From positions 3,410,001 through 3,474,000 of the forward strand of contig NZ_CP119127.1 in assembly GCF_030128825.1 (NCBI RefSeq): a stretch of 64,000 nt of DNA, written 5' to 3'. This stretch comes from Sphingobium sp. WTD-1 (GTDB lineage Bacteria > Pseudomonadota > Alphaproteobacteria > Sphingomonadales > Sphingomonadaceae). Positions 1 to 64,000 of the stretch are shown piece after piece. Position 1 is the stretch's first letter; every line of letters begins with the position of its first letter. Position numbers and translations under genes: made by a program. The notes under the pieces were generated by a model that searched no databases, was not told the origin of the DNA, and saw only the letters and a program-made list of their open reading frames with translations.

Positions 1-368
1 CACCCACGCCCGCGATTGTCCCCGCCGCCTTTGATAGCGCCCCCCATGATGTGAACTGGGCGCCAGACAGCGTCGACCTGTTCCGCTTCTCGGCCGTCAC
101 CTTCAACAGCCATCGCATCCATTATGACCTGCCCTATGCGACCGGCGAGGAGGGCTATCCCGGCCTGGTGATCCACGGCCCCTTCACTGCCACCCGACTG
201 TTCGGTCACGCCCGGCGCGGCGGCCGCAGCCCGACCCGTTTCGCCTTCCGCGCGGTCGCGCCGGTCTTCGCCGGCCAGCCCATATTGCTGCGCGAGGATG
301 AAGCCGGCCGCTGCCGTGCGATCCGCTGCGACGGCAGCGACGCGATGGTCGCCGACATCGGATATTGA
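1..368 (+). CDS. HTD2/MaoC-type acyl-CoA hydratase, 3' part only
   Basis: The reading frame is open from the window edge (codons in phase from base 3) to the TGA at 366-368, so the gene begins outside the window; the GTG at 51 is only an internal codon. About 120 residues remain. They match the C-terminal hot-dog half of HTD2/MaoC-like hydratases such as mesaconyl-C4-CoA (3-methylfumaryl-CoA) hydratase: the segment LFRFSAVTFNSHRIHYD followed by a GYPGLVIHGP motif holds the usual Asn/His-Asp neighbourhood of this fold. The role is hydration of an enoyl-CoA. It ends 13 bases before the next acyl-CoA dehydrogenase, with which it is probably co-transcribed. Family call is firm; the exact substrate is not known. 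Confidence 0.75.
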   Translation, partial: PTPAIVPAAFDSAPHDVNWAPDSVDLFRFSAVTFNSHRIHYDLPYATGEEGYPGLVIHGPFTATRLFGHARRGGRSPTRFAFRAVAPVFAGQPILLREDEAGRCRAIRCDGSDAMVADIGY

Positions 369-381
369 GAGGAGATTTTTC

Positions 382-1536
382 ATGGACGCCGAGACGTTCG
401 ACCTGTTCCGCACCACCGTCCGCCGCTTCGTCAGCGAAAAGCTGATCCCGGCCGAGGACGCCGTCGAGGAAGCGGATGCCGTTCCCGAGAGCATCATCCA
501 GCAGATGCGCGACATGGGCCTGTTCGGCCTGTCCGTGCCGGAAGAATTTGGCGGCATCGGCTGCACCATGGCGGAGGAAGCGGCGATCATCCGCGAGATC
601 ACCCGCGCGTCGGTCGTCTTCCGCTCGGTCATCGGCACCACCGTCGGCATCGGCAGCCAGGGTATCGTCATGGACGGGACCGAGGAACAGAAGCGCGAAT
701 GGCTGCCCAAATTCGCCACCGGTGAAGCGATCGCCAGCTTCGGCCTGACCGAGCCGGAGGCCGGGTCCGACGCCGGTTCGCTGCGCACCGTCGCCATCCG
801 CGACGGCGACACTTACCGCATCACCGGCACCAAGCGCTATATCACCAATGCCCCGCGCGCCAGCGTCTTCACCCTGATGGCCCGGACCGAACCGGACGTG
901 AAGGGCGCGGCCGGCATCTCCGCCTTCATTCTGCCGGCAAACACGCCCGGCATCAGCTTCGGCAAGCCGGACGAGAAAATGGGGCAGAAGGGATCGATCA
1001 CCACCGACGTGATCCTGGACGATGTCGTCGTGCCGGCCGCCAACATCATCGGCGGCGTACCCGGTCGCGGCTTCAAGACTGCGATGAAGGTGCTGGATCG
1101 CGGCCGCATCCATATCGCCGCCGTCGCGCTCGGCATGTGCCAGCGGCTGATCGATATGGCGCTGCAATATGCGATGGAGCGCAAGCAGTTCGGCCAGCGC
1201 ATCGCCGATTTCCAGCTGGTCCAGGCGATGCTTGCCGACATGAAGGTCGACATGCTGACGACCGAAGCGCTGATGCAGTCGGTCGCCGCCAAGTTCGACG
1301 CCGGCGAGCCGGTCAGCCTGGAATGCGCCGCGCTCAAATATTACGCTTCCGAAGCCGTCGGCCGGATCGCCGACCGCGCCGTCCAGATCTATGGCGGCGC
1401 CGGCTATATGGCCGAGTATAAGGTCGAGCGCTTCTATCGCGATGTCCGGCTGCTGCGCATCTATGAAGGCACCAGCCAGATCCAGCAGACCATCATCGCC
1501 AAGCAGATGATCCGCCAGGCCGAAGCGGCCGCCTGA
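382..1536 (+). CDS. acyl-CoA dehydrogenase (384 aa)
   Basis: Cytosolic FAD enzyme that introduces the alpha-beta double bond in an acyl-CoA. The start at ATG 382 (MDAETFDLF) is preceded by a GAGGAG ribosome site. Length is normal for short-chain family members. Visible motifs are the FAD/substrate segment FGLTEPEAGSDA, the RKQFG motif in the C-terminal helical domain, IYGGAGYMAEY, and YEGTSQIQ near the end, which carries the usual catalytic Glu. It sits between the hydratase fragment and a thiolase, giving a dehydrogenase-hydratase-thiolase set for beta-oxidation-like cleavage. Substrate chain or branching cannot be deduced. Confidence 0.9.
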   Translation: MDAETFDLFRTTVRRFVSEKLIPAEDAVEEADAVPESIIQQMRDMGLFGLSVPEEFGGIGCTMAEEAAIIREITRASVVFRSVIGTTVGIGSQGIVMDGTEEQKREWLPKFATGEAIASFGLTEPEAGSDAGSLRTVAIRDGDTYRITGTKRYITNAPRASVFTLMARTEPDVKGAAGISAFILPANTPGISFGKPDEKMGQKGSITTDVILDDVVVPAANIIGGVPGRGFKTAMKVLDRGRIHIAAVALGMCQRLIDMALQYAMERKQFGQRIADFQLVQAMLADMKVDMLTTEALMQSVAAKFDAGEPVSLECAALKYYASEAVGRIADRAVQIYGGAGYMAEYKVERFYRDVRLLRIYEGTSQIQQTIIAKQMIRQAEAAA

Positions 1537-1564
1537 TCCTCCCCATTCCCGCAAAGGACATCGC

Positions 1565-2764
1565 ATGCGCAGAGCCGCCATCGTCGCCCCCATCCGCACC
1601 GCCGTCGGCAAATATGGCGGTTCTCTGAAATCCTTCAGCGCCGGCGATCTGGGCGCGGTCATCATCAAGGCGCTGATGGAGCGCACCAAAATCGATCCCG
1701 AACGGGTCGACGATGTCGTCTTCTCCCAGGGCTATGGCAATGGCGAGGCGCCCTGCATCGGCCGCTGGTCGGCGCTGGCGGCGGGTCTGCCTGAAAGCAT
1801 TCCCGGCGTGCAGCTCGACCGGCGCTGTGGTTCGGGGCTTCAGGCGGTGATCGACGCGGCCATGCGGATCCAGACCGGCGCCGCCGACATCGTCGTCGCC
1901 GGCGGGGTCGAGAGCATGTCCAATGTCGAATATTATTCGATGGACCATCGCTGGGGTGCCCGATCGGGATCCACCCAGTTCCACGACCGCCTGACCCGTG
2001 GCCGCGTCATGTCGCAACCGATCGCCCGCTATGGCATCATCAGCGGCATGATCGAGACGGCGAACAATCTCGCCAAGGATTATGACATCAGCCGCGAGGC
2101 CTGCGACGAATATGCCGCGATGAGCCATCAGCGCGCCGCCGCGGCCTGGGCCGCCGGCAAGTTCGACGACGAACTGGTCCCGGTTGCCGTGCCGCAGCGC
2201 AAGGGCGATCCGCTGATCTTCGCCATGGATGAGGGCATTCGTGCCGACGCCACGCCGGAATCGCTCGCCCTGTTAAAGCCGATCGAGAAAGACGGCGTGG
2301 TCACCGCCGGCAATGCCAGCCAGCAGAATGATGCCGCCGCCGCCTGTTTGGTGGTCGCGGAGGACAAGCTGGAAGAACTGGGCCTTGAACCCATGGCCTG
2401 GTTGCACAGCTGGGCGGCGGCGGGCTGCGATCCCTCGCGCATGGGCATTGGTCCGGTGCCGGCGGTCGAAAAGCTGTTCGTCCGCAATGGCCTTGGCTGG
2501 AACGACATCGACCTGGTCGAACTCAACGAAGCCTTTGCGCCGCAGGTTCTGGCCTGCCTCAAGGGCTGGAACTGGGACGATCGCGACAAGCTCAACGTCA
2601 ATGGATCGGGCATTTCGCTCGGCCATCCGATCGGCGCGACCGGCGGACGCATCCTCGCCAATCTGCTGCGCGAACTGCAGCGGCGCGACGGCCGCTATGG
2701 CTTGGAAACCATGTGCATTGGCGGCGGTCAGGGCCTGGCCGCCATCTTCGAACGGGCGGTCTGA
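1565..2764 (+). CDS. acetyl-CoA C-acyltransferase (thiolase, 399 aa)
   Basis: Thiolase for the last, thiolytic step of beta-oxidation-type degradation or for acetoacetyl-CoA cleavage. The three active-site blocks are intact: nucleophilic Cys in DRRCGSGLQ (about residue 89), NEAFAPQ, His in GHPIGATGGR, and the second Cys in CIGGGQG near the C-terminus. ATG 1565 follows AAGGA at a normal distance and lies 28 bases after the acyl-CoA dehydrogenase, so the genes are likely one unit. A strong intrinsic terminator follows directly, closing this operon. Confidence 0.93.
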   Translation: MRRAAIVAPIRTAVGKYGGSLKSFSAGDLGAVIIKALMERTKIDPERVDDVVFSQGYGNGEAPCIGRWSALAAGLPESIPGVQLDRRCGSGLQAVIDAAMRIQTGAADIVVAGGVESMSNVEYYSMDHRWGARSGSTQFHDRLTRGRVMSQPIARYGIISGMIETANNLAKDYDISREACDEYAAMSHQRAAAAWAAGKFDDELVPVAVPQRKGDPLIFAMDEGIRADATPESLALLKPIEKDGVVTAGNASQQNDAAAACLVVAEDKLEELGLEPMAWLHSWAAAGCDPSRMGIGPVPAVEKLFVRNGLGWNDIDLVELNEAFAPQVLACLKGWNWDDRDKLNVNGSGISLGHPIGATGGRILANLLRELQRRDGRYGLETMCIGGGQGLAAIFERAV

Positions 2765-2787
2765 CCGCCGCCCTTCGGAAGCCCCCT

Positions 2788-2827
2788 GGGCCGGCGTCGA
2801 GGCATGCGACGCCGGCCCATTTTTTTT
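2788..2827. terminator. intrinsic terminator between thiolase and EamA permease
   Basis: A perfect 12-bp stem (GGGCCGGCGTCG at 2788-2799 with CGACGCCGGCCC at 2807-2818) and 7-base loop are followed by eight T residues at 2820-2827. It ends the plus-strand thiolase transcript; the convergent minus gene stops at 2833, so the stem may serve both sides. Confidence 0.9.
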
Positions 2828-2832
2828 GATGG

Positions 2833-3729
2833 TCAGTCGACCGGCCTACGATCGGGCGAGAAGGCGATGATCGTCACGCCCAGCAGCGCCACACTCCCGC
2901 CCGCAATCATGCCGACCGTGATCGGCGTGCCGAAATAGAGCGAGGCAAAGACCGTCGACATCACCGGCGATGCCAGCATCAGCGGCATGATGGTCGAGAT
3001 CGGATAGCGCTGCAGCAGCCAGGCGAGCGTCCCCTGTCCCAGCACCGTCGCGCCCAGGCAGGAAAAGGCGAACCAGCCGGTCGGCACCCAGCCGACATGG
3101 GCCAGCCCCGCGATCGCCGGCCGCTCGAAAATCAGGGCAAAGGGCGCCAGCACCGCCGCGCCCATCAGGCCGTTCCACGCCTGGCCGTTCATCACGCTCA
3201 CCCCGACCAGCTTGCGCTGCACCAGGGTCGCGCCGCCCCACACCATCGCCGCGCTGGCCATCACCAGCACGGCGGGCACCTCCGCCAATATATGCGGGTC
3301 GAACACCAGCGCCACGACCCCGGCAAAGGCCAGCAGCACGCCGACGATCTTGCGCCGGTTGAGCCGCTCGCCCAGCAGCAGCGCGCCGAGCAACAGCGAG
3401 AAGGGCACGCTCAATTGCCCCGCGATCGCCAGCGCCCCGACATTGGTCGCCATGAACAGGGCCAGGTTCAGCAGCAGCAGGAACAGCCCGCCATTGAGGA
3501 AACCATAAAGCATCAGCCAGCTCGTCCGCCCCGGCAGCGGACGCAGCGCCGGCGCACAGATCAGGAAGACCGTCCCCATCCGCAGCGCCACCGACAATAG
3601 CGGCGCGGTCGCATCCACCACCACTTTCATCGCGATCACGTTGAGCGCGAACATGATGTTCACCAGCAACGCCAGCGCCATTCCGCCCGGGCCGAACCGA
3701 TGGTTCGCCATGGGTTCGCCATCGGCCAT
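2833..3729 (-). CDS. EamA/DMT-family permease (298 aa)
   Basis: Inner-membrane drug/metabolite transporter family protein. About ten hydrophobic segments are arranged as two EamA repeats; the second half includes AMVWGGATLVQRKL. ATG 3729 has AGGAAGGA just upstream; an internal Met at residue 7 is an alternative start. The family exports metabolites or amino acids, but the substrate of this member cannot be inferred. It is transcribed alone and opposite to the flanking catabolic genes, divergent from the cytochrome c gene. Confidence 0.85.
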   Translation of the reverse strand: MADGEPMANHRFGPGGMALALLVNIMFALNVIAMKVVVDATAPLLSVALRMGTVFLICAPALRPLPGRTSWLMLYGFLNGGLFLLLLNLALFMATNVGALAIAGQLSVPFSLLLGALLLGERLNRRKIVGVLLAFAGVVALVFDPHILAEVPAVLVMASAAMVWGGATLVQRKLVGVSVMNGQAWNGLMGAAVLAPFALIFERPAIAGLAHVGWVPTGWFAFSCLGATVLGQGTLAWLLQRYPISTIMPLMLASPVMSTVFASLYFGTPITVGMIAGGSVALLGVTIIAFSPDRRPVD

Positions 3730-3836
3730 TTCCGCATCCTTCCTGCTTCAACCGCCGTTCAGACTCAGACGGCTATTGGTTTATTTATGCACACTGGTAT
3801 AACTTTTAGCCAGAGAAGAAGGGAAGAGGATTGAGG

Positions 3837-4223
3837 ATGTCGATGAAGCATGTTTCGCGCGTGATGATGCTCGCTATGGCGGTCGCCGCCACCGGCCCGG
3901 CGCTGGCCCAGGCTGGCGATGCGACCAAGGGCAAGGCGGTTTTCGCCCGCTGCGCCGTCTGCCACTCGGTCGATCCGGGCGTGAAGAAGCTTGGCCCCTC
4001 GCTCTCGGGCGTGTTCGGGCGCACGTCGGGCACCGTCCCCGGCTTCACCTATTCCCCGGCGATGCAGAAGGCCAAGATCCGCTGGGATGCCAAGTCGCTC
4101 GACGGCTTCCTTGCTAAGCCCAGCGCAGCCGTGCCCGGCAGCCGCATGGTCTTTGCCGGCCTGCCCAACCCGGCCGATCGCGCCAACCTGCTCGCCTATC
4201 TCGCCGGCGCTACCAAGAAATAG
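3837..4223 (+). CDS. periplasmic class I cytochrome c (128 aa)
   Basis: Small exported electron carrier. An N-terminal signal peptide ending near ALAQAG is followed by one heme-binding CxxCH (CAVCH), a KLGPSLSGVFGR segment typical of cytochrome c2/c550, and a late Met in SRMVFAGL likely to be the sixth heme ligand. The start is taken at ATG 3837 (six bases after GAGGA); a TTG at 3831 and an ATG at 3843 are in frame. With two PQQ dehydrogenases in the window it is a plausible electron acceptor for them, but no direct linkage is visible. Confidence 0.88.
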   Translation: MSMKHVSRVMMLAMAVAATGPALAQAGDATKGKAVFARCAVCHSVDPGVKKLGPSLSGVFGRTSGTVPGFTYSPAMQKAKIRWDAKSLDGFLAKPSAAVPGSRMVFAGLPNPADRANLLAYLAGATKK

Positions 4224-4235
4224 CACCAAAAGTAT

Positions 4236-4259
4236 CCCATAGTGCAATAATTCTTGCCC
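4236..4259 (+). promoter_or_regulatory. 24-bp promoter element upstream of CoA-transferase (twin of 34671-34694)
   Basis: The core ATAGTGCAATA is followed by CTTGCCC. Twenty of 24 positions are identical to the reverse complement of 34671-34694, which also lies about 110 bases before a CaiB/BaiF gene. The right end supplies a -35-like TTGCCC (4254-4259) with a 17-base spacer to TATCAG (4277-4282). A repressor site overlapping the -35 box is the simplest reading. Confidence 0.5.
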
Positions 4260-4282
4260 TCCATTCCTGCACCCGCTATCAG
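4254..4282 (+). promoter_or_regulatory. candidate sigma-70-type promoter for the 4365-8955 operon
   Basis: TTGCCC at 4254-4259, 17-base spacer, TATCAG at 4277-4282, about 80 bases before the CoA-transferase ATG. It is read from consensus similarity only. Confidence 0.4.
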
Positions 4283-4364
4283 AATCATCAACCGATGCAG
4301 CAGATAGACGGGGACAGGAGCGGATGGCGATGACAGCGGTCATGACGGACAAGGCGGGCAGCCG

Positions 4365-5618
4365 ATGAGCGGCCACGCGCTTGAAGGGATCAAGGTTCTC
4401 GATCTGTCGCGCGTGCTCGCGGGTCCATGGTCGACCCAGATACTCGCCGACTTCGGTGCCGACGTCATTAAGATCGAACTGCCCGGCCATGGCGACGATA
4501 CCCGCGCCTGGGGTCCGCCCTTCCTGACCGGCGCCGATGGCCAGCCGGAAATCGGCACCAGCGCCTATTATCTCTCCTGCAACCGCAACAAACGCTCCGC
4601 CGCGATCAATCTGGCGACGCCGCAGGGCGCCGATCTGATCCGTCGGCTGGCTGCGGAAGCCGACATATTGGTCGAGAATTTCAAGGTCGGGGGCCTCAGC
4701 AAATACGGTCTCGACTATGCCAGCCTGAAGGCGATCAACCCGCGCCTCGTCTATTGCTCGATCACCGGCTTCGGCCAGACCGGCCCCTATGCCGACCGGG
4801 GCGGCTATGATTTCGTCGCCCAGGGCATGGGCGGCTTCATGAGCATCACCGGCGAAGAGGATGGTGGCCCGCTGCGCGCTGGCGTCGCCATGGCCGACCT
4901 GTCGACCGGCATGTTCGCCACCGTCTCCATCCTTGCTGCCCTGCGCCATGCCGAACGCACTGGCGAAGGGCAACAGATCGACGTGTCGCTGCTCGATACC
5001 CAGATCGCGATGCTCGCCAATCAGGGGATGAACTGGCTGGTCGGCGGCATCGTGCCGGGACGCCTGGGCAATCGCCATCCCACCGTCGTCCCCTACAAGA
5101 CGTTCGAGGTCGCCGACGGCATGATGATCATCGCGATCGGCAATGACCGCCAGTTCCGCGCCTTCTGCACGGAAATGGGCCATGCGGAACTAGGCACCGA
5201 TCCGCTCTACGCGACCAGCGCCCAGCGCCTCATCAACCGCGACGCGATCGAGGCGAAGGTGCAGGAAATCGTCCGCACCTTCGCCCGCGACGACCTGATG
5301 GCGCGCTTCGTCGCCGCGGGCGTCCCCGCCGGCCCGGTCAACAGCATTCAGGACGTATTCGAGGATCCGTTCATCGACGCCCGCCAGACCGTCCATCGCT
5401 ATCGCCGGGAAGAGGATGGGGTCGAGATCCCGACCGTCGCCTATCCCGGCAAGCTGTCGGCGACGCCGGCCGATTATCGTCACTGCCCGCCGCGCGTGGG
5501 CGAACATAGCCGCGAAATATTGGGGGAATGGCTCGGCCTCGACGACGGCGCGCTCGACGCGCTGACGAGCGACGGCGCGATCGCCCAGCGCCCCGTGAAG
5601 GAGAGGACACAGGCATGA
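4365..5618 (+). CDS. CaiB/BaiF (family III) CoA-transferase (417 aa)
   Basis: Transfers CoA between carboxylic acids, activating a substrate or moving CoA between carboxyl groups. The N-terminal GIKVLDLSRVLAGPW and GADVIKIE segments and the SLLDTQ motif carrying the catalytic Asp are intact. Length is normal for a single-domain member. It starts the run CoA-transferase, SDR, crotonase, acyl-CoA dehydrogenase (4365-8955); its stop overlaps the SDR start as ATGA. Because the last gene resembles methylsuccinyl-CoA dehydrogenase and the left-edge gene mesaconyl-CoA hydratase, a mesaconyl-CoA C1/C4 transferase role is one possibility. Other acids are equally possible. Confidence 0.9.
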   Translation: MSGHALEGIKVLDLSRVLAGPWSTQILADFGADVIKIELPGHGDDTRAWGPPFLTGADGQPEIGTSAYYLSCNRNKRSAAINLATPQGADLIRRLAAEADILVENFKVGGLSKYGLDYASLKAINPRLVYCSITGFGQTGPYADRGGYDFVAQGMGGFMSITGEEDGGPLRAGVAMADLSTGMFATVSILAALRHAERTGEGQQIDVSLLDTQIAMLANQGMNWLVGGIVPGRLGNRHPTVVPYKTFEVADGMMIIAIGNDRQFRAFCTEMGHAELGTDPLYATSAQRLINRDAIEAKVQEIVRTFARDDLMARFVAAGVPAGPVNSIQDVFEDPFIDARQTVHRYRREEDGVEIPTVAYPGKLSATPADYRHCPPRVGEHSREILGEWLGLDDGALDALTSDGAIAQRPVKERTQA

Positions 5619-6397
5619 AGATCGACCAGGGGGTAGCCGCCATCGTCACCGGCGGGGCATCGGGTCTGGGTGAGGCGACGGCCCGCGCCATCGCGGCGCA
5701 GGGCGCCAAGGTCGCGCTGTTCGATTTCAACGAGGAAACCGGGACAAAGGTCGCGGCGGACATCGGCGGCACCTTCTGCAAGGTTGATGTCACCGACGAG
5801 GCCTCGGTCGATGCCGGCTTTGCCAAGGCGCGCGCCGCCCATGGCCAGGAGCGTATCCTGGTCAATTGCGCCGGCACCGGCAATGTCATCAAGACCGCCA
5901 GCCGCGACCGCGAGACCGGCGAGATCAAGGCCTTCCCGACCGACCAGTTCGAACGGATCATCCAGATCAACCTGATCGGCACCTTCCGCTGCTGCGCCAA
6001 GTCGGCCGCCGGCATGCTGAGCCTCGATCCGCTGGAGGACAAGGCGCGCGGCGTCATCATCAACACCTCCAGCGCGGCGGCGGTCGACGGCCAGATCGGC
6101 CAGGCGGCCTATTCCGCGTCGAAGGGCGGCATCGTCAGCCTGACCCTGCCGATGGCGCGTGACCTGATGGGCGAAGGCATCCGCGTCAACGCGATCCTGC
6201 CCGGTATCTTCGACACGCCGCTGATGGCGCGGGCCAGCGACAAGGTGCGCGATGCGCTGTCGGCCACCGTTCCCTTCCCCAAGCGTTTCGGCAAGCCCGA
6301 GGAGTTTGCCGCGATGGCGCTGGCGATGATCGAGAATGACTATTGGAACGGCGAATATGTGCGGCTCGACGGTGGCCTGCGCATGCCGCCGCGCTGA
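5615..6397 (+). CDS. SDR oxidoreductase, 3-hydroxyacyl-CoA dehydrogenase type-2-like (260 aa)
   Basis: Classical short-chain dehydrogenase. It has the nucleotide motif TGGASGLGEA near residue 12, NCAG, Ser in TSSAAAVDG, and the catalytic pair YSASK with Tyr166 and Lys170. The long insertion after the NCAG motif and the overall pattern resemble human HSD17B10-type 3-hydroxy-2-methylacyl-CoA dehydrogenases, which act on branched 3-hydroxyacyl-CoAs. The start is ATG 5615, overlapping the stop of the CoA-transferase (ATGA, translational coupling). A beta-oxidation dehydrogenation step is likely; NAD versus NADP preference is not settled, though the Asp in LFDF at the end of beta-2 favours NAD. 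Confidence 0.88.
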   Translation: MKIDQGVAAIVTGGASGLGEATARAIAAQGAKVALFDFNEETGTKVAADIGGTFCKVDVTDEASVDAGFAKARAAHGQERILVNCAGTGNVIKTASRDRETGEIKAFPTDQFERIIQINLIGTFRCCAKSAAGMLSLDPLEDKARGVIINTSSAAAVDGQIGQAAYSASKGGIVSLTLPMARDLMGEGIRVNAILPGIFDTPLMARASDKVRDALSATVPFPKRFGKPEEFAAMALAMIENDYWNGEYVRLDGGLRMPPR

Positions 6398-6409
6398 GGG
6401 AGAAGGACG

Positions 6410-7276
6410 ATGTCCGAAGAAGCGCAGCCCGAATTCGTGACCTATAATGTGGTGGACGGCGTCGCCTGGGTGATGCTGAACCGCCCCCAATATGGCAATG
6501 CCCAGAATTACCGGCTGCTCGGCCAGCTCGACGACGCCTTCAAGCGCGCGGTCGAGGATGACGAGGTCAAGGTGATCGTGCTCGGTGGCGAGGGCAAGCA
6601 TTTCTCGGCCGGCCATGACATCGGCACGCCGGACAAGGACAGTCACATGCCGCGCACGCGCACCAGCATGTGGTGGGACCATCTGAACAAGGGCGGCGCC
6701 GAACGCCAATATGTGTTGGAACAGGACGGCTATCTGGGCCTGTGCCGGCGCTGGGCCGACATCCCCAAGCCGATGATCGCCATGGTGCAGGGCGCCTGCA
6801 TCGCCGGCGGGCTGATGCTGGCCTGGGTCTGCGACCTCATCATCGCATCGGAAGACGCCTTCTTCCAGGATCCGGTGCAGCGCATGGCCCAGCCGGGGGT
6901 CGAATATTTCGCCCATGCCTTCGAACTGCCGACCCGCGTCGCACGCGAACTGCTGCTGCTCGGCCGCCGCATGCCGGCCCAGCGCGCCTATAATTTCGGC
7001 ATGGTGAACGAGATTTTCCCGCGCGAGACGCTGCGCGAGGAAGTGGCCAAGATCGCCGCCGAAATCGCCCAGCATGAACGGTTCGGCCTGGCGCTGACCA
7101 AGCAGGCGTTCAATTTCGTCGAGGATGCACGCGGCAAGCGGCAGGTGATGGATAGCGTGTTCCACATGCATCATCTCGCCCATGCCCATAATCAGCTGAT
7201 GACCGGCAATCTGGTCGGCGGACTGGATGCCAAGGCAATGGCATCGGCCAACAAGAAGCAGGCGGGGGAAGGATGA
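6410..7276 (+). CDS. crotonase-fold protein lacking both hydratase glutamates (288 aa)
   Basis: Enoyl-CoA hydratase/isomerase superfamily. The oxyanion-hole segments FSAGHDIG and IAGGLML are present. Aligning by eye with rat mitochondrial hydratase, the Glu of the GGGCEL motif is Met here (GLMLAWVCD) and the Glu of FGQPE is Val (FQDPVQ). A simple syn-hydration of crotonyl-type substrates is therefore doubtful; other crotonase chemistries (isomerisation, C-C hydrolysis, dehalogenation, retro-Claisen) are open. ATG 6410 follows GAGAAGGA. The stop overlaps the start of the next acyl-CoA dehydrogenase as ATGA. Confidence 0.85.
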   Translation: MSEEAQPEFVTYNVVDGVAWVMLNRPQYGNAQNYRLLGQLDDAFKRAVEDDEVKVIVLGGEGKHFSAGHDIGTPDKDSHMPRTRTSMWWDHLNKGGAERQYVLEQDGYLGLCRRWADIPKPMIAMVQGACIAGGLMLAWVCDLIIASEDAFFQDPVQRMAQPGVEYFAHAFELPTRVARELLLLGRRMPAQRAYNFGMVNEIFPRETLREEVAKIAAEIAQHERFGLALTKQAFNFVEDARGKRQVMDSVFHMHHLAHAHNQLMTGNLVGGLDAKAMASANKKQAGEG

Positions 7277-8955
7277 GCGCGGCCATGGAGATGGACAAGA
7301 ATATCCTGGTCCTGCCCGATCTGCCGGCCTTGCTGTCGAGCGCAGCCGATGCCGCGCACGCCTTCGTCGCCGCCGCCCGCCCGCATGTGAAGGGGCGGAT
7401 CAGCAATGACGGCGGAAAGGTCGATCGCGTCCTCGCCGATGTCGAGCAACATGTCGTCCACGGCTTTGGCTGGTTCGCCGCCTATGCCGAAATGCTGCGC
7501 GAAGTCGCCAGTTGGGCCGCCAGTCTCGACACGCAGGGCAGCTTTGGCGAGATCGAGGCACTGCTCGCCCAGTTGCTCTTCGCCGAATATGGCGCGCAGA
7601 TGCTGGGCGGCATCCCGATGAACCAGGGCGAGGTGATCCGCCCCACCGACCTTAGCGACGATCTGTCCGCGCTCGACGCACCGGCCCTGCGCACCCTCAT
7701 CCGCAGCGGCGGCGGCCAGGCGGTGAAGAGCGCGATTGCCGGCCATCTGGTCGATGCGCGCGGCCGGGCGACGCTGGAAAATTGCGGCCTCGACGAGATG
7801 TTCGACATGGTGCGCGACCAGTTCTTCGCTCTGTCGAACGAGAAGGTCGCGCCCTTTGCCCATGAATGGCATCTCAAGGATGAACTCATCCCGTTGCCGC
7901 TGGTCCAGGAACTGGGCGAGATGGGCGTGTTCGGCATGACCATTCCGGAAGAATTTGGCGGGCTTGGCATGGGCAAGACCGCGATGTGCGTGGTGTCGGA
8001 AGAATTATCGCGCGGCTGGATCGGCGTCGGCAGTCTCGCCACCCGGTCGGAAATCGCAGCAGAACTGATCCTGACCGGCGGCACCGCCGAGCAGAAGGCC
8101 CATTGGCTGCCGCAAATCGCCAATGCCGCGATCCTGCCCACCGCCGTCTTTACCGAGCCAGACACCGGTTCCGACCTTGGCGCGCTGCGCACCCGCGCGA
8201 CGCTCGCCGACGGCGAATATCGGGTCAGCGGCAACAAGACCTGGATCACCCATGCGGCCCGCGCCGATGTGATGACCCTGCTGGTCCGCACCGATCCCGA
8301 CACCCGCAATTACAGCGGCCTGTCGATGCTGATCGCGCCCAAGCAGCGCGGCACCGTCTACGCTCCCTTCCCCACGCCCGGCATGAGCGGCGGCGAGATC
8401 GAGGTGATCGGCTATCGCGGCATGAAGGAATATGAGATCGGCTTCGACGATTTCCGCGTGCCCGCCGCCAATCTGCTCGGCGGGGTCGAGGGCCAGGGCT
8501 TCAAGCAGTTGATGGCGACCTTCGAAAGCGCCCGTATCCAGACCGCCGCCCGCGCCATCGGCGTCGCCCAAGCGGCGCTCGACATCGGCCTGTCCTATGC
8601 GCTCGACCGCAAGCAGTTCGGCCGGCCGATCTTCGACTTCCCCCGCGTCGCCAACAAGCTGGCGATGATGGCGGCGGAGATCATGGGCGCGCGTCAGCTC
8701 ACCTATTTCGCCGCCCGGCGCAAGGATGAGGACAAGCGCTGCGATCTGGAAGCGGGCATGGCCAAGCTGATCGGCGCGCGGGTCGCCTGGGCGGCGGCCG
8801 ACAATGCGCTGCAGATCCATGGCGGCAACGGCTTCGCCACCGAATATCAGGTCAGCCGCCTGCTGGCCGACGCGCGCATCCTCAACATTTTCGAGGGCGC
8901 CGGCGAAATCCAGGCCCAGGTCATCGCCCGCCGCCTGCTCGACGAAGGTAATTGA
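7273..8955 (+). CDS. methylsuccinyl-CoA-dehydrogenase-like acyl-CoA dehydrogenase (560 aa)
   Basis: FAD acyl-CoA dehydrogenase with an extra N-terminal region of about 160 residues before the usual domain. The extension contains an FGEIEALLAQLLF...GGIPMNQGE stretch that recalls (2S)-methylsuccinyl-CoA dehydrogenase of the ethylmalonyl-CoA pathway. The core has FTEPDTGSDLG, RKQFG, IHGGNGFATEYQ and IFEGAGEIQ, which holds the catalytic Glu. The product would be a mesaconyl-CoA-like enoyl-CoA if the substrate is methylsuccinyl-CoA; related branched substrates are possible. It is the last gene of its operon and is followed by a long perfect hairpin. Confidence 0.82.
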   Translation: MSAAMEMDKNILVLPDLPALLSSAADAAHAFVAAARPHVKGRISNDGGKVDRVLADVEQHVVHGFGWFAAYAEMLREVASWAASLDTQGSFGEIEALLAQLLFAEYGAQMLGGIPMNQGEVIRPTDLSDDLSALDAPALRTLIRSGGGQAVKSAIAGHLVDARGRATLENCGLDEMFDMVRDQFFALSNEKVAPFAHEWHLKDELIPLPLVQELGEMGVFGMTIPEEFGGLGMGKTAMCVVSEELSRGWIGVGSLATRSEIAAELILTGGTAEQKAHWLPQIANAAILPTAVFTEPDTGSDLGALRTRATLADGEYRVSGNKTWITHAARADVMTLLVRTDPDTRNYSGLSMLIAPKQRGTVYAPFPTPGMSGGEIEVIGYRGMKEYEIGFDDFRVPAANLLGGVEGQGFKQLMATFESARIQTAARAIGVAQAALDIGLSYALDRKQFGRPIFDFPRVANKLAMMAAEIMGARQLTYFAARRKDEDKRCDLEAGMAKLIGARVAWAAADNALQIHGGNGFATEYQVSRLLADARILNIFEGAGEIQAQVIARRLLDEGN

Positions 8956-8956
8956 A

Positions 8957-8994
8957 GGATCGGCCCTTCCCCGCCATCGGGGAAGGGCCGATCC
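8957..8994. terminator. 17-bp perfect hairpin between convergent operons
   Basis: GGATCGGCCCTTCCCCG (8957-8973) pairs perfectly with 8978-8994 across a 4-base CCAT loop. It lies two bases after the plus-strand stop and just past the minus-strand thiolase stop (9002). There is no long T tract, but the position between convergent genes suits a bidirectional terminator. Confidence 0.75.
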
Positions 8995-9001
8995 ATTCCC
9001 C

Positions 9002-10174
9002 TCAGAGCCGTTCCACGATCGTCACATTGGCCATGCCGCCGGCCTCGCACATGGTCTGGAGGCCATAGCGCGCGCCACGGTCATGCAGCGCGCTGACCAG
9101 CGTCGCCATCAGCTTGGCGCCCGATCCGCCCAGCGGATGGCCCAGCGAAATCGCCCCGCCATGCACGTTGAGCCGCGCCGGATCGGCGCCCAGCGCCTTG
9201 GCCCAGGCCAGCGGCACCGGCGCGAACGCCTCGTTCACTTCATACAGATCGATCTCGCCCAGCGTCAGGCCTGCCCGCGCCAGCGCCCGCTCGGTCGCCG
9301 GGATCGGCGCCTCCAGCATGATCACCGGATCATGACCCAGCACGGTCATTTCATGCACCCGCGCCAGCGGCGTCAGGCCATGGGTCTTGAGGCCCCGCTC
9401 ATTGACGATCAGCAGCGCCGCGGCGCCATCGCAGATCTGGCTGGCATTGGCGGCCGAAATCACCCCGCCCTCGGTCAACAGCTTGACGCTGGCAATCTTC
9501 TCCAGGCTGGCGTCGAAGCGAATGCCCTCATCCACCTTGTGGACCAGCTTTTCGCCCTCGGCGGTCTCGACCTCCAGCGGCACGATCTCCGCATCGAACT
9601 TGCCGGCCTGCGTCGCCGCCGCCGCGCGATGATGGCTCTCCAGCGCATAGGCGTCGAGCGCGGCACGGTCGAAGCCATATTTGCGGGCCATCATCTCGGC
9701 CCCGCCAAACTGGCTGAACGGCGTGTCGGGATAGCGCGCCTCGATCCCCGGACTGCGATAGGTGCCGAACCCATGCTTGGCCGCCAGCGTCCAGGGCAGC
9801 CCCATCGGCACGCGCGTCATGCTCTCGACACCGGCGGCGATCACCACATCCTGCACGCCCGCCATCACCGTCGCGGCGGCGAAATGCAGCGCCTGTTGCG
9901 ACGATCCGCACTGGCGGTCGACATGGGTGCCGGGCACGGATTCGGGCAGGCCGCTGGCCAGCACGGCGTTGCGGGCGATGTTCGCGCCCTGCTCGCCGCC
10001 GGGACAGGCGCAGCCCATGATGACATCCTCGATCGCGGCCGGGTCGATCCCGCTGCGGCCCACCAGTCCCGCCAGCACGCGCCCGGCCAGATCCGCAGGA
10101 TGCACCCCCGCCAGCCTGCCGCCCCGCTTGCCACCGGCGCTGCGCGCCACGGCCGCAATATATGCCTCCGCCAT
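9002..10174 (-). CDS. acetyl-CoA C-acyltransferase (thiolase, 390 aa)
   Basis: Second thiolase of the window. Active-site blocks: Cys in VDRQCGSSQQ (about residue 89), NEAFAPVP, His in GHPLGGSGAK and Cys in CEAGGMAN. GGAGGAG lies just before ATG 10174. It is the last gene downstream of cofC on the minus strand (72-base gap). That gap carries its own AT-rich promoter region with a TGCAAT element, so it may be both read through from the F420 operon and expressed independently. The likely role is thiolytic cleavage of a 3-ketoacyl-CoA made by the divergent catabolic operon. Confidence 0.93.
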   Translation of the reverse strand: MAEAYIAAVARSAGGKRGGRLAGVHPADLAGRVLAGLVGRSGIDPAAIEDVIMGCACPGGEQGANIARNAVLASGLPESVPGTHVDRQCGSSQQALHFAAATVMAGVQDVVIAAGVESMTRVPMGLPWTLAAKHGFGTYRSPGIEARYPDTPFSQFGGAEMMARKYGFDRAALDAYALESHHRAAAATQAGKFDAEIVPLEVETAEGEKLVHKVDEGIRFDASLEKIASVKLLTEGGVISAANASQICDGAAALLIVNERGLKTHGLTPLARVHEMTVLGHDPVIMLEAPIPATERALARAGLTLGEIDLYEVNEAFAPVPLAWAKALGADPARLNVHGGAISLGHPLGGSGAKLMATLVSALHDRGARYGLQTMCEAGGMANVTIVERL

Positions 10175-10200
10175 CCGACTCCTCCAATTATATACCTAGA

Positions 10201-10214
10201 TGCAATTTTATTGC
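10201..10214 (-). promoter_or_regulatory. TGCAAT/ATTGC inverted element upstream of thiolase
   Basis: TGCAAT, a spacer of two bases, and ATTGC lie 27-40 bases upstream of the thiolase ATG, next to an AT-rich stretch that includes a TATAAT-like hexamer on the minus strand. It resembles the sites at 16393-16409 and 4236-4259. Confidence 0.4.
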
Positions 10215-10246
10215 CTTACCCCGCCCGTTCGGCAGGGCCAAGGCAA

Positions 10247-10825
10247 TTATGCACCAACGGAAAATATTTGGAGATGCTCGGGCAGGTCGACATCGTCGGC
10301 GAGACCGGGCCGCCGGAGGATCGACACGCGATATCCAGCCCGTTCCGCTTCGCCCACATGCGCGGCACAGCTACCCGGCCCGAAACGCAGCGGGATGACG
10401 CCGGGCCGCTTCAGCAGCAGCGCGTTCGTTCCCTGCCCCTCACGATCGGTGGCGATCACCACATCGGCGGGTTCCTGCACCATCGCGCGCAGGTCCGCAG
10501 CCGCCAGCATCGGCAGGTCCGCGCTCAGGATCAGCACCGGGCGATCGACCGGCAACGCCTGCATCGCCACCATCAGCGCCGGCACATGGCCCGGCTCCCG
10601 CTCGGCCAGGACAGTCGCGCCCCGCTCGGTCGCGAAACCGCGCACCTCCGGGCAGGCGCTGACGACATAGGTGATTGCATCCAGCCCAGCATCGCGCGCG
10701 ACCGCCAGCACATGCCCCAATAATTGCCGGCACAGCGCCGCCCGATCCCGTGGCCCCAGCACCTGCGACAACCGGCTCTTGCCCTGCGCGAAGCTCTTGG
10801 CAGGGATCAGGATCGACAGGGTCAC
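10247..10825 (-). CDS. cofC: CofC/FbiD guanylyltransferase of F420 biosynthesis (192 aa)
   Basis: Activates a phosphorylated three-carbon acid (2-phospho-L-lactate, phosphoenolpyruvate or 3-phosphoglycerate, depending on lineage) with GTP to the guanylyl diphosphate used by CofD. The MobA-like nucleotidyltransferase fold is visible in the N-terminal ILIPAKSFAQGKSRL, the LILSADLPML segment around residue 97, and the late RFGPGSCAAHVGEA. Length is close to that of free-standing CofC. Its ATG overlaps the cofD stop as ATGA. Which acid is used cannot be read from the sequence by eye. Confidence 0.92.
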   Translation of the reverse strand: MTLSILIPAKSFAQGKSRLSQVLGPRDRAALCRQLLGHVLAVARDAGLDAITYVVSACPEVRGFATERGATVLAEREPGHVPALMVAMQALPVDRPVLILSADLPMLAAADLRAMVQEPADVVIATDREGQGTNALLLKRPGVIPLRFGPGSCAAHVGEAERAGYRVSILRRPGLADDVDLPEHLQIFSVGA

Positions 10826-11763
10826 GGGGCCTCGCGCCGCAAGGCGACCGCAAAATCGATCATCTGAGCGGCCAGTGCCCGCTGCTGATCGACATTGCGC
10901 ATCAATATGTCGGCACTGCGCACCGCCAGCCCGCCGTCGGACCAGCCCTGCGCGTCGGCCACGTCCACCATCAGCCCGTCGATCAGCCCGTCATAATGGC
11001 GGGCGACCGTCGCGGGGGTCGTCGGCAGGCCCAGTTCGGTCATGATCTTGGCCGCCGGTCCCTTGACCGCCTGTCCCGCGATGAAGGGCGACAGCGCCAC
11101 GCACGGCACGCGCCGCGCCACCAGCCTATCGCGCACACCCGGCACCGCCAAAATCGGGTCGATCGACAGGATCGGGTTGGACGGGCAGAGGATGATCGCC
11201 TCCAGCGCGGGATCATCCAGCGCCGCCACCAGCCCAGCACTCGGCCGCGCCGCTGCTGCGCCGTCGAACCGGATCGATTTGAAGCGCGGCCCGCATTGAT
11301 GGCGCACGAAATAATCCTGGAAGGCCATTTCGCCCTGGTCGGTGTCGATCATCGACCGGACCGGATCGTCGCTCATCGGCACGATCGCCGGCCCGATGCC
11401 CAGCCGCGCGACGATGTCCGCCGTGGCCGAAGACAGCGTGCCCTCGCGCAGCAAGGCGGTGCGCAGCACATGGGTCGCCAGATCCCGATCGCCCAGGTTG
11501 AACCAGCTTTCGCCGCCCAGCCGCCGTGTCGCGTCCATGAAGGCCCAGCTTTCATCGGCCACGCCCCAGCCGCGCACGCTATCGTTCATGCCGGCGAGCG
11601 CGTAGGTGACGCTGTCGATGTCGGGCGAGATATGCAGGCCCATATGGACGAAATCATCGCCGGTGTTGACGGCAATGGTCAGTGCGCCGGGCGGCACGAC
11701 GCCGGCCAGGCCATTGGCCAGCTTGGCGCCGCCGACGCCCCCGGCCAGGGCCAACACGCTCAT
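10822..11763 (-). CDS. cofD: CofD/FbiA phospholactate (or analogue) transferase (313 aa)
   Basis: Transfers the activated phospho-acid moiety to 7,8-didemethyl-8-hydroxy-5-deazariboflavin (Fo) to form F420-0 or its dehydro form. It shows the family N-terminus ALAGGVGGAKLANGL, AVNTGDDFVHMGLHISPD, WFNLGDRDLATH and the C-terminal ILCPSNPILSIDPIL. Length is typical (about 310-330). It overlaps cofC and cofE by four bases at each end, so the three are translationally coupled. Confidence 0.96.
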   Translation of the reverse strand: MSVLALAGGVGGAKLANGLAGVVPPGALTIAVNTGDDFVHMGLHISPDIDSVTYALAGMNDSVRGWGVADESWAFMDATRRLGGESWFNLGDRDLATHVLRTALLREGTLSSATADIVARLGIGPAIVPMSDDPVRSMIDTDQGEMAFQDYFVRHQCGPRFKSIRFDGAAAARPSAGLVAALDDPALEAIILCPSNPILSIDPILAVPGVRDRLVARRVPCVALSPFIAGQAVKGPAAKIMTELGLPTTPATVARHYDGLIDGLMVDVADAQGWSDGGLAVRSADILMRNVDQQRALAAQMIDFAVALRREAP

Positions 11764-12533
11764 GGAAACAGGTCCATCGCCGGTTCGCGGATCAGTTCGG
11801 CCGCGCTACCCTCATTGCAGCCCCGCGCAACGCCCCGCGCCACCACGATCGGCCGGCCTTCCCCGGCCTGCCCCATGATCAGCGAGGCGGCGGCCGCCAC
11901 CTCGTCGGCCAGGCCCAGTTCGCTGGTCTGCAACGGCCGACCATGCAGATCCGGCTCACCGCGGAGATCGAGCAGGCCGCTCATGCCGGCGACGCCGATC
12001 GCCACGCCGCAAGTGCCCTTGCGCCAGGCCCGGCCCAGGCTGTCGATGATGACCACCGCAATATCTACGCCCAGTGCATCACGCACCGCCTGCCGCAGCG
12101 CCGCAGCGCTGCCATCGGGATCGAGCGGCAGCAGCAGCGCGACACCATCCCCATCCTGCGCGATATTGGACTGGTCGATCCCGGCATTGGCCAGCACCAG
12201 ACCCAGCCGATGGCGCACGATCAGCACGCCCGGCCGGACCCGCATCAGCTTCTCGCTCTCCGACAGGATCAGTTCGACCAGCCGGGGATCCTTGTGGCAT
12301 TGCGCTGCCAGATCGATCGCCTCGTCCGAGGGCGACACGCTGGCCAGCGGCACCGCGCGTCCCTCCGCCTTGGATATGATCTTCTGCGCCAGCACGACGA
12401 TGTCGCCATCCTGCAGCGACAGACCATTGGCATGGCAGGCCGACAGCAGCATGGCCGACAGATCGTCGCCCGGCGCAACCATGGGAACCCCGTTCAGGGC
12501 CGATAATGTGACGGCGGCCGGTGCGACTATCAT
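11760..12533 (-). CDS. cofE: CofE coenzyme F420-0:L-glutamate ligase, single-domain (257 aa)
   Basis: Adds gamma-linked glutamates to F420-0 using GTP. Recognised by the DGDIVVLAQKIISKAEGR segment near residue 42, and downstream by VVIIDSLGRAWRKG and GVAIGVAGM. At 257 residues it is the CofE domain only. The C-terminal FMN nitroreductase domain of mycobacterial FbiB, which reduces dehydro-F420-0, is absent. That favours a phosphoacid precursor that needs no such reduction, or a separate reductase elsewhere. The stop overlaps the cofD start. Confidence 0.95.
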   Translation of the reverse strand: MIVAPAAVTLSALNGVPMVAPGDDLSAMLLSACHANGLSLQDGDIVVLAQKIISKAEGRAVPLASVSPSDEAIDLAAQCHKDPRLVELILSESEKLMRVRPGVLIVRHRLGLVLANAGIDQSNIAQDGDGVALLLPLDPDGSAAALRQAVRDALGVDIAVVIIDSLGRAWRKGTCGVAIGVAGMSGLLDLRGEPDLHGRPLQTSELGLADEVAAAASLIMGQAGEGRPIVVARGVARGCNEGSAAELIREPAMDLFP

Positions 12534-12542
12534 AGATGCAGC

Positions 12543-13214
12543 TTACACTCCGGTGATGCGAATACCCGATCCGGGCACCTTGTACCGCCGATTGAGCGCA
12601 ATCAAGACCGACGTAAGTCCTTCTGCGACAACCGAATTGCACAGCGGTCCGGCATTCCAGGCGCGCAGGCCGATTTCCTGCGCCAGCTCGACCACCTGGT
12701 CCGCCGCCTCGCTGTCGTCGGCACAGACCAGCACGTCGCACTCGATCTCTTCGTCCAGCTTGGTCAAATGATGCGCGCTGATATTCTGGAAGGCAGAGAC
12801 GACGCGGACCCCCTCGCCCAGCATCTTCTGCACCGCCTCGACCGCCGATCCGCCATCGGGCAACTGCACCCGGCTGACCTTGGGCGGCACCAGCGGCACG
12901 GTCACGTCGATCAATATCTTGCCGGCCAGCGCGTCGGCGACATCCTTCACCGTCGATTGCTGCGCAGCATAGGGCACGGCCAGCACGATGATGTCGGCCT
13001 GCGCTGCGGCATCGGGATTGGCGGCGCCGACGACCGAACTGCCGCCCAGCGTCGCGTTCATCGTATCAGCCGCTTCCTGCGCTCGCTCGGCGGTGCGGCT
13101 GCCGATGATGACCTTGTGTCCCTTGTGCGCCCAGCGCAGCGCCAGGCCGCCACCTTCCTTGCCGGTCCCGCCAAGCACGGCGATCGTCGCCAAAGCCTCA
13201 TTCTGCATATTCAA
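12543..13214 (-). CDS. npdG: NADPH:F420 reductase (223 aa)
   Basis: Reversibly transfers hydride between NADPH and F420, supplying F420H2 for F420-dependent enzymes. The Rossmann motif AVLGGTGKEGGGLALRWA at about residue 12 is followed by VIIGSRTAERA, which fits a 2'-phosphate-binding NADP site, and by VLAVPYAAQ. DVTVPLVPPKVSRVQ and AFQNISAHHL match the NpdG/Fno family. It starts at ATG 13214 (or 13208) inside the 3' end of fbiC and ends nine bases before cofE, in the centre of the F420 operon. Confidence 0.93.
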   Translation of the reverse strand: MNMQNEALATIAVLGGTGKEGGGLALRWAHKGHKVIIGSRTAERAQEAADTMNATLGGSSVVGAANPDAAAQADIIVLAVPYAAQQSTVKDVADALAGKILIDVTVPLVPPKVSRVQLPDGGSAVEAVQKMLGEGVRVVSAFQNISAHHLTKLDEEIECDVLVCADDSEAADQVVELAQEIGLRAWNAGPLCNSVVAEGLTSVLIALNRRYKVPGSGIRITGV

Positions 13215-15618
13215 ACCTCTCCTGGTTCGTATCGGCCTCGCGCCGCCGCTTGCGCGGGGGCGTCAGGACCATGGGTGTCAGTTCCGCCGCGGTCATTCCG
13301 CGTGCATGAATATCTTCGCTCACGCCGCCATAGGCGGTGCTGCGCTGCCGGGGCGTGCGGTCGATCGACCGGATCAGCGCCTCCATCGCCGCGGGTGGCA
13401 TTTCCTGGCCATGCTGGGTGCCTGCCGCGCGCGAGATGCTCTCGTTCATCAGCGTGCCGCCCAAGTCATTGGCGCCGCCCTCCAGGCAGGCCTTCACCCC
13501 TTCCGGCCCCAGCTTGACCCAGCTGGTCTGGATCGACCGGATATGCGGGTGCAGCGCCAGCCGCGCGACCGCATGCATCAGCCGCACCTCGCGGAAGGTC
13601 GGGCCATGGCGCGACTGGCCGCGCACGCCCATCGGCGCCTCCATATGGACGAAGGGCAAGGGCACAAATTCGGTGAAGCCACCGGTCCGCCGCTGCAGGT
13701 CGCGGATGCGGATCAGGTGCCTTGCCCAGTGGCGCGGCGTATCGACATGGCCGAACATGATCGTCGCAGTGGTGGTGAAGCCGACGCGATGCGCGGTCTC
13801 GATCACCTCCAGCCATTGCGCCGTGTCCAGCTTGTCCGGGCAGATGATCGCCCGCACCTCGTCATCCAATATCTCGGCCGCCGTGCCGGGCAGCGTGTCG
13901 AGGCCCACCGCCTTCAGCCGGCGCAGGAAATCCTCGACCGGCAGGCCCAGCGTCGCCGCCCCCTGCCACACTTCCAGCGGGGAAAAGGCGTGGATGTGCA
14001 TCTCGGGCACCGCCGCCTTCACCGCGCGGGCCAGGTTCAGATAGGTGTCGCCGGTATAATGGGGGTGGATGCCACCCTGCAGGCAGACTTCGGTGCCGCC
14101 CCGTTCCCACGCCTCGCGGGTGCGGCGCACCACTTCCTCCAGGTCCAGGTCATAGGGCTTGCCGCGCAGCGCCTCTGCCTTGTCGCCCTTGGAAAAGGCG
14201 CAGAAGCTGCATTTATAGGCGCAGATATTGGTGTAGTTGATGTTGCGGTTGACGACATAGCTGATCGTGTCGCCCATTTCCCGCATCCGCAGCGCGTCCG
14301 CGCTGGCGCAGACATGCTCCAGGTCGCTCTCGCGCGCGGTGAACAGCGCCTCGATCTCATCCTCTTCCAGCAGCGCCCCGGCCATCGCCCTGTCAACGAT
14401 TGCCGCGATCGCGGGATCGACCGGCAGTGCCGACGGCCGCATGATGCGCGGCTCCAGCGCGATACCCGGCGACCAGCTATCCTCGCGCGCAAAGCCCATC
14501 GCATCGGCATGGGCCAGCACATGGCTGACCATCGCATGGTCCTGCCAGCGGTCATTGTCCTGCGCATAGGCGGGATAGACGGGCAGCCGCGCCACCAGCA
14601 TCCGCCCTTCGCCCTCGGTCGCCGCGCGCAGCCGCTCGACCGCCGGCCAGGGCGCTTCCGGATTCACATGGTCGGGCGTCACCGGCGACACCCCGCCCCA
14701 ATCATTGATCCCCGCCGCCATCAGCCGCGGGAAGTCCGCCGCCGACAGGTTGGGTGGCGCCTGGATATTCATTTCCGGACCCAGGATCAGCCGCGCCACC
14801 GCGATCGTCCACAGCAGATCGTCCATGTCCGGCTCGGGCGCATCGGCCATCACCGTGCGTTCCTTGGCGCGGAAATTCTGGACGATCACTTCCTGGATAT
14901 GGCCATAGCCATCCTGCAGGTCGCGGATCGCCTCCAGCGCCTCGATCCGTTCCTCGCGCGTCTCGCCGATGCCGATCAGGATGCCGGTGGTGAAAGGGAT
15001 GGCCAGTTCGCCCGCCAGCCGGATCGTCTCCAGCCGTGCCGCCGGCTCCTTGTCGGGCGAGCGATAATGGGCGCCGCCCTTGCGGCACAGCCGGTCGGAC
15101 ACCGACTCCAGCATCAGCCCCTGCGACACTGACACCCGGCGCAGACCGGCCATTTCCTCGCGGGTCATGACCCCGGCATTGATGTGCGGCAGCAGCCCGG
15201 TCTCGTCGCGCACCAGCGCCGCCAGTTCCGCCAGATAGGACAGGGTGCTGTCATGGCCCAGCCGCGCCAGTTCCTCGCGCGCAGCGGCGAAGCGCAGTTC
15301 CGGCTTGTCGCCCAGCGTGAACAGCGCTTCAGTGCAGCCCGCCGCCTTGCCGGCGCGTGCCACCGCCAGTACGTCCTCGCGCGTCATATAGGCGTTCTCG
15401 CCCGGCCGCGGCGGCTGCGAGAAGGTGCAATAATGGCAGAGATTGCGGCATAGCTGGGTCAGCGGGATGAAGATCTTGCGCGACCAGCTCTGCACCCGGC
15501 CATGGCCTTCGTCGCGCAGCGCCGCCGCCTGCGCCATCAGTTCGGCCAGCGGCATCGCCAGCAGCTCTGCCGTGCGCGCGTGCTCCGCTTCGCCGATCCT
15601 TTCCGTAACTGCCATCAT
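13198..15618 (-). CDS. fbiC: FbiC, fused CofG-CofH Fo synthase (806 aa)
   Basis: Makes Fo, the deazaflavin chromophore of F420, from tyrosine and 5-amino-6-ribitylamino-uracil using two radical-SAM reactions. The N-terminal CofG half has the cluster motif CRNLCHYC (Cys57, 61, 64); the C-terminal CofH half has CAYKCSFC (Cys466, 470, 473). Other family marks are ILIGIGETREER, VIVQNFRAKERT, CLQGGIHPHYTGD and LPFVHMEAP. The two halves are fused in the CofG-then-CofH order of actinobacterial FbiC rather than being split as in most archaea. It begins 51 bases after the tetR stop and overlaps npdG by 17 bases. Confidence 0.97.
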   Translation of the reverse strand: MMAVTERIGEAEHARTAELLAMPLAELMAQAAALRDEGHGRVQSWSRKIFIPLTQLCRNLCHYCTFSQPPRPGENAYMTREDVLAVARAGKAAGCTEALFTLGDKPELRFAAAREELARLGHDSTLSYLAELAALVRDETGLLPHINAGVMTREEMAGLRRVSVSQGLMLESVSDRLCRKGGAHYRSPDKEPAARLETIRLAGELAIPFTTGILIGIGETREERIEALEAIRDLQDGYGHIQEVIVQNFRAKERTVMADAPEPDMDDLLWTIAVARLILGPEMNIQAPPNLSAADFPRLMAAGINDWGGVSPVTPDHVNPEAPWPAVERLRAATEGEGRMLVARLPVYPAYAQDNDRWQDHAMVSHVLAHADAMGFAREDSWSPGIALEPRIMRPSALPVDPAIAAIVDRAMAGALLEEDEIEALFTARESDLEHVCASADALRMREMGDTISYVVNRNINYTNICAYKCSFCAFSKGDKAEALRGKPYDLDLEEVVRRTREAWERGGTEVCLQGGIHPHYTGDTYLNLARAVKAAVPEMHIHAFSPLEVWQGAATLGLPVEDFLRRLKAVGLDTLPGTAAEILDDEVRAIICPDKLDTAQWLEVIETAHRVGFTTTATIMFGHVDTPRHWARHLIRIRDLQRRTGGFTEFVPLPFVHMEAPMGVRGQSRHGPTFREVRLMHAVARLALHPHIRSIQTSWVKLGPEGVKACLEGGANDLGGTLMNESISRAAGTQHGQEMPPAAMEALIRSIDRTPRQRSTAYGGVSEDIHARGMTAAELTPMVLTPPRKRRREADTNQERFEYAE

Positions 15619-15669
15619 CCCGCTCCGCTTGTTTCGTCTTCTATGTTCTGATTGTGATTGCGCCCCGGT

Positions 15670-16389
15670 TCAACCGACAGGGCCGGGTCGATCCGCAATA
15701 GCGCCGTCGCGTTGCCCCAATTGCCTGAGCATCGCTGCCGGCAGGTCCGCCGGCGCCTCCAGCAACGCCACCAGTGTCTGCAGGAAATGCTCGACGCTCG
15801 CCTCGCTGCCCCACATCGGATGCGCGCGGCTTTCGTCGGCCAGCGCGCGCTGCCGCGCCGACAGCACGGCGCTTAGGTAAGCCCCCATGAACACGAATCG
15901 CTGGTTCTGCAACGCCACCGGCAGGTCCGCCATCATGCCCCGCAGATGATCGAGGCATCGGCCATAGGCGTTGTTCCAGGCCGGATCGATCGCATCCAGC
16001 ATCATGTCGCGATGGGTCATGGCAAAGATGACGATGAACTGGACATAATGGCTGTCGGGCAGCGCCAGCACCGGCCGCACCAATATCTCCACCACCTCAC
16101 GGATCGTGCGCGGCCCACCCTGCGCCTCCAGCCCGTCGAGCGCCGCATTACGCTCCCGGTCCAGCGCCATCGCCCCGTCCATCACCAGCGCCCGGACCAG
16201 CGCCTCCTTCGATCCGAAATAATAGCTGACGGCACCGTGATTCTTCTGCCCCGCCGCCGCCGCAATCTCGCGCACGGTCACGCCATCGACGCCCTTTTCG
16301 GCGAACAGGCGCAACGCCACCTGCTTGATCTGCTCGGCAGCGGATCCGCGGGTGGCATCTTCGGCCTTGGCAAGTTGAAGTCTGACCAT
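15670..16389 (-). CDS. TetR/AcrR regulator heading the F420 operon (239 aa)
   Basis: One-domain DNA-binding repressor family. The helix-turn-helix lies at about residues 20-66 (IKQVALRLFAEKGVDG to GAVSYYFGSKEALVRALV); the C-terminal ligand domain is divergent. It is first in the minus-strand run to fbiC-npdG-cofE-cofD-cofC and divergent from the 16485 operon. A palindrome (16393-16409) begins four bases before its ATG. A minus-strand -35 TTGACG at 16424-16419, spaced 17 bases from a GAAATT -10, would place transcription start almost on the ATG, so its mRNA may be leaderless. Control of both divergent operons by an acyl-CoA or acid ligand is the likely role. Confidence 0.9.
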   Translation of the reverse strand: MVRLQLAKAEDATRGSAAEQIKQVALRLFAEKGVDGVTVREIAAAAGQKNHGAVSYYFGSKEALVRALVMDGAMALDRERNAALDGLEAQGGPRTIREVVEILVRPVLALPDSHYVQFIVIFAMTHRDMMLDAIDPAWNNAYGRCLDHLRGMMADLPVALQNQRFVFMGAYLSAVLSARQRALADESRAHPMWGSEASVEHFLQTLVALLEAPADLPAAMLRQLGQRDGAIADRPGPVG

Positions 16390-16392
16390 GAG

Positions 16393-16409
16393 TGCAATTT
16401 CTCATTGCA
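16393..16409. promoter_or_regulatory. perfect palindrome TGCAAT-N5-ATTGCA, candidate TetR operator
   Basis: TGCAAT at 16393-16398 and ATTGCA at 16404-16409 flank TTCTC. The site overlaps the -35 of the plus-strand promoter and the -10 of the minus-strand promoter of the divergent pair. Binding would block both the F420 operon and the ten-gene catabolic operon. Confidence 0.6.
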
Positions 16410-16433
16410 ATGATGGTTCGTCAAGTGCATTAT
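16405..16433 (+). promoter_or_regulatory. candidate promoter of the 16485-29236 operon
   Basis: TTGCAA at 16405-16410, 17-base spacer, CATTAT at 16428-16433; the -35 is the right arm of the palindrome. This gives a 5' leader of roughly 45 bases before the GTG start at 16485. Confidence 0.45.
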
Positions 16434-16484
16434 CCAATTGACCTAATCGACGGCTAACAGTCGAAAAAAGCGAGGGATGCCTAA

Positions 16485-17507
16485 GTGGAATCAGCGGTCG
16501 ACATCGAGTCGCTGGCGACGTGGATGACGGATCAGGGCCTTGGCTCCGGTCCGATCGACAACGTGACGCCGCTTGCCGGGGGGACGCAGAATATCCTGCT
16601 GCGCCTGACCCGCGACGGCCGCGACTATATCTTCCGCCGCCCGCCGGCGCACCCCCGCCCCAACAGCAATGAAACCATGCGGCGTGAGGCGCGGCTGCTG
16701 CGGGCGATCGCCGGCACCAATGTTCCCCATCCCGCGCTGATCGCCGATTGCGGCGACGAAAGCGTGCTGGGCGTCGCCTTCTACCTGATGGAGCCGGTCG
16801 ATGGCTTCAATCCGGTCGGCCAGCTGCCCATGCCCCATGCCGGGTCGCCCGCGATGCGCCACGCCATGGGCCTCGCCCTGGTTGACGGCATCGCCGCATT
16901 GGGCGCGCTCGATCATCAGGCGCTGGGCCTCGCCGATTTCGGCCGGCCCGACAATTTCCTCGGCCGCCAGGTCGATCGCTGGCGCAGCCAGCTTGCCGGC
17001 TATGGCGAATTTGCCGACTGGACCGGGCCGCAGGCGCTCCCCAGCGTCGACGCCATCGCCGCCTGGCTGGAACGGCACCGCCCGGCCGATTTTACCCCCG
17101 GCATCATGCATGGCGACTATCATCTCGCCAATGTCATGTACTGCCCCGACAGCGGCGATCTTGCCGCGATCATCGACTGGGAACTGGCAACGATCGGCGA
17201 TCCGCTGCTGGACCTGGGCTGGGTGCTGGCCACCTGGCCCGACGGCAGCGGCGCCAGCACCGTGTCGGTCACGCCATGGGAGGGTTTCCCGACGCCCGCT
17301 GAGCTGGTCGCACGCTATGGCGCCGGCTCCGCGCGCGATCTGTCAGCGGTCGACTGGTATCATGTCCTCGCCTGCTACAAGCTCGGCATCCTGCTGGAGG
17401 GCACCCATGCCCGCGCCTGTGCCGGCAAGGCGCCACGCGACACCGGCGACCGGCTCCACAGCCGCGCCATCCACCTTTTCGACCGCGCCCAGGCGCTGAT
17501 CCGCTGA
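16485..17507 (+). CDS. APH-type kinase, LvaA/ACAD10-11 kinase-like (340 aa)
   Basis: Aminoglycoside-phosphotransferase-fold kinase. The catalytic loop HGDYHLANVMY (Asp base, Asn metal ligand) and the metal motif IDWELATIGDPLLDLGW are intact. The N-terminal GGTQNILLRL and IFRRPP segments are the glycine-rich loop and Lys/Arg region typical of the kinase domain of ACAD10/ACAD11 and of LvaA, which phosphorylate the 4-hydroxyl of 4-hydroxyacyl-CoAs. Start is GTG 16485, nine bases after GAGG. The next genes encode an SDR and an ACAD10/11-type dehydrogenase, the known partners, so this assignment is better supported than antibiotic resistance. Confidence 0.83.
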   Translation: MESAVDIESLATWMTDQGLGSGPIDNVTPLAGGTQNILLRLTRDGRDYIFRRPPAHPRPNSNETMRREARLLRAIAGTNVPHPALIADCGDESVLGVAFYLMEPVDGFNPVGQLPMPHAGSPAMRHAMGLALVDGIAALGALDHQALGLADFGRPDNFLGRQVDRWRSQLAGYGEFADWTGPQALPSVDAIAAWLERHRPADFTPGIMHGDYHLANVMYCPDSGDLAAIIDWELATIGDPLLDLGWVLATWPDGSGASTVSVTPWEGFPTPAELVARYGAGSARDLSAVDWYHVLACYKLGILLEGTHARACAGKAPRDTGDRLHSRAIHLFDRAQALIR

Positions 17508-17508
17508 C

Positions 17509-18270
17509 ATGCAGGAAGGATGTTCCCCATTGGGCAATGAACTGGACTTCACCGGAAAGACGGTGCTGGTGGTCGGCGGATCGAGCGGCATCGGCAATGG
17601 CATGGCCCAGGCCTTTCTGAAGCGCGGCGCCCGCGTCCATGTCTGGGGCACCCGCGCCAGCGCCGCCGACTATGCTGGCGAGGAAGGCTCGGACCTCGAC
17701 AATATCGGCTATACCCAGGTCGACGTCAGCGATCCCGCCGCGATCGCCGCCGCGCCCGCGCCGTTCGATGCGCTGGACATCCTCATCCATTCGCAGGGCG
17801 CCGTCCTTTATCGCCGCCAGGAGTTCGAGGTCGACGGCTGGAACAAGGTGATGGCGGTCAATCTCGACTCCATCCTCCACATCTCCAATCGCTTCAAGGA
17901 TGCGCTGGCGGCCACGAAAGGCGCCGTCATCGTCGTCAGCTCGATCGGCGGGTTCAAGGCGACCTTCGGCAACCCCGCCTATGCCGCATCGAAGGCCGGC
18001 GCCGTCAATCTGGTCCGCGCGCTCGCCATCGCCTGGGCTGGCGAGGGCATCCGCGTCAACGGCATCGCCCCCAGCCTGGTCGATACCAAGATGACCAAGG
18101 TGACGATGGATAATGACGAGCGGCGCGACCGCGCGCTGTCGCGCATCCCGCTCGGCCGCTTCGGCTCGGTGGAGGAGATGGCCGGCGTCGCCCTGTTCCT
18201 CGCCTCCCCCCTCTCCACCTACATCTGCGGGCAGACGCTGATCGTGGACGGCGGCCTGACGCTGACCTGA
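17509..18270 (+). CDS. SDR oxidoreductase (253 aa)
   Basis: Classical short-chain dehydrogenase with [11 protein letters not shown] near residue 24, catalytic Ser in VVSSIGG and Tyr158/Lys162 in YAASKAG, ending in [16 protein letters not shown] 17509 abuts the kinase stop. An in-frame TTG at 17530, ten bases after AGGAAGGA, may be the true start and would give 246 residues beginning at GNELDF. In the analogous lva operon an SDR (LvaD) oxidises the 3-hydroxyacyl-CoA or reduces the 4-ketoacyl-CoA; a like role is inferred here from position only. Confidence 0.88.
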
Positions 18271-18314
18271 TCCCCCTGCCCGCCTTCGCCCCATTTCCCA
18301 AAAGGACCGATCGC

Positions 18315-19544
18315 ATGGATTTCGAATATTCCGACAAGGTGCAGGCGCTGCGGGCGCAGCTCACCGATTTCATGGACGCCCATGTCTATCCGATCGAGAA
18401 GGAACGGGATCATTTCCACCATGATCCCGCCCATCTGTGGCAGCGCTGGCCGGGCACCGAGACGATCAAGGCCAAGGCGAAGGAAGCGGGCCTGTGGAAC
18501 CTGTTCCTGCCGCATGAATATGGGGCATGGAGTCCGGGCCTCACCAACCTCGAATATGCGCCGCTGGCCGAACTGATGGGCCGGGTGATCGGATCGTCGG
18601 AATATTATAACTGCTCCGCGCCCGACACCGGCAATATGGAAGTGCTCGCCCGCTACGGTACGCCCGAGCAGCAGGAGAAGTGGCTGAAGCCCCTGCTCGC
18701 CGGCGATATCCGCTCCTGCTATGTCATGACTGAGCCGGGCGTCGCCTCGTCCGACGCCACCAATGTCGAAACGACGATCGTCGCGGATGGTGACGACTAT
18801 GTCATCAATGGCCGCAAATGGTGGATTTCGGGTGCGCTCGATCCGCTGACCAAAGTCTATATCCTGCTCGGCCGCACCCCCAATGCGGATCGGCCGCGCC
18901 ACCAGCAGCATTCGCAGATCCTGATCCCGGCCGATACGCCGGGGATAGAGATCGTCCGCCCGCTCGACGTGATGAACGCCGTCCATTCGCCCGGCGGCCA
19001 TGCCGAGATGGTCTTCAAGGATGTGCGCGTGCCCAGGGAAAATCTGATCCTGGGCGAAGGACGCGGGTTCGAGATCGCCCAGGGGCGCCTGGGGCCGGGC
19101 CGCATCCACCATTGCATGCGCCTCATCGGCCAGGCCCAGCGCGCACTCGAATATATGGCCCGCCGCGTCGACAGCCGTGTCGCCTTCGGCCGCAAGCTCG
19201 CCGATCAGGGCAGCATCCGCCAGGATATCGCCTTGTCCTTCTGCGAGATCGAGCAGGCCCGCCTGCTGACGCTCAAGGCCGCCGACGCGATGGACCGTCA
19301 TGGCAACAAGGTCGCCAAGGATCTGATCGCCGCGATCAAGATCGTCGCCCCGCGCATGACCCAGACGGTCGCCGACCGCGCGATGCAGGTGTTCGGCGGC
19401 ATCGGCATGGCCAGCGACTTCCCGCCCGCCGCCGCCTTCATGAATGCGCGCTACCTGCGCCTCGCCGACGGGCCGGACGAAGTCCACATGGCCCAGCTCG
19501 GCAAGCTCAAGATCGCCGAACTCAACGCATTGCCGCAACGCTGA
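18315..19544 (+). CDS. ACAD10/11-type acyl-CoA dehydrogenase, LvaC-like (409 aa)
   Basis: Acyl-CoA dehydrogenase fold of the ACAD10/ACAD11 branch. It carries [35 protein letters not shown] and a terminal LADGPDEVH in place of the usual YEGTSEIQ. This ADGPDEVH signature marks the branch that, in ACAD10/11 and LvaC, converts 4-phosphoryloxyacyl-CoA to a 2-enoyl-CoA and rehydrates it to the 3-hydroxyacyl-CoA instead of performing a net oxidation. Located two genes after the matching kinase. ATG 18315 follows AAAAGGA. The reaction is inferred from family and context. Confidence 0.88.
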
Positions 19545-19572
19545 GAGACGCAAGAGGGCGAAGGGAAGGATC

Positions 19573-20925
19573 ATGCTGATGACCAGCCAGGAAACAGCCC
19601 CGGACGGCCGCGCCCCCCAGCAACTGGGCACCGCCTGGTGGATGGTGGCGGTGCTGTTCGGCCTCTATGTCCTGTCCTGGGTCGATCGACTGATCGTGTC
19701 GATGCTGGTCACGCCGATCAAGGCGCATCTGCTGCTCAGCGATGTCCAGGTCAGCATGATCACCTCGACCTCCTTCGCCATCTTCTACGCCATTTTCGGC
19801 CTGCCGCTCGGCTGGGCGGCGGACCGTTATTCGCGCCGCTGGATCATCTTCGGCGGCGTCGCGCTCTGGGCCGTCGCCACTACGGCCTGCGGCTTCGCGC
19901 AAAGCTATGAGGCGCTGCTGGTCGGGCGCATCTTCGTCGGCGTGGGGGAAGCGGCGCTGCTGCCCGCCGCCTATTCGCTGATCGCCGACGCCTTTCCGCC
20001 GCGCCTGCTGACCCGCGCCACCTCCACCTTCCAGATGGCCGGCAAGGTCGGCTCTGCAACAGCATTTGCCCTTGGCGGCGTCGCCATCGCCTTCGCCGCC
20101 GCGCATAGCGGCATCCATATTCCCTTCCATGGCCCGGCCCAGCCCTGGCAGTTGGTGATGATGATGGTCGGCGTGCCCGGCCTGCTCATCGCCCTGCTGG
20201 TCTTCACCTTCCCCGAACCCGGCCGCCGCGGCGCGACCAGGGTCGCGCGCCCGGTCGCGGAAAAGGGCGCGATCGCCGGCTTCGTGCGCCAGAACTGGCG
20301 GCTGCTGGCGCTGATGCTGGTCGGCACATCCTGCCTCGCCATGTGCGGCTATTCGATGACCAACTGGGTGCCCGCCTATATCGAACGGCATTTTGGCTGG
20401 AAGCCGGTGCAATATGGCGTGGCGTTGAGCCTGATGAACATCGTTTCGGCCGTGTCGCTGGTGATCAACGGCTGGATCGTCGACCGCCTGTTCACGCGCG
20501 GCATGACGGACGCCCATCTGCGCTTCTACAGCTGGCTGATCCTCGGCTTCCTGCCGGTGATCGCCTATATGTTCTTCGCCACCAACGTCTATGTCTTCCT
20601 GGTCTGCTACTGCGTGGCGCAGTTCATCACCGTGCCCTTCATGGTCTATGTCTCCTCGATCATGGGGCTGATCGCGCCGGCGACGATCCGCGCGCGGATG
20701 CTGGCCTTCTTCCTGTTCGTCTTCACCATATTGGGCCTGGGCGCCGGCCCGGCGATCGTCGCCGCGCTCACCCAATATGTCTTCCGGTCGGAAGCCGCGC
20801 TGGGCCAGTCGCTGGCGGTGGTCGTCACCGCCTGTTCGGTCGTCGCCCTCCTCTCCTTCCGCATGGCCCTGCGCTACCTCGCCCCCACCATCGCCGCGCG
20901 TGCCGTCCACGCGCCGGCCGCCTGA
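19573..20925 (+). CDS. MFS transporter (450 aa)
   Basis: Inner-membrane major-facilitator permease with about 12 hydrophobic segments. Motif A appears as GLPLGWAADRYSRRW after TM2, and GRIFVGVGEAALLPAAY in TM4 resembles the spinster/anion-cation symporter families found in sphingomonad catabolic clusters. ATG 19573 follows AAGGGAAGGA at the right spacing; upstream in-frame codons run inside the dehydrogenase gene and are not used. It lies mid-operon, so uptake of the acid or alcohol degraded by this operon is likely. Confidence 0.88.
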   Translation: MLMTSQETAPDGRAPQQLGTAWWMVAVLFGLYVLSWVDRLIVSMLVTPIKAHLLLSDVQVSMITSTSFAIFYAIFGLPLGWAADRYSRRWIIFGGVALWAVATTACGFAQSYEALLVGRIFVGVGEAALLPAAYSLIADAFPPRLLTRATSTFQMAGKVGSATAFALGGVAIAFAAAHSGIHIPFHGPAQPWQLVMMMVGVPGLLIALLVFTFPEPGRRGATRVARPVAEKGAIAGFVRQNWRLLALMLVGTSCLAMCGYSMTNWVPAYIERHFGWKPVQYGVALSLMNIVSAVSLVINGWIVDRLFTRGMTDAHLRFYSWLILGFLPVIAYMFFATNVYVFLVCYCVAQFITVPFMVYVSSIMGLIAPATIRARMLAFFLFVFTILGLGAGPAIVAALTQYVFRSEAALGQSLAVVVTACSVVALLSFRMALRYLAPTIAARAVHAPAA

Positions 20926-20936
20926 AAGGACGCTGC

Positions 20937-22472
20937 ATGTCTCTCACCCTCCAGGCTGTCGCGCCCCACCGTCGCACCGACATGGCGCTGACGGACGAGC
21001 GTGTCTCGCTCGACTGGCTGCAACTGGATGATCTGCTCAACCGCGCTGCCAATGCCCTGAACGGCCTCGACCTGCACGAACGGCGCGTCGCCGTCTTCGC
21101 CCCCAACAGCGCGGAAACCGTGATCGCCTATGTCGCCTGTCTGGAGGCCGGCATTTCCAGCGTCCCGGTCAGCTTCCATCTCACCCCGTCAGAGGCCGCC
21201 TATATCCTCAAGGACAGCGGCGCCGTCGCCCTGCTGGTCGGCCCGGAAACGATGGAGGCGGGCCTCGCCGCCGCGGCCGAGGCCGGCGTCGCCACCGTCG
21301 TCGGCTGGCGCTGCCCCGATCGCGAAGGCCTGATCCATTGGGAAGCGTGGCTCGCCGCCGCCTCGACCGCCGAGCCTGACCCCAGCGTCGCGCCGCTGCC
21401 CCATCTCCATTATACCTCTGGCACCACCGGCCGGCCCAAGGCGACCGAGACCCCGCCGCAATATTTCCCGCGCGTCGCCACGGTTCAGGCGCTGGCGGAA
21501 ACCGTGCGCGCCCGCATCACCCCCTCGCCCGGCATCGCCGTCGGCCCGCTCTACCATACCGGCCCGCTCGGCATGGCGCGCAACGTCTTCGGCGGCATGA
21601 GCCTCATCACGGTCGAGCATTTCGACGCGGAAAAGGCGCTGGCGCTGATCGAGAAATATCGGGTCGCCGGCTCGGTCATGGTTCCCACCCATTTCCAGCG
21701 CATGCTCGCCCTGCCGGAAGAGGTGCGCGCAAAATATGACGTCTCCAGCATCCAGCGTCTCGCCCATACCGGCGCGGCCTGCCCGCGCGCCGTCAAGCAG
21801 GCGATGATCGACTGGTTCGGCCCGGTGCTGGTGGAGGCCTATGGCGGCACCGAGGCCGGCTCCACCACCTTCATCACCTCGTCCGAATGGCTGGAGCGTC
21901 CCGGATCGGTCGGCCGCGCCTTGGCCCCGTTCGAAACCGTCATCTATGGCGACGACGGCGCGGTGCTGGGCGCCAACGAGGTTGGCCAGGTCTATTTCCG
22001 CGACACCAGCGGCCATGGCATCGTCTATCGCGGCGACCCTGAAAAGACCGCCGCCGCCCATATCGCGCCCGGCATCTTCACCCTGGGCGAGATGGGCTAT
22101 GTCGATGACGCAGGCTATCTCTTCATCACCGATCGCGTGTCCGACATGATCGTGTCGGGCGGCGTCAACATCTATCCGGCGGAATCCGAACATGTGCTGC
22201 TGCGCCATCCCAAGGTGGCCGACATCGCCGTGGTCGCCGCCCCCAATGCGGAGATGGGCGAGGAAGCCCGCGCGCTGGTGATCCCGCGCGATCCGGCCGA
22301 TCCGCCGAGCGCCGAAGAGCTCAACGCCTTCTGCCGCGCCAGCCTCGCCGGCTATAAATGCCCGCGCGGCTACGAGATGGTCGATGATATCGGCCGCACC
22401 ATCATGGGCAAGGTCAACAAGAAGGCGCTGCGCCAGCGTTTCTGGACCTCCGACCGGACGATCGGGGGCTGA
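20937..22472 (+). CDS. AMP-dependent acyl-CoA ligase (511 aa)
   Basis: Activates a carboxylic acid to its CoA thioester with ATP. The ANL signature is clear: phosphate loop YTSGTTGRPKATE, YGGTEAG, the hinge DRVSDMIVSGGVNIYPAE, and the C-terminal Lys in IMGKVNKKAL. ATG 20937 lies six bases after AAGGA and 11 bases after the MFS stop. In this operon it would feed the kinase and dehydrogenase with CoA ester (LvaE-like position). The acid specificity is not readable. Confidence 0.9.
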   Translation: MSLTLQAVAPHRRTDMALTDERVSLDWLQLDDLLNRAANALNGLDLHERRVAVFAPNSAETVIAYVACLEAGISSVPVSFHLTPSEAAYILKDSGAVALLVGPETMEAGLAAAAEAGVATVVGWRCPDREGLIHWEAWLAAASTAEPDPSVAPLPHLHYTSGTTGRPKATETPPQYFPRVATVQALAETVRARITPSPGIAVGPLYHTGPLGMARNVFGGMSLITVEHFDAEKALALIEKYRVAGSVMVPTHFQRMLALPEEVRAKYDVSSIQRLAHTGAACPRAVKQAMIDWFGPVLVEAYGGTEAGSTTFITSSEWLERPGSVGRALAPFETVIYGDDGAVLGANEVGQVYFRDTSGHGIVYRGDPEKTAAAHIAPGIFTLGEMGYVDDAGYLFITDRVSDMIVSGGVNIYPAESEHVLLRHPKVADIAVVAAPNAEMGEEARALVIPRDPADPPSAEELNAFCRASLAGYKCPRGYEMVDDIGRTIMGKVNKKALRQRFWTSDRTIGG

Positions 22473-22477
22473 TCTTC

Positions 22478-24551
22478 ATGCGTCTTGCGTCCCTCACTCT
22501 GCCGCTTCTGGCCCTGCTCGCCGCCTGCGCGCCCTCCGGCCAGGCCCGGCGCGACGGCACCGACTGGCCCGGCTATGGCGGCATCGATGAAAATCACTAC
22601 AGCCCGCTGAAGGACATCAACGACCATAATGTCGGCCGGCTCGGCCTCGCCTGGTATCAGGATATCGACGGCGGCGGCTCCAGCCTGACCGCGCCGATCG
22701 CGGTCGACGGCATCCTCTATTATGCCTCGGGCTACAGCGTCGTCCACGCGGTCGACGCCACGACCGGCCATGAACTATGGACCTATGACCCGCAAAGCTG
22801 GAAGGTCGCCGACCAGAAGATGCGCGGCGCCTGGGGCAGTCGCGGCATCGCCTATGACAATGGCGCCGTCTATGTCGGCACGATCGACGGCCGGCTGATC
22901 GCCATCAATGCCCGCACCGGGCACAGGCTCTGGTCGACCCAGACCATCGGCAAGGATGACGAACGCTATATCAGCGGCGCCCCCTGGGTGTTCAACGGCA
23001 AGGTCTTGATCGGCCATGGCGGCGCCGATTTCGCGCCGATCCGCGGCTATGTCACCGCCTATGACCAGAAGACCGGCAAGCAGCTCTGGCGCTTCTACAC
23101 CGTGCCCGGCGACCCGAAGCTCGGCTTCGAGAACAAGGCGATGGCGATGGCCGCCAAGACCTGGACCGGCGAATGGTGGAAATATGGCGGCGGCGGCACC
23201 GCCTGGAACGCCATGGCCTATGACCCCAAATATAACCGCATCTATATCGGCGTCGGCAATGGCTCCCCCTGGAACCAGAAGATCCGCAGTCCGGGCGGCG
23301 GCGACAATCTCTTCCTCTGCTCGATCGTCGCGCTCGATGCCGACACCGGCGAATATGTCTGGCACTATCAGACCAATCCGGGCGAGACCTGGGACTTCAA
23401 CTCGGCGATGGACATGGAACTCGCCCGGCTGAAGATCGACGGAGAGGACCGCGACGTGCTGATGCACGCGCCCAAGAACGGCTTCTTCTACGTCATCGAC
23501 CGCGCCACCGGAAAGCTGATCTCCGCCCGCAACATCGTCCCGGTCAACTGGGCCCGCGGCATCGACGTGAAGAGCGGCCGGCCGATCGAGAACCCCGCCG
23601 CCCGCTATCCCGGCGGCAAGGCGGCGATCGTCTATCCCTCGCCCTTCGGCGCCCATAATATCGAGGCGATGTCCTTCAATCCGGGCAGCGGCCTCGTCTA
23701 TATCCCGACGATGGACCAGGGCCGCGTCTATATCGACCCGGCCGAGCCGCTCGCGGGCTGGAAGCATCTCGATGGCCAGCGCATCAGCGTCGGCACCGGC
23801 GCGCCGCCGCCCGGCGTCACGCCCGATCGCCCCGCCACCAGCTTCCTGCTCGCCTGGAACCCGGTGACGCAAAGCGAGGCCTGGCGCATCCCGATGCCCG
23901 GCCTGCGCGGCGGCGGCGGCACCGCTACCACGGCCGGCAACCTGCTGTTCCAGGGCAATGCCGGCGGCAAGTTCGTCGCCTATGCCGCCACCAGCGGCAA
24001 GCCGCTCTGGTCGTTCGATGCCCAGACCGCCGTGATGGCCCAGCCGATCAGCTATCGCGCGCGCGGCAAGCAATATGTGACGGTGATCGCCGGCTCCCGC
24101 TTCCCCAGCGCCATCGGCCTGCCGCGCGAATGGAATTACCGCACCCAGCAATGGCGCGTCCTGACCTTCGCCCTCGATGGCAAGGCCGTGCTGCCGAAAG
24201 TCGATCCCGTCGACATGCCGGTGATCGACGATCCCGCCTTCGCCGTCGATCCGGCCAGGGCCGCGATCGGCGCCACCGTCTTTGGCCAGCGCTGCTCCAT
24301 CTGTCATGGCGCCAACGCCGTGTCGGGCGGCGCCGCGCCGGACCTGCTCCAGTCGGGCGTCCCGCTCGACACCGCCAGCATGAAGGATGTGCTGCACAAT
24401 GGCATCCTGCGCGAACGGGGCATGCCGCGCTTCCAGGAACTGACCGACGAAGAGATCGTCGGGCTCCAGCATTATTTCCGCCAACGCGCCCGTCAGGTGC
24501 TGGCCGCGCAATCCGCCGGCCAGCCGGGCGCCCAAACGCACAGAGGCTTGA

Positions 24552-24565
<14 letters not shown>
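22478..24565 (+). CDS. PQQ-dependent alcohol dehydrogenase with C-terminal heme c (695 aa)
   Basis: Periplasmic quinohemoprotein oxidising an alcohol or aldehyde and passing electrons to heme c. A signal with lipobox-like LLALLAAC suggests lipid anchoring at Cys17. WPGYGGIDENHYSPL begins the beta-propeller, with repeated W-docking blades (ATTGHELWTYD, QKTGKQLWRFY). ETWDFNSAMD holds the likely catalytic Asp; CSICHG in the C-terminus binds heme. The vicinal Cys-Cys found over PQQ in methanol dehydrogenase is absent (GAWGSRGIAY). Its 3' end overlaps the next gene by 14 bases. It fits primary oxidation of an alcohol substrate to the acid used by the ligase. Confidence 0.92.
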
Positions 24566-26623
<2,058 letters not shown>

Positions 26624-26627
<4 letters not shown>

Positions 26628-27775
26628 TGAAGGGCAATAAAATCGCCATCACCGGCATTGGCGAAACCGCGTTCCTGCGCAAGGGCGAGGAAACGGTGAT
26701 GCAGATGATGACCCGCGCCAGCCTGGCCGCGATCGCCGATGCGGGCCTCACCCCCGCCGATATCGACGGCCATGTCAGCAACAAATATGTTGGTCACCCG
26801 TCGGAGGAGGTCGCCCATGCAATCGGCGCCGCGACCCGGCGCTTCACCGCCGTCGCCGACACGGCGGGCGGCACCGCCACCACCGGCGACGCGCTGCGGC
26901 TGGCGCAGTTGGCGATCGAGGCCGGGCTCGCCCGCCATGTCCTCGTCCCCTATGCCATCCGCTCGACCAAGCCGGGCGGCGTCTACGGCTTCCACGCGCG
27001 CGAGCCGCAAAAGGCCGGGCTGGAAATGCCCGCCGGCTTCTTCGGCCAGCCCACCTATTTCGCCACCATGGCCAATCGCTACGCCCATGAATTCGGCATG
27101 AGCGAGGCGGAACTGGCCTCCGTCTCGATGACATACCGTGCCTGGGCGGCGCTGACGCCCAGCGCGCAGAAGCGCGATCCGATGGACCTCGACGCCTATC
27201 GCCAGACGCCGATGATCTCGACCCCGCTGCGCGTCGCCGACTGCTGCCTCACCACCGATGGCGGCGGCGCCTATGTGGTGAGCGCGGTGGAGGCCGCCCG
27301 CGACCTCCCCCATCCGGTGATATCGGTGCAGGGCGTCGGCATCGGCTACAATAATTACCCCCATGGCGTGCTGTTCACGCAGAAACCCTGCACCTTCGAC
27401 TATCCCGGCTGGGACTCGGCGGCGCAGGCCTATGCCATGGCCGGCGTCGACCCCAAAGATCTGAACCTCGCGCAGGTCTATGACGGCTTCTCCATCTCGG
27501 CGATCGTCCAGACCGAGATGCTGGGCCTGTGCGATCGCGGCGAAGGCGCGCGCTTCTACGCCGCCGGCCATGCGAAACCGGGTGGCCGGATGCCGGTCAA
27601 CACCAGCGGCGGCCATATGTCGGGCGGCTATGTCCCCGGCATCAACCTGCTGATCGAGGCCGTGCGCCAGCTGCGCGGGCAGGAGGGCGACCGCCAGGTG
27701 CCCAACGCCCGCCTCTGCGCGGTCGCGGGCCTGGGCGGCAATAATCATTCCACCACCATCCTTGCGAGGGACTGA
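26624..27775 (+). CDS. thiolase-fold lipid-transfer protein, Ltp2-like aldolase candidate (383 aa)
   Basis: SCP-x/Ltp-type thiolase fold. Where a thiolase has its nucleophilic Cys in a CxSG block, this protein reads ADTAGGTATTGDALRLA, with no Cys. The SGGHMSGGYVPG segment retains a His. Lack of the nucleophile and an immediately following DUF35 gene match the Ltp2-type retro-aldolases of steroid side-chain degradation, which split 3-hydroxyacyl-CoAs with a tertiary alcohol into a ketone plus a short acyl-CoA. Overlaps the preceding gene as ATGA. A true thiolase role cannot be excluded without modelling, but seems less likely. Confidence 0.75.
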
Positions 27776-27777
27776 CC

Positions 27778-28194
27778 ATGGGCATTCCCATCTATCCCGT
27801 CCATCTGGAAGACCCGCTGTTCCAGGGCTTCTACGACGGCCTCGATGCCGGCGAACTGCGCATCACCGTCGACGCCGAAACTGGCGAATGGGTCTGGTAT
27901 CCGCCAGAGGTCGTCCCCGGAAAGCCCGATGCTGTGCTGGAATGGCGCCCGGTCTCGGCCGAGGGCAAGGCCTATAGCTTCACCACCGTGATCCGCAGCC
28001 TGCTGCCCGGCGACCACAAGGCTGAAGTCCCCTACACCGTCATCCTGTTCGAGCCCGACGATGCGCCGGGCGTGCGGATCGCGGGCATATTGGTCGATGA
28101 TGAAGGCGTCGAGCCGGCCTGCGACATGCGCCTGCGCTTCCGCCCGGTCGAGGCGGGCGATCATCGCATCGCCGGCTTCGCGCCGGTTCGCTGA
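27778..28194 (+). CDS. DUF35 OB-fold protein lacking Zn-ribbon cysteines (138 aa)
   Basis: Partner-type protein of Ltp-like thiolases. The OB-fold part (AYSFTTVIRSL...VPYTVILFEPDDAPGVRIAGILVD) is typical of DUF35. The N-terminal zinc ribbon normally has four cysteines; here the region reads GELRITVDAETGEWVWYPP with none, so metal binding has been lost. It begins two bases after the Ltp-like gene, indicating a stoichiometric partner. In steroid degraders the DUF35 partner is needed for activity of the aldolase; that role is inferred. Confidence 0.82.
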   Translation: MGIPIYPVHLEDPLFQGFYDGLDAGELRITVDAETGEWVWYPPEVVPGKPDAVLEWRPVSAEGKAYSFTTVIRSLLPGDHKAEVPYTVILFEPDDAPGVRIAGILVDDEGVEPACDMRLRFRPVEAGDHRIAGFAPVR

Positions 28195-28195
28195 C

Positions 28196-29236
28196 ATGCA
28201 GTTGGACCGGCGCACAGTGATGCTCGGCGGCACGGCGCTCGCGCTCGCCGGCTGCACCCGCGCCGGCACGCCGCGCGCATCCACTGTTCCGGCGCCCCTG
28301 ACCCCGGCCGATTTCAGCTTGGTCATCGACGGGCTCGACCATGCCGAGGGCGTCGCCAGCGCCCCCGACGGCCGCCTGTTCCTGTCCAACAGCGGCGGCG
28401 CGATCGGCGTTCTGACACCGGGACAGCCGCTGCGGCAGGTCGGCGCGCCGCTCGCCGCCAATCGCGTCGCCGTCGATGCGCAGGGCCGCTTGATCGTCGC
28501 GAATATGGGCCTGCTCAAGCAGCAGCCTGGCCCGCTCCAGCGCATCACCCTTGAAACCGGCACGGTCGAAACGCTCGTCTCGGAACTGGAGGGACGCCAG
28601 CTCGTCGCCTCCAACGGCCCGGCCACCGCGCGCGATGGCAGCATCTATTGCACCCACAGCAGTTGGGGGCCGGTCGCCAATATCGGCACCACCACGCCGG
28701 CCGGCTTCATCTACATGGTCCGGCCCGACGGCAGCGCCGCGATCGTCGCGCGCGCCCTGCGCGGGGTCAACGGCCTCTGCCTCGACCGGGACGAACGCCA
28801 TGTCTATGCCTCGCTGACCGCCGAAGGGCGCATCCGCCGCTGGCGCCGCAACGCCGACGGCACCCTTGCCGACCCGCAGGATTTCGGCCCGCAACTGGGC
28901 GCCGTCGTCCCCGACCAGACGGTCAAGGCCATCCTCGCCCTGCCGCCGCAGGAAAAGGCAGCGCTGGGCTATTGCGACGGCATCGCCTTCGACAGGGCCG
29001 GCAATCTCTGGATCACCCTGCCCTTTTCCAACCGGCTGGTCGCGCTGACCCCGCAGGGCCGGCAGATCGACATCCTGCATGATCCCGCCGGCGAAAAGAT
29101 CGCGATGCCGACCAATCTCTGCTGGGGCGGGCCGGACCGCCGCACGCTCTATGTGGTCTCGCGCGGCAAGGGCATGATCGTCCAGGCCCACACCACCATC
29201 GCCGGCGCCCCGCTCGCCAATTGGCCAGCCAGCTGA
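28196..29236 (+). CDS. exported SMP-30/gluconolactonase-family lactonase (346 aa)
   Basis: Six-bladed beta-propeller hydrolase family. The N-terminus MQLDRRTVMLGGTALALAGC combines a twin-Arg motif with a lipobox-like Cys, suggesting Tat export and lipid anchoring. Segments DHAEGVASAPDGRLFLSN, VASNGPATARDGSIYCTHS and YCDGIAFDRAGNLWITLPF carry the Glu, Asn and Asp positions of the metal site. ATG 28196 directly follows the DUF35 stop. A lactonase in this operon could open a gamma-lactone to the 4-hydroxyacid handled by the kinase/ACAD pair; this link is inference. Confidence 0.78.
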   Translation: MQLDRRTVMLGGTALALAGCTRAGTPRASTVPAPLTPADFSLVIDGLDHAEGVASAPDGRLFLSNSGGAIGVLTPGQPLRQVGAPLAANRVAVDAQGRLIVANMGLLKQQPGPLQRITLETGTVETLVSELEGRQLVASNGPATARDGSIYCTHSSWGPVANIGTTTPAGFIYMVRPDGSAAIVARALRGVNGLCLDRDERHVYASLTAEGRIRRWRRNADGTLADPQDFGPQLGAVVPDQTVKAILALPPQEKAALGYCDGIAFDRAGNLWITLPFSNRLVALTPQGRQIDILHDPAGEKIAMPTNLCWGGPDRRTLYVVSRGKGMIVQAHTTIAGAPLANWPAS

Positions 29237-29491
29237 CGCACCACTTTCCTACTGCACGCTTTTCTGCTCCATACTCCGCCATGGACCAGCCGATCTGCTT
29301 CAATGCCATGCGTAACCCAAGAGGCGCGTTCGTGTCGCGTCACAGACGCGCGGGAGTGACCCCAATGTCGCGTGACTGTCGCGTCGGCGTGACTTTGGCG
29401 GCGCGTTTGCGCGTCAAACCGCCCCAATTTTCGATGATCAACGGTGTGAACTTCGCGACGATGACCTGAGCCTGACCCTGTAGTGACCCGC
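29237..29491. repeat. convergent intergenic region with short repeats
   Basis: This 255-base stretch lies between two converging genes. It contains TGTCGCGT three times (29333, 29366, 29377) and GTGAC at 29356, 29372 and 29389, i.e. at 16-17 base spacing. A 62-codon frame (29281-29469) overlaps it but its protein only mirrors the repeats and it has no clear ribosome site. No convincing terminator apart from a weak 7-bp inverted pair CCTGAGC/GCTCAGG (29465-29471, 29490-29496). Confidence 0.4.
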
Positions 29492-30469
29492 TCAGGCCAT
29501 CTCGATCACCACCTTGCCCTGCGCCTTGCGGTCCATGATCCAGCGCATCGCCGCCCGGCTCTCGTCAAAGCCGAAGCGCGCGCCGATCGCCGGCCGCAGT
29601 CCGCCCTGCTCATACCAGTCATAAAGCTGTGCCATATTGGCGGCATGGATGTCCGGCTCGCGCCGACTGTGCATCCCCCATGTCACGCCGACGATCGACG
29701 CCGTCTTCACCAGCGGCAGGTTCAGCGGGATCGCAGGGATGGTCCCGGCGGCAAAGCCGACCACCAGATAGCGCCCGTCCCAACCCATGGTGCGGAAGGC
29801 CGGCTCGGCCAGATCGCCACCGACCGGATCGAAGATCACATCGACGCCGCGTTCCCCGGCCAGCGCCTTCACCGCCTGCTTGATGTCGACCTCAGCATAA
29901 TTCACCGTCTCGCCCGCGCCATGCGCCCGCGCCAGCTCCCGCTTTTCCGCGCTGGAGGCCGCCGCGATCACCCGCGCACCCATGCGCTTGCCGATCTCCA
30001 CCGCCGCCAGCCCCACGCCGCCCGCAGCGCCCAGCACCAGCAGCGTCTCGCCCGCCTGCAACCGCCCGCGCTGGCGCAGCCCGTGCAGCGCCGTCGCATA
30101 GACCATGGTGAAACCGGCCGCGACATCGAAGCCCATCGCGTCGGGAATGATGCTGGTACGGAAAGCCGGCGCCACCGCCTGCTCGGCAAAGGCGCCCTGG
30201 AACGGGATTGCCGCTACCCGGTCCCCGACCTGAAAGCCGCTGACACCCTCGCCGATCGCATCGACCACCCCGGCCGCCTCGCCGCCGGGGATGAAGGGCA
30301 AGGGCGGCTTGGTCTGGTAGAGATTCTGGATCATCAGCGCGTCAGGGAAATTGACGCTTGCCGCCCGCACCGCCAGCCTGATCTCGCCCGGCCCTGGCTG
30401 GGGCACGGGCACGTCCCGGAACGCCAGTTGCTCGGGCGCGCCATGCGCCTCGCACATCAGCGCCCGCAC
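29492..30469 (-). CDS. zinc-free NADPH:quinone oxidoreductase (MDR, 325 aa)
   Basis: Medium-chain dehydrogenase/reductase of the quinone oxidoreductase branch. It shows SVNFPDALMIQ, FIPGGEAAGVV, the Rossmann loop GAAGGVGLAAVEIGK and DVIFDPVGG, and lacks the zinc ligands of alcohol dehydrogenases. Its role may be reduction of quinones or of an enoyl/enone group. It is last in the minus-strand operon double CoA-transferase, LLM oxidoreductase, SnoaL-like protein, quinone oxidoreductase, starting three bases after the SnoaL-like stop. Confidence 0.9.
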   Translation of the reverse strand: MRALMCEAHGAPEQLAFRDVPVPQPGPGEIRLAVRAASVNFPDALMIQNLYQTKPPLPFIPGGEAAGVVDAIGEGVSGFQVGDRVAAIPFQGAFAEQAVAPAFRTSIIPDAMGFDVAAGFTMVYATALHGLRQRGRLQAGETLLVLGAAGGVGLAAVEIGKRMGARVIAAASSAEKRELARAHGAGETVNYAEVDIKQAVKALAGERGVDVIFDPVGGDLAEPAFRTMGWDGRYLVVGFAAGTIPAIPLNLPLVKTASIVGVTWGMHSRREPDIHAANMAQLYDWYEQGGLRPAIGARFGFDESRAAMRWIMDRKAQGKVVIEMA

Positions 30470-30472
30470 GGA

Positions 30473-31120
30473 TCAGCTGCCCAGAAACTGCTGGCGCATC
30501 TTGTAATAGTCGTCGCTCGGATATTTCTCGCTATGCTGCCCCGCCGGCCAGTCGGCATAGGGCGTCTGCGCCGGTTCGGGCGGCGAGGTATAGTCGGACA
30601 GGCCCCGGCGACGGATGATCTTCCACACCCCGTTCCGCCGCTCCAGATCGTCGAGATAGCGGCCCTGGAAGAAGACATCCTCCTCGCCCCCGCCTTCCTT
30701 GCGGTCGCGCCGATGCTGCGCGAAATAATAGCATTCGGAAAAAGCCTTGTCCCCCTTCACCTCGACCGAGACATTGGTGATGTGGTGGCAGGCATATTTC
30801 AGCGTCGACACGATCTTGAAGGCGAAGCCGACGAAATCGGACGACTTGCCCTCGAACTTGCCATGCTTGTGCGTCGATTCCGGCCAGAAGAGCGATCGCA
30901 GCAGCGCCTCGTCCGCCCGGTCATTGGCCCGCGCATAGGCATAGAGGAGTTCGGTGATCGCCTGCTTGGACTCGACGATGTCCAGCCGCTGGGCCATGTC
31001 CATGCCGCTTGCCTTTCCCCTGGGGGCTGCGGCCGATGCCTCGGCAGCCGCGGCCATGCCGATCGGCAGCGCCAGCATGGCGGCCAGCGTGCCGCGACGA
31101 TTGCGTTCTTCCATGCTCAT
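30473..31120 (-). CDS. exported SnoaL/NTF2-like protein (215 aa)
   Basis: Cone-shaped alpha+beta barrel family (SnoaL-like), containing ELLYAYARANDRADEALLRSLFWP and a C-terminal FFQGRYLDDLERRNGVWKI. Members act as dehydratases, isomerases or cyclases, or as binding proteins. A leader with RNRRGTLAAMLALPIGMAAAAEASA looks like a signal, possibly Tat type, so it may act in the periplasm while its neighbours are cytosolic. ATG 31120 overlaps the LLM gene stop as ATGA. Function of this member is unknown. Confidence 0.75.
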   Translation of the reverse strand: MSMEERNRRGTLAAMLALPIGMAAAAEASAAAPRGKASGMDMAQRLDIVESKQAITELLYAYARANDRADEALLRSLFWPESTHKHGKFEGKSSDFVGFAFKIVSTLKYACHHITNVSVEVKGDKAFSECYYFAQHRRDRKEGGGEEDVFFQGRYLDDLERRNGVWKIIRRRGLSDYTSPPEPAQTPYADWPAGQHSEKYPSDDYYKMRQQFLGS

Positions 31121-32124
31121 TCTCCCGGATTTTCCAGCAGGCCCGGCTCGGCGCGCAGGCGCGGCAGCACCTCCTTCTCGAACAGGCGCAGGCTGCGCCA
31201 CGACACTTCGGGGTCCAGCCCGCCCAGCAGCGCGTGGAAGGTGACGGCGGTGCCCCGGCCCAGCCCCTTGAGATATTCAAAACATTCGTCGGGCGTCAGC
31301 ACCTTGATGTTCGGCATCGCCTTCAGCCCCTCGATCGTCTCGGCAGGCTTGTAGCGTGTCTGGCCGGTGCCGCGCTCCTTGGCCCATTCGGCATAGGCGT
31401 TGGTCGCATAGGCGACATGCGGCGCCACCAGCGGCCAGTCGCGATCCGGATCGTCGGAGACATAGAGGAAGCTCGCTGCCGGCTGGCGCAGTTCCTCGGG
31501 CGGCGGGAAGCCGGCCTTTTCCCGCTCCTCTTTGTAGAGGGTGAACAGGTCGGGATGGCCGGGGAAATATTGATAGCCGCCCTTGGCCGCGCGGATCGCC
31601 GACTTGTCGGTCGACCCGCCCATGTAGATTTTGGGACCACCCGGCGTCGCCGGGGCCGGCGTCACCCGCACGGTGCGCTCGCGAAACTCGAACGGCTCAC
31701 CGGTCCAGGCCTGCTTCAGCGTGGCCATCGCCTCGTTCATGATCGCCAGCCGCTTGCTGATGTCCTTGCCGAACATCTCGAACTCATGCGGGCGATAGCC
31801 CATGCCGGCGGTCAGCCACACGCGCCCGGGCGCGATATTGTCCAGCACCGCCAGATCCTCCGCCAGCCGCAGCGGATCATGCATGGTGACGACCAGCGCC
31901 GACAGATGCGCGACGATATTCTCCGTCGCTCCCAGGATCGACGCCGCCTGCACCATGGAGGACGGGCAATAGCCGCCCTCCGCGCCATGATGCTCGGCCA
32001 GGAACACCTGGGTGAAGCCCAACCTGTCGGCCCATTGCGCCTGCTCGATCGCGGTGCGGTACAGCACGGGATGCGGCGCGCCGAAATCCGGCCGGTTCAT
32101 GTCGTAACGAAGGTTCAACTGCAC
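31117..32124 (-). CDS. luciferase-like (LLM) flavin/F420-dependent oxidoreductase (335 aa)
   Basis: TIM-barrel LLM family. Marks are DRLGFTQVFLAEHHGAEG near the N-terminus, PGRVWLTAGMGYRP and IYMGGSTDKSAIRAAKGG. The family includes F420-dependent dehydrogenases and reductases and FMNH2-dependent monooxygenases. With a full F420 operon 16 kb away an F420 enzyme is plausible. However, a flavin reductase gene at 34702-35343 makes a two-component FMN monooxygenase the main alternative. Sits between the double CoA-transferase and the SnoaL-like gene. Confidence 0.85.
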   Translation of the reverse strand: MQLNLRYDMNRPDFGAPHPVLYRTAIEQAQWADRLGFTQVFLAEHHGAEGGYCPSSMVQAASILGATENIVAHLSALVVTMHDPLRLAEDLAVLDNIAPGRVWLTAGMGYRPHEFEMFGKDISKRLAIMNEAMATLKQAWTGEPFEFRERTVRVTPAPATPGGPKIYMGGSTDKSAIRAAKGGYQYFPGHPDLFTLYKEEREKAGFPPPEELRQPAASFLYVSDDPDRDWPLVAPHVAYATNAYAEWAKERGTGQTRYKPAETIEGLKAMPNIKVLTPDECFEYLKGLGRGTAVTFHALLGGLDPEVSWRSLRLFEKEVLPRLRAEPGLLENPGE

Positions 32125-32160
32125 CCTTTGGGTTCCTCTTCCCGATTATTGGCTGTTGGT

Positions 32161-34560
32161 TCAGGCGGCCGAGACGCGCGACTGGATGCGGCCGGTCACG
32201 TCCGCCGCCTGCATCGCCTTGCCGCTGTCGATTAGCGCGTTGATCGCGTCCGGCGCATAGCCGATCTCGGCCAATATCTGCCGCGTATGCTCGCCCAGGC
32301 GCGGCGCGGACTTGCGCGCATGGCCCGGCGTGTCGCTCAGATGGATGAAGCTGCCGAATTGGCGGACATGGCCATACATGGAATCGAAATTCTCGATCAC
32401 CCGGTTGCTGGCCACCGCCCAGTCCTGCCACAGCGCCTCACGCACCCAGCTCTTGGACGCCGGTATCTCGCACGGCACGCCCACCGCATCGAGCAGGGCA
32501 AAGGCCTCCGCGCTGGTCTTGTCGGCAAACCAGGGCTCCAGCGCCGCCCGCAGCGCCGCGTCATGCAGCGACCGTTCCTGTGGCGAGACAAAGCGCGGAT
32601 CGTCGATCAGCCCGGCCTGCCCCACCGCCCGCGCCAGCGCCGCGAAGCGATCATCCTGCCGACACGCAATGCAGAGCCAGCCGTCGCTCGTGCGATAGAG
32701 CCGGTCGAGCGCATTATAGCCGGCCTGATCCTTGTCGAGGCGGAAGCCGTAGACGACCTGCTTGTCGGCATCCAGGAAATGCTCGGACGTGGTCCACAGG
32801 CTCGAATGGAGCTGGGGTATCTCCATATAGTCGCCGACGCCGCTGATCGCGCGCGCTTCCAGCCCCATCAATATGCCCGCAGCGCCCAGGAAGCCGTTAT
32901 TATAATCCTCATTGCCGAACACAGACCGGGTCGGCGGATTGCCCGCGCCGCCCCCTTCATAGAGCAGACCGGTCCAGCCCGACACCAGAGGCGCAAAGCT
33001 CTTGAGCAACGACTTGGGGCCCTTGGAGCCATAGCCGGGCAGATAGACATAGAGCAGGCGCGGATTGATCTTCGACAGCGCCTCATAGCCGATGCCCAGC
33101 TTGTCAGCCTTGCCGGGGCGCAGATTATGGGTGACGACATCGGCCTCAGACACCAGCTTCAGCGCCGCCTCCAGCGCCTCGGGCTGCTTCAGGTTCAGCA
33201 CGATGTCGCGCTTGCCGCGCTGCGCCGCGTCGAAACAGTCGGGCAGCGGCCGCATCTGGTCGCCGTCGGGCGTCTCCACCTTGATGACGTCGGCGCCCAG
33301 GTCCGACAGCAGCCGCCCGCCAAAGCCGACCGCGAAGAAGGACGAGAAGTCCACCACCTTGATGCCTTCGAGCGGCCGGTCGATCGGCTTGCCCGCCGCC
33401 ACCAGTTCGCCCCGCTTGCGCGCAATCAGGTCGGCCAGAACGCCATTGTCGGCGCCGATCGCCGGCGCCGGGCGCGGCGCGGCGCAGGGCGTGCGATCGA
33501 ACCGCACGGCCGGTGCGGCCTGATAGATGGTGCCGAATTCCGCGTCTGGCAGCGCAATCCGTTGCCCGACAAACTCCACCTGCTCGTCCAGCAAGACTTC
33601 GGCCGGCTCCAGCACCGGCAGCGCCGCCACATCGGCCGCCTGGAACAGCGCGATCCATTCGGCGCGCGGGCGCGCCTTGAACGCATCGAAAATCTCGACG
33701 CGGGCGATATGATATTCGTCGTCGCTCAATGGCACCGACATTTCCGCCGCGCTCTTCACCACCGACACCCGGTCGCCAAAGCCCAGCTGGTCCATCGCCG
33801 CCTTGAAGCCGCCCTGCCCGCCGGTATGGATCTGCAGGAACAGGCCGTCGCCGCATTCGAACATGCCGGTCACCAGCCGGGTCCGGCCAAACCGGTCGAC
33901 CGCGCCGGAATCCCCCGCCTTGATGTAGGAAATACCGTCTTCCTGCCACCAATTGTTCATCGGCGATTGGGCCAGCATCGCGTCGAGCAGCGAGGATTCG
34001 ACCTTCTGTCCCTTGCCGCTCGACCGCCGCGCCCGGATAGCCGTCAGCGCGCCGATCACGCCCAGAAACGCCTGACCATAATGGAGCGCGGGATGACCGA
34101 GATAGACCGGCCCCTCGCGGAACGGGCTGGACTTGTCGATCATCGTGCCGAGCAGCGCCGCCGCCAGCCCCTCGCCGCGCGGCCGGTCGGCAAAGGGCGT
34201 GTCAGCGCCATAGGCGGTCAGCGCCGACACGATCAGCTCCGGATAGTCGCGCGCCAGGCTCTCGCCGTCCAGGCCAAGCGCCTTCGCTTCTCCCTCCTCC
34301 AGTGCATGGATGAAGATGTCCGCTCCGCCGAGCAATCCGCGCAGCGCCGCCCGATCATCCGCATCGGCCACGTCCAGCTCAACGCTGCGCTTGGACCGGT
34401 CCCAGCTCTTGCGGGTCAGTTCATGGGCGAAATAGGCGCCGCCCCTGGGCTCGACCTTCAGCACGTCGGCGCCATGGTCGGCGAGCAGCATGCCCGCAAT
34501 CGCGACCGGCATTTCGGTCGACAGCTCGATAACGACAAGATGGTCCAGAGGGCCGGGCAT
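32161..34560 (-). CDS. tandem CaiB/BaiF CoA-transferase, two fused domains (799 aa)
   Basis: Two family III CoA-transferase domains in one chain. Domain 1 runs to about residue 375 (LDHLVVIELSTEM, GADVLKVEP, catalytic-type SLLDAML); domain 2 starts near residue 405 (GIKVVDFSSFFAVGFGG, GADVIKVET). In domain 2 the catalytic Asp position reads MEIPQLHSSL, i.e. His for Asp, so probably only the first half forms the acyl-enzyme. The start is set at ATG 34560 (MPGPLDHL); upstream codons have no family match. It leads an operon with the LLM, SnoaL-like and quinone oxidoreductase genes. CoA activation of a carboxylate by transfer is the likely role. Confidence 0.88.
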   Translation of the reverse strand: MPGPLDHLVVIELSTEMPVAIAGMLLADHGADVLKVEPRGGAYFAHELTRKSWDRSKRSVELDVADADDRAALRGLLGGADIFIHALEEGEAKALGLDGESLARDYPELIVSALTAYGADTPFADRPRGEGLAAALLGTMIDKSSPFREGPVYLGHPALHYGQAFLGVIGALTAIRARRSSGKGQKVESSLLDAMLAQSPMNNWWQEDGISYIKAGDSGAVDRFGRTRLVTGMFECGDGLFLQIHTGGQGGFKAAMDQLGFGDRVSVVKSAAEMSVPLSDDEYHIARVEIFDAFKARPRAEWIALFQAADVAALPVLEPAEVLLDEQVEFVGQRIALPDAEFGTIYQAAPAVRFDRTPCAAPRPAPAIGADNGVLADLIARKRGELVAAGKPIDRPLEGIKVVDFSSFFAVGFGGRLLSDLGADVIKVETPDGDQMRPLPDCFDAAQRGKRDIVLNLKQPEALEAALKLVSEADVVTHNLRPGKADKLGIGYEALSKINPRLLYVYLPGYGSKGPKSLLKSFAPLVSGWTGLLYEGGGAGNPPTRSVFGNEDYNNGFLGAAGILMGLEARAISGVGDYMEIPQLHSSLWTTSEHFLDADKQVVYGFRLDKDQAGYNALDRLYRTSDGWLCIACRQDDRFAALARAVGQAGLIDDPRFVSPQERSLHDAALRAALEPWFADKTSAEAFALLDAVGVPCEIPASKSWVREALWQDWAVASNRVIENFDSMYGHVRQFGSFIHLSDTPGHARKSAPRLGEHTRQILAEIGYAPDAINALIDSGKAMQAADVTGRIQSRVSAA

Positions 34561-34670
34561 CACGCACTCCTGTTTGGCGGTCTGCGCCGCCTCTTGTTCG
34601 GATCTGGCCGATAGTGCGCGGAATCGCGCCTCCGACCTTTCCCTTGAAACAGACACGCTTTTTCCCGGCA

Positions 34671-34694
34671 GCGCAAGTAATATTGCACTATAGG
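34671..34694 (-). promoter_or_regulatory. 24-bp promoter element upstream of tandem CoA-transferase
   Basis: Read on the minus strand it contains CTATAGTGCAATAT followed by CTTGCGC, matching 4236-4259 at 20 of 24 positions and lying at the same distance (about 110 bases) before a CoA-transferase start. TTGCGC would serve as -35. Confidence 0.5.
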
Positions 34695-34701
34695 TTCAAA
34701 T

Positions 34702-35343
34702 TCATTCCTTGCCCGTCAGCCGTGCCGGATCATAACGCGGCCGGTCCATCTGGAAACTGTCGCCGTTGCGCACATACCAGCCGCTGCCATGGGTGCGGCC
34801 GATCAATTTCATCGCCGGCGTATCGAAATAGACCCGCTCGCGATCGGTGATGAACTCGTCGCGGATATGCGCCATCACGATCTCGCCGATGATCACCGTC
34901 TGCATCGTGCCGATGTCCATCGCCGCGACCTTGCGGCATTCGAAGCTGACCGGGCTGCTGGCGATCAGCGGCGGCGCGACCAGCACCGACGGCGCGGTCT
35001 CGATCCCGGCATAGTCGATCTCGCTGACATCGGCCGGCGCATCGACGCTGCAATGGTTCATCTTCTCGGCATCATCCTCGCACACCAGGTTCACGACGAA
35101 TTCGCCGGTGGCGATGATGTTAGCGGCCGTGTTCTTCAGGCCGCGCGATACCGGCTCCTTCAGCAGGCCCAGCGCCACTAACGGCGGCTCCGTGCCGACG
35201 CAGTTGAAGAAGCTGTAGGGCGCGGCATTGACCACGCCCGCTTCGGACCGGGTGGTGATCCAGGCGATCGGACGCGGGGTGATGGTCGAATTGACGATCT
35301 TGTAGCGGGTCGCCATCGGCAGGCTGCGCATGTCGAACTGCAT
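34702..35343 (-). CDS. flavin reductase family protein, FMN split barrel (213 aa)
   Basis: Split-barrel flavin reductase. TPRPIAWITTRSEAG, NAAPYSFFNCVGTEPPLVALGL and KNTAANIIATGEFVVN are the standard blocks. Such proteins reduce FMN with NAD(P)H for a partner monooxygenase or act as bound-FMN oxidoreductases. It begins three bases after the crotonase gene, forming a two-gene minus operon. The nearby LLM protein could be its oxygenase partner, though they are in separate transcription units. Confidence 0.9.
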   Translation of the reverse strand: MQFDMRSLPMATRYKIVNSTITPRPIAWITTRSEAGVVNAAPYSFFNCVGTEPPLVALGLLKEPVSRGLKNTAANIIATGEFVVNLVCEDDAEKMNHCSVDAPADVSEIDYAGIETAPSVLVAPPLIASSPVSFECRKVAAMDIGTMQTVIIGEIVMAHIRDEFITDRERVYFDTPAMKLIGRTHGSGWYVRNGDSFQMDRPRYDPARLTGKE

Positions 35344-35346
35344 GAC

Positions 35347-36168
35347 TTATTCCTTCGCCCCAGTTGCGACCTTCGCGGCAGCCTTCGCCGCTGCGCGTGC
35401 CCTGAACGCCTCGCGGGCGCGGGGCACTTCCTCCCCCGCCTGGCAGGTGTGGCAATAGACCAGTTCCAGCGCATGATTGGCCGACAGGTCGCCGCTTTCC
35501 GCCTGGTCGAGCAGCCGCTTGGTCAGTTCGACCGCATGGGCATTGCCGCCACCGATCGTCGCGCCCAGCGCCAGGGCCTGCGCGACCGCCTCGCCCGGCG
35601 GCACCAGTCGGCTGACCAGCCCCAGGCTCAATGCCTCGGCCGCCTCCAATGTCCGCCCCGAAAAGATGATCTCGGCCGCGCGTGCCCGCCCCAGTTGCCG
35701 GGTCAGGAACCAGGCCGCCCCGCCATCGGGGACGAGCCCAAAATCCAGAAACGGCGCACCGAACCGCGCATTGTCGGCAGCAAAGATCATGTCGCAGGCC
35801 ATCGCCAGGCTCCAGGACACGCCATAGGCGCCACCCTCCACTGCTGCCACGGTCGGGATCGGCAGCGCGCGCAGCCGGCGAATGATCCGCTGCCCCATCT
35901 CCAGCCGAGCGGCGAGCCGCAACGCCCCCTCGCCCCGCGCCGGCGGCAGCTTCACGTCGCCGCCATTGCTGAAATAGCCATCCGCCCCGCACAGCAGCAG
36001 CATCCGCGCTGGCGTCGCATTTTCCAGCCGGTCGAGCGCGGCGGAAAACTGCTCCCACATGGTGAAGGAGACGGTGTTCTTCGCGCGTGGCCGGTTGAGG
36101 GTGATGACGGCGACACCATCCTCGCGCAGCTCGAACAACAGTTCGGGGTCTTCGCTCGGCGCGCTCAT
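35347..36168 (-). CDS. crotonase-family protein, isomerase-like (273 aa)
   Basis: Enoyl-CoA hydratase/isomerase superfamily. The first hydratase Glu is Ser (VSWSLAMACD) and the second is Phe (FGAPFLDFG), but an Asp is present in GLVPDGG, the position used as acid/base in PaaG-type and enoyl-CoA isomerases. Delta-shift isomerisation of an enoyl-CoA is therefore more likely than hydration. The start is ATG 36168 (MSAPSEDPELL) after GGGAGAG. The region upstream carries a 13-bp perfect inverted repeat. Confidence 0.85.
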   Translation of the reverse strand: MSAPSEDPELLFELREDGVAVITLNRPRAKNTVSFTMWEQFSAALDRLENATPARMLLLCGADGYFSNGGDVKLPPARGEGALRLAARLEMGQRIIRRLRALPIPTVAAVEGGAYGVSWSLAMACDMIFAADNARFGAPFLDFGLVPDGGAAWFLTRQLGRARAAEIIFSGRTLEAAEALSLGLVSRLVPPGEAVAQALALGATIGGGNAHAVELTKRLLDQAESGDLSANHALELVYCHTCQAGEEVPRAREAFRARAAAKAAAKVATGAKE

Positions 36169-36225
36169 CTCACTCTCCCATGCTGATGCCCATGTCGGGC
36201 CTGGGGCATGCCTAGACGAGGCGCA

Positions 36226-36257
36226 CACCATGATGCAAGAAAATTTGCATCATGGTG
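36226..36257. promoter_or_regulatory. 13-bp perfect inverted repeat, candidate operator
   Basis: CACCATGATGCAA (36226-36238) and its exact complement (36245-36257) flank a 6-base spacer. It lies between the tetR stop (36263) and the crotonase start (36168). On the minus strand the inner TTGCAT could be a -35 for the crotonase operon, the same geometry as at 16393-16410. There is no T run, so a terminator is less likely. The flanking GGTGCAGATTCA recurs at 39301. Confidence 0.6.
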
Positions 36258-36262
36258 CAGAT

Positions 36263-37000
36263 TCAAGCCGCTTTCGTCTTGGTCTTGGGCGACATCGGGA
36301 GCGCGTCCATCCCGCGCTCGGCAATATCCTTGATCAGCGCTTCGACTTCCTTGCGCGCCGCGCCCTTCAGCGAACCGAGCAGGCAGGACAGATAGCTGCT
36401 GACCAGCCGGACGATCACCTCGTCATCGGGTATGCGGCCCTGCGCCCAGTCGTTGATGGTCGCATATTCGAAGCGCACCAGATCATCGACCAGCTTGTCG
36501 ACCTGCACCCAGGGCTGCAGCTGCTTCGTGGCGTCGAGCGCCTCGATCCACTGCTTGTTATGATGGATGGCCGGCGAGTGCATCGCTGTCCAGATGTCGC
36601 GGTCGACATCGGAACTGAAATAGAGCGCCATGATCGCCTTGATATAATTGCGGATCTTGCGGTTGCGCTGGACGACCGAGATCATCCGCTCGAGATTATG
36701 CTGCATCGTGCCGGGCGGGCTCGAATAGACGATGCGGCTGACATATTCGTCGAAATATTCCTGGATCGCGGTGGCGATCATCCGCTCGCGGGTCTGGAAG
36801 GCGTTGTAGAGCGTCCGCTTGGCGACACCCGCGCGCTGGCCGATCTCGTTCATGCTCAGCGCCGCGATCCCCTGCTCGGCGATCACCTTGCGCGTTTCCT
36901 CCAATATCCGGCGACGGCGTTCGATGATCGCCGGACTGGAATAGGTCTGCGGCCGATCGCCATTTTCCTTGAGGTCAGCCATGTCCTTGTCCGTCGTCAA
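36263..37000 (-). CDS. TetR/AcrR regulator (245 aa)
   Basis: DNA-binding repressor family member. HTH at about residues 30-75 (ILEETRKVIAEQGIAA, AGVAKRTLYNAFQTRERMI). The C-terminal effector domain is long and unassigned. It lies upstream of the 35-36 kb crotonase/flavin reductase operon and downstream of the PQQ dehydrogenase. Palindromic sites occur both behind it (36226-36257) and before it (37062-37077), which suits autoregulation and control of the neighbours. The ligand is unknown, probably a pathway CoA ester or acid. Confidence 0.9.
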   Translation of the reverse strand: MTTDKDMADLKENGDRPQTYSSPAIIERRRRILEETRKVIAEQGIAALSMNEIGQRAGVAKRTLYNAFQTRERMIATAIQEYFDEYVSRIVYSSPPGTMQHNLERMISVVQRNRKIRNYIKAIMALYFSSDVDRDIWTAMHSPAIHHNKQWIEALDATKQLQPWVQVDKLVDDLVRFEYATINDWAQGRIPDDEVIVRLVSSYLSCLLGSLKGAARKEVEALIKDIAERGMDALPMSPKTKTKAA

Positions 37001-37061
37001 ATTCGCTCATCCTCCCCGAGGCGCGCCCGGCGGGGGCACGTAACCGATGATCATAACGCAA

Positions 37062-37077
37062 TTGCATGAACGTGCAA
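37062..37077. promoter_or_regulatory. TTGCA-N6-TGCAA inverted repeat before tetR
   Basis: TTGCA at 37062-37066 and TGCAA at 37073-37077, with A/T matches extending outward, lie 62-77 bases upstream of the TetR start. Candidate autoregulatory operator of the same motif type as the other TGCAA sites. Confidence 0.4.
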
Positions 37078-37132
37078 ATTTGATGCCGCACAGCTGGACT
37101 TTGTGCAAGCCCCCGCTCGGCGCAGACAAGGA

Positions 37133-37162
37133 GCCCCGCCTCCCGATGAAAGGAAGCGGGGC
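37133..37162 (-). terminator. hairpin downstream of PQQ dehydrogenase
   Basis: On the minus strand GCCCCGCTTCC (37162-37152) pairs with GGAGGCGGGGC (37143-37133) over an 8-base loop, 40 bases past the PQQ dehydrogenase stop. One G-T pair is included. The T tract is poor, so efficiency is uncertain. Confidence 0.5.
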
Positions 37163-37202
37163 GAAGCAGCATCCGCCACAAGGGGAAGGATGCCATGGGA
37201 GG

Positions 37203-39248
37203 TCAGTTGGCCTTGGGCGCGGTTTCCCGCGCGCGCTGGCGGATATAGTGGCGCAGCCCTTCCAGATCGGCGTCGCTCAACTGCTCGAAGGCGCCCATGC
37301 CGCGCGCCATCAGCGCCCCGTCATGCACCACCGACTTGAACGTCTCCGCGTCCAGCGGCACCGCCGACTTGCGCAGGTCCGGCGCGGCGCCGCCCGCCAT
37401 CATGCCCGCGCCATGACAGATGACGCAGCTGCTATTGTAGATGCCGCCGCCGACCTTGGCCTTGGCGGCGTCGACGGTGAAGGCCGGATCATCCTGGATC
37501 GGCTCATCCACCGGCTCGAACTTGGGCAGCGCCTTGGTGCCGCCGATCGCAAAGGTCAGCACCCGGCGCTGCTGCTGGCGATAATCCCAGTTGGGCACGT
37601 TGGGGAAGCTGCTGCGGAAACCAGTGATCACCGACACATATTGCTTGCCACCGACCGTATAGCTGATCGGCGCGGACAGGATGCCGTTCTGCGCCGGGAA
37701 GGACCAGAGCTTGCGCCCGTCGGTCGCCGAATAGGCGTTGAAATTGCCGTCATTGGTGCCCTGGAACAGCAGGCCACCGCCGGTCGCCATGATGCCGCCA
37801 TTGAACACGCCGGGTTGCGGCACCGACCAGGCGACCTTGTTGTTGGCGACGTCGAAGGCGACCAGCTTGCTCACCGCGGCGGGCGGCACCAGATTGGCTG
37901 GCGGCGCCCCGAGCCCGGTATTGACCATCATCCCCGGCTTGTAGGTCCAGTCCTTCACATTGGCCGGATCGACGAACACGCGGCCGCCCTCCATCACCGG
38001 AATATAGCTGAGGTTCGTCTTGGGACTGAACGCCATCGCCTGGACGCCATGCGCGCCATTGGGGAAGGGATACATCATGAACGGCTTGCCGTTCGGATAT
38101 TGCGCCTCGGGATTGATCTCGGGCCGGCCGGTGACCGGATCGATCCGCTTGGCCCAATTTTGCTTGGCGAACTCGCCGGCCGAAATGAACTTCCCGGTCT
38201 CGCGGTCCAGCGCATAGAAGAAGCCGTTCTTGGGCGCGTGCATCAACACCGACCGCATCTTGCCGCCAATCTCGATATCGGCCAGCTCGATATCCATCGC
38301 ATCGTTGAAATCGTGGCTGTTTTCCGGGTTCACCTGATAGTGCCAGGCATATTCGCCGGTCTTCACGTCGATCGCCACGATCGAGGCGAGATAAAGATTG
38401 TCGCCACCACCGGGCGAACGGATCTTCTGGTTCCACGGCCAGCCATTGCCGGTGCCAAGGTAGATGCGGTCATATTTGGCGTCATAGGCCATGGCGTGCC
38501 ACACCGTGCCGCCCCCGCCGAACTTCCACCATTCACCGGTCCAGGTCTTGGCTGCCGCCTCCATCGCCTTGTTCTCGAAGCCCTTGGCCGGATCGCCCGG
38601 CACCACGAACCAGCGCCAGGCCTTCTTGCCGGTCTTGGCATCATAGGCGGTCACATAGCCGCGGGTGGGGCTGTAGTCCGCGCCGCCGAAGCCGACCACG
38701 ATCTTGTCGCCGGCCACCCATGGCGGGCCAGTGATATAGCCATTTTCCGCCTCGTCGAGTGTCTGGACCGACCAGCGCGGCTTGCCGGTCTTGGCATCGA
38801 CCGCGATCAGCCGGCCTTCGCGGGTGGCGGTATAGATCAGCCCGTCCTTATAGGCGATGCCGCGCGTACCCCAGCCGGCGCGCATCCGCCATTTCGCCTC
38901 CGGCTGGCTCGCCACATCGGGGTCATATTGCCAAAGCAGCTTGCCAGTCTTGGCGTCGAGCGCATGGACGACCGACAGGCCGACCGCAAAATAGAGGACG
39001 CCATCTATCGCCAGCGGCTGGGTATAGCTGTCATAGGTGTCGATATCATAGGACCAGGCGAGACCGAGCTTGCCGACATTGTCAGCACTGATCTGGTCGA
39101 GCGCGCTGTAATGCTGCTCCTTGTCGTCGCCACCAAAGCTGGACCAGTTGGCGGTCGGCCCACCCGGCGCTGCGCTGTCCGCGCCGCAGGCGATCAGCCC
39201 GCTCGCCAGAGCCAGGATCGCCACGGCCGTCGACACTCTTCCCTTCAT
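37203..39248 (-). CDS. PQQ-dependent dehydrogenase with C-terminal heme c (681 aa)
   Basis: Second quinohemoprotein alcohol dehydrogenase, paralogous to the one at 22478. Lipobox-like LASGLIAC gives a probable lipoprotein anchor at Cys21. Propeller blades DAKTGKLLWQYD, DAKTGKPRWSVQ and DAKTGKKAWRWF are clear; heme motif CVICHG is in the C-terminal domain. The vicinal Cys pair is missing (AGWGTRGIAY), and the active-site block reads NSHDFNDAMD, with His in place of the Trp seen before the catalytic Asp in the paralog. The promoter holds a TGCACC/GGTGCA palindrome. The substrate is unknown; periplasmic alcohol oxidation is inferred. Confidence 0.92.
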   Translation of the reverse strand: MKGRVSTAVAILALASGLIACGADSAAPGGPTANWSSFGGDDKEQHYSALDQISADNVGKLGLAWSYDIDTYDSYTQPLAIDGVLYFAVGLSVVHALDAKTGKLLWQYDPDVASQPEAKWRMRAGWGTRGIAYKDGLIYTATREGRLIAVDAKTGKPRWSVQTLDEAENGYITGPPWVAGDKIVVGFGGADYSPTRGYVTAYDAKTGKKAWRWFVVPGDPAKGFENKAMEAAAKTWTGEWWKFGGGGTVWHAMAYDAKYDRIYLGTGNGWPWNQKIRSPGGGDNLYLASIVAIDVKTGEYAWHYQVNPENSHDFNDAMDIELADIEIGGKMRSVLMHAPKNGFFYALDRETGKFISAGEFAKQNWAKRIDPVTGRPEINPEAQYPNGKPFMMYPFPNGAHGVQAMAFSPKTNLSYIPVMEGGRVFVDPANVKDWTYKPGMMVNTGLGAPPANLVPPAAVSKLVAFDVANNKVAWSVPQPGVFNGGIMATGGGLLFQGTNDGNFNAYSATDGRKLWSFPAQNGILSAPISYTVGGKQYVSVITGFRSSFPNVPNWDYRQQQRRVLTFAIGGTKALPKFEPVDEPIQDDPAFTVDAAKAKVGGGIYNSSCVICHGAGMMAGGAAPDLRKSAVPLDAETFKSVVHDGALMARGMGAFEQLSDADLEGLRHYIRQRARETAPKAN

Positions 39249-39292
39249 GCTCTCATCCTTCTCCGTGCGCCCCTGTTCGCGCCTCTTTATAT

Positions 39293-39306
39293 TGCACCTT
39301 GGTGCA
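39293..39306. promoter_or_regulatory. TGCACC-TT-GGTGCA palindrome upstream of PQQ dehydrogenase
   Basis: Perfect 6+6 inverted repeat 45-58 bases before the PQQ dehydrogenase start, next to a TATAAA-like hexamer on the minus strand. The right flank GGTGCAGATTCA is identical to that at 36254-36265 near the other candidate operator, hinting at the same regulator. Confidence 0.5.
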
Positions 39307-39396
39307 GATTCATGACCCTGTCAACGCGCCTGCGCGCTTGACAGCGATAATCCTCTCCAACATTATTATGCACCGTAGAGCAAAATTGATGAGGGG

Positions 39397-40941
39397 ATGA
39401 TGGAGATGGTGCAGCGCCCTGTCGCCTGCGCGGCTACGGCCGTCGCTTTATGGGCAAGCCTTGGAAATGCTGCCCCTTCTTCGGCACCATCCCGATTGTC
39501 CACCGCGTCCGGTCCGATCCGCGGCATGATGCGCGACGATGTCCGCTTCTTTGGCGGCATCCCCTATGCCGCGCCCCCGGTCGGCGCCAATCGCTGGCGC
39601 GCACCGCAACCGCCTCGCTCCTGGGCGACCGAGCGTGACGCTACAGGCTTTGCGGCTGATTGCCCCCAGCCACGGCGCAAAGAGGACTCAGCCTTCCCCC
39701 AGGATGAAAATTGCCTGACCCTCAACGTCGCCTCACCTGACCTTGGCGCCCGCAAATTGCCGGTGCTGTTCGTCGTCCATGGCGGCGCCTATTTCGTCGG
39801 CTCGGGCCGGGAGCCGTTCCGCAACGGCATGCCGCCGCTGGTCAAGCAGGGTGTCGTCCTTGTCGCCCCCAATTACCGCATCGGGCGGCTCGGCTTCTTC
39901 GCACACCCGGCGCTGACAAACGAAGCGCCCAAGGCGACGGCCAATTTCTGGCTGATGGATCAGGTCGCGGCGCTGCACTGGGTCCGGCAGAATATCGCCC
40001 GTTTCGGCGGCGATCCGGACAATGTGACCATCATCGGCTGTTCGGCGGGCGGCTCCAGCATCAATGCGCTCATGGCGACGCCGATGGCCAGGGGCCTGTT
40101 CGCCCGCGCCAGCGCCCATTCGGCCGGCGGCCTGTTCAACGCCAACCGCCCCCTGTCCCAGGCGCAGGAACAGGGACTGGCCTTTGCCCAGCGCACCGGC
40201 GTGACCGGCAATGGCGCGCCATCGCTCGCGGCCCTCCGCAGGCTCAGCGTCGCGCAGGTGCTGGCCGGCGACAGCGGTGCACCGGACTTTGGCGCAACCG
40301 TCGATGGCAGTTGGCTGCCCGCTCCCCTTTCCACCCTGTTCGCAAAGGGCCAGATCTCGCATGTCCCGCTGATCAGCGGATCGACCAGCAACGAAGCCAG
40401 CGTCTTTGGCCTGATGGGCTTTGGCCGGGCCGAAATGGCGCGCCGCTTCGGCATCGATCTGTCGGCCGTGTCCGCCAGCTACGGCCTGACCGACGAGGCG
40501 GAATTGCTGCGCCAGGTGCAGACCGACTTCCTGTTCACCTCGGCAGCGCTCGGCATGACCCAGTTGGCGGCCCGCGCCGGCCTGCCGACACGCGCCTATC
40601 AGTTCGATTTCGTGCCGCCCGACCAGCGCAGTTCGAAGCCCGGCGCGGACCATTGCGCCGACCGCCTGTTCTGGCTCGGCCAGTCCCCCTCGGCCGATGC
40701 GGAAAGCCAGGCGCTCGCCAGGACCATGTCGGGCTGGATGCTGAACTATGTGCGCAGCGGCGATCCCAACGGCCCCGGCCTGCCGCCATGGCCCGCCACC
40801 CAGGGCGGTCGCACCAACCCGCTGGTCATCGGCCAGCATATTGCCGCCGCCCCGGACTTCCGCGCCCGGCAGCTCGCCCCCTGGTTCGACAAATGGCAGC
40901 GGGAAAGTGGCCAGTCCTTCGGCTGGAATCCCGTGCCATGA
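39397..40941 (+). CDS. type-B carboxylesterase/lipase (514 aa)
   Basis: Alpha/beta-hydrolase of the carboxylesterase family, probably exported. The N-terminus has a signal-like AATAVALWASLGNAAP. FFGGIPYAAPPVGANRW, DENCLTLNV and the oxyanion loop VVHGGAYFVGSG are standard. The nucleophile is Ser in IIGCSAGGSS; the late segment DHCADRLFWLG may supply the His. An ester or lactone substrate entering the neighbouring catabolic route is plausible. The stop overlaps the next crotonase start as ATGA, linking the two functionally. Confidence 0.9.
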   Translation: MMEMVQRPVACAATAVALWASLGNAAPSSAPSRLSTASGPIRGMMRDDVRFFGGIPYAAPPVGANRWRAPQPPRSWATERDATGFAADCPQPRRKEDSAFPQDENCLTLNVASPDLGARKLPVLFVVHGGAYFVGSGREPFRNGMPPLVKQGVVLVAPNYRIGRLGFFAHPALTNEAPKATANFWLMDQVAALHWVRQNIARFGGDPDNVTIIGCSAGGSSINALMATPMARGLFARASAHSAGGLFNANRPLSQAQEQGLAFAQRTGVTGNGAPSLAALRRLSVAQVLAGDSGAPDFGATVDGSWLPAPLSTLFAKGQISHVPLISGSTSNEASVFGLMGFGRAEMARRFGIDLSAVSASYGLTDEAELLRQVQTDFLFTSAALGMTQLAARAGLPTRAYQFDFVPPDQRSSKPGADHCADRLFWLGQSPSADAESQALARTMSGWMLNYVRSGDPNGPGLPPWPATQGGRTNPLVIGQHIAAAPDFRARQLAPWFDKWQRESGQSFGWNPVP

Positions 40942-41705
40942 CCCTGCGGCTGGAGCAGGCCGGCGCAGTGGCGATCGTGACGCTCGATCGCCCCGACCGG
41001 CGCAATGCCTTCACCATGGCGATGCGCGGCGAAATCGCCGCCCTGTTCGACGATCTGGCGCAGGATGATGGGGTTCGCGCGGTCGTCCTGACCGGCGCAG
41101 GCGGGCATTTCTGCTCGGGCGCCGATACCGGCGAGATGGGTGCCGCCGACAGTGCCGCTTTCCTCAAGCGGATGCGCGCGCTCCACCGCATGATCCGCGC
41201 CATCGCCGCCACGCCCAAGCCGGTCATCGCAGCAGTCGACGGCGTCTGCGTCGGTGCCGGCTGGAGCCTGGCGCTCGCCTGCGATCTGATCCTCGCCAGC
41301 CCGAATGCCAGCTTTGCCCAACTCTTCGGCCGGATCGGCTATGCGCCCGACGCTGGCGCCATCTGGCAGTTGACCCGGCTGGTCGGCCCGATGCGCGCGA
41401 AGGAAATCGTCTATAGCGGCCGGACGCTGACCGCCGATGAAGCCTTGCAGCTCGGCCTCATCCTCTCGATCGAGGCGGGACGACCGGTCTGCGACGCGGC
41501 GATCGACCTGGCCACCCGCCTTGCGAAAGGGCCGCCTGTCGCACAGGCGATGAGCAAGCAGTTGTTCGAGGCAACCACGCTATCCTTCGACCAGTTCCTC
41601 GACCGCGAGTTCATGGTCCAGCCCTTGCTCGCCACCACCGCCGATCATCGCGAGGGGCTGGCCGCAACGCGGGACAAGCGCGCCCCGAACTTCATCGGCC
41701 GATAA
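40938..41705 (+). CDS. crotonase-family protein, isomerase-like (255 aa)
   Basis: Enoyl-CoA hydratase/isomerase superfamily with FCSGADTGEM and GVCVGAGWSLALACD. The hydratase Glu positions are Ser and Gln/Leu, while the Asp of YAPDAGAIW corresponds to the PaaG/isomerase acid-base residue. It resembles the protein at 35347-36168 in these features, so the two may act on related enoyl-CoA intermediates. Start at ATG 40938 overlaps the carboxylesterase stop; longer in-frame starts inside that gene are rejected. Confidence 0.85.
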   Translation: MTLRLEQAGAVAIVTLDRPDRRNAFTMAMRGEIAALFDDLAQDDGVRAVVLTGAGGHFCSGADTGEMGAADSAAFLKRMRALHRMIRAIAATPKPVIAAVDGVCVGAGWSLALACDLILASPNASFAQLFGRIGYAPDAGAIWQLTRLVGPMRAKEIVYSGRTLTADEALQLGLILSIEAGRPVCDAAIDLATRLAKGPPVAQAMSKQLFEATTLSFDQFLDREFMVQPLLATTADHREGLAATRDKRAPNFIGR

Positions 41706-41802
41706 TCACCTCATCAGCCTTGCCATATCAGCCTTGCCATCATGATCTCCATGGGGAACGGTGCAGCACGCCCCTGTCAATTTTGCTGTCCATCAGGTTC
41801 TC

Positions 41803-43107
41803 ATGGTCTTCACCGATATCGCCACCCGCACCTACAACCATAATTGGCGGCTCGACCCGATCGTCCGCAGCCTGCTCGACACCGATTTCTACAAGCTGCT
41901 GATGCTGCAGATGATCCGGCAGCAGCATCCCGAAGTCCACACCACCTTCAAGCTGATCAACCGCACCCACCATGTGCGCCTGGCCGACATCATCGATGAA
42001 GGCGAACTGCGCGCCCAGCTCGATCATGCCCGTTCATTGCGCTTCGGCAAGAAGGAACTGATCTGGCTGGCGGGCAACAGCTTCTATGGCCGGACCCAGA
42101 TGTTCAGCCCGGATTTCATCGCCTGGCTCGCCGCCTTTCGTCTGCCCGACTATGAATTGCGCCAGGTCGATGGCCAATATGAGCTGCGCTTCCACGGGCT
42201 CTGGATCGAGACGATGATGTGGGAAATCCCGGCCCTTGCCATCATCAACGAACTGCGCTCGCGCGCGGCGATGAAGGGGCGTGGCCGCTTCGCGCTCGAC
42301 GTGCTTTACGCCCGCGCCAAGGCGAAATTGTGGGAGAAGCTCGAGCGCCTGAGCGCCCTTCCCGATCTCGTCATCTCCGACTTCGGGACGCGCCGTCGCC
42401 ATGGCTTCCTGTGGCAGCGCTGGTGTGTCGAGGCGCTGAAGGAAGGACTGGGCGACCGCTTCATCGGCTCGTCCAACGTGCTGCTGGCGATGGATGCCGA
42501 CCTGGAGGCAATCGGCACCAATGCGCATGAATTGCCGATGGTCCAGGCGGCACTGGCGCCGGACGATGCAGCACTGGCCCGCGCGCCCTACGCGGTTCTG
42601 GAACAATGGCAGGCCCATTATGGCGGCAATCTGCGCATTGCCCTGCCCGACGCGTTCGGCACCGCCGCCTTCCTGAAGGACGCGCCGGACTGGGTGGCCG
42701 ACTGGACCGGTTTCCGCCCCGACAGCGCGCCACCGATCGAGGCGGGTGAGCAGATCATCCACTGGTGGCAGGAAAAGGGGCGCGATCCGCGCAGCAAGCT
42801 GCTGATCTTTTCCGATGGCATGGACGTCGACAGTATCGAGGCGACCTATCGCCATTTCCATGGCCGCGTGCGCATGAGCTTTGGCTGGGGCACAAATCTC
42901 ACCAATGATTTTCGCGGCTGCGCCCCGTTCGAAACCGACGGGCTCGACCCGATCTCACTGGTGTGCAAGGTGGTGGACGCCAATGGCCGCCCGGCGGTCA
43001 AGCTGTCGGACAATCCCGCCAAGGCAACCGGTGATCCGGCCGAGATCGACCGCTATCTGCGCGTCTTCGGCGGCGACGGGCGAAAGGCGGTCGCGGTTCA
43101 GGTGTGA
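41803..43107 (+). CDS. pncB: nicotinate phosphoribosyltransferase (434 aa)
   Basis: First step of the Preiss-Handler NAD salvage route: nicotinate plus PRPP to nicotinate mononucleotide. The family N-terminus [19 protein letters not shown], then FWLQ-equivalent [15 protein letters not shown], the [11 protein letters not shown] block, and [12 protein letters not shown] near the C-terminus, are all present. Start is set at ATG 41803, matching the usual N-terminus; a GTG at 41761 with GGGGAA upstream would add 14 residues. It is unrelated to the catabolic operons around it and converges with the CorA-type gene, leaving seven bases between the stops. Confidence 0.95.
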
Positions 43108-43114
43108 TCGCCCT

Positions 43115-44089
43115 TCAACGCCGCATGAACCCCATCCAGCGCAACAGGAAATAGCTGACACCCGCCGCCCCGGCAGCAACCAGCGTCGCCGTCAGCGTGC
43201 CGTGCGACGCACTGGCAAAGGGCATGCCCCCGGTGTTCATGCCGAACAGTCCGGTGACCAGGGTCGCCGGCAGCATCAGCGCAGTGATGATCGACAGGAT
43301 GTAGAGATTCTGGTTGGTCCGCTGCGCCGCCTGTATGTCCAGTTCATCGCGCAGCAGCCGCAATTGCGCTTGCCCTTCCAATATGTCGGCGTCCAGCGCC
43401 TGCAGCCGCTGGGTCAGTTTCTCGACCGTGGGCAGCAGAGCGTCCGGCAGTTCCTCGTCCCGCTCCAGCCGCTGGAACACGCCGCGCGCCCCGGAAAGCA
43501 ACCGATGCAGTTGCGCGAGCCGGCGGCGAATGCCGACCAGGTCGCGCGGCTGGGGCGGATGATGCCCCTCCAGAAAGGCATCCTCGGCGCGCTGGATGTC
43601 GGCCGACAGGGTGCGGCTGATATCGGCGACATTCTCGGCAATGGCGCCGACCAGCAGGTCCAGCGCCTGCGCCCCGCCGATCACCCCCTTCGTCCGCTCC
43701 AGCCGATGGCGCGCGATGTCGGCGCAGCGCAGCGGATGCAGGCGGGTGGTCAGCATCAATGTCGGCGTCAACGCCATGCGCAGCGCCCCAAGCCGCGCGG
43801 TATCGGCCACATCGAAATCCCGCTCGAAATCATGCAGGACGCAGCCGACCGTGTCGCCATCGACCAGCGCCCGCTGATGCGTATCGGGCGACAGGATCAG
43901 TTCGCGCACCGCCTCGGGCAGCATCGCCGCACCCTCGATCCATTGCCGCGTGCCATGATCGGCCAGGTTCAGGTGCAGCCAGCGAAAGCCGCCCGTCGCC
44001 CCGCCATCGCAATGATCGACCGGCCTGATCGCGTCAGGCGCGAAGTCCAGCCCCCAGATTAGTCCCGGCCCGATGCCCGGAACCGGCAA
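43115..44089 (-). CDS. CorA/ZntB-family divalent cation transporter (324 aa)
   Basis: Pentameric membrane carrier family. A large soluble N-terminal domain with long helices is followed by two C-terminal transmembrane segments; the signature GMN is present in VTGLFGMNTGGMP after TM1. The following sequence differs from the CorA MPEL loop, closer to ZntB-type members, which move Zn2+. The start is taken as TTG 44089, since no ATG or GTG lies nearby in frame; this is uncertain. Metal specificity cannot be fixed from sequence. Confidence 0.87.
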   Translation of the reverse strand: MPVPGIGPGLIWGLDFAPDAIRPVDHCDGGATGGFRWLHLNLADHGTRQWIEGAAMLPEAVRELILSPDTHQRALVDGDTVGCVLHDFERDFDVADTARLGALRMALTPTLMLTTRLHPLRCADIARHRLERTKGVIGGAQALDLLVGAIAENVADISRTLSADIQRAEDAFLEGHHPPQPRDLVGIRRRLAQLHRLLSGARGVFQRLERDEELPDALLPTVEKLTQRLQALDADILEGQAQLRLLRDELDIQAAQRTNQNLYILSIITALMLPATLVTGLFGMNTGGMPFASASHGTLTATLVAAGAAGVSYFLLRWMGFMRR

Positions 44090-44141
44090 GATGATGGGGA
44101 TCAGCGGGTCGTTCCGGTCGCCGATATGCCGCTCCTGTCGA

Positions 44142-45743
44142 TCAGAAGATCTGCGCGAAGACCATATATAGCAGCCCTGCGAGCAGGATCGAACAGGGCA
44201 ATGTCAGCACCCAGGCCATTAGCAGGTTGCGCACCGTTGCCATCTGCAGGCCCGATCCATTGGCCGCCATCGTGCCGGCCACGCCCGACGACAGAACATG
44301 GGTGGTCGAAACCGGCAAACCCATATGGTCCGCGCCGAAGATCGTCGCCATCGCCACCAGTTCGGCTGATGCCCCCTGCGCATAGGTGAGGTGCGTCTTG
44401 CCGATTTTCTCGCCCACCGTGACCACGATCCGCCGCCAGCCAACCATGGTGCCCAGCCCCAGCGCAAAGGCGACGGCGATCTTCACCCAGGTCGGGATGA
44501 AGCGGGTGCCGGCATCGAGCGATCCCTTGTAGGTCGTCAGCGCCTTCATTTTCGCTTCGGAAAGCCCTGCCGCCTGCTCCTTGCCCAGCCGCTTGATCGC
44601 TTCAGACGCCAGATACATGTCGTTGCGGATGTTGGAGACAGCAGCGGCCGGCACCTGCGCCAGCGATCCATAATTCATCACCTGACGGTCGACATCGGCG
44701 ATCAGCAGCGACAGCGCCGGCATGGTCGTGTCGGCAAAACGCTTGTCGGCGATATAGCGCGTCACCTGCGCCCGCGCCTCGGCCGGCCGCATCATGGCGG
44801 GCGCATGTTGGCCAAGCGCCGCCGTGGCGGCAATCGAATTGGCGTGGAATTCGGTCGTGTAGCGCGCCGGCACCGCGCGGTTGAGCGCATAGGCGGTCGG
44901 CACCGTGCCGATCAGGATCAGCATGATGAGGCCCATGCCCTTCTGCCCGTCATTGGAGCCATGGGCGAAGCTGACGCCGGTGCAGGTGAAGATCAGCAGC
45001 GCACGGATCCACAATGGCGGCGGCATGCCATTTTGCGGCTCGCGATAGAGCGCCTTGTTGCGGACCAGGACTTTCATCGCCACGAACAGAAGCGCCGCCA
45101 GGCCAAAGCCGATCAGCGGCGAAAAGAGCAGCGCCTGGCCGATCTCGGTCGCCTTGCTCCAATCGACGCCCGACGTGCCGCTCTTGCCGTGCAGCAGCGC
45201 ATTGGCGACGCCGACGCCGATGATCGATCCGATCAGCGTGTGCGAGCTGGACGACGGGATGCCCAACCACCAGGTGGCGAGGTTCCATAGGATCGCCGCG
45301 ATCAGCAGCGCGAACACCATGGCGAAACCCGCGCTGGACCCGACCTGCAGGATCAGTTCGACCGGCAGGAGCGACACGATGCCGAACGCGACTGCGCCGG
45401 TCGACAGCAGCACGCCAAGGAAATTGAAGAAGCCCGACCAGACCACCGCAATATTGGCCGGCATCGCATTGGTGTAGATCACCGTCGCGACTGCATTGGC
45501 GGTGTCATGGAAGCCATTCACGAATTCGAAGCCGAGCGCGATCAGCAGCGCCAGGAACAGCAGCAGGAAGGGCAGATAGGCGGTCGGCGCCACGCCCACC
45601 GCCGTCGCATCGCTATAGACGCTGTAGACGACGTAGATCAGCGCGGCGACGATGGCGGCGCCAAAGCCGATCGAGCCGGCCATGCCCAGCCCCTTGTCCA
45701 TCTCGGGCCGACCTGCCCCGCCAATCGCCACGCTTGCATTCAT
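44142..45743 (-). CDS. inorganic phosphate transporter, PiT family (533 aa)
   Basis: Membrane carrier coupling phosphate (as metal-phosphate) uptake to protons. Two inverted family signatures are clear: GFEFVNGFHDTANAVAT near residue 63 and SFAHGSNDGQKGMG in the middle, with a soluble loop of about 130 residues (around residues 310-430) before the last segments (GLPVSTTHVLSSGVAGTM). Start ATG 45743 (MNASVAIGG). Longer in-frame sequence upstream is not conserved family sequence and runs into the divergent antiporter gene. Confidence 0.93.
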   Translation of the reverse strand: MNASVAIGGAGRPEMDKGLGMAGSIGFGAAIVAALIYVVYSVYSDATAVGVAPTAYLPFLLLFLALLIALGFEFVNGFHDTANAVATVIYTNAMPANIAVVWSGFFNFLGVLLSTGAVAFGIVSLLPVELILQVGSSAGFAMVFALLIAAILWNLATWWLGIPSSSSHTLIGSIIGVGVANALLHGKSGTSGVDWSKATEIGQALLFSPLIGFGLAALLFVAMKVLVRNKALYREPQNGMPPPLWIRALLIFTCTGVSFAHGSNDGQKGMGLIMLILIGTVPTAYALNRAVPARYTTEFHANSIAATAALGQHAPAMMRPAEARAQVTRYIADKRFADTTMPALSLLIADVDRQVMNYGSLAQVPAAAVSNIRNDMYLASEAIKRLGKEQAAGLSEAKMKALTTYKGSLDAGTRFIPTWVKIAVAFALGLGTMVGWRRIVVTVGEKIGKTHLTYAQGASAELVAMATIFGADHMGLPVSTTHVLSSGVAGTMAANGSGLQMATVRNLLMAWVLTLPCSILLAGLLYMVFAQIF

Positions 45744-45900
45744 CGAATCGTCCCCGAACGGCAAATAATGGCAACGCTCTAGGTCCGCTGCATGAAAGCC
45801 GCGTTGCGGCGCTGAAATCGAAAGAAAATTCGCCTCTGGCGCTTGCCCGTAGGCAATCCGTCCGCCTAGGGTCACCCGACACATAAGTTGGAGCGAAGAT

Positions 45901-47535
45901 TTGGACGTCATTTCGATCGTATTATTCCTGTTGCTGGCTGTCGTCGTCAGTGGCGCCTTGTCGCGCATGATGCCGATTTCCATCCCGACACCTCTGGTCC
46001 AGATCGCCCTTGGCGCGATCATCGGCCTGTCGACATCGCACAGGGTCGCGCTCGATCCCGAAATATTCCTGCTCTTGTTCCTGCCGCCTCTGCTGTTCCT
46101 CGACGGCTGGCGCATTCCCAAGGATGAACTGCTCAAGGACGCCTCGACCGTGGTCGAACTGGCGCTGGGGCTGGTGCTGACCACCGTCATCGGCATGGGC
46201 TTCTTCATCAACTGGATGATCCCGGCGATGCCGCTCGCCGTCGCCTTCGCGCTCGCCGCCGTGGTCTCGCCGACCGATCCGATCGCCGTGTCCGCCATCG
46301 CCGCGCGCGTGCCCATTCCCAAGCGCATGATGCACATCCTCGAAGGGGAATCGCTGCTCAACGACGCATCCGGCCTGGTCTGCCTGCGCTTTGCCATTGC
46401 GGCGGCACTGACCGGCAGCTTCTCCGCCGGCGATGCTGCGCTCAACTTCCTCTGGCTTGCCTTTGCCGGCATCGCGATCGGCGTGGGCGTCACGCTGGTC
46501 GTGTCGCGCGCCAAGGCCTGGGTCACGCGCCGCTGGGGCGAGGAAACCGGGTCGCAGATCCTGGTCAGCCTGCTGATCCCCTTCGGTTCCTATATCCTGG
46601 CCGAACATGTCCATGCCTCCGGCATCCTGGCCGCCGTCGCCGCGGGCGTGACCATGACCTTCGCCGAAATCTCGCGCGAGGCGATGGCCGAAACCCGGAT
46701 GCGCCGCAATTCGGTGTGGGACACGATCCAGTTCACCCTGAACGGCATCATCTTCGTGCTGCTGGGCGAACAATTGCCCGGCATCCTCGCCGAAGCGAAG
46801 CGTACGGTCGCACTGACCGGCCATAGCGAACCCGGCTGGCTGGCGCTCTACACGGTCGCGATCGTCGCTGGCCTCGCTGCGCTGCGCTTCCTGTGGGTGT
46901 GGGTGTCGCTGCGCTTCACCATCCTGCGCAACCAGTATCGCGGCGTCGATGGCCCGCGCCGGCCCAACTGGCGGCTGGTGGCCGCGACCTCCTTCGCCGG
47001 AGTGCGTGGCGCCATCACCCTTGCCGGTGTCCTTACCCTGCCGCTCGCGCTCAACGACGGCACCCCCTTCCCCGCGCGCGATCTTGCCATCTTCCTGGCC
47101 GCCGGGGTCATCATCCTGTCGCTGATCCTGGCCAGCGTCGCACTGCCGCTGCTGCTCAAGAATCTCGACATGCCGGCCGAAGCCAACAAGGCCGCGGAGG
47201 AAGATGCCGCCCGCATCGTCACCGCCGAGGCAGCGATCCAGGCGATCGAGCGGCATCAGCATGAACTGGCCGAAACCCATGGCCATGCCGAACGCTATGC
47301 CGAGGCTGGCGCACGCGTGATGGACCTGTATCGCGAGCGGATAGAGGCCCTGGGCGCAGCCGAAGCCGACAGCCTGCGCGCGCAGGGCGCCCTGTTCCGC
47401 GATTTCCGCATGGTCGGCGTCGCTGCGGAACGCGCCGCCCTCCTCACCCTGCTGCGCAGCCGCAAGATCGGCAGCGAGGTCGGGCGCAAGCTCACCCGTG
47501 AACTTGACCTGTCCGAAGCGCGACTGCGCGCATGA
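45901..47535 (+). CDS. Na+/H+ antiporter, CPA1 family (544 aa)
   Basis: NhaP-like cation/proton antiporter. About 12 membrane segments are visible; VSPTDPIAVSAIA and GESLLNDASGLV hold the acidic transport residues (Asp of the ND motif). A hydrophilic C-terminal tail of about 130 residues probably regulates activity. It starts at TTG 45901 with GGAG eleven bases before. A TTGCC-CGTA-GGCAA palindrome (45843-45856) lies in the divergent promoter region shared with the phosphate carrier. Its stop overlaps a small downstream gene as ATGA. Confidence 0.92.
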   Translation: MDVISIVLFLLLAVVVSGALSRMMPISIPTPLVQIALGAIIGLSTSHRVALDPEIFLLLFLPPLLFLDGWRIPKDELLKDASTVVELALGLVLTTVIGMGFFINWMIPAMPLAVAFALAAVVSPTDPIAVSAIAARVPIPKRMMHILEGESLLNDASGLVCLRFAIAAALTGSFSAGDAALNFLWLAFAGIAIGVGVTLVVSRAKAWVTRRWGEETGSQILVSLLIPFGSYILAEHVHASGILAAVAAGVTMTFAEISREAMAETRMRRNSVWDTIQFTLNGIIFVLLGEQLPGILAEAKRTVALTGHSEPGWLALYTVAIVAGLAALRFLWVWVSLRFTILRNQYRGVDGPRRPNWRLVAATSFAGVRGAITLAGVLTLPLALNDGTPFPARDLAIFLAAGVIILSLILASVALPLLLKNLDMPAEANKAAEEDAARIVTAEAAIQAIERHQHELAETHGHAERYAEAGARVMDLYRERIEALGAAEADSLRAQGALFRDFRMVGVAAERAALLTLLRSRKIGSEVGRKLTRELDLSEARLRA

Positions 47536-47705
47536 GCGGGGACAGAACGGACAAGCCGGCCCGGCGACCGCTCCGATTCTCGGTAGAGGTCATCAGCCGG
47601 CTGTTTCGCGACTGGCTCTATCCGGCGGGCCTGGCGGACGATGCCAGCATCGACGCCGCGATCGCCGATTTCGTGCTGGACGGGATCAACGCCAATCGCA
47701 GCTGA
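47532..47705 (+). CDS. 57-aa protein coupled to the antiporter gene
   Basis: A small frame begins at ATG 47532 in a four-base overlap with the antiporter stop (ATGA) and ends at TGA 47703-47705. The protein is basic at first (KPARRPLRFSVEVISRLF), then acidic (LADDASIDAAIADFVLDG), with codon use like the neighbours. No family is recognised. The coupling suggests production together with the antiporter; a small regulatory or accessory subunit is possible. Confidence 0.6.
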   Translation: MSGDRTDKPARRPLRFSVEVISRLFRDWLYPAGLADDASIDAAIADFVLDGINANRS

Positions 47706-47803
47706 GCGCCCGCCCGCATTTCCAGCCTATGTGTCAGCGCCGACAAAATCCCCGGGCTTTCCCGTGATAGCAGGCCCCACTGTCTGCAACGGGAAGGACC
47801 GGC

Positions 47804-48586
47804 GTGCTGGAATATCTGGGAAAGGGCGAGCATCTTCTCTCGCTATGGCTTGGCCTGTTTGTCGCGACCGGGATCGGCGCCGGCATCGTCAGCGGCTATT
47901 TCAAGGCGCGCAAGATCCAGCCGCGCGGCTTCAAATGGAAAATTTTCCGGAACGAGGCCGGCTTTGCGGTCATCAACCTCGCCATCACCGGCCTGCTCCT
48001 CGGCACGATCAAGACCAAGCTGGTCGAAATCGGTGCGATCAGCTTCAACCCGGCGCCCGCCGCCTGGTGGATGATCGCGCTCGAATATGCGCTCTATTTC
48101 TTCCTGTTCGACACCTATTTCTACTGGCTGCACCGCTGGATGCACAAGGAACCGGTCTATAGCTGGGTCCACAAGCTGCATCACAAGTCGACCTCCCCCA
48201 ACCTGCTCACCACCCTGTCGGTCAGCCCGCTGGAATCGCTGATCAATGGCGGCTTCGTGCCGCTGTTCCTGACCGTCTTCACCGTCCATGACGCGACCGT
48301 CGCGCTGATTGTCCCCACCAACATCATCATGGGCCTCTATGTCCATTCCGGCTATGAGATGCTGCCGCGCTGGTGGAACCGCAGCTGGGCGACCAAATGG
48401 TTCATCTCCGCCACCTTCCACGATCAGCATCATCGTTATTTCACCGGCAATTTCGGCGGCTACACAACGATCTGGGACCGACTGTGCGGCACCATGCGCC
48501 CGAAGTTCGAGGCGGATTTCGACAAGATCAAGCAGCGCCGGAAGACGGATGACGCCCCGGTTGCCACCGCCAGCGAAAGTGCCTGA
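47804..48586 (+). CDS. sterol desaturase/fatty acid hydroxylase family protein (260 aa)
   Basis: Integral-membrane di-iron oxygenase family. The three histidine boxes are present: HRWMH, HKLHH and, further on, HDQHH, with an intervening VHSGYE. Four to five hydrophobic segments surround them. Members hydroxylate or desaturate lipids, carotenoids or sterols using O2. The start is GTG 47804 after GGGAAGGA. It is three bases from the next VOC gene and may belong with the following SDR/Ddn-type genes. The specific substrate is unknown. Confidence 0.9.
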   Translation: MLEYLGKGEHLLSLWLGLFVATGIGAGIVSGYFKARKIQPRGFKWKIFRNEAGFAVINLAITGLLLGTIKTKLVEIGAISFNPAPAAWWMIALEYALYFFLFDTYFYWLHRWMHKEPVYSWVHKLHHKSTSPNLLTTLSVSPLESLINGGFVPLFLTVFTVHDATVALIVPTNIIMGLYVHSGYEMLPRWWNRSWATKWFISATFHDQHHRYFTGNFGGYTTIWDRLCGTMRPKFEADFDKIKQRRKTDDAPVATASESA

Positions 48587-48589
48587 ACG

Positions 48590-49054
48590 ATGCGCGATAT
48601 CGCCCTTCTGCTCGCCCTGCTGCCCGTTGGCGCGGCCCCGCTCCATGCCCAGACGCCGCCGCCGATCGGCGCGACCCTGATGGCGCCCGGTTTGCCCGTG
48701 GCCGATCTCGACAAGGCGTTGCGTTTCTATCAGGTCGCGCTCGGTCTCGTCCCTGCCACCACGCTGCAACATGGGCCAGTGACGGAAGTCATGCTCTGCG
48801 CCGACGGCAAGGGCGGCCGGCTGACCCTGATCCTGCTGCACGACAAGGCGCAGAAGGCGCGGCCGGCCGACGGTGGCATCGCCAAGATCGTCCTGCGCGT
48901 GCCCGACCTGTCGGGTGTCGCATCGCGCATGCAGGCGGCGGGCTATCCGGTCGGTGCGATCCGCGCATCGGGCAAGGGGCCGGCCATATTGATGATCCAT
49001 GATCCCGACGGCCATGAACTGGAGCTGGTCGGCAATCCGCCCGGCCCGGCCTAA
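48590..49054 (+). CDS. secreted VOC/glyoxalase-like protein (154 aa)
   Basis: Vicinal-oxygen-chelate fold (glyoxalase/dioxygenase superfamily). A signal peptide (MRDIALLLALLPVGAAPLHAQ) precedes LPVADLDKALRFYQVALGL and the C-terminal ILMIHDPDGHELELV, the standard betaalphabetabetabeta module with a Glu metal ligand. Single module, so it would dimerise. Periplasmic location is unusual for the family. Co-transcribed with the desaturase-family gene; function unknown. Confidence 0.8.
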   Translation: MRDIALLLALLPVGAAPLHAQTPPPIGATLMAPGLPVADLDKALRFYQVALGLVPATTLQHGPVTEVMLCADGKGGRLTLILLHDKAQKARPADGGIAKIVLRVPDLSGVASRMQAAGYPVGAIRASGKGPAILMIHDPDGHELELVGNPPGPA

Positions 49055-49133
49055 CGCCGAAGCGATATCTCCCGCATCTGCATGGCCAGACACAGACTGC
49101 TTGGGTTAGCCCGGCGCCCCAAGGAGAGAATGG

Positions 49134-49997
49134 ATGAGCCAGACACCCAAGGTCGCGGTCGTCACCGGCGCCAGTCGCGGCGCGGGCCAGGGCATAGCGA
49201 CCGCGCTCGGCCAGCATGGCTGCATCGTCTATGTCACCGGCCGGTCGGAAAAGGCCGGCGATGCGCCGCTGCCCGGCACCATCTACGAAACCGCCGCCGC
49301 CGTGACGGCCGCCGGCGGACAGGGCATTGCCGTGCGTGTCGACCATGGCGATGACGAGCAGACCCGCGCGCTGTTCGACCGGGTTCGCACCGAAAAGGGG
49401 CATATCGACATATTGGTCAATAATGTCGCCGCCATCCATGACGAACTCACTTTGCCCGGCCGCTTCTGGGAAAAGCCGCTGAAGCTGGCCGACATCATCA
49501 CCGTCGGCATCCGCAGTTCCTATGTCGCCAGCTATCATGCCGCGCCGATGATGGTCGATCGCGGCCAGGGGCTGATCGTCTTCACATCCGGGTCGGGCGC
49601 CGCCCATTATGTCTATGGTCCCGGCTATGGCGCGCACAAGGTCAGCCAGGACAAGATGGCGGCCGACATGGCCGTCGACCTGCGCGATACCGGCGTTACC
49701 GCCCTGTCGATCTGGATGGGCGCGCTGCGCACCGGACGCCTGCTGCAACTGATCGCGTCGGACCCGGCCAAATATGCCTATCTGGAAAAGATGGTCGAAA
49801 CGCCCGAGTTCACCGGCCATGTCATCTGGGCGCTGTCGCAGGATCCGGCATTGGCGGACCATGCCGGCCAGACCCTGATCGGCGCGGAACTGGCCGAACA
49901 TTATGGGCTGCGCGACGCGGGCGATCGCCAGCCCCCCTCCTATCGGCAAAGCTACGGCGTCGCGCCGCTGCCCCAATATGACCGGATCATCCGCTGA
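49134..49997 (+). CDS. SDR oxidoreductase, DHRS1-like (287 aa)
   Basis: Short-chain dehydrogenase with TGASRGAGQGIA near residue 12, NNVA, TSGSG and a YGAHK Tyr-Lys pair. The RSEKAGD segment after beta-2 suggests NADP binding. The C-terminal part resembles the DHRS1 group rather than beta-oxidation SDRs. ATG 49134 follows AAGGAGAG. It is followed by the Ddn-type reductase, EthD and SnoaL-like genes, a combination typical of small catabolic or detoxification cassettes. Confidence 0.88.
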   Translation: MSQTPKVAVVTGASRGAGQGIATALGQHGCIVYVTGRSEKAGDAPLPGTIYETAAAVTAAGGQGIAVRVDHGDDEQTRALFDRVRTEKGHIDILVNNVAAIHDELTLPGRFWEKPLKLADIITVGIRSSYVASYHAAPMMVDRGQGLIVFTSGSGAAHYVYGPGYGAHKVSQDKMAADMAVDLRDTGVTALSIWMGALRTGRLLQLIASDPAKYAYLEKMVETPEFTGHVIWALSQDPALADHAGQTLIGAELAEHYGLRDAGDRQPPSYRQSYGVAPLPQYDRIIR

Positions 49998-50090
49998 ACC
50001 GATCGGCCAAGCATCGCCATGGCGACGCCCTTTTCAGATCCGTCCGACGCCGGGCTGGTTTACAACGAAGTTGACAGAGAGGAGGCCGTC

Positions 50091-50606
50091 ATGAGCGACG
50101 ACAGTTCCGCCGCCATCCGCGACACGCGCAAGGACTGGATCAGCGAGCATCGCGACATGTATCTGCGATCGGGCGGGGCGCAGGGCCATATCATGGACAT
50201 CACCGCCGTCGGCGGCCATGGCTTCACCACCCATTGCATGATCCGCTATACCGGCCGCAAGAGCGGCAAGACCTTCATCACCACCCTCATCTATGGCGAT
50301 ATCGGCGGCGAAGTGGTGATCGTCGCATCCAAGGGCGGCGCCGACCATCATCCCGCCTGGTATCTCAATATCCGCGACAGCGAGACGGTCGACTTCCAGG
50401 TCGCGACCCAGGCGTTCCGCGCGACCTGGCGCGAGCCGCAGGGCGAGGAACGCGATCGGGTCTGGGCCTTCATGTGCCAGGTCTTCCCGGCCTATGCCGG
50501 CTATCAGCAATCGACCGACCGCCTGATCCCGCTGGTGATGATGAAGGCGATCGAGCCGATCGACGGCTTCAAGCCATCGGACGCCACCGGCGAACGGCAA
50601 TATTGA
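50091..50606 (+). CDS. Ddn-family deazaflavin (F420)-dependent nitroreductase-like protein (171 aa)
   Basis: Split-barrel protein of the Ddn family, many members of which bind F420H2 to reduce quinones, enones or nitro compounds. Diagnostic blocks: YTGRKSGKTFITTLIY, VASKGGADHHPAWYLNI and FPAYAGYQQSTDRLIPLV, all at the spacing seen in mycobacterial Ddn. ATG 50091 has AGGAGG ahead; a longer frame from 50019 is less likely. With the F420 operon in the same window this is the clearest candidate F420 user. Binding of FMN instead, as in some relatives, cannot be excluded. Confidence 0.85.
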   Translation: MSDDSSAAIRDTRKDWISEHRDMYLRSGGAQGHIMDITAVGGHGFTTHCMIRYTGRKSGKTFITTLIYGDIGGEVVIVASKGGADHHPAWYLNIRDSETVDFQVATQAFRATWREPQGEERDRVWAFMCQVFPAYAGYQQSTDRLIPLVMMKAIEPIDGFKPSDATGERQY

Positions 50607-50622
50607 GCGCGGGAGGAGAGCC

Positions 50623-51036
50623 ATGATCAAGCAGATCGTCTTCCTCAGGAAGCGCGACGACCTCTCCATGGACCAGTTCATGGACTATTATGAGAACCAG
50701 CATTCGCGCCTGTCGCAGAAGATGGGCGCCAAGCCCGCCCTGCCCAATGCCCAGCGCTATGTCCGCCGCTATGTCACGCCCCAGTCCAACCCGCTGACCG
50801 GTGAGGTCATTCATCCCGGCTATGACTGCATCATGGAAATCTGGTGGAACAGCCTGGCCGATTATCAGGCCGCGATGAAGGGGCTGTCCGACCCGGCGAT
50901 GCTCGACATCCGTAAGGCGGACGAACTGCAGCTCTTCGCCAGCAACAGCAACCCCGTCTGCCTGGTCGAGGAACATGACAGCCCGATGGGGCCGAATGGT
51001 GAGATGATGCAGGTGCAACTGGTGCCGCAGGACTGA
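50623..51036 (+). CDS. EthD-domain protein (137 aa)
   Basis: Dimeric alpha+beta barrel family. MIKQIVFLRKRDDLSMDQFMDYYENQHSRL is the standard opening, with later YDCIMEIWWNSLADYQAAM. Members assist degradation of ethers, polyketide-like or aromatic compounds, usually with unclear chemistry. It starts 16 bases after the Ddn-type gene with GGGAGGAGAG ahead and is followed 15 bases later by a SnoaL-like gene, so the three form an operon. Confidence 0.85.
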   Translation: MIKQIVFLRKRDDLSMDQFMDYYENQHSRLSQKMGAKPALPNAQRYVRRYVTPQSNPLTGEVIHPGYDCIMEIWWNSLADYQAAMKGLSDPAMLDIRKADELQLFASNSNPVCLVEEHDSPMGPNGEMMQVQLVPQD

Positions 51037-51051
51037 AAGGAAGAGTTGGAG

Positions 51052-51606
51052 ATGGACCTCGAACAGGAAGTCGCCGCGCTGCGTGCCACCGTGCGCGACC
51101 TGCAGGACCGGCAGGCGATCCGCGATTGCATCCTGCGCGAATGCCGCGGACGCGACCGGCAGGATGTCGACATCATCAACAGTTGCTGGTGGGAGGATGG
51201 CGTGGACGAGCATGGCCCCATCATCACCCGCGCGCCCGACTATGCGGCGCGGGCCAATATGGGCCATGGCAAATTCTTCCTGTCGACCAGCCACAATATC
51301 ACCAACCATCTGTGCGAGATCGACGGCGACACCGCCTATTGCGAAAGCTACACGGTCGGCGGCCTGTTCTGGCAGGATGGCAAGACCACGACGATCGCCT
51401 TTGGCCGCTACATCGACCAGTTGGAGCGGCGCGGCGGCGAATGGCGGCTGCTCACCCGTCGCTGCACGATCGAGATGACCGCCGACACCGATGCGAGTTG
51501 GGTCTATTCCGCCAATGTGAAGGGCTTCCTCAAGCCCCATTGGAGCAGGGAAGACGCCTCCTACCAGCGCCCCGTCATCGCCTCGACCCAGGGCGAACGC
51601 TGGTAG
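51052..51606 (+). CDS. SnoaL/NTF2-like protein, cytosolic (184 aa)
   Basis: NTF2-like small barrel protein with LQDRQAIRDCILRECRGRDRQD at the entry helix and FGRYIDQLERRGGEWRLLTRR at the last strands. No signal peptide, unlike the homologous protein at 30473-31120. Family members act as dehydratases, isomerases or hydroxylase partners. ATG 51052 is used (an in-frame TTG at 51046 is too close to the AAGGAAGAG site). Last gene of its operon. Confidence 0.82.
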   Translation: MDLEQEVAALRATVRDLQDRQAIRDCILRECRGRDRQDVDIINSCWWEDGVDEHGPIITRAPDYAARANMGHGKFFLSTSHNITNHLCEIDGDTAYCESYTVGGLFWQDGKTTTIAFGRYIDQLERRGGEWRLLTRRCTIEMTADTDASWVYSANVKGFLKPHWSREDASYQRPVIASTQGERW

Positions 51607-51640
51607 CCCGGCGTGCCGGTTATCGGCGCAAAATGCCTCT

Positions 51641-51655
51641 GCAGAAAAATTCTGC
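51641..51655 (+). terminator. short hairpin after SnoaL-like gene
   Basis: GCAGAA (51641-51646) and TTCTGC (51650-51655) pair over AAA, 35 bases past the stop. The stem is weak and the T run short. Further on, TGTCACT (51698-51704) and AGTGACA (51719-51725) form a second inverted pair of unknown role. Confidence 0.3.
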
Positions 51656-51741
51656 TTGCTTCACATAAGGTTCATGGACCGGACCTATAGATGTGGCTGT
51701 CACTTCTTCCCCCCTTGGAGTGACACCTCCCTGAACCTCGG

Positions 51742-51775
51742 CCCCGTCGCATCCCTTGTGCGGCGGGGTCTCTTT
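51742..51775. terminator. terminator between SnoaL-like gene and LysR gene
   Basis: CCCCGTCGCA (51742-51751) pairs with TGCGGCGGGG (51759-51768), one G-T pair, loop of seven, then a T-rich TCTCTTTCTGTT. It is read on the plus strand and lies just before the convergent LysR stop at 51780. Confidence 0.7.
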
Positions 51776-51779
51776 CTGT

Positions 51780-52655
51780 TCATGCCATGGCACGGGCGAC
51801 GCACAGCAGCCCCGCCAGCGTCGCGCCATCATCGTCCCGTCGCCAGGCAAGGCCGGTCTCCAGGATCGGCGCATCCTGCAGGTCGAGATAGCGCACCCCG
51901 GTTCGCGCGAGGTTGCGCAGCGACGCGGGCACCAGCGCGATGCCCATGCCCGCCGACACCAGGCTGATGATCGTCTGCATCTGGATCGCCTCCTGCCGGA
52001 TCAGCAGCGGCTGCCCCCGCCCGGCCAGATAGCCGCTCACCAGATCATGGAAGGCCGGCGCCACCCGGCGCGGGAACAGGATCAGCGGCCGGTCGAGCCA
52101 GGGATCGCCCTGCGCCTGATCGTCCGCCACCCAGCCGTCGGGCACCGCCACCACCAGCGGCTCGCGCAGCAACGGCATATAGGCGAGCGTGTCGGGAAGC
52201 GCACCATCGGGGGCGATCAATATGCCCGCATCATTCACCCCGTCGATCAGATCGGCAATCTGCACGTCGCTGGTCGCCTCGGTCAGCGCGATCTCCACCT
52301 CCGGAAAGCGGGCGGCATAATCGCGCACCAGCGCGGGCAACAGGCTGTAGTCGGCGGTGCTCACGAAGCTGAGGCCGATCTGCCCCGCGCTGCCGTCGCG
52401 CAGGCGGCGGGCGATGTCCGGCAACGCGCTCACCGCGTCCACCGCCGGACGAACATGCTCCAGCCATTGGCGGCCAAAGGCGGTCAGCGCGACATTGCGC
52501 TTCGACCGGGTGAAGAGCGGCGCGCCCAGCTCCCGCTCCAGCGCTAGGATCGACTGGCTGAGCGGCGGCTGGGTCATGCCCAGGCGCTGCGCCGCATGGC
52601 CGAAATGCAGTGTATCGGCAACAGCCAGAAAATGACGCAGCGGGCGAAGGTCCAT
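51780..52655 (-). CDS. LysR-family regulator divergent from ilvD (291 aa)
   Basis: Winged HTH at residues 1-60 (LRHFLAVADTLHFGHAAQRLGMTQPPLSQSILALE), followed by a periplasmic-binding-protein-like effector domain (GQIGLSFVSTADYSLLPALV). Divergent position suggests control of ilvD, as in IlvR-type arrangements, or of the catabolic genes on its other side. A 14-bp perfect palindrome at 52708-52721 lies in the shared intergenic region. The target is inferred from position only. Confidence 0.92.
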   Translation of the reverse strand: MDLRPLRHFLAVADTLHFGHAAQRLGMTQPPLSQSILALERELGAPLFTRSKRNVALTAFGRQWLEHVRPAVDAVSALPDIARRLRDGSAGQIGLSFVSTADYSLLPALVRDYAARFPEVEIALTEATSDVQIADLIDGVNDAGILIAPDGALPDTLAYMPLLREPLVVAVPDGWVADDQAQGDPWLDRPLILFPRRVAPAFHDLVSGYLAGRGQPLLIRQEAIQMQTIISLVSAGMGIALVPASLRNLARTGVRYLDLQDAPILETGLAWRRDDDGATLAGLLCVARAMA

Positions 52656-52670
52656 GGCAATAAAGTCTCC

Positions 52671-52699
52671 TTGCGACCTTATACTGCTTCAATAATATA
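52671..52699 (+). promoter_or_regulatory. candidate ilvD promoter
   Basis: TTGCGA (52671-52676), 17-base spacer, AATATA (52694-52699). It would give a leader of about 65 bases. Confidence 0.4.
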
Positions 52700-52707
52700 T
52701 TTCACAA

Positions 52708-52721
52708 CCTTTGCGCAAAGG
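52708..52721. promoter_or_regulatory. perfect palindrome CCTTTGCGCAAAGG before ilvD
   Basis: This 14-base perfect palindrome is placed at about the expected transcription start of ilvD, 50 bases before its ATG. Candidate binding site of the divergent LysR protein or another repressor. Confidence 0.4.
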
Positions 52722-52770
52722 CGTAGGGCGCAGCCATTGCAGGGAAACAAGATTACAGGAACGGCGCAAA

Positions 52771-54624
52771 ATGCCTCATTATCGTTCACGCACCAGCACC
52801 CACGGCCGTAACATGGCGGGCGCGCGCGGCCTCTGGCGCGCCACCGGCATGAAGGACGAGGATTTCGGCAAGCCGATCATCGCCATTGCCAATTCATTCA
52901 CCCAGTTCGTGCCGGGCCATGTCCATTTGAAGGATCTGGGCCAGCTGGTCGCGCGCGAGATCGAAGCGGCCGGCGGCGTCGCCAAGGAATTCAACACCAT
53001 CGCGGTCGATGACGGCATCGCCATGGGCCATGACGGCATGCTCTATTCGCTGCCCAGCCGCGATCTGATCGCCGACAGCGTCGAATATATGGTCAATGCC
53101 CATTGCGCCGACGCGCTGCTGTGCATTTCCAACTGCGACAAGATCACGCCGGGCATGCTGATGGCCGCGATGCGCCTCAACATCCCGGTGATCTTCGTTT
53201 CGGGTGGGCCGATGGAGGCCGGCAAGGCCGACATTCGCGGCAAGACCGTGGCGCTCGACCTGGTCGATGCGATGGTCGTCGCCGCCGATGAAAATTACAC
53301 CGACGAGGAAGTCTCCGCGATCGAGAAGGCCGCCTGCCCCACCTGTGGCAGCTGCTCGGGCATGTTCACCGCCAATTCGATGAACTGCCTGACCGAAGCG
53401 CTGGGCCTGTCGCTGCCGGGCAATGGCTCGATCCTGGCGACCCATGCCGATCGCGAGAAGCTGTTCCGTGAGGCTGGCCACACCATCGTCGATCTCGCCC
53501 GCCGCTGGTATGAGCAGGACGACGCATCCGCCCTGCCCCGCAACATCGCCTGCCATGCAGCCTTCGAAAATGCGATGAGCCTGGACATCGCCATGGGTGG
53601 CTCGACCAACACGGTGCTGCACCTGCTCGCCGCCGCGCATGAAGGCGGCGTCGATTTCTCGATGGCCGATATCGACCGGCTGTCGCGCCGTGTGCCATGC
53701 CTGTGCAAGGTCGCGCCGGCCAAGCAGGACGTGCATATGGAGGACGTCCACCGCGCCGGCGGCATCATGGCGATCCTGGGCCAGCTCGAACGCGCCGGCC
53801 TGCTCGACACCAGCCTGCCGACCGTCCACGCCACCACCATGGGCGAGGCGATCAACCGCTGGGACATCAGCCGCACCAACAGCGAGTCGGTGCAGGAGTT
53901 CTTCAAGGCCGCGCCCGGCGGCGTGCGCACCACCCAGGCCTTCAGCCAGAATAATCGCTGGAAGGAACTGGACATGGATCGCCAGACCGGCGTGATCCGC
54001 AGTGCCGAACACCCCTTCTCCAAGGATGGGGGCCTCGCCGTGCTGTTCGGCAATCTGGCGCCCGAGGGCTGCATCGTGAAGACCGCCGGCGTCGACGACA
54101 GCATCCTGACCTTCCATGGCACGGCCCGCGTCTATGAAAGCCAGGACGCGGCGGTCGCGGGCATCCTGGGCAATGAGGTGAAGGCGAACGACGTCGTGGT
54201 CATCCGCTATGAAGGGCCCAAGGGCGGCCCTGGCATGCAGGAAATGCTCTATCCGACCAGCTATCTGAAGTCGAAGGGGCTGGGCAAGGCCTGCGCGCTC
54301 ATCACCGACGGGCGTTTTTCCGGCGGCACGTCGGGCCTGTCGATCGGCCATGTCTCGCCCGAGGCGGCCGAAGGCGGCCTGATCGCGCTGGTCGCGACCG
54401 GCGACCCGATCCTGATCGACATCCCCAATCGCGGTATCCAGTTGCTGGTCGACGATGCCGAACTGGCCAAGCGCCATGAGGAGATGGTCGCCCGCGGCAA
54501 GAAGGCGTGGAAACCGTTCGGCCGCAAGCGCAACGTCTCGCCCGCTTTGCGCGCCTATGCGGCGCTCACCACCAACGCCGCCCGCGGCGCGGTGCGCGAC
54601 GTTAGCCAGGTCGAAAAGGACTGA
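52771..54624 (+). CDS. ilvD: dihydroxy-acid dehydratase (617 aa)
   Basis: Fe-S enzyme of valine, isoleucine and leucine synthesis, dehydrating 2,3-dihydroxy-3-methyl acids to 2-keto acids. [20 protein letters not shown] opens the protein; cluster cysteines lie in [12 protein letters not shown] and [17 protein letters not shown], and [20 protein letters not shown] near the C-terminus is diagnostic of the long (E. coli type) form. The start is ATG 52771 (MPHYRS); an upstream in-frame extension has no conservation. It is followed by a strong terminator. Confidence 0.97.
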
Positions 54625-54627
54625 TGG

Positions 54628-54663
54628 AAAAAGGCCCGGTCGTTCATCGACCGGGCCTTTTTT
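54628..54663. terminator. bidirectional terminator after ilvD
   Basis: A 15-bp perfect stem (54628-54642 with 54648-54662, core GGCCCGGTCG/CGACCGGGCC) and 5-base loop, with A and T runs on its two sides, lies between convergent ilvD and the S9 peptidase gene (stop at 54666). Confidence 0.93.
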
Positions 54664-54665
54664 GC

Positions 54666-56813
54666 TTATTGCACCTTGGCCGCTTCGGGGGCCGCGATCG
54701 GGCCGCCCTTCACTTCAGGCGCCCCTTTCAGATAATGGGCCAGCCAGCCCTGCACCTCGCGATAGAATTGGCGGCTATCCTCCGGCTTGGTGATCCAGTG
54801 CCAGGCATCGGGGAAGATCAGCAGGCGGCTGGGCACCTGCATGCGCTGCAAGGTCGACCAGGTTTCCAGCGTGTTCGCCAGCGGCACGCGGAAATCGCGC
54901 TCGCCCGCGGTCAGCAGCATCGGCGTCTTCCAGTCCTTGCCATAGGTGATCGGGCTCTGGTCGCGCCACACCGGGCTGTCGCCCCAGGGCGGACCGCCGC
55001 TCGCCACTTCGCGGCCATAGTTGAAATCGCTGGTGCCCCACTGGGTCAGCAGGTCAACTTCACCGGCATGGCTGACGATGCACTTGTAGCGGGTGGTGGT
55101 CGCCTCCATCCAGTTGGCGAGATGGCCGCCATAACTGGCGCCGCCGATGCAGGCATTGGCCGTGTCGATAAAGGCATAGCGCTTGCCGGCCTCATCCACC
55201 GCCTGGTTGATCTCGTTCGCCGGGCCACGCAGCGGATCGAGCTTGATCGCGCGCGAGAAGGCCTCACCATAGCCGGTCGAGCCGGTATAGTCGGTCATCA
55301 GCACGACATAGCCGGCGCTGGCGAGAAGGTGATAATTCCAACGCAGGCCGATCTGGTCCATGTTGGACGATGCCGGGCCGCCATGCATCAGCACCATCAG
55401 CGGATATTTCTTCGCCGGGTCGAACGCCGGGGGCGTGACGATCATGTTGTGGATGCGCCGGCCCTTGTCGGTGGTGAACCAGAAATGGTCCGGGCTGGCC
55501 CAGTCGATGGTCGCAGCGAGCGCCGTGTTGACGTTGGTCAGGTTCTTGTGCCGCTTGGCCGCCGGGTCGATCCGCACGATTTCCGCCGGGTTCACCGAAC
55601 TGCCATAGCTGGCGATGATCTGCGTCGACTTGGCATCCGACGGAATGTCGATCCCGGCATAGCCGCCGACCTTGGGCGCGATCACCAGTTCGGGCGTGCC
55701 GCCGCTCACCGGCACGCGATAGAGATTTTCCATCCCCGCGTCGGGCACGGTCAGATAGAGGCTGCGGCTATCAGGCGTCACGGCATAGCTGTCCACCGCG
55801 CGATCGAAGCCGCCGGTGAGCAGCGTCGCTGCCCCGCCCGCCGGCCAGGCAACCCGGTGCAGCTTGGCCAGGTCATAGACCTCCTGCCCCTGCGTGTTGA
55901 ACTGGAAGATCAGGCTCTTGCCGTCCGGCGTGAACTTCATGTCGCCATATTCGCCCGGCGTCGGCGTCACCAGCACCGGCTCGCCGCCATCAGCCGGCAT
56001 GCGATAAAGGCCGAAATTGACGCGGGCATGGGCCGCATTCCAGCGCTCGGTGGTGGCGGTGAAGATGATCTCCTTGCCGTCCGGGCTCCAGACCGGGGCC
56101 AGCGTCATGCCGCCATCGCTCTGGGCATTGCCGCCAAAGCCATCGGCCTGCGCCAGCTTGGTGGCGGACAGGATATCGCGCGCCGTCGCACCTTCCGCCA
56201 GCGGCTGGAGCCAAAGGCTCGGCCGCTTGTCGTCCAGCCAGTCATTCCAGTAGCGGATCGGGAAATGCTCATAGACGCGCATATTATATTTGCGCGCCTT
56301 GCGCTCCTCGGCCGTCTTCTTGTTGGCTGCGGCATCCATCGCGCCGGGATAGACCGCGCTTTCGAACAGGATCGCCTGGCCATCGGGCCGCCAGATCGGC
56401 TTACCCGCACCGGTCGGGATGCTGGTCACGCGGCGGGCTTCACCTCCGGCCAGGTCCAGCACATAGATTTGGGCGACATCGTCGCCCTCGCGCTTGGCGG
56501 AAAAGGCGATGCGGCGGCTGTCGGGGGCCCAGGCCGGATCACCCTCGCCCGCCTTCGTCGCGGTCAGGCGGCGGGGCGCCGCCGATCCGTCGGCCGGCAC
56601 GATCCACAGGTCGCTGACGGCGCCATCCTTCTCATAGGAAGGTTCGCTGAGCGCATAGACCACCCATTTGCCGTCCGGGCTCGCCACCGGCGCGCCGACG
56701 CGCTTCATCATCCACAAGGTTTCGTGGGTCAGCACCTGCTTGGGCTGCGCGATTGCCGGCGCGGCGCAAGCGCCCGCCACCATTGCCGCCGACAGCAGCA
56801 AACGGGATATCAT
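54666..56813 (-). CDS. S9-family prolyl oligopeptidase-like peptidase (715 aa)
   Basis: Exported serine peptidase (acylaminoacyl-peptidase/DPP type). The signal MISRLLLSAAMVAGACAAPAIAQ precedes a WD40-like propeller with repeats such as SPDGKWVVYAL, APDSRRIAFSA, SPDGKEIIFTA and TPDGKSLIFQF. The C-terminal alpha/beta-hydrolase has the nucleophile in IGGASYGGHLANW and the His in DAWHWITKPED. The start is ATG 56813; ATG 56843 would add ten residues before the signal. It acts on peptides in the periplasm and is unrelated to the CoA operons. Confidence 0.92.
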   Translation of the reverse strand: MISRLLLSAAMVAGACAAPAIAQPKQVLTHETLWMMKRVGAPVASPDGKWVVYALSEPSYEKDGAVSDLWIVPADGSAAPRRLTATKAGEGDPAWAPDSRRIAFSAKREGDDVAQIYVLDLAGGEARRVTSIPTGAGKPIWRPDGQAILFESAVYPGAMDAAANKKTAEERKARKYNMRVYEHFPIRYWNDWLDDKRPSLWLQPLAEGATARDILSATKLAQADGFGGNAQSDGGMTLAPVWSPDGKEIIFTATTERWNAAHARVNFGLYRMPADGGEPVLVTPTPGEYGDMKFTPDGKSLIFQFNTQGQEVYDLAKLHRVAWPAGGAATLLTGGFDRAVDSYAVTPDSRSLYLTVPDAGMENLYRVPVSGGTPELVIAPKVGGYAGIDIPSDAKSTQIIASYGSSVNPAEIVRIDPAAKRHKNLTNVNTALAATIDWASPDHFWFTTDKGRRIHNMIVTPPAFDPAKKYPLMVLMHGGPASSNMDQIGLRWNYHLLASAGYVVLMTDYTGSTGYGEAFSRAIKLDPLRGPANEINQAVDEAGKRYAFIDTANACIGGASYGGHLANWMEATTTRYKCIVSHAGEVDLLTQWGTSDFNYGREVASGGPPWGDSPVWRDQSPITYGKDWKTPMLLTAGERDFRVPLANTLETWSTLQRMQVPSRLLIFPDAWHWITKPEDSRQFYREVQGWLAHYLKGAPEVKGGPIAAPEAAKVQ

Positions 56814-57057
56814 TGTCACGGTATCAAACCCCTGTTCTGACATTGGGCCGAACGGCCAGGCCGCATGGTCAGCACGATAGGCGCAGGATTTCAAGCACGC
56901 GCAACATTTTAACGCGAATTTCGTTCCGCCCCATTTTTCGAGTAGAGGGAGGCCACCCCCAAATGGTGCGACGCTGTGTCAGCTTGAACAGGCTCGGCGC
57001 AATATCGAGGCGAGCCAGCGTCTGGTTGATCATGCGGCGGCCGCCGGAAAGCCCGCT

Positions 57058-57711
57058 TTACAGAGGCTTGCGAGGCGGTGAATCTATGGCGGCACCGTTC
57101 GCATTGATACCGTCCATCACGAATTCGGTGATCGCGGTGGCGATATCCTCTTCATTCGCCAGCCCCGGCGGAAAGACCCAATCCTTGAAGGCCACGCAGG
57201 CAAGCACAGCGGCGAACGAAACGCGCACCATCAAGCGCGGATCGACCCTGGCCTGGTTGCCCACACGCTGCGTCATCATTGCCGCCCCCCGGTCAAAATA
57301 GGCATTCAGACTTTCGATTTCGTCCGTAGCAGCGCCGGTCGATGCATAGGTTTGCGCGACGATCATCGACATCAACATGCGCGAATGATCGCCAAGAAGC
57401 GCCTGCAATTCCATGATATAGTCCCGCGCAACCAAAGCGCGATCACCGGCTTTCCCGGCATCTTCGACATGCCGGCTCTGAAAGTCGGAAAAATGCTGAT
57501 CCAGCGGCTTGAAAATTGCCTCGCGGAAAAGCTCGGCCTTGGTCGGGAAATGGCGAAACAATTGTGCTTCGGTCACATCGGCCGCGCGCGCAATCGCCGC
57601 TGTGGTCGCGCCGGCATAGCCGAAGCGCTCGAACGCTTCGGCCGCCGCCCGCAGGATAGCAGCCGCGATCTCCGCTGACGGTCTGCGCTTGCGACGTTGT
57701 ATCGGGGTCAT
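57058..57711 (-). CDS. TetR/AcrR regulator (217 aa)
   Basis: HTH at about residues 15-60 (ILRAAAEAFERFGYAGATTAAIARAADVTEAQLFRHFPTK in two parts); the C-terminal domain is of unknown ligand. Divergent from the DUF1214-sulfotransferase-alcohol dehydrogenase operon, with an imperfect palindrome at 57734-57753 in between. Local control of that operon is likely. The 244 bases between it and the S9 peptidase start show no recognisable element. Confidence 0.9.
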   Translation of the reverse strand: MTPIQRRKRRPSAEIAAAILRAAAEAFERFGYAGATTAAIARAADVTEAQLFRHFPTKAELFREAIFKPLDQHFSDFQSRHVEDAGKAGDRALVARDYIMELQALLGDHSRMLMSMIVAQTYASTGAATDEIESLNAYFDRGAAMMTQRVGNQARVDPRLMVRVSFAAVLACVAFKDWVFPPGLANEEDIATAITEFVMDGINANGAAIDSPPRKPL

Positions 57712-57733
57712 GATCTCTCCAGCTTGCCAGCGA

Positions 57734-57753
57734 GATAAGTAGTGAATACTATC
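57734..57753. promoter_or_regulatory. imperfect palindrome, candidate operator of the 57-kb TetR
   Basis: GATAAGTA (57734-57741) and TACTATC (57747-57753) are near-complementary around GTGAA, 23-42 bases before the tetR ATG in an AT-rich patch. The same patch would form the promoter of the divergent operon. Confidence 0.45.
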
Positions 57754-57801
57754 TTTCGAGTCGAGCCCATAAATCGGGTCGAAGGAGAGGTGGAATGGAC
57801 A

Positions 57802-59028
57802 ATGTCTCCAGATGGGGAAGGCAGTTTCTCGGCGGCGCCATCATTGAAGGGCAAGCCCATGAGCCAGACTGATATCCTGCCCTATCTGGCCGATCTTGAA
57901 GGCGCGATGGCGGAACTGGCCAATTGCTGGCGACCCGACGATCCCACCTATCAGGCCGATGTCCGACGTCAGGCGATGATGAGCCTGTCCTACAGCTATT
58001 TCGCCTATTTCCACGCCGATGCCGATCATCCCGACTGGGCGCCGCTGTGGAACCCGGTCTTCACCCTGCAGCCCAACCCGGACGACATCTACCTCTACAG
58101 CCCGATCCGGGGCGATCGCCAATACCGGGTCAGCGGCAGTCGGGGCACCTGCCGGATATTGTCCTTCACCACCCAGCGCTTCATGTCCGGCATGGTCGAC
58201 GACATCAGCCAGATCGGCGGCCATAACGAGATTGACGATGCCGACATCGATATCGACGTGGCCGGAAATTTCGAACTGATCTTCAGCGCCCGGCGCCCCG
58301 AGGGCTGGACCGGCAACTGGGCGCCGATCGATCCCGAGGCGACCGGCATGATGGTCCGTTTCCGCAGCTATGACTGGGCCAATGAAGTCGATCCGGTGAT
58401 TGCGATCGAATGCCTCGATCCGGTCGGCCCCAAGCCGCGCCTGACGCCGGACGAGATCGACGCGCGCATCGTCGAGATGGCAAAATTCCCGGCGCGCAAG
58501 ACGCGCAGCTATTACCGGCTGCAAAATGGCGTGAAGGACCGGGTCGGCTTCAACCGGTTCGAACCCACACGGATGAAGGGCGCGCTCGCCAAGCAGGTCT
58601 ACTGGCCCGCCGTCTTCCAGTTCGACGCGGACGAGGCGCTGATCATCGAGACCGATCTGCCGGCCCATCGCCCCTATTGGAATATCCAGCTCAACGACCC
58701 GCTCTTCAGCGCGCTCGAATATGTCTATCGCCTCTCCAGCCTGAACGGCCACAGCGCCCGGATCAGCAGCGACGGCCGGTTCCGGGCCGTGATCGCACTC
58801 GAAGATCCGGGCGTGCCCAACTGGCTTGATCCGGCGGGCTATAGCGAGGGCGGCATCTATGGCCGCTGGTTCGATTGCGACAGCGCGCCGACGCCGGTCA
58901 TCAAACGGGTGAAGCTGCGCGAACTGCGCGACCATCTGCCCGACGACACCCCGGTCGTCACCGCCGAGGAGCGGGCCGAGGAACTGCGCCAGCGGGTCCG
59001 CGCCTGCCAGAGGCGCCGCCGGTGGTAG
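57802..59028 (+). CDS. DUF1214-domain protein (about 408 aa)
   Basis: The C-terminal third is a DUF1214 domain: YWNIQLNDPLFSALEYVYR, SSLNGHSARISSDGRFRAV and EDPGVPNWLDPAGYSEGGIY with GRWFDCDS. Biochemical function of the family is not established. The start is uncertain: ATG 57802 has GGAGAGG eleven bases before; ATG 57859 and GTG 57742 are in frame, the last lying inside the candidate operator. It is the first gene of an operon with a sulfotransferase and an alcohol dehydrogenase. Confidence 0.8.
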   Translation: MSPDGEGSFSAAPSLKGKPMSQTDILPYLADLEGAMAELANCWRPDDPTYQADVRRQAMMSLSYSYFAYFHADADHPDWAPLWNPVFTLQPNPDDIYLYSPIRGDRQYRVSGSRGTCRILSFTTQRFMSGMVDDISQIGGHNEIDDADIDIDVAGNFELIFSARRPEGWTGNWAPIDPEATGMMVRFRSYDWANEVDPVIAIECLDPVGPKPRLTPDEIDARIVEMAKFPARKTRSYYRLQNGVKDRVGFNRFEPTRMKGALAKQVYWPAVFQFDADEALIIETDLPAHRPYWNIQLNDPLFSALEYVYRLSSLNGHSARISSDGRFRAVIALEDPGVPNWLDPAGYSEGGIYGRWFDCDSAPTPVIKRVKLRELRDHLPDDTPVVTAEERAEELRQRVRACQRRRRW

Positions 59029-59030
59029 TC

Positions 59031-60221
59031 ATGAACGAGCGCTTCGCGCCGCCGCCGCGCTTCCGCGATGCGGCCGACCAGGCCCATGACCTCGCCATCG
59101 CACAGGCCGGCAGCGACGATTTCGGCGAGGACAGCTATCGCGAAGGGCTGCGCGTCCTGCTGCTGTCGATGGATCGTGACCCGCGCTTCACCGAGCGGGG
59201 GCGCCGCATCGCCTGGGGTAGCATCGTCGCCGCGCTGGCGGCCCGCGCCCATGCCATCGGGTCGATGAAGGACAATCCCGGCTTCGATGCGCAAGCAGTG
59301 CTGTGCCCGATCGTCATCACCGGCATCCCGCGCACCGGCACCACCGCGCTGCACAAGCTGATGGCCGTCGATCCCCAGTTCCAGGGGTTCGAAACCTGGC
59401 TCAACGCCGCGCCACAGCCGCGCCCGCCCCGCGACAGCTGGGAAGGCCATCCGCTGTTCCGCGACGTCGCGGCGCAACTGGCCTCCCGCTATGCCGCCGT
59501 GCCCGATGTCGTCACCGCCCACGCCATGGCGGCGGCCGAAGTGGACGAATGCCTCTTCATCCTGCGCCAAGGTTTCGTCTCCAATTTCTGGAACAGCGGC
59601 TGGTATGCGGCGGGCTATGACGCCTGGTGGCAGGCGCAGAGCGAACGCGCCGCTTATGACCATTATGCCCGCGTCGTGCAGCTGGTCGGCTGCCGCGAGC
59701 CAAACAAGCGCTGGCTGCTCAAAAACCCCGGCCATATCGCCAATCTCGACCTGCTGTTCGCGGTCTTCCCGGATGCGTCGGTCATCATCACCCATCGCGA
59801 TCCGGCCAAGGCCGTGCCTTCGCTCTGCTCGCTGCTGATGAAGAGCCATCCGCTGATGGACGAAGGGCCGGCCGACCTGCGGGCACAGATGATGCTGGCG
59901 CGCGAGACCGAGAAATGGGCGACCGCCGTGCAGAAGGCGCAGATGGTGGAACAGACGCATGGACAGCAGATATTGCACGTCATCCAGTCCGACCTGCACC
60001 GCGCGCCGATGGCGGTGATCGAACGCATTTATCGCTTCGCCGGGATCGATCTGGGCGACGACGTCCGGGCCGCCATGGCGACGCGCATCGCCGACGATCC
60101 CGAACGGCAGCATGGCGCCCACCGCTATGACATTGCCGATTTCGGCATGAGCGAGGCGACGATCCGCGCCCGTTTCGGCGCCTATGTCGATCGCTTTGAT
60201 CTGGCCGGAGGCAGACGATGA
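59031..60221 (+). CDS. sulfotransferase family protein (396 aa)
   Basis: PAPS-type sulfotransferase fold. The 5'-phosphosulfate loop ITGIPRTGTTALHKLM lies near residue 98, and the 3'-phosphate site is in SVIITHRDPAKAVPS. Family members in sphingomonads are often found with DUF1214 genes; acceptor substrates are not known, and some may act as non-sulfating homologues. ATG 59031 is two bases after the DUF1214 stop; the 3' end overlaps the alcohol dehydrogenase by four bases. Confidence 0.88.
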   Translation: MNERFAPPPRFRDAADQAHDLAIAQAGSDDFGEDSYREGLRVLLLSMDRDPRFTERGRRIAWGSIVAALAARAHAIGSMKDNPGFDAQAVLCPIVITGIPRTGTTALHKLMAVDPQFQGFETWLNAAPQPRPPRDSWEGHPLFRDVAAQLASRYAAVPDVVTAHAMAAAEVDECLFILRQGFVSNFWNSGWYAAGYDAWWQAQSERAAYDHYARVVQLVGCREPNKRWLLKNPGHIANLDLLFAVFPDASVIITHRDPAKAVPSLCSLLMKSHPLMDEGPADLRAQMMLARETEKWATAVQKAQMVEQTHGQQILHVIQSDLHRAPMAVIERIYRFAGIDLGDDVRAAMATRIADDPERQHGAHRYDIADFGMSEATIRARFGAYVDRFDLAGGRR

Positions 60222-61234
60222 AGGCCGCCATCTATCCGGGCGCCGGCCGGCCCATGGTCGTCGAACAATTGCCCGACCCCGTGCCCGGCCCGGACGAAGT
60301 GCTGATCCAGGTGCATCGCTGCGGCATATGCGGCACCGACCTGCACATGACGGAGGGTCATGCCTTCCAGTTCCCGGCCGGCACCGTGCCGGGCCATGAA
60401 TATGCCGGCGAAGTCGTCGCGCTCGGGAAAAATGTCGCGGGCTGGCGGATCGGCGACCGGCTCACCGCCCTGCCCTCCACCGGCTGCGGCCATTGCGAGG
60501 CCTGCGCGCGGGGCAATCTGGTCTTGTGTCCCAACGCGCCCGGCGTGATGGGCGGCTTTGCCGACTATATGCGCGTGCCGGCGGCCGTGGCGATCCGCCT
60601 CCCCGCCACCCTGTCGCTTGCCGATGGCGCGCTGATCGAGCCGCTCGCCGTCGCCCGCTACGGCCTTCGCCAATCGGATATCGGGCCAAGCAGCCGGGTG
60701 CTGATCCTGGGCGGCGGATCGGTGGCGCTCTGCGCGATCTGGTGGGCGCGGCGCATGGGCGCGGCCCGCATCGTCGCCGCCTCCCGCTCGCGCCATCGCG
60801 CGGACATGGCGCTCGCCATGGGTGCCGATGCGTTCGTGCCCTTTGGCGAGGGCGAGGAACAGCGTGTCGCCGCCCATCTGGGCGGCGCGCCCGACATCGT
60901 CATCGAATGCGTCGGCCTGCCCGACTTTCTGGGTCGGGCGATCCGCCATGTCGGCCAGTTCGGCCAAGTGATCTCGCTCGGCTTCTGCACCGCGCCCGAC
61001 GCCATCGTCCCGGCCATCGCCGCGCGCAAGGCCGTCACGATGCGCTTTCCGGTCGGCTACACCTTGTCGGATTTCGAACATGTCGCGCGCGAAATGGACC
61101 AGGGCCATGCCGACCCGAAAATGCTGATCAGCAGCGAAATCGACCTGCTGGACCTGCCCGCGATGTTCGACGCCCTGCGCGGCCCAAATCGCGAGACAAA
61201 GGTGCATGTCCGGCTGGGGCGGGAGGACGGCTGA
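60218..61234 (+). CDS. zinc-dependent alcohol dehydrogenase (MDR, 338 aa)
   Basis: Medium-chain dehydrogenase with catalytic zinc ligands in HRCGICGTDLHM and PGHEYAGEV and structural zinc cysteines in GCGHCEACARGNLVLC. The Rossmann segment VLILGGGSVALCAIWWAR lacks the third canonical Gly (GGGSVA). It resembles threonine/sorbitol dehydrogenase-type members. It oxidises a secondary alcohol or polyol, substrate unknown. Overlaps the sulfotransferase stop as ATGA. Confidence 0.9.
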   Translation: MKAAIYPGAGRPMVVEQLPDPVPGPDEVLIQVHRCGICGTDLHMTEGHAFQFPAGTVPGHEYAGEVVALGKNVAGWRIGDRLTALPSTGCGHCEACARGNLVLCPNAPGVMGGFADYMRVPAAVAIRLPATLSLADGALIEPLAVARYGLRQSDIGPSSRVLILGGGSVALCAIWWARRMGAARIVAASRSRHRADMALAMGADAFVPFGEGEEQRVAAHLGGAPDIVIECVGLPDFLGRAIRHVGQFGQVISLGFCTAPDAIVPAIAARKAVTMRFPVGYTLSDFEHVAREMDQGHADPKMLISSEIDLLDLPAMFDALRGPNRETKVHVRLGREDG

Positions 61235-61242
61235 CCCGCCCC
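61216..61242. terminator. hairpin over the alcohol dehydrogenase stop
   Basis: GGGGCGGG (61216-61223) pairs with CCCGCCCC (61235-61242) across 11 bases, lying between convergent genes. No T tract; a weak call. Confidence 0.35.
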
Positions 61243-61249
61243 GTCCGGC

Positions 61250-62386
61250 TCAATCCTCCTTCGTCCAGCCCATCGCCTTCAGCATCACGTCGAACAGACG
61301 GGTGTTGGCGAAGAAGCCATGGACCTGATCGGCGCCCGGCCCGGCGGCGGCGGCGATCACTTCCTCGCCGGTGTGACTGTCCTCGACACCGATGATCGCA
61401 TTATTGGCGACCGTTGCCCCCGGCTTTGCGGCGGCGGTCGCATATTGCTGGGCCATCGGCGCGTTGCGCTTGCCGCTGGTCATGCGCAGCCCGAAACTAT
61501 GGTCGGCGGTGAACAGGATCAGCGTATCCTTGCCCGCGATCGCGCTCACCCGGCGGATCATCTCGTCCATCTCGATCACATGCTTCAGGCCATTTTCCGG
61601 CTTGTCGGTGTGCATGTCCCATTCGACCATCAGGAAATAGCCCTTGGGATTGCGGGCAAGCTGGCCGATCGTCGCCTCGACCGCCGGGATCGGCGCATAA
61701 TCGGCATCGCGCAGCACGGCCGCCTGGCCGCTGCCCCCGACCAGTGCCGGATCGTCCCCGAACCGATAACCCGCCTTGGTGAAGGCCGCTTGCGGGGTGG
61801 TGCCGTCCTTGGCGAAGGACGCGACCGCATCGGCCTGCCCCTTGCCGATCAGGATGTCGACGCCATTGCCGAAGCGGGGCGCCAGCATCTGGCGGAAGAT
61901 CTGGTCCTTGTCCTTGCGCGTGGCGACATGGGCGAAGCAGGCGGCCGGGGTCGCGTCCCAGATCGGCATGTTGGTGACGACGCCGGTCGAAAGGCCGCGC
62001 TGCTCGGCATATTCCAGGAAGCTCTTGACCGGGGTGATCGCCCCATCGGCCGCCGGCAGCGCCGATATCATGCCGCTGTTGGTCTTGTGCCCGGTCATGA
62101 TCGCGCTCATGCCCGCCGCCGAATCCGTCACCCAATTGTCGAGCGCCGAGGTGTCGGACAGGCCGACATGGGGCATGGACTGGATGAACAGCGACTGCGG
62201 CCGGTCATGCGCCATGATGCCCGCGGCGTTCAGCGTCGGCACGCCGCCGGCATCGCCCAGGAACAGGATGATGTTGCGCGCCCGTTGTGGCGTGCCCCCA
62301 TCCTTTGCCCTGTCCTGGGCCTGCGCCGGAGCGGCGGCGAGCATTGCGCCCGCCGCCAGCATGATCCCGATCGATCGCATCGTCAT
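61250..62386 (-). CDS. alkaline phosphatase (378 aa)
   Basis: Exported metal-dependent phosphomonoesterase. The signal MTMRSIGIMLAAGAMLAAAPAQAQ precedes NIILFLGDAGG (first metal Asp), the nucleophile Ser in VTDSAAGMSAIMTG, TADHSFGL and the HTGEEV zinc ligand near the C-terminus. ATG 62386 has GGAAGGA ahead. Shorter than E. coli PhoA (about 470). It lies 14 bases after the TonB receptor stop, so the two are one unit; a phosphorylated nutrient taken up by the receptor could be its substrate. Confidence 0.92.
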   Translation of the reverse strand: MTMRSIGIMLAAGAMLAAAPAQAQDRAKDGGTPQRARNIILFLGDAGGVPTLNAAGIMAHDRPQSLFIQSMPHVGLSDTSALDNWVTDSAAGMSAIMTGHKTNSGMISALPAADGAITPVKSFLEYAEQRGLSTGVVTNMPIWDATPAACFAHVATRKDKDQIFRQMLAPRFGNGVDILIGKGQADAVASFAKDGTTPQAAFTKAGYRFGDDPALVGGSGQAAVLRDADYAPIPAVEATIGQLARNPKGYFLMVEWDMHTDKPENGLKHVIEMDEMIRRVSAIAGKDTLILFTADHSFGLRMTSGKRNAPMAQQYATAAAKPGATVANNAIIGVEDSHTGEEVIAAAAGPGADQVHGFFANTRLFDVMLKAMGWTKED

Positions 62387-62400
62387 TGCCGTCCTTCCGT

Positions 62401-64000
62401 TCAGAAACGGGCCCGCACGCCGGCCATCAGCGTGGTGCCATAATCGGTGTAGCCCGCGAAGCGATCGTCCCGGACATATTGCCACTGGACGCCGCCGGTC
62501 ACGTTGATGCCCTGCACCACGAATGTGACATTGGGCGTGACCTTGTAGGAAATGTCGAAGTCCAGGCTGCCGAACGCCGCGTCGTTATTGGCCGCCAGCC
62601 CCGCGCCGCCGACGTCGCGCAGCACCTTGCCGCGCCAGCTATAGCTGGCCCGCGCGCCGACCGGCCCCTTTTCGTAGAAGGCGGTCAGGTTGAAGCTGTC
62701 GCCGGCCACGTCGGTCAGGTCGTCGCGGAAGGTGGTGCCGTCGGACAGGGCATAGGTGCCCTTGCTCTTGGTATGGGTGTAATTGGCCTGGAAGCCCAGG
62801 CCATCGAACGGCGCCGGCAGCATCTTGAACAGTTGCTGATAGGCGATCTCGATCCCCGCGACATAGGCATTGCCGCCATTTTGCGGCGCGGTCAGGCGAT
62901 AGATCTGGCCATCCAGGTCGAAATTGCGAGTCTGCTGGAAGACGAAGGTCGTGATGTCCTTGTAGAAGGCGCCACCGATCAGCGCGCTGCCCGGCGCGAA
63001 ATACCATTCGACCGTGCCGTCATATTGCCAGGCCTCGAACGGCCGCAGTTCGGGATTGCCGCCCACCGCCGTCAGCACGGTCGGGTTGGAATTGATCGTC
63101 AGGCGCGGCGCCAGGTCGGCCAGCGACGGCCGGGTGATGACCTTCGACGCGGCCAGATGCATCTGCAGGTTCGACGTGAACTCCGCGACCAGGTTGAGCG
63201 AGGGAAGAAAATTCCCGTAATTGCGCTCATAGCTGACCGGCAGCGCCGCGCTGCCATTGTCGGCATAGCCCGACGATGTCTGGCGGGTATGGGCATAGCG
63301 CAGGCCCGCGTCGCCCCGGATGGTCATGCCGCCCAGCGGCAGGCTGAACTCCGCCATGCCATAGCCGCCGATGATCCGTTCATCGATGGCATAGCTGTTG
63401 CGCCGGTCGCCACGGGTCAGTGGCGCGTCGAGCAGCGCCTCCTTGCCGGTCGCCGCGTCCCAGAAACGGTCGGGATCGGGCATGACCCAATTCGTCGGCA
63501 GATTGCCGCCCACGCCGCTCAGGAAATCATCGACCGGGAAGGCCTCGAAATAGCTATCGTCGAAGCGCTGGCCGGATATGCCACTGGTGAAGTTAATGTC
63601 GCGACGGTTATAGGTCCGGTCGCGCTTTTCATATTTGGCGCCGAAGCGCAGCGCCTGCACCACGCCGCTCAGCTCGCGCGTCACGTCGAAGGTCGCGGCC
63701 CGCTGGCGATCGAGCGAGTCATTGACGCGATATTCGATCCGGCGGCCGGGCAAGGTGGTCGATTGCGTCAGGTCGGCGGTCAGGAACTCCAGGTTCGGCA
63801 ACCGCTCGCCCACCTTGCCATAGTCGAATGCGACCTGGCCGACGCTGCCGAGCAGGCGGGTGCGATAGATGGGCGTGGGCGTATTGGAATAGGCCCGGCC
63901 CAAGCTCGCGTCGGCGGCCAGCGTCCAGCCATTGGCGGACCATTTGGCGTTCGCGCCGATCAGCCAATTCTCATATTCCAGCCGCGACGTCTCGCGACCG
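62401..64000 (-). CDS. TonB-dependent receptor, C-terminal part (5' end outside window)
   Basis: Outer-membrane beta-barrel receptor. The frame is open to the right edge of the window, so the signal, TonB box and plug are missing; a TTG at 63903 is only internal. At least 530 residues of barrel remain, with alternating aromatic strands (FGSLDFDISYKV, VTFVVQGINVTGGVQWQY) and the C-terminal Phe (VRARF) needed for barrel assembly. Downstream alkaline phosphatase suggests a phosphorylated substrate. Its pattern resembles the large sphingomonad TonB receptor class. Confidence 0.9.
   Translation of the reverse strand, partial: GRETSRLEYENWLIGANAKWSANGWTLAADASLGRAYSNTPTPIYRTRLLGSVGQVAFDYGKVGERLPNLEFLTADLTQSTTLPGRRIEYRVNDSLDRQRAATFDVTRELSGVVQALRFGAKYEKRDRTYNRRDINFTSGISGQRFDDSYFEAFPVDDFLSGVGGNLPTNWVMPDPDRFWDAATGKEALLDAPLTRGDRRNSYAIDERIIGGYGMAEFSLPLGGMTIRGDAGLRYAHTRQTSSGYADNGSAALPVSYERNYGNFLPSLNLVAEFTSNLQMHLAASKVITRPSLADLAPRLTINSNPTVLTAVGGNPELRPFEAWQYDGTVEWYFAPGSALIGGAFYKDITTFVFQQTRNFDLDGQIYRLTAPQNGGNAYVAGIEIAYQQLFKMLPAPFDGLGFQANYTHTKSKGTYALSDGTTFRDDLTDVAGDSFNLTAFYEKGPVGARASYSWRGKVLRDVGGAGLAANNDAAFGSLDFDISYKVTPNVTFVVQGINVTGGVQWQYVRDDRFAGYTDYGTTLMAGVRARF

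Follow-up and report, generated by a model that had tools for sequence, protein, structure and literature searches.

An intact coenzyme F420 operon of probable proteobacterial lineage beside a putative CoA-thioester degradation block in Sphingobium

Sphingobium sp. WTD-1 carries five intact coenzyme F420 genes that apparently constitute a single F420-making operon with overlapping reading frames. They lie on a 5.08-Mb contig, within the 64,000-nucleotide stretch of DNA that we analysed (the window). We consider it likely (probability of roughly 0.7) that the operon belongs to a proteobacterial lineage and that its reduced product, F420H2, feeds reductases both in a catabolic block acting through CoA thioesters and elsewhere in the genome. 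The genes occupy positions 10247-15618 of the minus strand, where an earlier sequence-only reading had placed them.

13198..15618, minus strand: fbiC, fused CofG-CofH FO synthase, 806 aa (NF006687, 1144.6 bits against a cut-off of 1018)
12543..13208, minus strand: npdG (fno), NADPH-dependent F420 reductase, 221 aa (TIGR01915, 225.1/149.8; solved relative 5n2i)
11760..12533, minus strand: cofE, F420-0:L-glutamate ligase, 257 aa, single domain (TIGR01916, 260.2/180.65; PF01996 alone)
10822..11763, minus strand: cofD, tail transferase, 313 aa (TIGR01819, 269.1/257.45)
10247..10825, minus strand: cofC, guanylyltransferase, 192 aa, GTG start (TIGR03552, 134.8/105)

All five products score above the curated cut-offs of their NCBIfam profiles, and FbiC also exceeds those for its separate CofG and CofH domains (TIGR03550 and TIGR03551). 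None of the genes has an internal stop. The start of npdG lies within the 3' end of fbiC, most likely at the ATG at 13208 rather than the TTG at 13214 (start and upstream sequence, AGGAGAGG), and cofE overlaps cofD, as cofD does cofC. Similarity to solved proteins agrees with these assignments for CofE (2phn, E = 5.5e-49) and CofD (3c3d, E = 3.3e-53; 6uvx, E = 9.9e-44). NpdG combines its profile score with similarity to a solved Fno, its nearest solved chain being the F420:NADP oxidoreductase 5n2i (E = 4.3e-37). The sequence-only reading of an F420 operon that brings its NADPH reductase along and lies among catabolic genes of a probable sphingomonad stands; the genome is that of a Sphingobium close to Sphingobium scionense, which also has the closest named FbiC (98% identical). 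It had also named damaged cluster cysteines in FbiC as evidence that would count against the operon. Both CX3CX2C radical-SAM motifs are present (residues 57 and 466), so this test leaves the operon standing.

In the pathway that we propose, FbiC would produce FO, while CofC would use GTP to activate a three-carbon phospho-acid that CofD would transfer to FO. CofE would add glutamates, and NpdG would hold F420 in its reduced state with NADPH. This chain of steps is shared with mycobacterial FbiA, FbiB, FbiC and FbiD (see also PMC8498797). As for the acid, the window CofC has a glycine (Gly149, aligned to 7p97 and 6bwg) at the position diagnostic for 3-phosphoglycerate use, and glycine also occupies this position in all 89 aligned rows, some of which are near copies. 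In the 3PG-F420 pathway, the corresponding position (Mrhiz-S162) is Ser or Thr (PMC8764529). Among solved structures, the window CofC matches best that of the 3PG-F420 producer Mycetohabitans (7p97), which, however, is of the Ser/Thr type (PMC8764529). The substrate is thus most likely 2-phospholactate or phosphoenolpyruvate (PEP), not 3-phosphoglycerate; CofC assays cannot tell the first two apart in vivo (PMC8764529). The gene set had been called complete, which holds for the five genes but does not extend to a reductase of the FbiB type. Unlike the mycobacterial enzyme, the window CofE has no FbiB reductase domain, and no separate copy exceeds the cut-off for the dehydro-F420 reductase domain TIGR03553 anywhere in the genome (best match, 46.5 bits against 249.55). 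The actinobacterial combination of PEP and FbiB is therefore not seen here, and a different reductase may take the place of FbiB. Two options follow: 2-phospholactate as tail acid, or a reductase that has gone unrecognised.

The operon looks proteobacterial. Its fused CofG-CofH arrangement had been taken as an actinobacterial sign compatible with horizontal acquisition; however, fused FbiC is found in Actinobacteria and Proteobacteria alike (PMC8498797), and split genes also occur (Leisingera, Variovorax). Three trees nest the window FbiC and CofD+CofE inside sphingomonad and proteobacterial clades, and the GC3 of the operon (0.79-0.85) equals that of its neighbours. Both checks thus leave an actinobacterial origin unsupported. 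Among the five actinobacterial sequences compared, four are 47-51% identical to the window FbiC; a split pair from Thermoleophilia, the fifth, reaches 53-56%. A recent horizontal import from Actinobacteria would fit the patchiness of F420 genes within the family and the fused FbiC in plasmid regions of Rhodococcus DK176 and RHA1. Yet gene orders differ in the annotated actinobacterial loci examined, and the DK176 protein annotated as the CofE ligase has 451 residues; together with the trees, identities and GC3, this makes such an import very improbable. We would instead regard the operon as old in sphingomonads and swapped within Proteobacteria.

Exchange among Proteobacteria is plausible because these five genes also occur, identically ordered, on plasmid 2 of the betaproteobacterium Aromatoleum aromaticum EbN1 (NC_006824.1; FbiC 69% identical). 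The plasmid is conjugative, and insertion sequences flank its F420 genes, which adjoin a pyridoxamine-oxidase-family gene and a single hydratase; unlike the window, this locus has no matching catabolic block. Within the sphingomonad order, plasmid loci of Croceicoccus (NZ_CP019603.1) and Novosphingobium (NZ_CP017077.1) carry F420 genes adjoining TIGR03619 luciferase-like (LLM) genes. Their FbiC proteins belong to another clade (57-60% identical to that of the window) with other neighbours, and the Novosphingobium copy has no cofE or cofD listed alongside.

The pathway is of a known kind, and within the family it is patchy. CofE was found in 59 of 397 sphingomonad genomes and CofG in 59, with both in 58, so that 'sparse', as F420 synthesis in Proteobacteria had been described, is fair. 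The two genes part company in only two genomes: one has CofG without CofE (G195, about 350 contigs) and one CofE without CofG (G316). On these counts we rejected the FO-only organisms suggested by relatives in which fbiC-npdG has no adjacent cofE-cofD-cofC (L005, L006, L009, L013 and L014, and, within the DNA examined, L007 and L015). Those same loci would favour FO alone, not F420, as the working cofactor in these bacteria. We judge this extremely improbable given the single genome with CofG alone, the presence of CofE on a contig other than that of fbiC in G303 (whose fbiC contig matches that of L007 in length, at 126,640 bases), and all three tail genes (cofC, cofD and cofE) in the window itself.

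Among aerobic Alphaproteobacteria, both the synthesis genes and F420 itself have been reported, for example in Paracoccus and Oligotropha (PMC8498797). The window operon differs from those cases, as described in the available text of that review, in its setting, an acyl-CoA block for which candidate F420 users can be named. The string 'Sphingo' is absent from that text, and our search of the available literature on F420 in sphingomonads returned no title or abstract devoted to the subject. In a 2026 genome paper, the cofactor genes annotated in six Novosphingobium strains include 'coenzyme F420' (PMC13318209).

The operon lies within a partly conserved block that may degrade some compound via CoA thioesters; a further gene cluster lies at 49134-51606.

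4365..8955, plus strand: CoA-transferase III, SDR, enoyl-CoA hydratase and acyl-CoA dehydrogenase (Pfam)
9002..10174, minus strand: thiolase, downstream of cofC (NF005077, 689.7/590; synteny)
within 16485..29236, plus strand: APH-like kinase, SDR, acyl-CoA dehydrogenase, MFS and acyl-CoA ligase (Pfam; synteny with fbiC)
within 16485..29236, plus strand: PQQ dehydrogenase, FadB-like protein, thiolase, OB-fold protein (weak match) and SGL (Pfam; synteny with fbiC)
29492..36168, minus strand: quinone oxidoreductase-like, SnoaL, LLM, double CoA-transferase, flavin reductase and enoyl-CoA hydratase (Pfam)
31117..32124, minus strand: the LLM enzyme (PF00296)
49134..51606, plus strand: SDR, FDOR, EthD and SnoaL cluster
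50019..50606 (start perhaps 50091), plus strand: Ddn-like FDOR, candidate F420H2-dependent reductase (TIGR00026, PF04075)

Block genes adjoin fbiC in Sphingobium, Novosphingobium rosa and Niveispirillum loci, and one locus (G201) is almost colinear with the window. The thiolase adjoins the operon, or fbiC-npdG, in several relatives. LLM and double CoA-transferase genes also adjoin an fbiC of another clade (G292, G331 and G079). Steroid or bile-acid degradation, a conceivable role of the block, found no support; among the listed papers on Sphingobium Chol11, the entries show no mention of F420.

F420H2 could be used by several enzymes, for which the case is made from sequence. The FDOR exceeds its cut-offs for TIGR00026 (78.3/46.35) and PF04075, is the only PF04075 match in the genome, and resembles Ddn of Mycobacterium tuberculosis, an FDOR-A (3r5r, E = 1.5e-20). 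It keeps the ASKGG...P.WYLN stretch of Ddn, but its neighbours (SDR, EthD and SnoaL genes) differ. PF04075 occurs in 22 of the 397 genomes, all 22 of which have CofE. In a sample of 40 genomes with CofE and 40 without, TIGR03619 LLMs were present in 38/40 versus 0/40; a control acyl-CoA dehydrogenase (E ≤ 1e-100) was found in 27/40 of each. The Sphingobium genome has three TIGR03619 enzymes, all far from the window, and also encodes an FGD-like enzyme. The FDOR, the three TIGR03619 enzymes and the FGD-like enzyme are thus candidate F420H2 users.

The window LLM is perhaps a further user. Its relatives (E ≤ 1e-40) occur in 19/40 genomes with CofE and 0/40 without. However, its fold looks nearest to FMN enzymes, its sequence also argues for FMN, and it falls below the cut-offs of the F420-LLM family models (TIGR03619, 85.2 of 166.9 bits; others likewise).

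The FGD-like gene (L197) raised the idea of a further F420 locus around it, which we set aside. A PF01243-matching gene about 2.3 kb from it encodes a PF16242 pyridoxamine-oxidase-like protein and has HSP90 and hemerythrin genes among its neighbours; the L201 protein resembles PdxH.

The operon could be active and its use unrelated to the block, with F420 serving the scattered TIGR03619 LLMs and the linkage reflecting chance or shared control. The near-perfect tracking of F420 by TIGR03619 enzymes whose genes lie far from the window speaks for this, as does the FMN-type appearance of the window LLM; furthermore, in many F420-makers (e.g., G083, G109 and G178) the block does not adjoin fbiC. 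We nevertheless think it unlikely, as block genes adjoin fbiC in several genera and in two FbiC clades, and the window LLM family (E ≤ 1e-40) is missing from the 40 sampled genomes without CofE. Our preferred reading remains one in which F420H2 feeds reductases within the block as well as elsewhere. The F420-dependent degradation suggested by the sequence-only reading is supported in part: enzymes of F420-using types co-occur with the pathway from genome to genome and one, the FDOR, lies in the window, but the block LLM looks FMN-type by fold. We offer only tentatively a bolder version, an F420-requiring sphingomonad catabolic regulon of synthesis, reduction and a degradation block joined to fbiC of two clades. 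In it, the FDOR and a luciferase-fold enzyme of a new F420-linked group would act on the substrate, and F420 would be made by a route whose tail acid or reductase would be new to Proteobacteria.

The block is perhaps under TetR control.

15670..16389, minus strand: TetR-family regulator, 51 bases upstream of fbiC (PF00440)
36263..36982, minus strand: second TetR regulator (PF00440)
16393..16409: in the gap from tetR to the APH-like gene, palindrome TGCAATTTCTCATTGCA, which may be a TetR operator
10201..10215: upstream of the thiolase, a palindrome resembling it
4243..4258: another like it, upstream of the CoA-transferase gene
34672..34687: another like it, upstream of the genes for the double CoA-transferase and the LLM
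36234..36249: another like it, upstream of the genes for the hydratase and the flavin reductase

The first tetR adjoins fbiC in several relatives. Allowing one mismatch, the palindrome recurs upstream of tetR in five loci (L002, L003, L004, L009 and L016) and is absent there from five others (L005, L006, L011, L017 and L238). The sites follow the pattern TGCAA-N5-7-TTGCA. The motif was picked by eye, and block loci showed little overall enrichment (30 sites in 434,761 bases, or 69 per Mb, versus 13 in 266,000, or 49, in the control). A homologue of the second TetR lies upstream of fbiC in L008 (69% over 231/239 residues). We dropped this regulator as evidence of shared control because L008 alone has a near-full-length homologue, the match upstream of fbiC in L007 being a 39-residue remnant (95% identity).

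According to the available text of a 2021 review, no F420-using reductase or F420-reducing dehydrogenase from bacteria outside Actinobacteria had been studied experimentally, and what F420 does in such bacteria has yet to be established by experiment (PMC8498797). The locus draws attention to the tail-acid step in Alphaproteobacteria, and its partly conserved degradation block supplies specific enzymes for F420 tests. Because the genus is in culture, the operon is defined, candidate users are named and TIGR03619 enzymes are linked almost perfectly to F420 synthesis across genomes of one family, the role of F420 outside Actinobacteria becomes directly testable.

The sequence-only reading had proposed a coenzyme F420 operon here, and this was confirmed, as all five genes score over the curated cut-offs of their NCBIfam equivalog families. 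The genes are carried on a 5.08-Mb contig and lie head to tail, overlapping at every junction but that of npdG with cofE, where 9 bases separate the two.

13198–15618, minus strand, fbiC
12543–13208, minus strand, npdG
11760–12533, minus strand, cofE
10822–11763, minus strand, cofD
10247–10825, minus strand, cofC

Upstream of the operon, at a distance of 51 bases, is a TetR gene; downstream, after 72 bases, comes a thiolase gene. The cluster cysteines of FbiC are undamaged: both CX3CX2C motifs are present, as in all 126 FbiC sequences extracted (window counted). Among solved structures, CofC matches the 3-phosphoglycerate enzyme 7p97 best. According to PMC8764529, the residue diagnostic for 3-phosphoglycerate use is Ser162 of the authors' enzyme, whereas the window CofC has Gly149 at this position, as do all 89 rows aligned. 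No reductase domain was found in CofE, and no homologue of the FbiB C-terminus scored over cut-off in the genome (best 46.5 versus 249.55 bits). Gly149 and the lack of an FbiB-type reductase over cut-off point to a route through 2-phospholactate, or through PEP with an unrecognised reductase.

Import from Actinobacteria, which had been thought compatible with the fused FbiC, is not supported. Among named sequences, the FbiC of Sphingobium scionense DSM 19371 is nearest (98%). In three trees (FbiC, 73 rows; FbiC with bootstraps, 48 rows; CofD plus CofE, 61 rows), the window groups with sphingomonads and then within a wider set that includes Niveispirillum, Emcibacter and a plasmid of the betaproteobacterium Aromatoleum aromaticum. 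That plasmid is conjugative and carries the genes in the same order as the window operon, flanked by insertion sequences. All five actinobacterial rows fall outside this set, including a Thermoleophilia split pair (53–56% identity; the other four FbiC rows, 47–51%). The deep order of the trees is unsure, since actinobacterial or other distant rows serve as their roots and long branches come together in places. Codon use, checked as GC3, is close to that of the neighbours (0.79–0.85 in the operon versus 0.80–0.89 in 23 other window genes). Sphingomonad FbiC requires four label changes on the 73-row tree, which indicates that more than one lineage circulates. On a Sphingobium sp. TomTYG73 plasmid (L203, 9893–13077), a citryl-CoA-lyase-like gene follows fbiC, and the 22 kb covered contain no further annotated cof gene; nine more Sphingobium plasmid records hold FbiC 57.6–58.9% identical to that of the window.

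Genes of the catabolic block flanking the operon recur beside fbiC in relatives. Six loci (L002–L006, L009) have APH-like, SDR, acyl-CoA dehydrogenase, MFS, ligase and PQQ dehydrogenase genes on one side and thiolase on the other. Novosphingobium rosa (L016; contig ends early) and Niveispirillum (L017; without a PQQ dehydrogenase match) have first-side genes only. We searched 397 genomes of the family (completeness at least 90%, taken from a larger group), found 74 CofG places and compared 20 further sphingomonad fbiC regions. G201 follows the window order over the stretch that begins with the APH-like gene and ends with the double CoA-transferase, but lacks matches for the FadB-like and quinone-oxidoreductase-like genes; G127 and G190 keep part of the block, and the other 14 regions have little or none. 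In G292, G331 (near copies) and G079, the double CoA-transferase, luciferase-like enzyme (LLM) and SnoaL genes directly adjoin an fbiC that belongs to another clade, one with good support. That one block is attached to fbiC genes of two clades suggests a need of the block for F420; replacement of fbiC in place is a possible alternative. The CoA-transferase (32161–34560; 799 residues, two class III stretches) is kept beside the LLM in these three genomes and G201. Elsewhere in the window, 57859–60221 holds a gene whose product weakly matches DUF1214, followed by a sulfotransferase gene.

Five intergenic palindromes (TGCAA-N5–7-TTGCA, at most one mismatch; motif chosen by eye) precede the operon's TetR gene and several catabolic genes, versus 0.6 expected and a maximum of four in 200 resampled sets. 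In relatives, the motif is only slightly enriched over the block loci as a whole, though copies turn up again upstream of tetR at five loci and between fbiC and the CoA-transferase gene at three. The palindromes are suggestive only, as putative control sites. A homologue (69%) of the window's second TetR (36263–36982) lies upstream of fbiC in locus L008 and is reduced to a 39-residue remnant in L007.

Candidate F420 users track CofE, our proxy for F420 synthesis. Ddn-like FDORs (PF04075) occur in 22 of the 397 genomes, all 22 with CofE, and are absent from 37 of the 59 CofE-positive genomes. This genome has a single match:

50019–50606, FDOR (PF04075 match), in a cluster of SDR, FDOR, EthD and SnoaL genes

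G088 has seven PF04075 matches, five within ~4.2 kb (contig C37, 9696–13859), one with an internal TAG stop. At four sphingomonad loci (L137, L138, L142, L151), homologues (38–65% identity) of the LLM L083 adjoin PF04075 genes.

We sampled 80 genomes by identifier (40 of 59 with CofE, 40 of 338 without). The co-occurrence P values, both for this sample and for PF04075 across the 397 genomes, are optimistic owing to relatedness. TIGR03619 LLMs (E ≤ 1e-44) were found in 38/40 versus 0/40, and in the same direction in each of the six genera with both CofE states, in one of which the CofE-negative genome, G195, has CofG. The curated TIGR03619 cut-off is passed in 36 of the 80, and by three proteins of this genome. 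Relatives of the window LLM (31117–32124; E ≤ 1e-40) occurred in 19/40 versus 0/40, eight of the 19 at ≥75% identity (window's own counted). The control, the block acyl-CoA dehydrogenase (E ≤ 1e-100), occurred in 27/40 of both; copies of ≥78% were in nine CofE-positive genomes and G195, and copies of 69–71% in three CofE-negative genomes. FGD-like TIGR03557 matches above 414 bits occurred in 12 of the 397 genomes, ten with CofE (one, G297, with an internal stop) and two without (G214, G335); six weaker matches were all from CofE-negative genomes. F420-dependent degradation, as first proposed, is plausible from co-occurrence and the block beside fbiC, and candidate genes for it can be named.

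CofE was found in 59 of the 397 genomes, spanning 25 of 91 genera and 6 of 13 genomes of the window's own genus; CofG was likewise found in 59, of which 58 are shared. Thirteen genomes had more than one CofG match: twelve had two, and G365 had four, with a single CofE. Given these counts, the F420 trait is patchy yet well established in the family, and F420 synthesis in this sphingomonad is a further case of an already known phenomenon.
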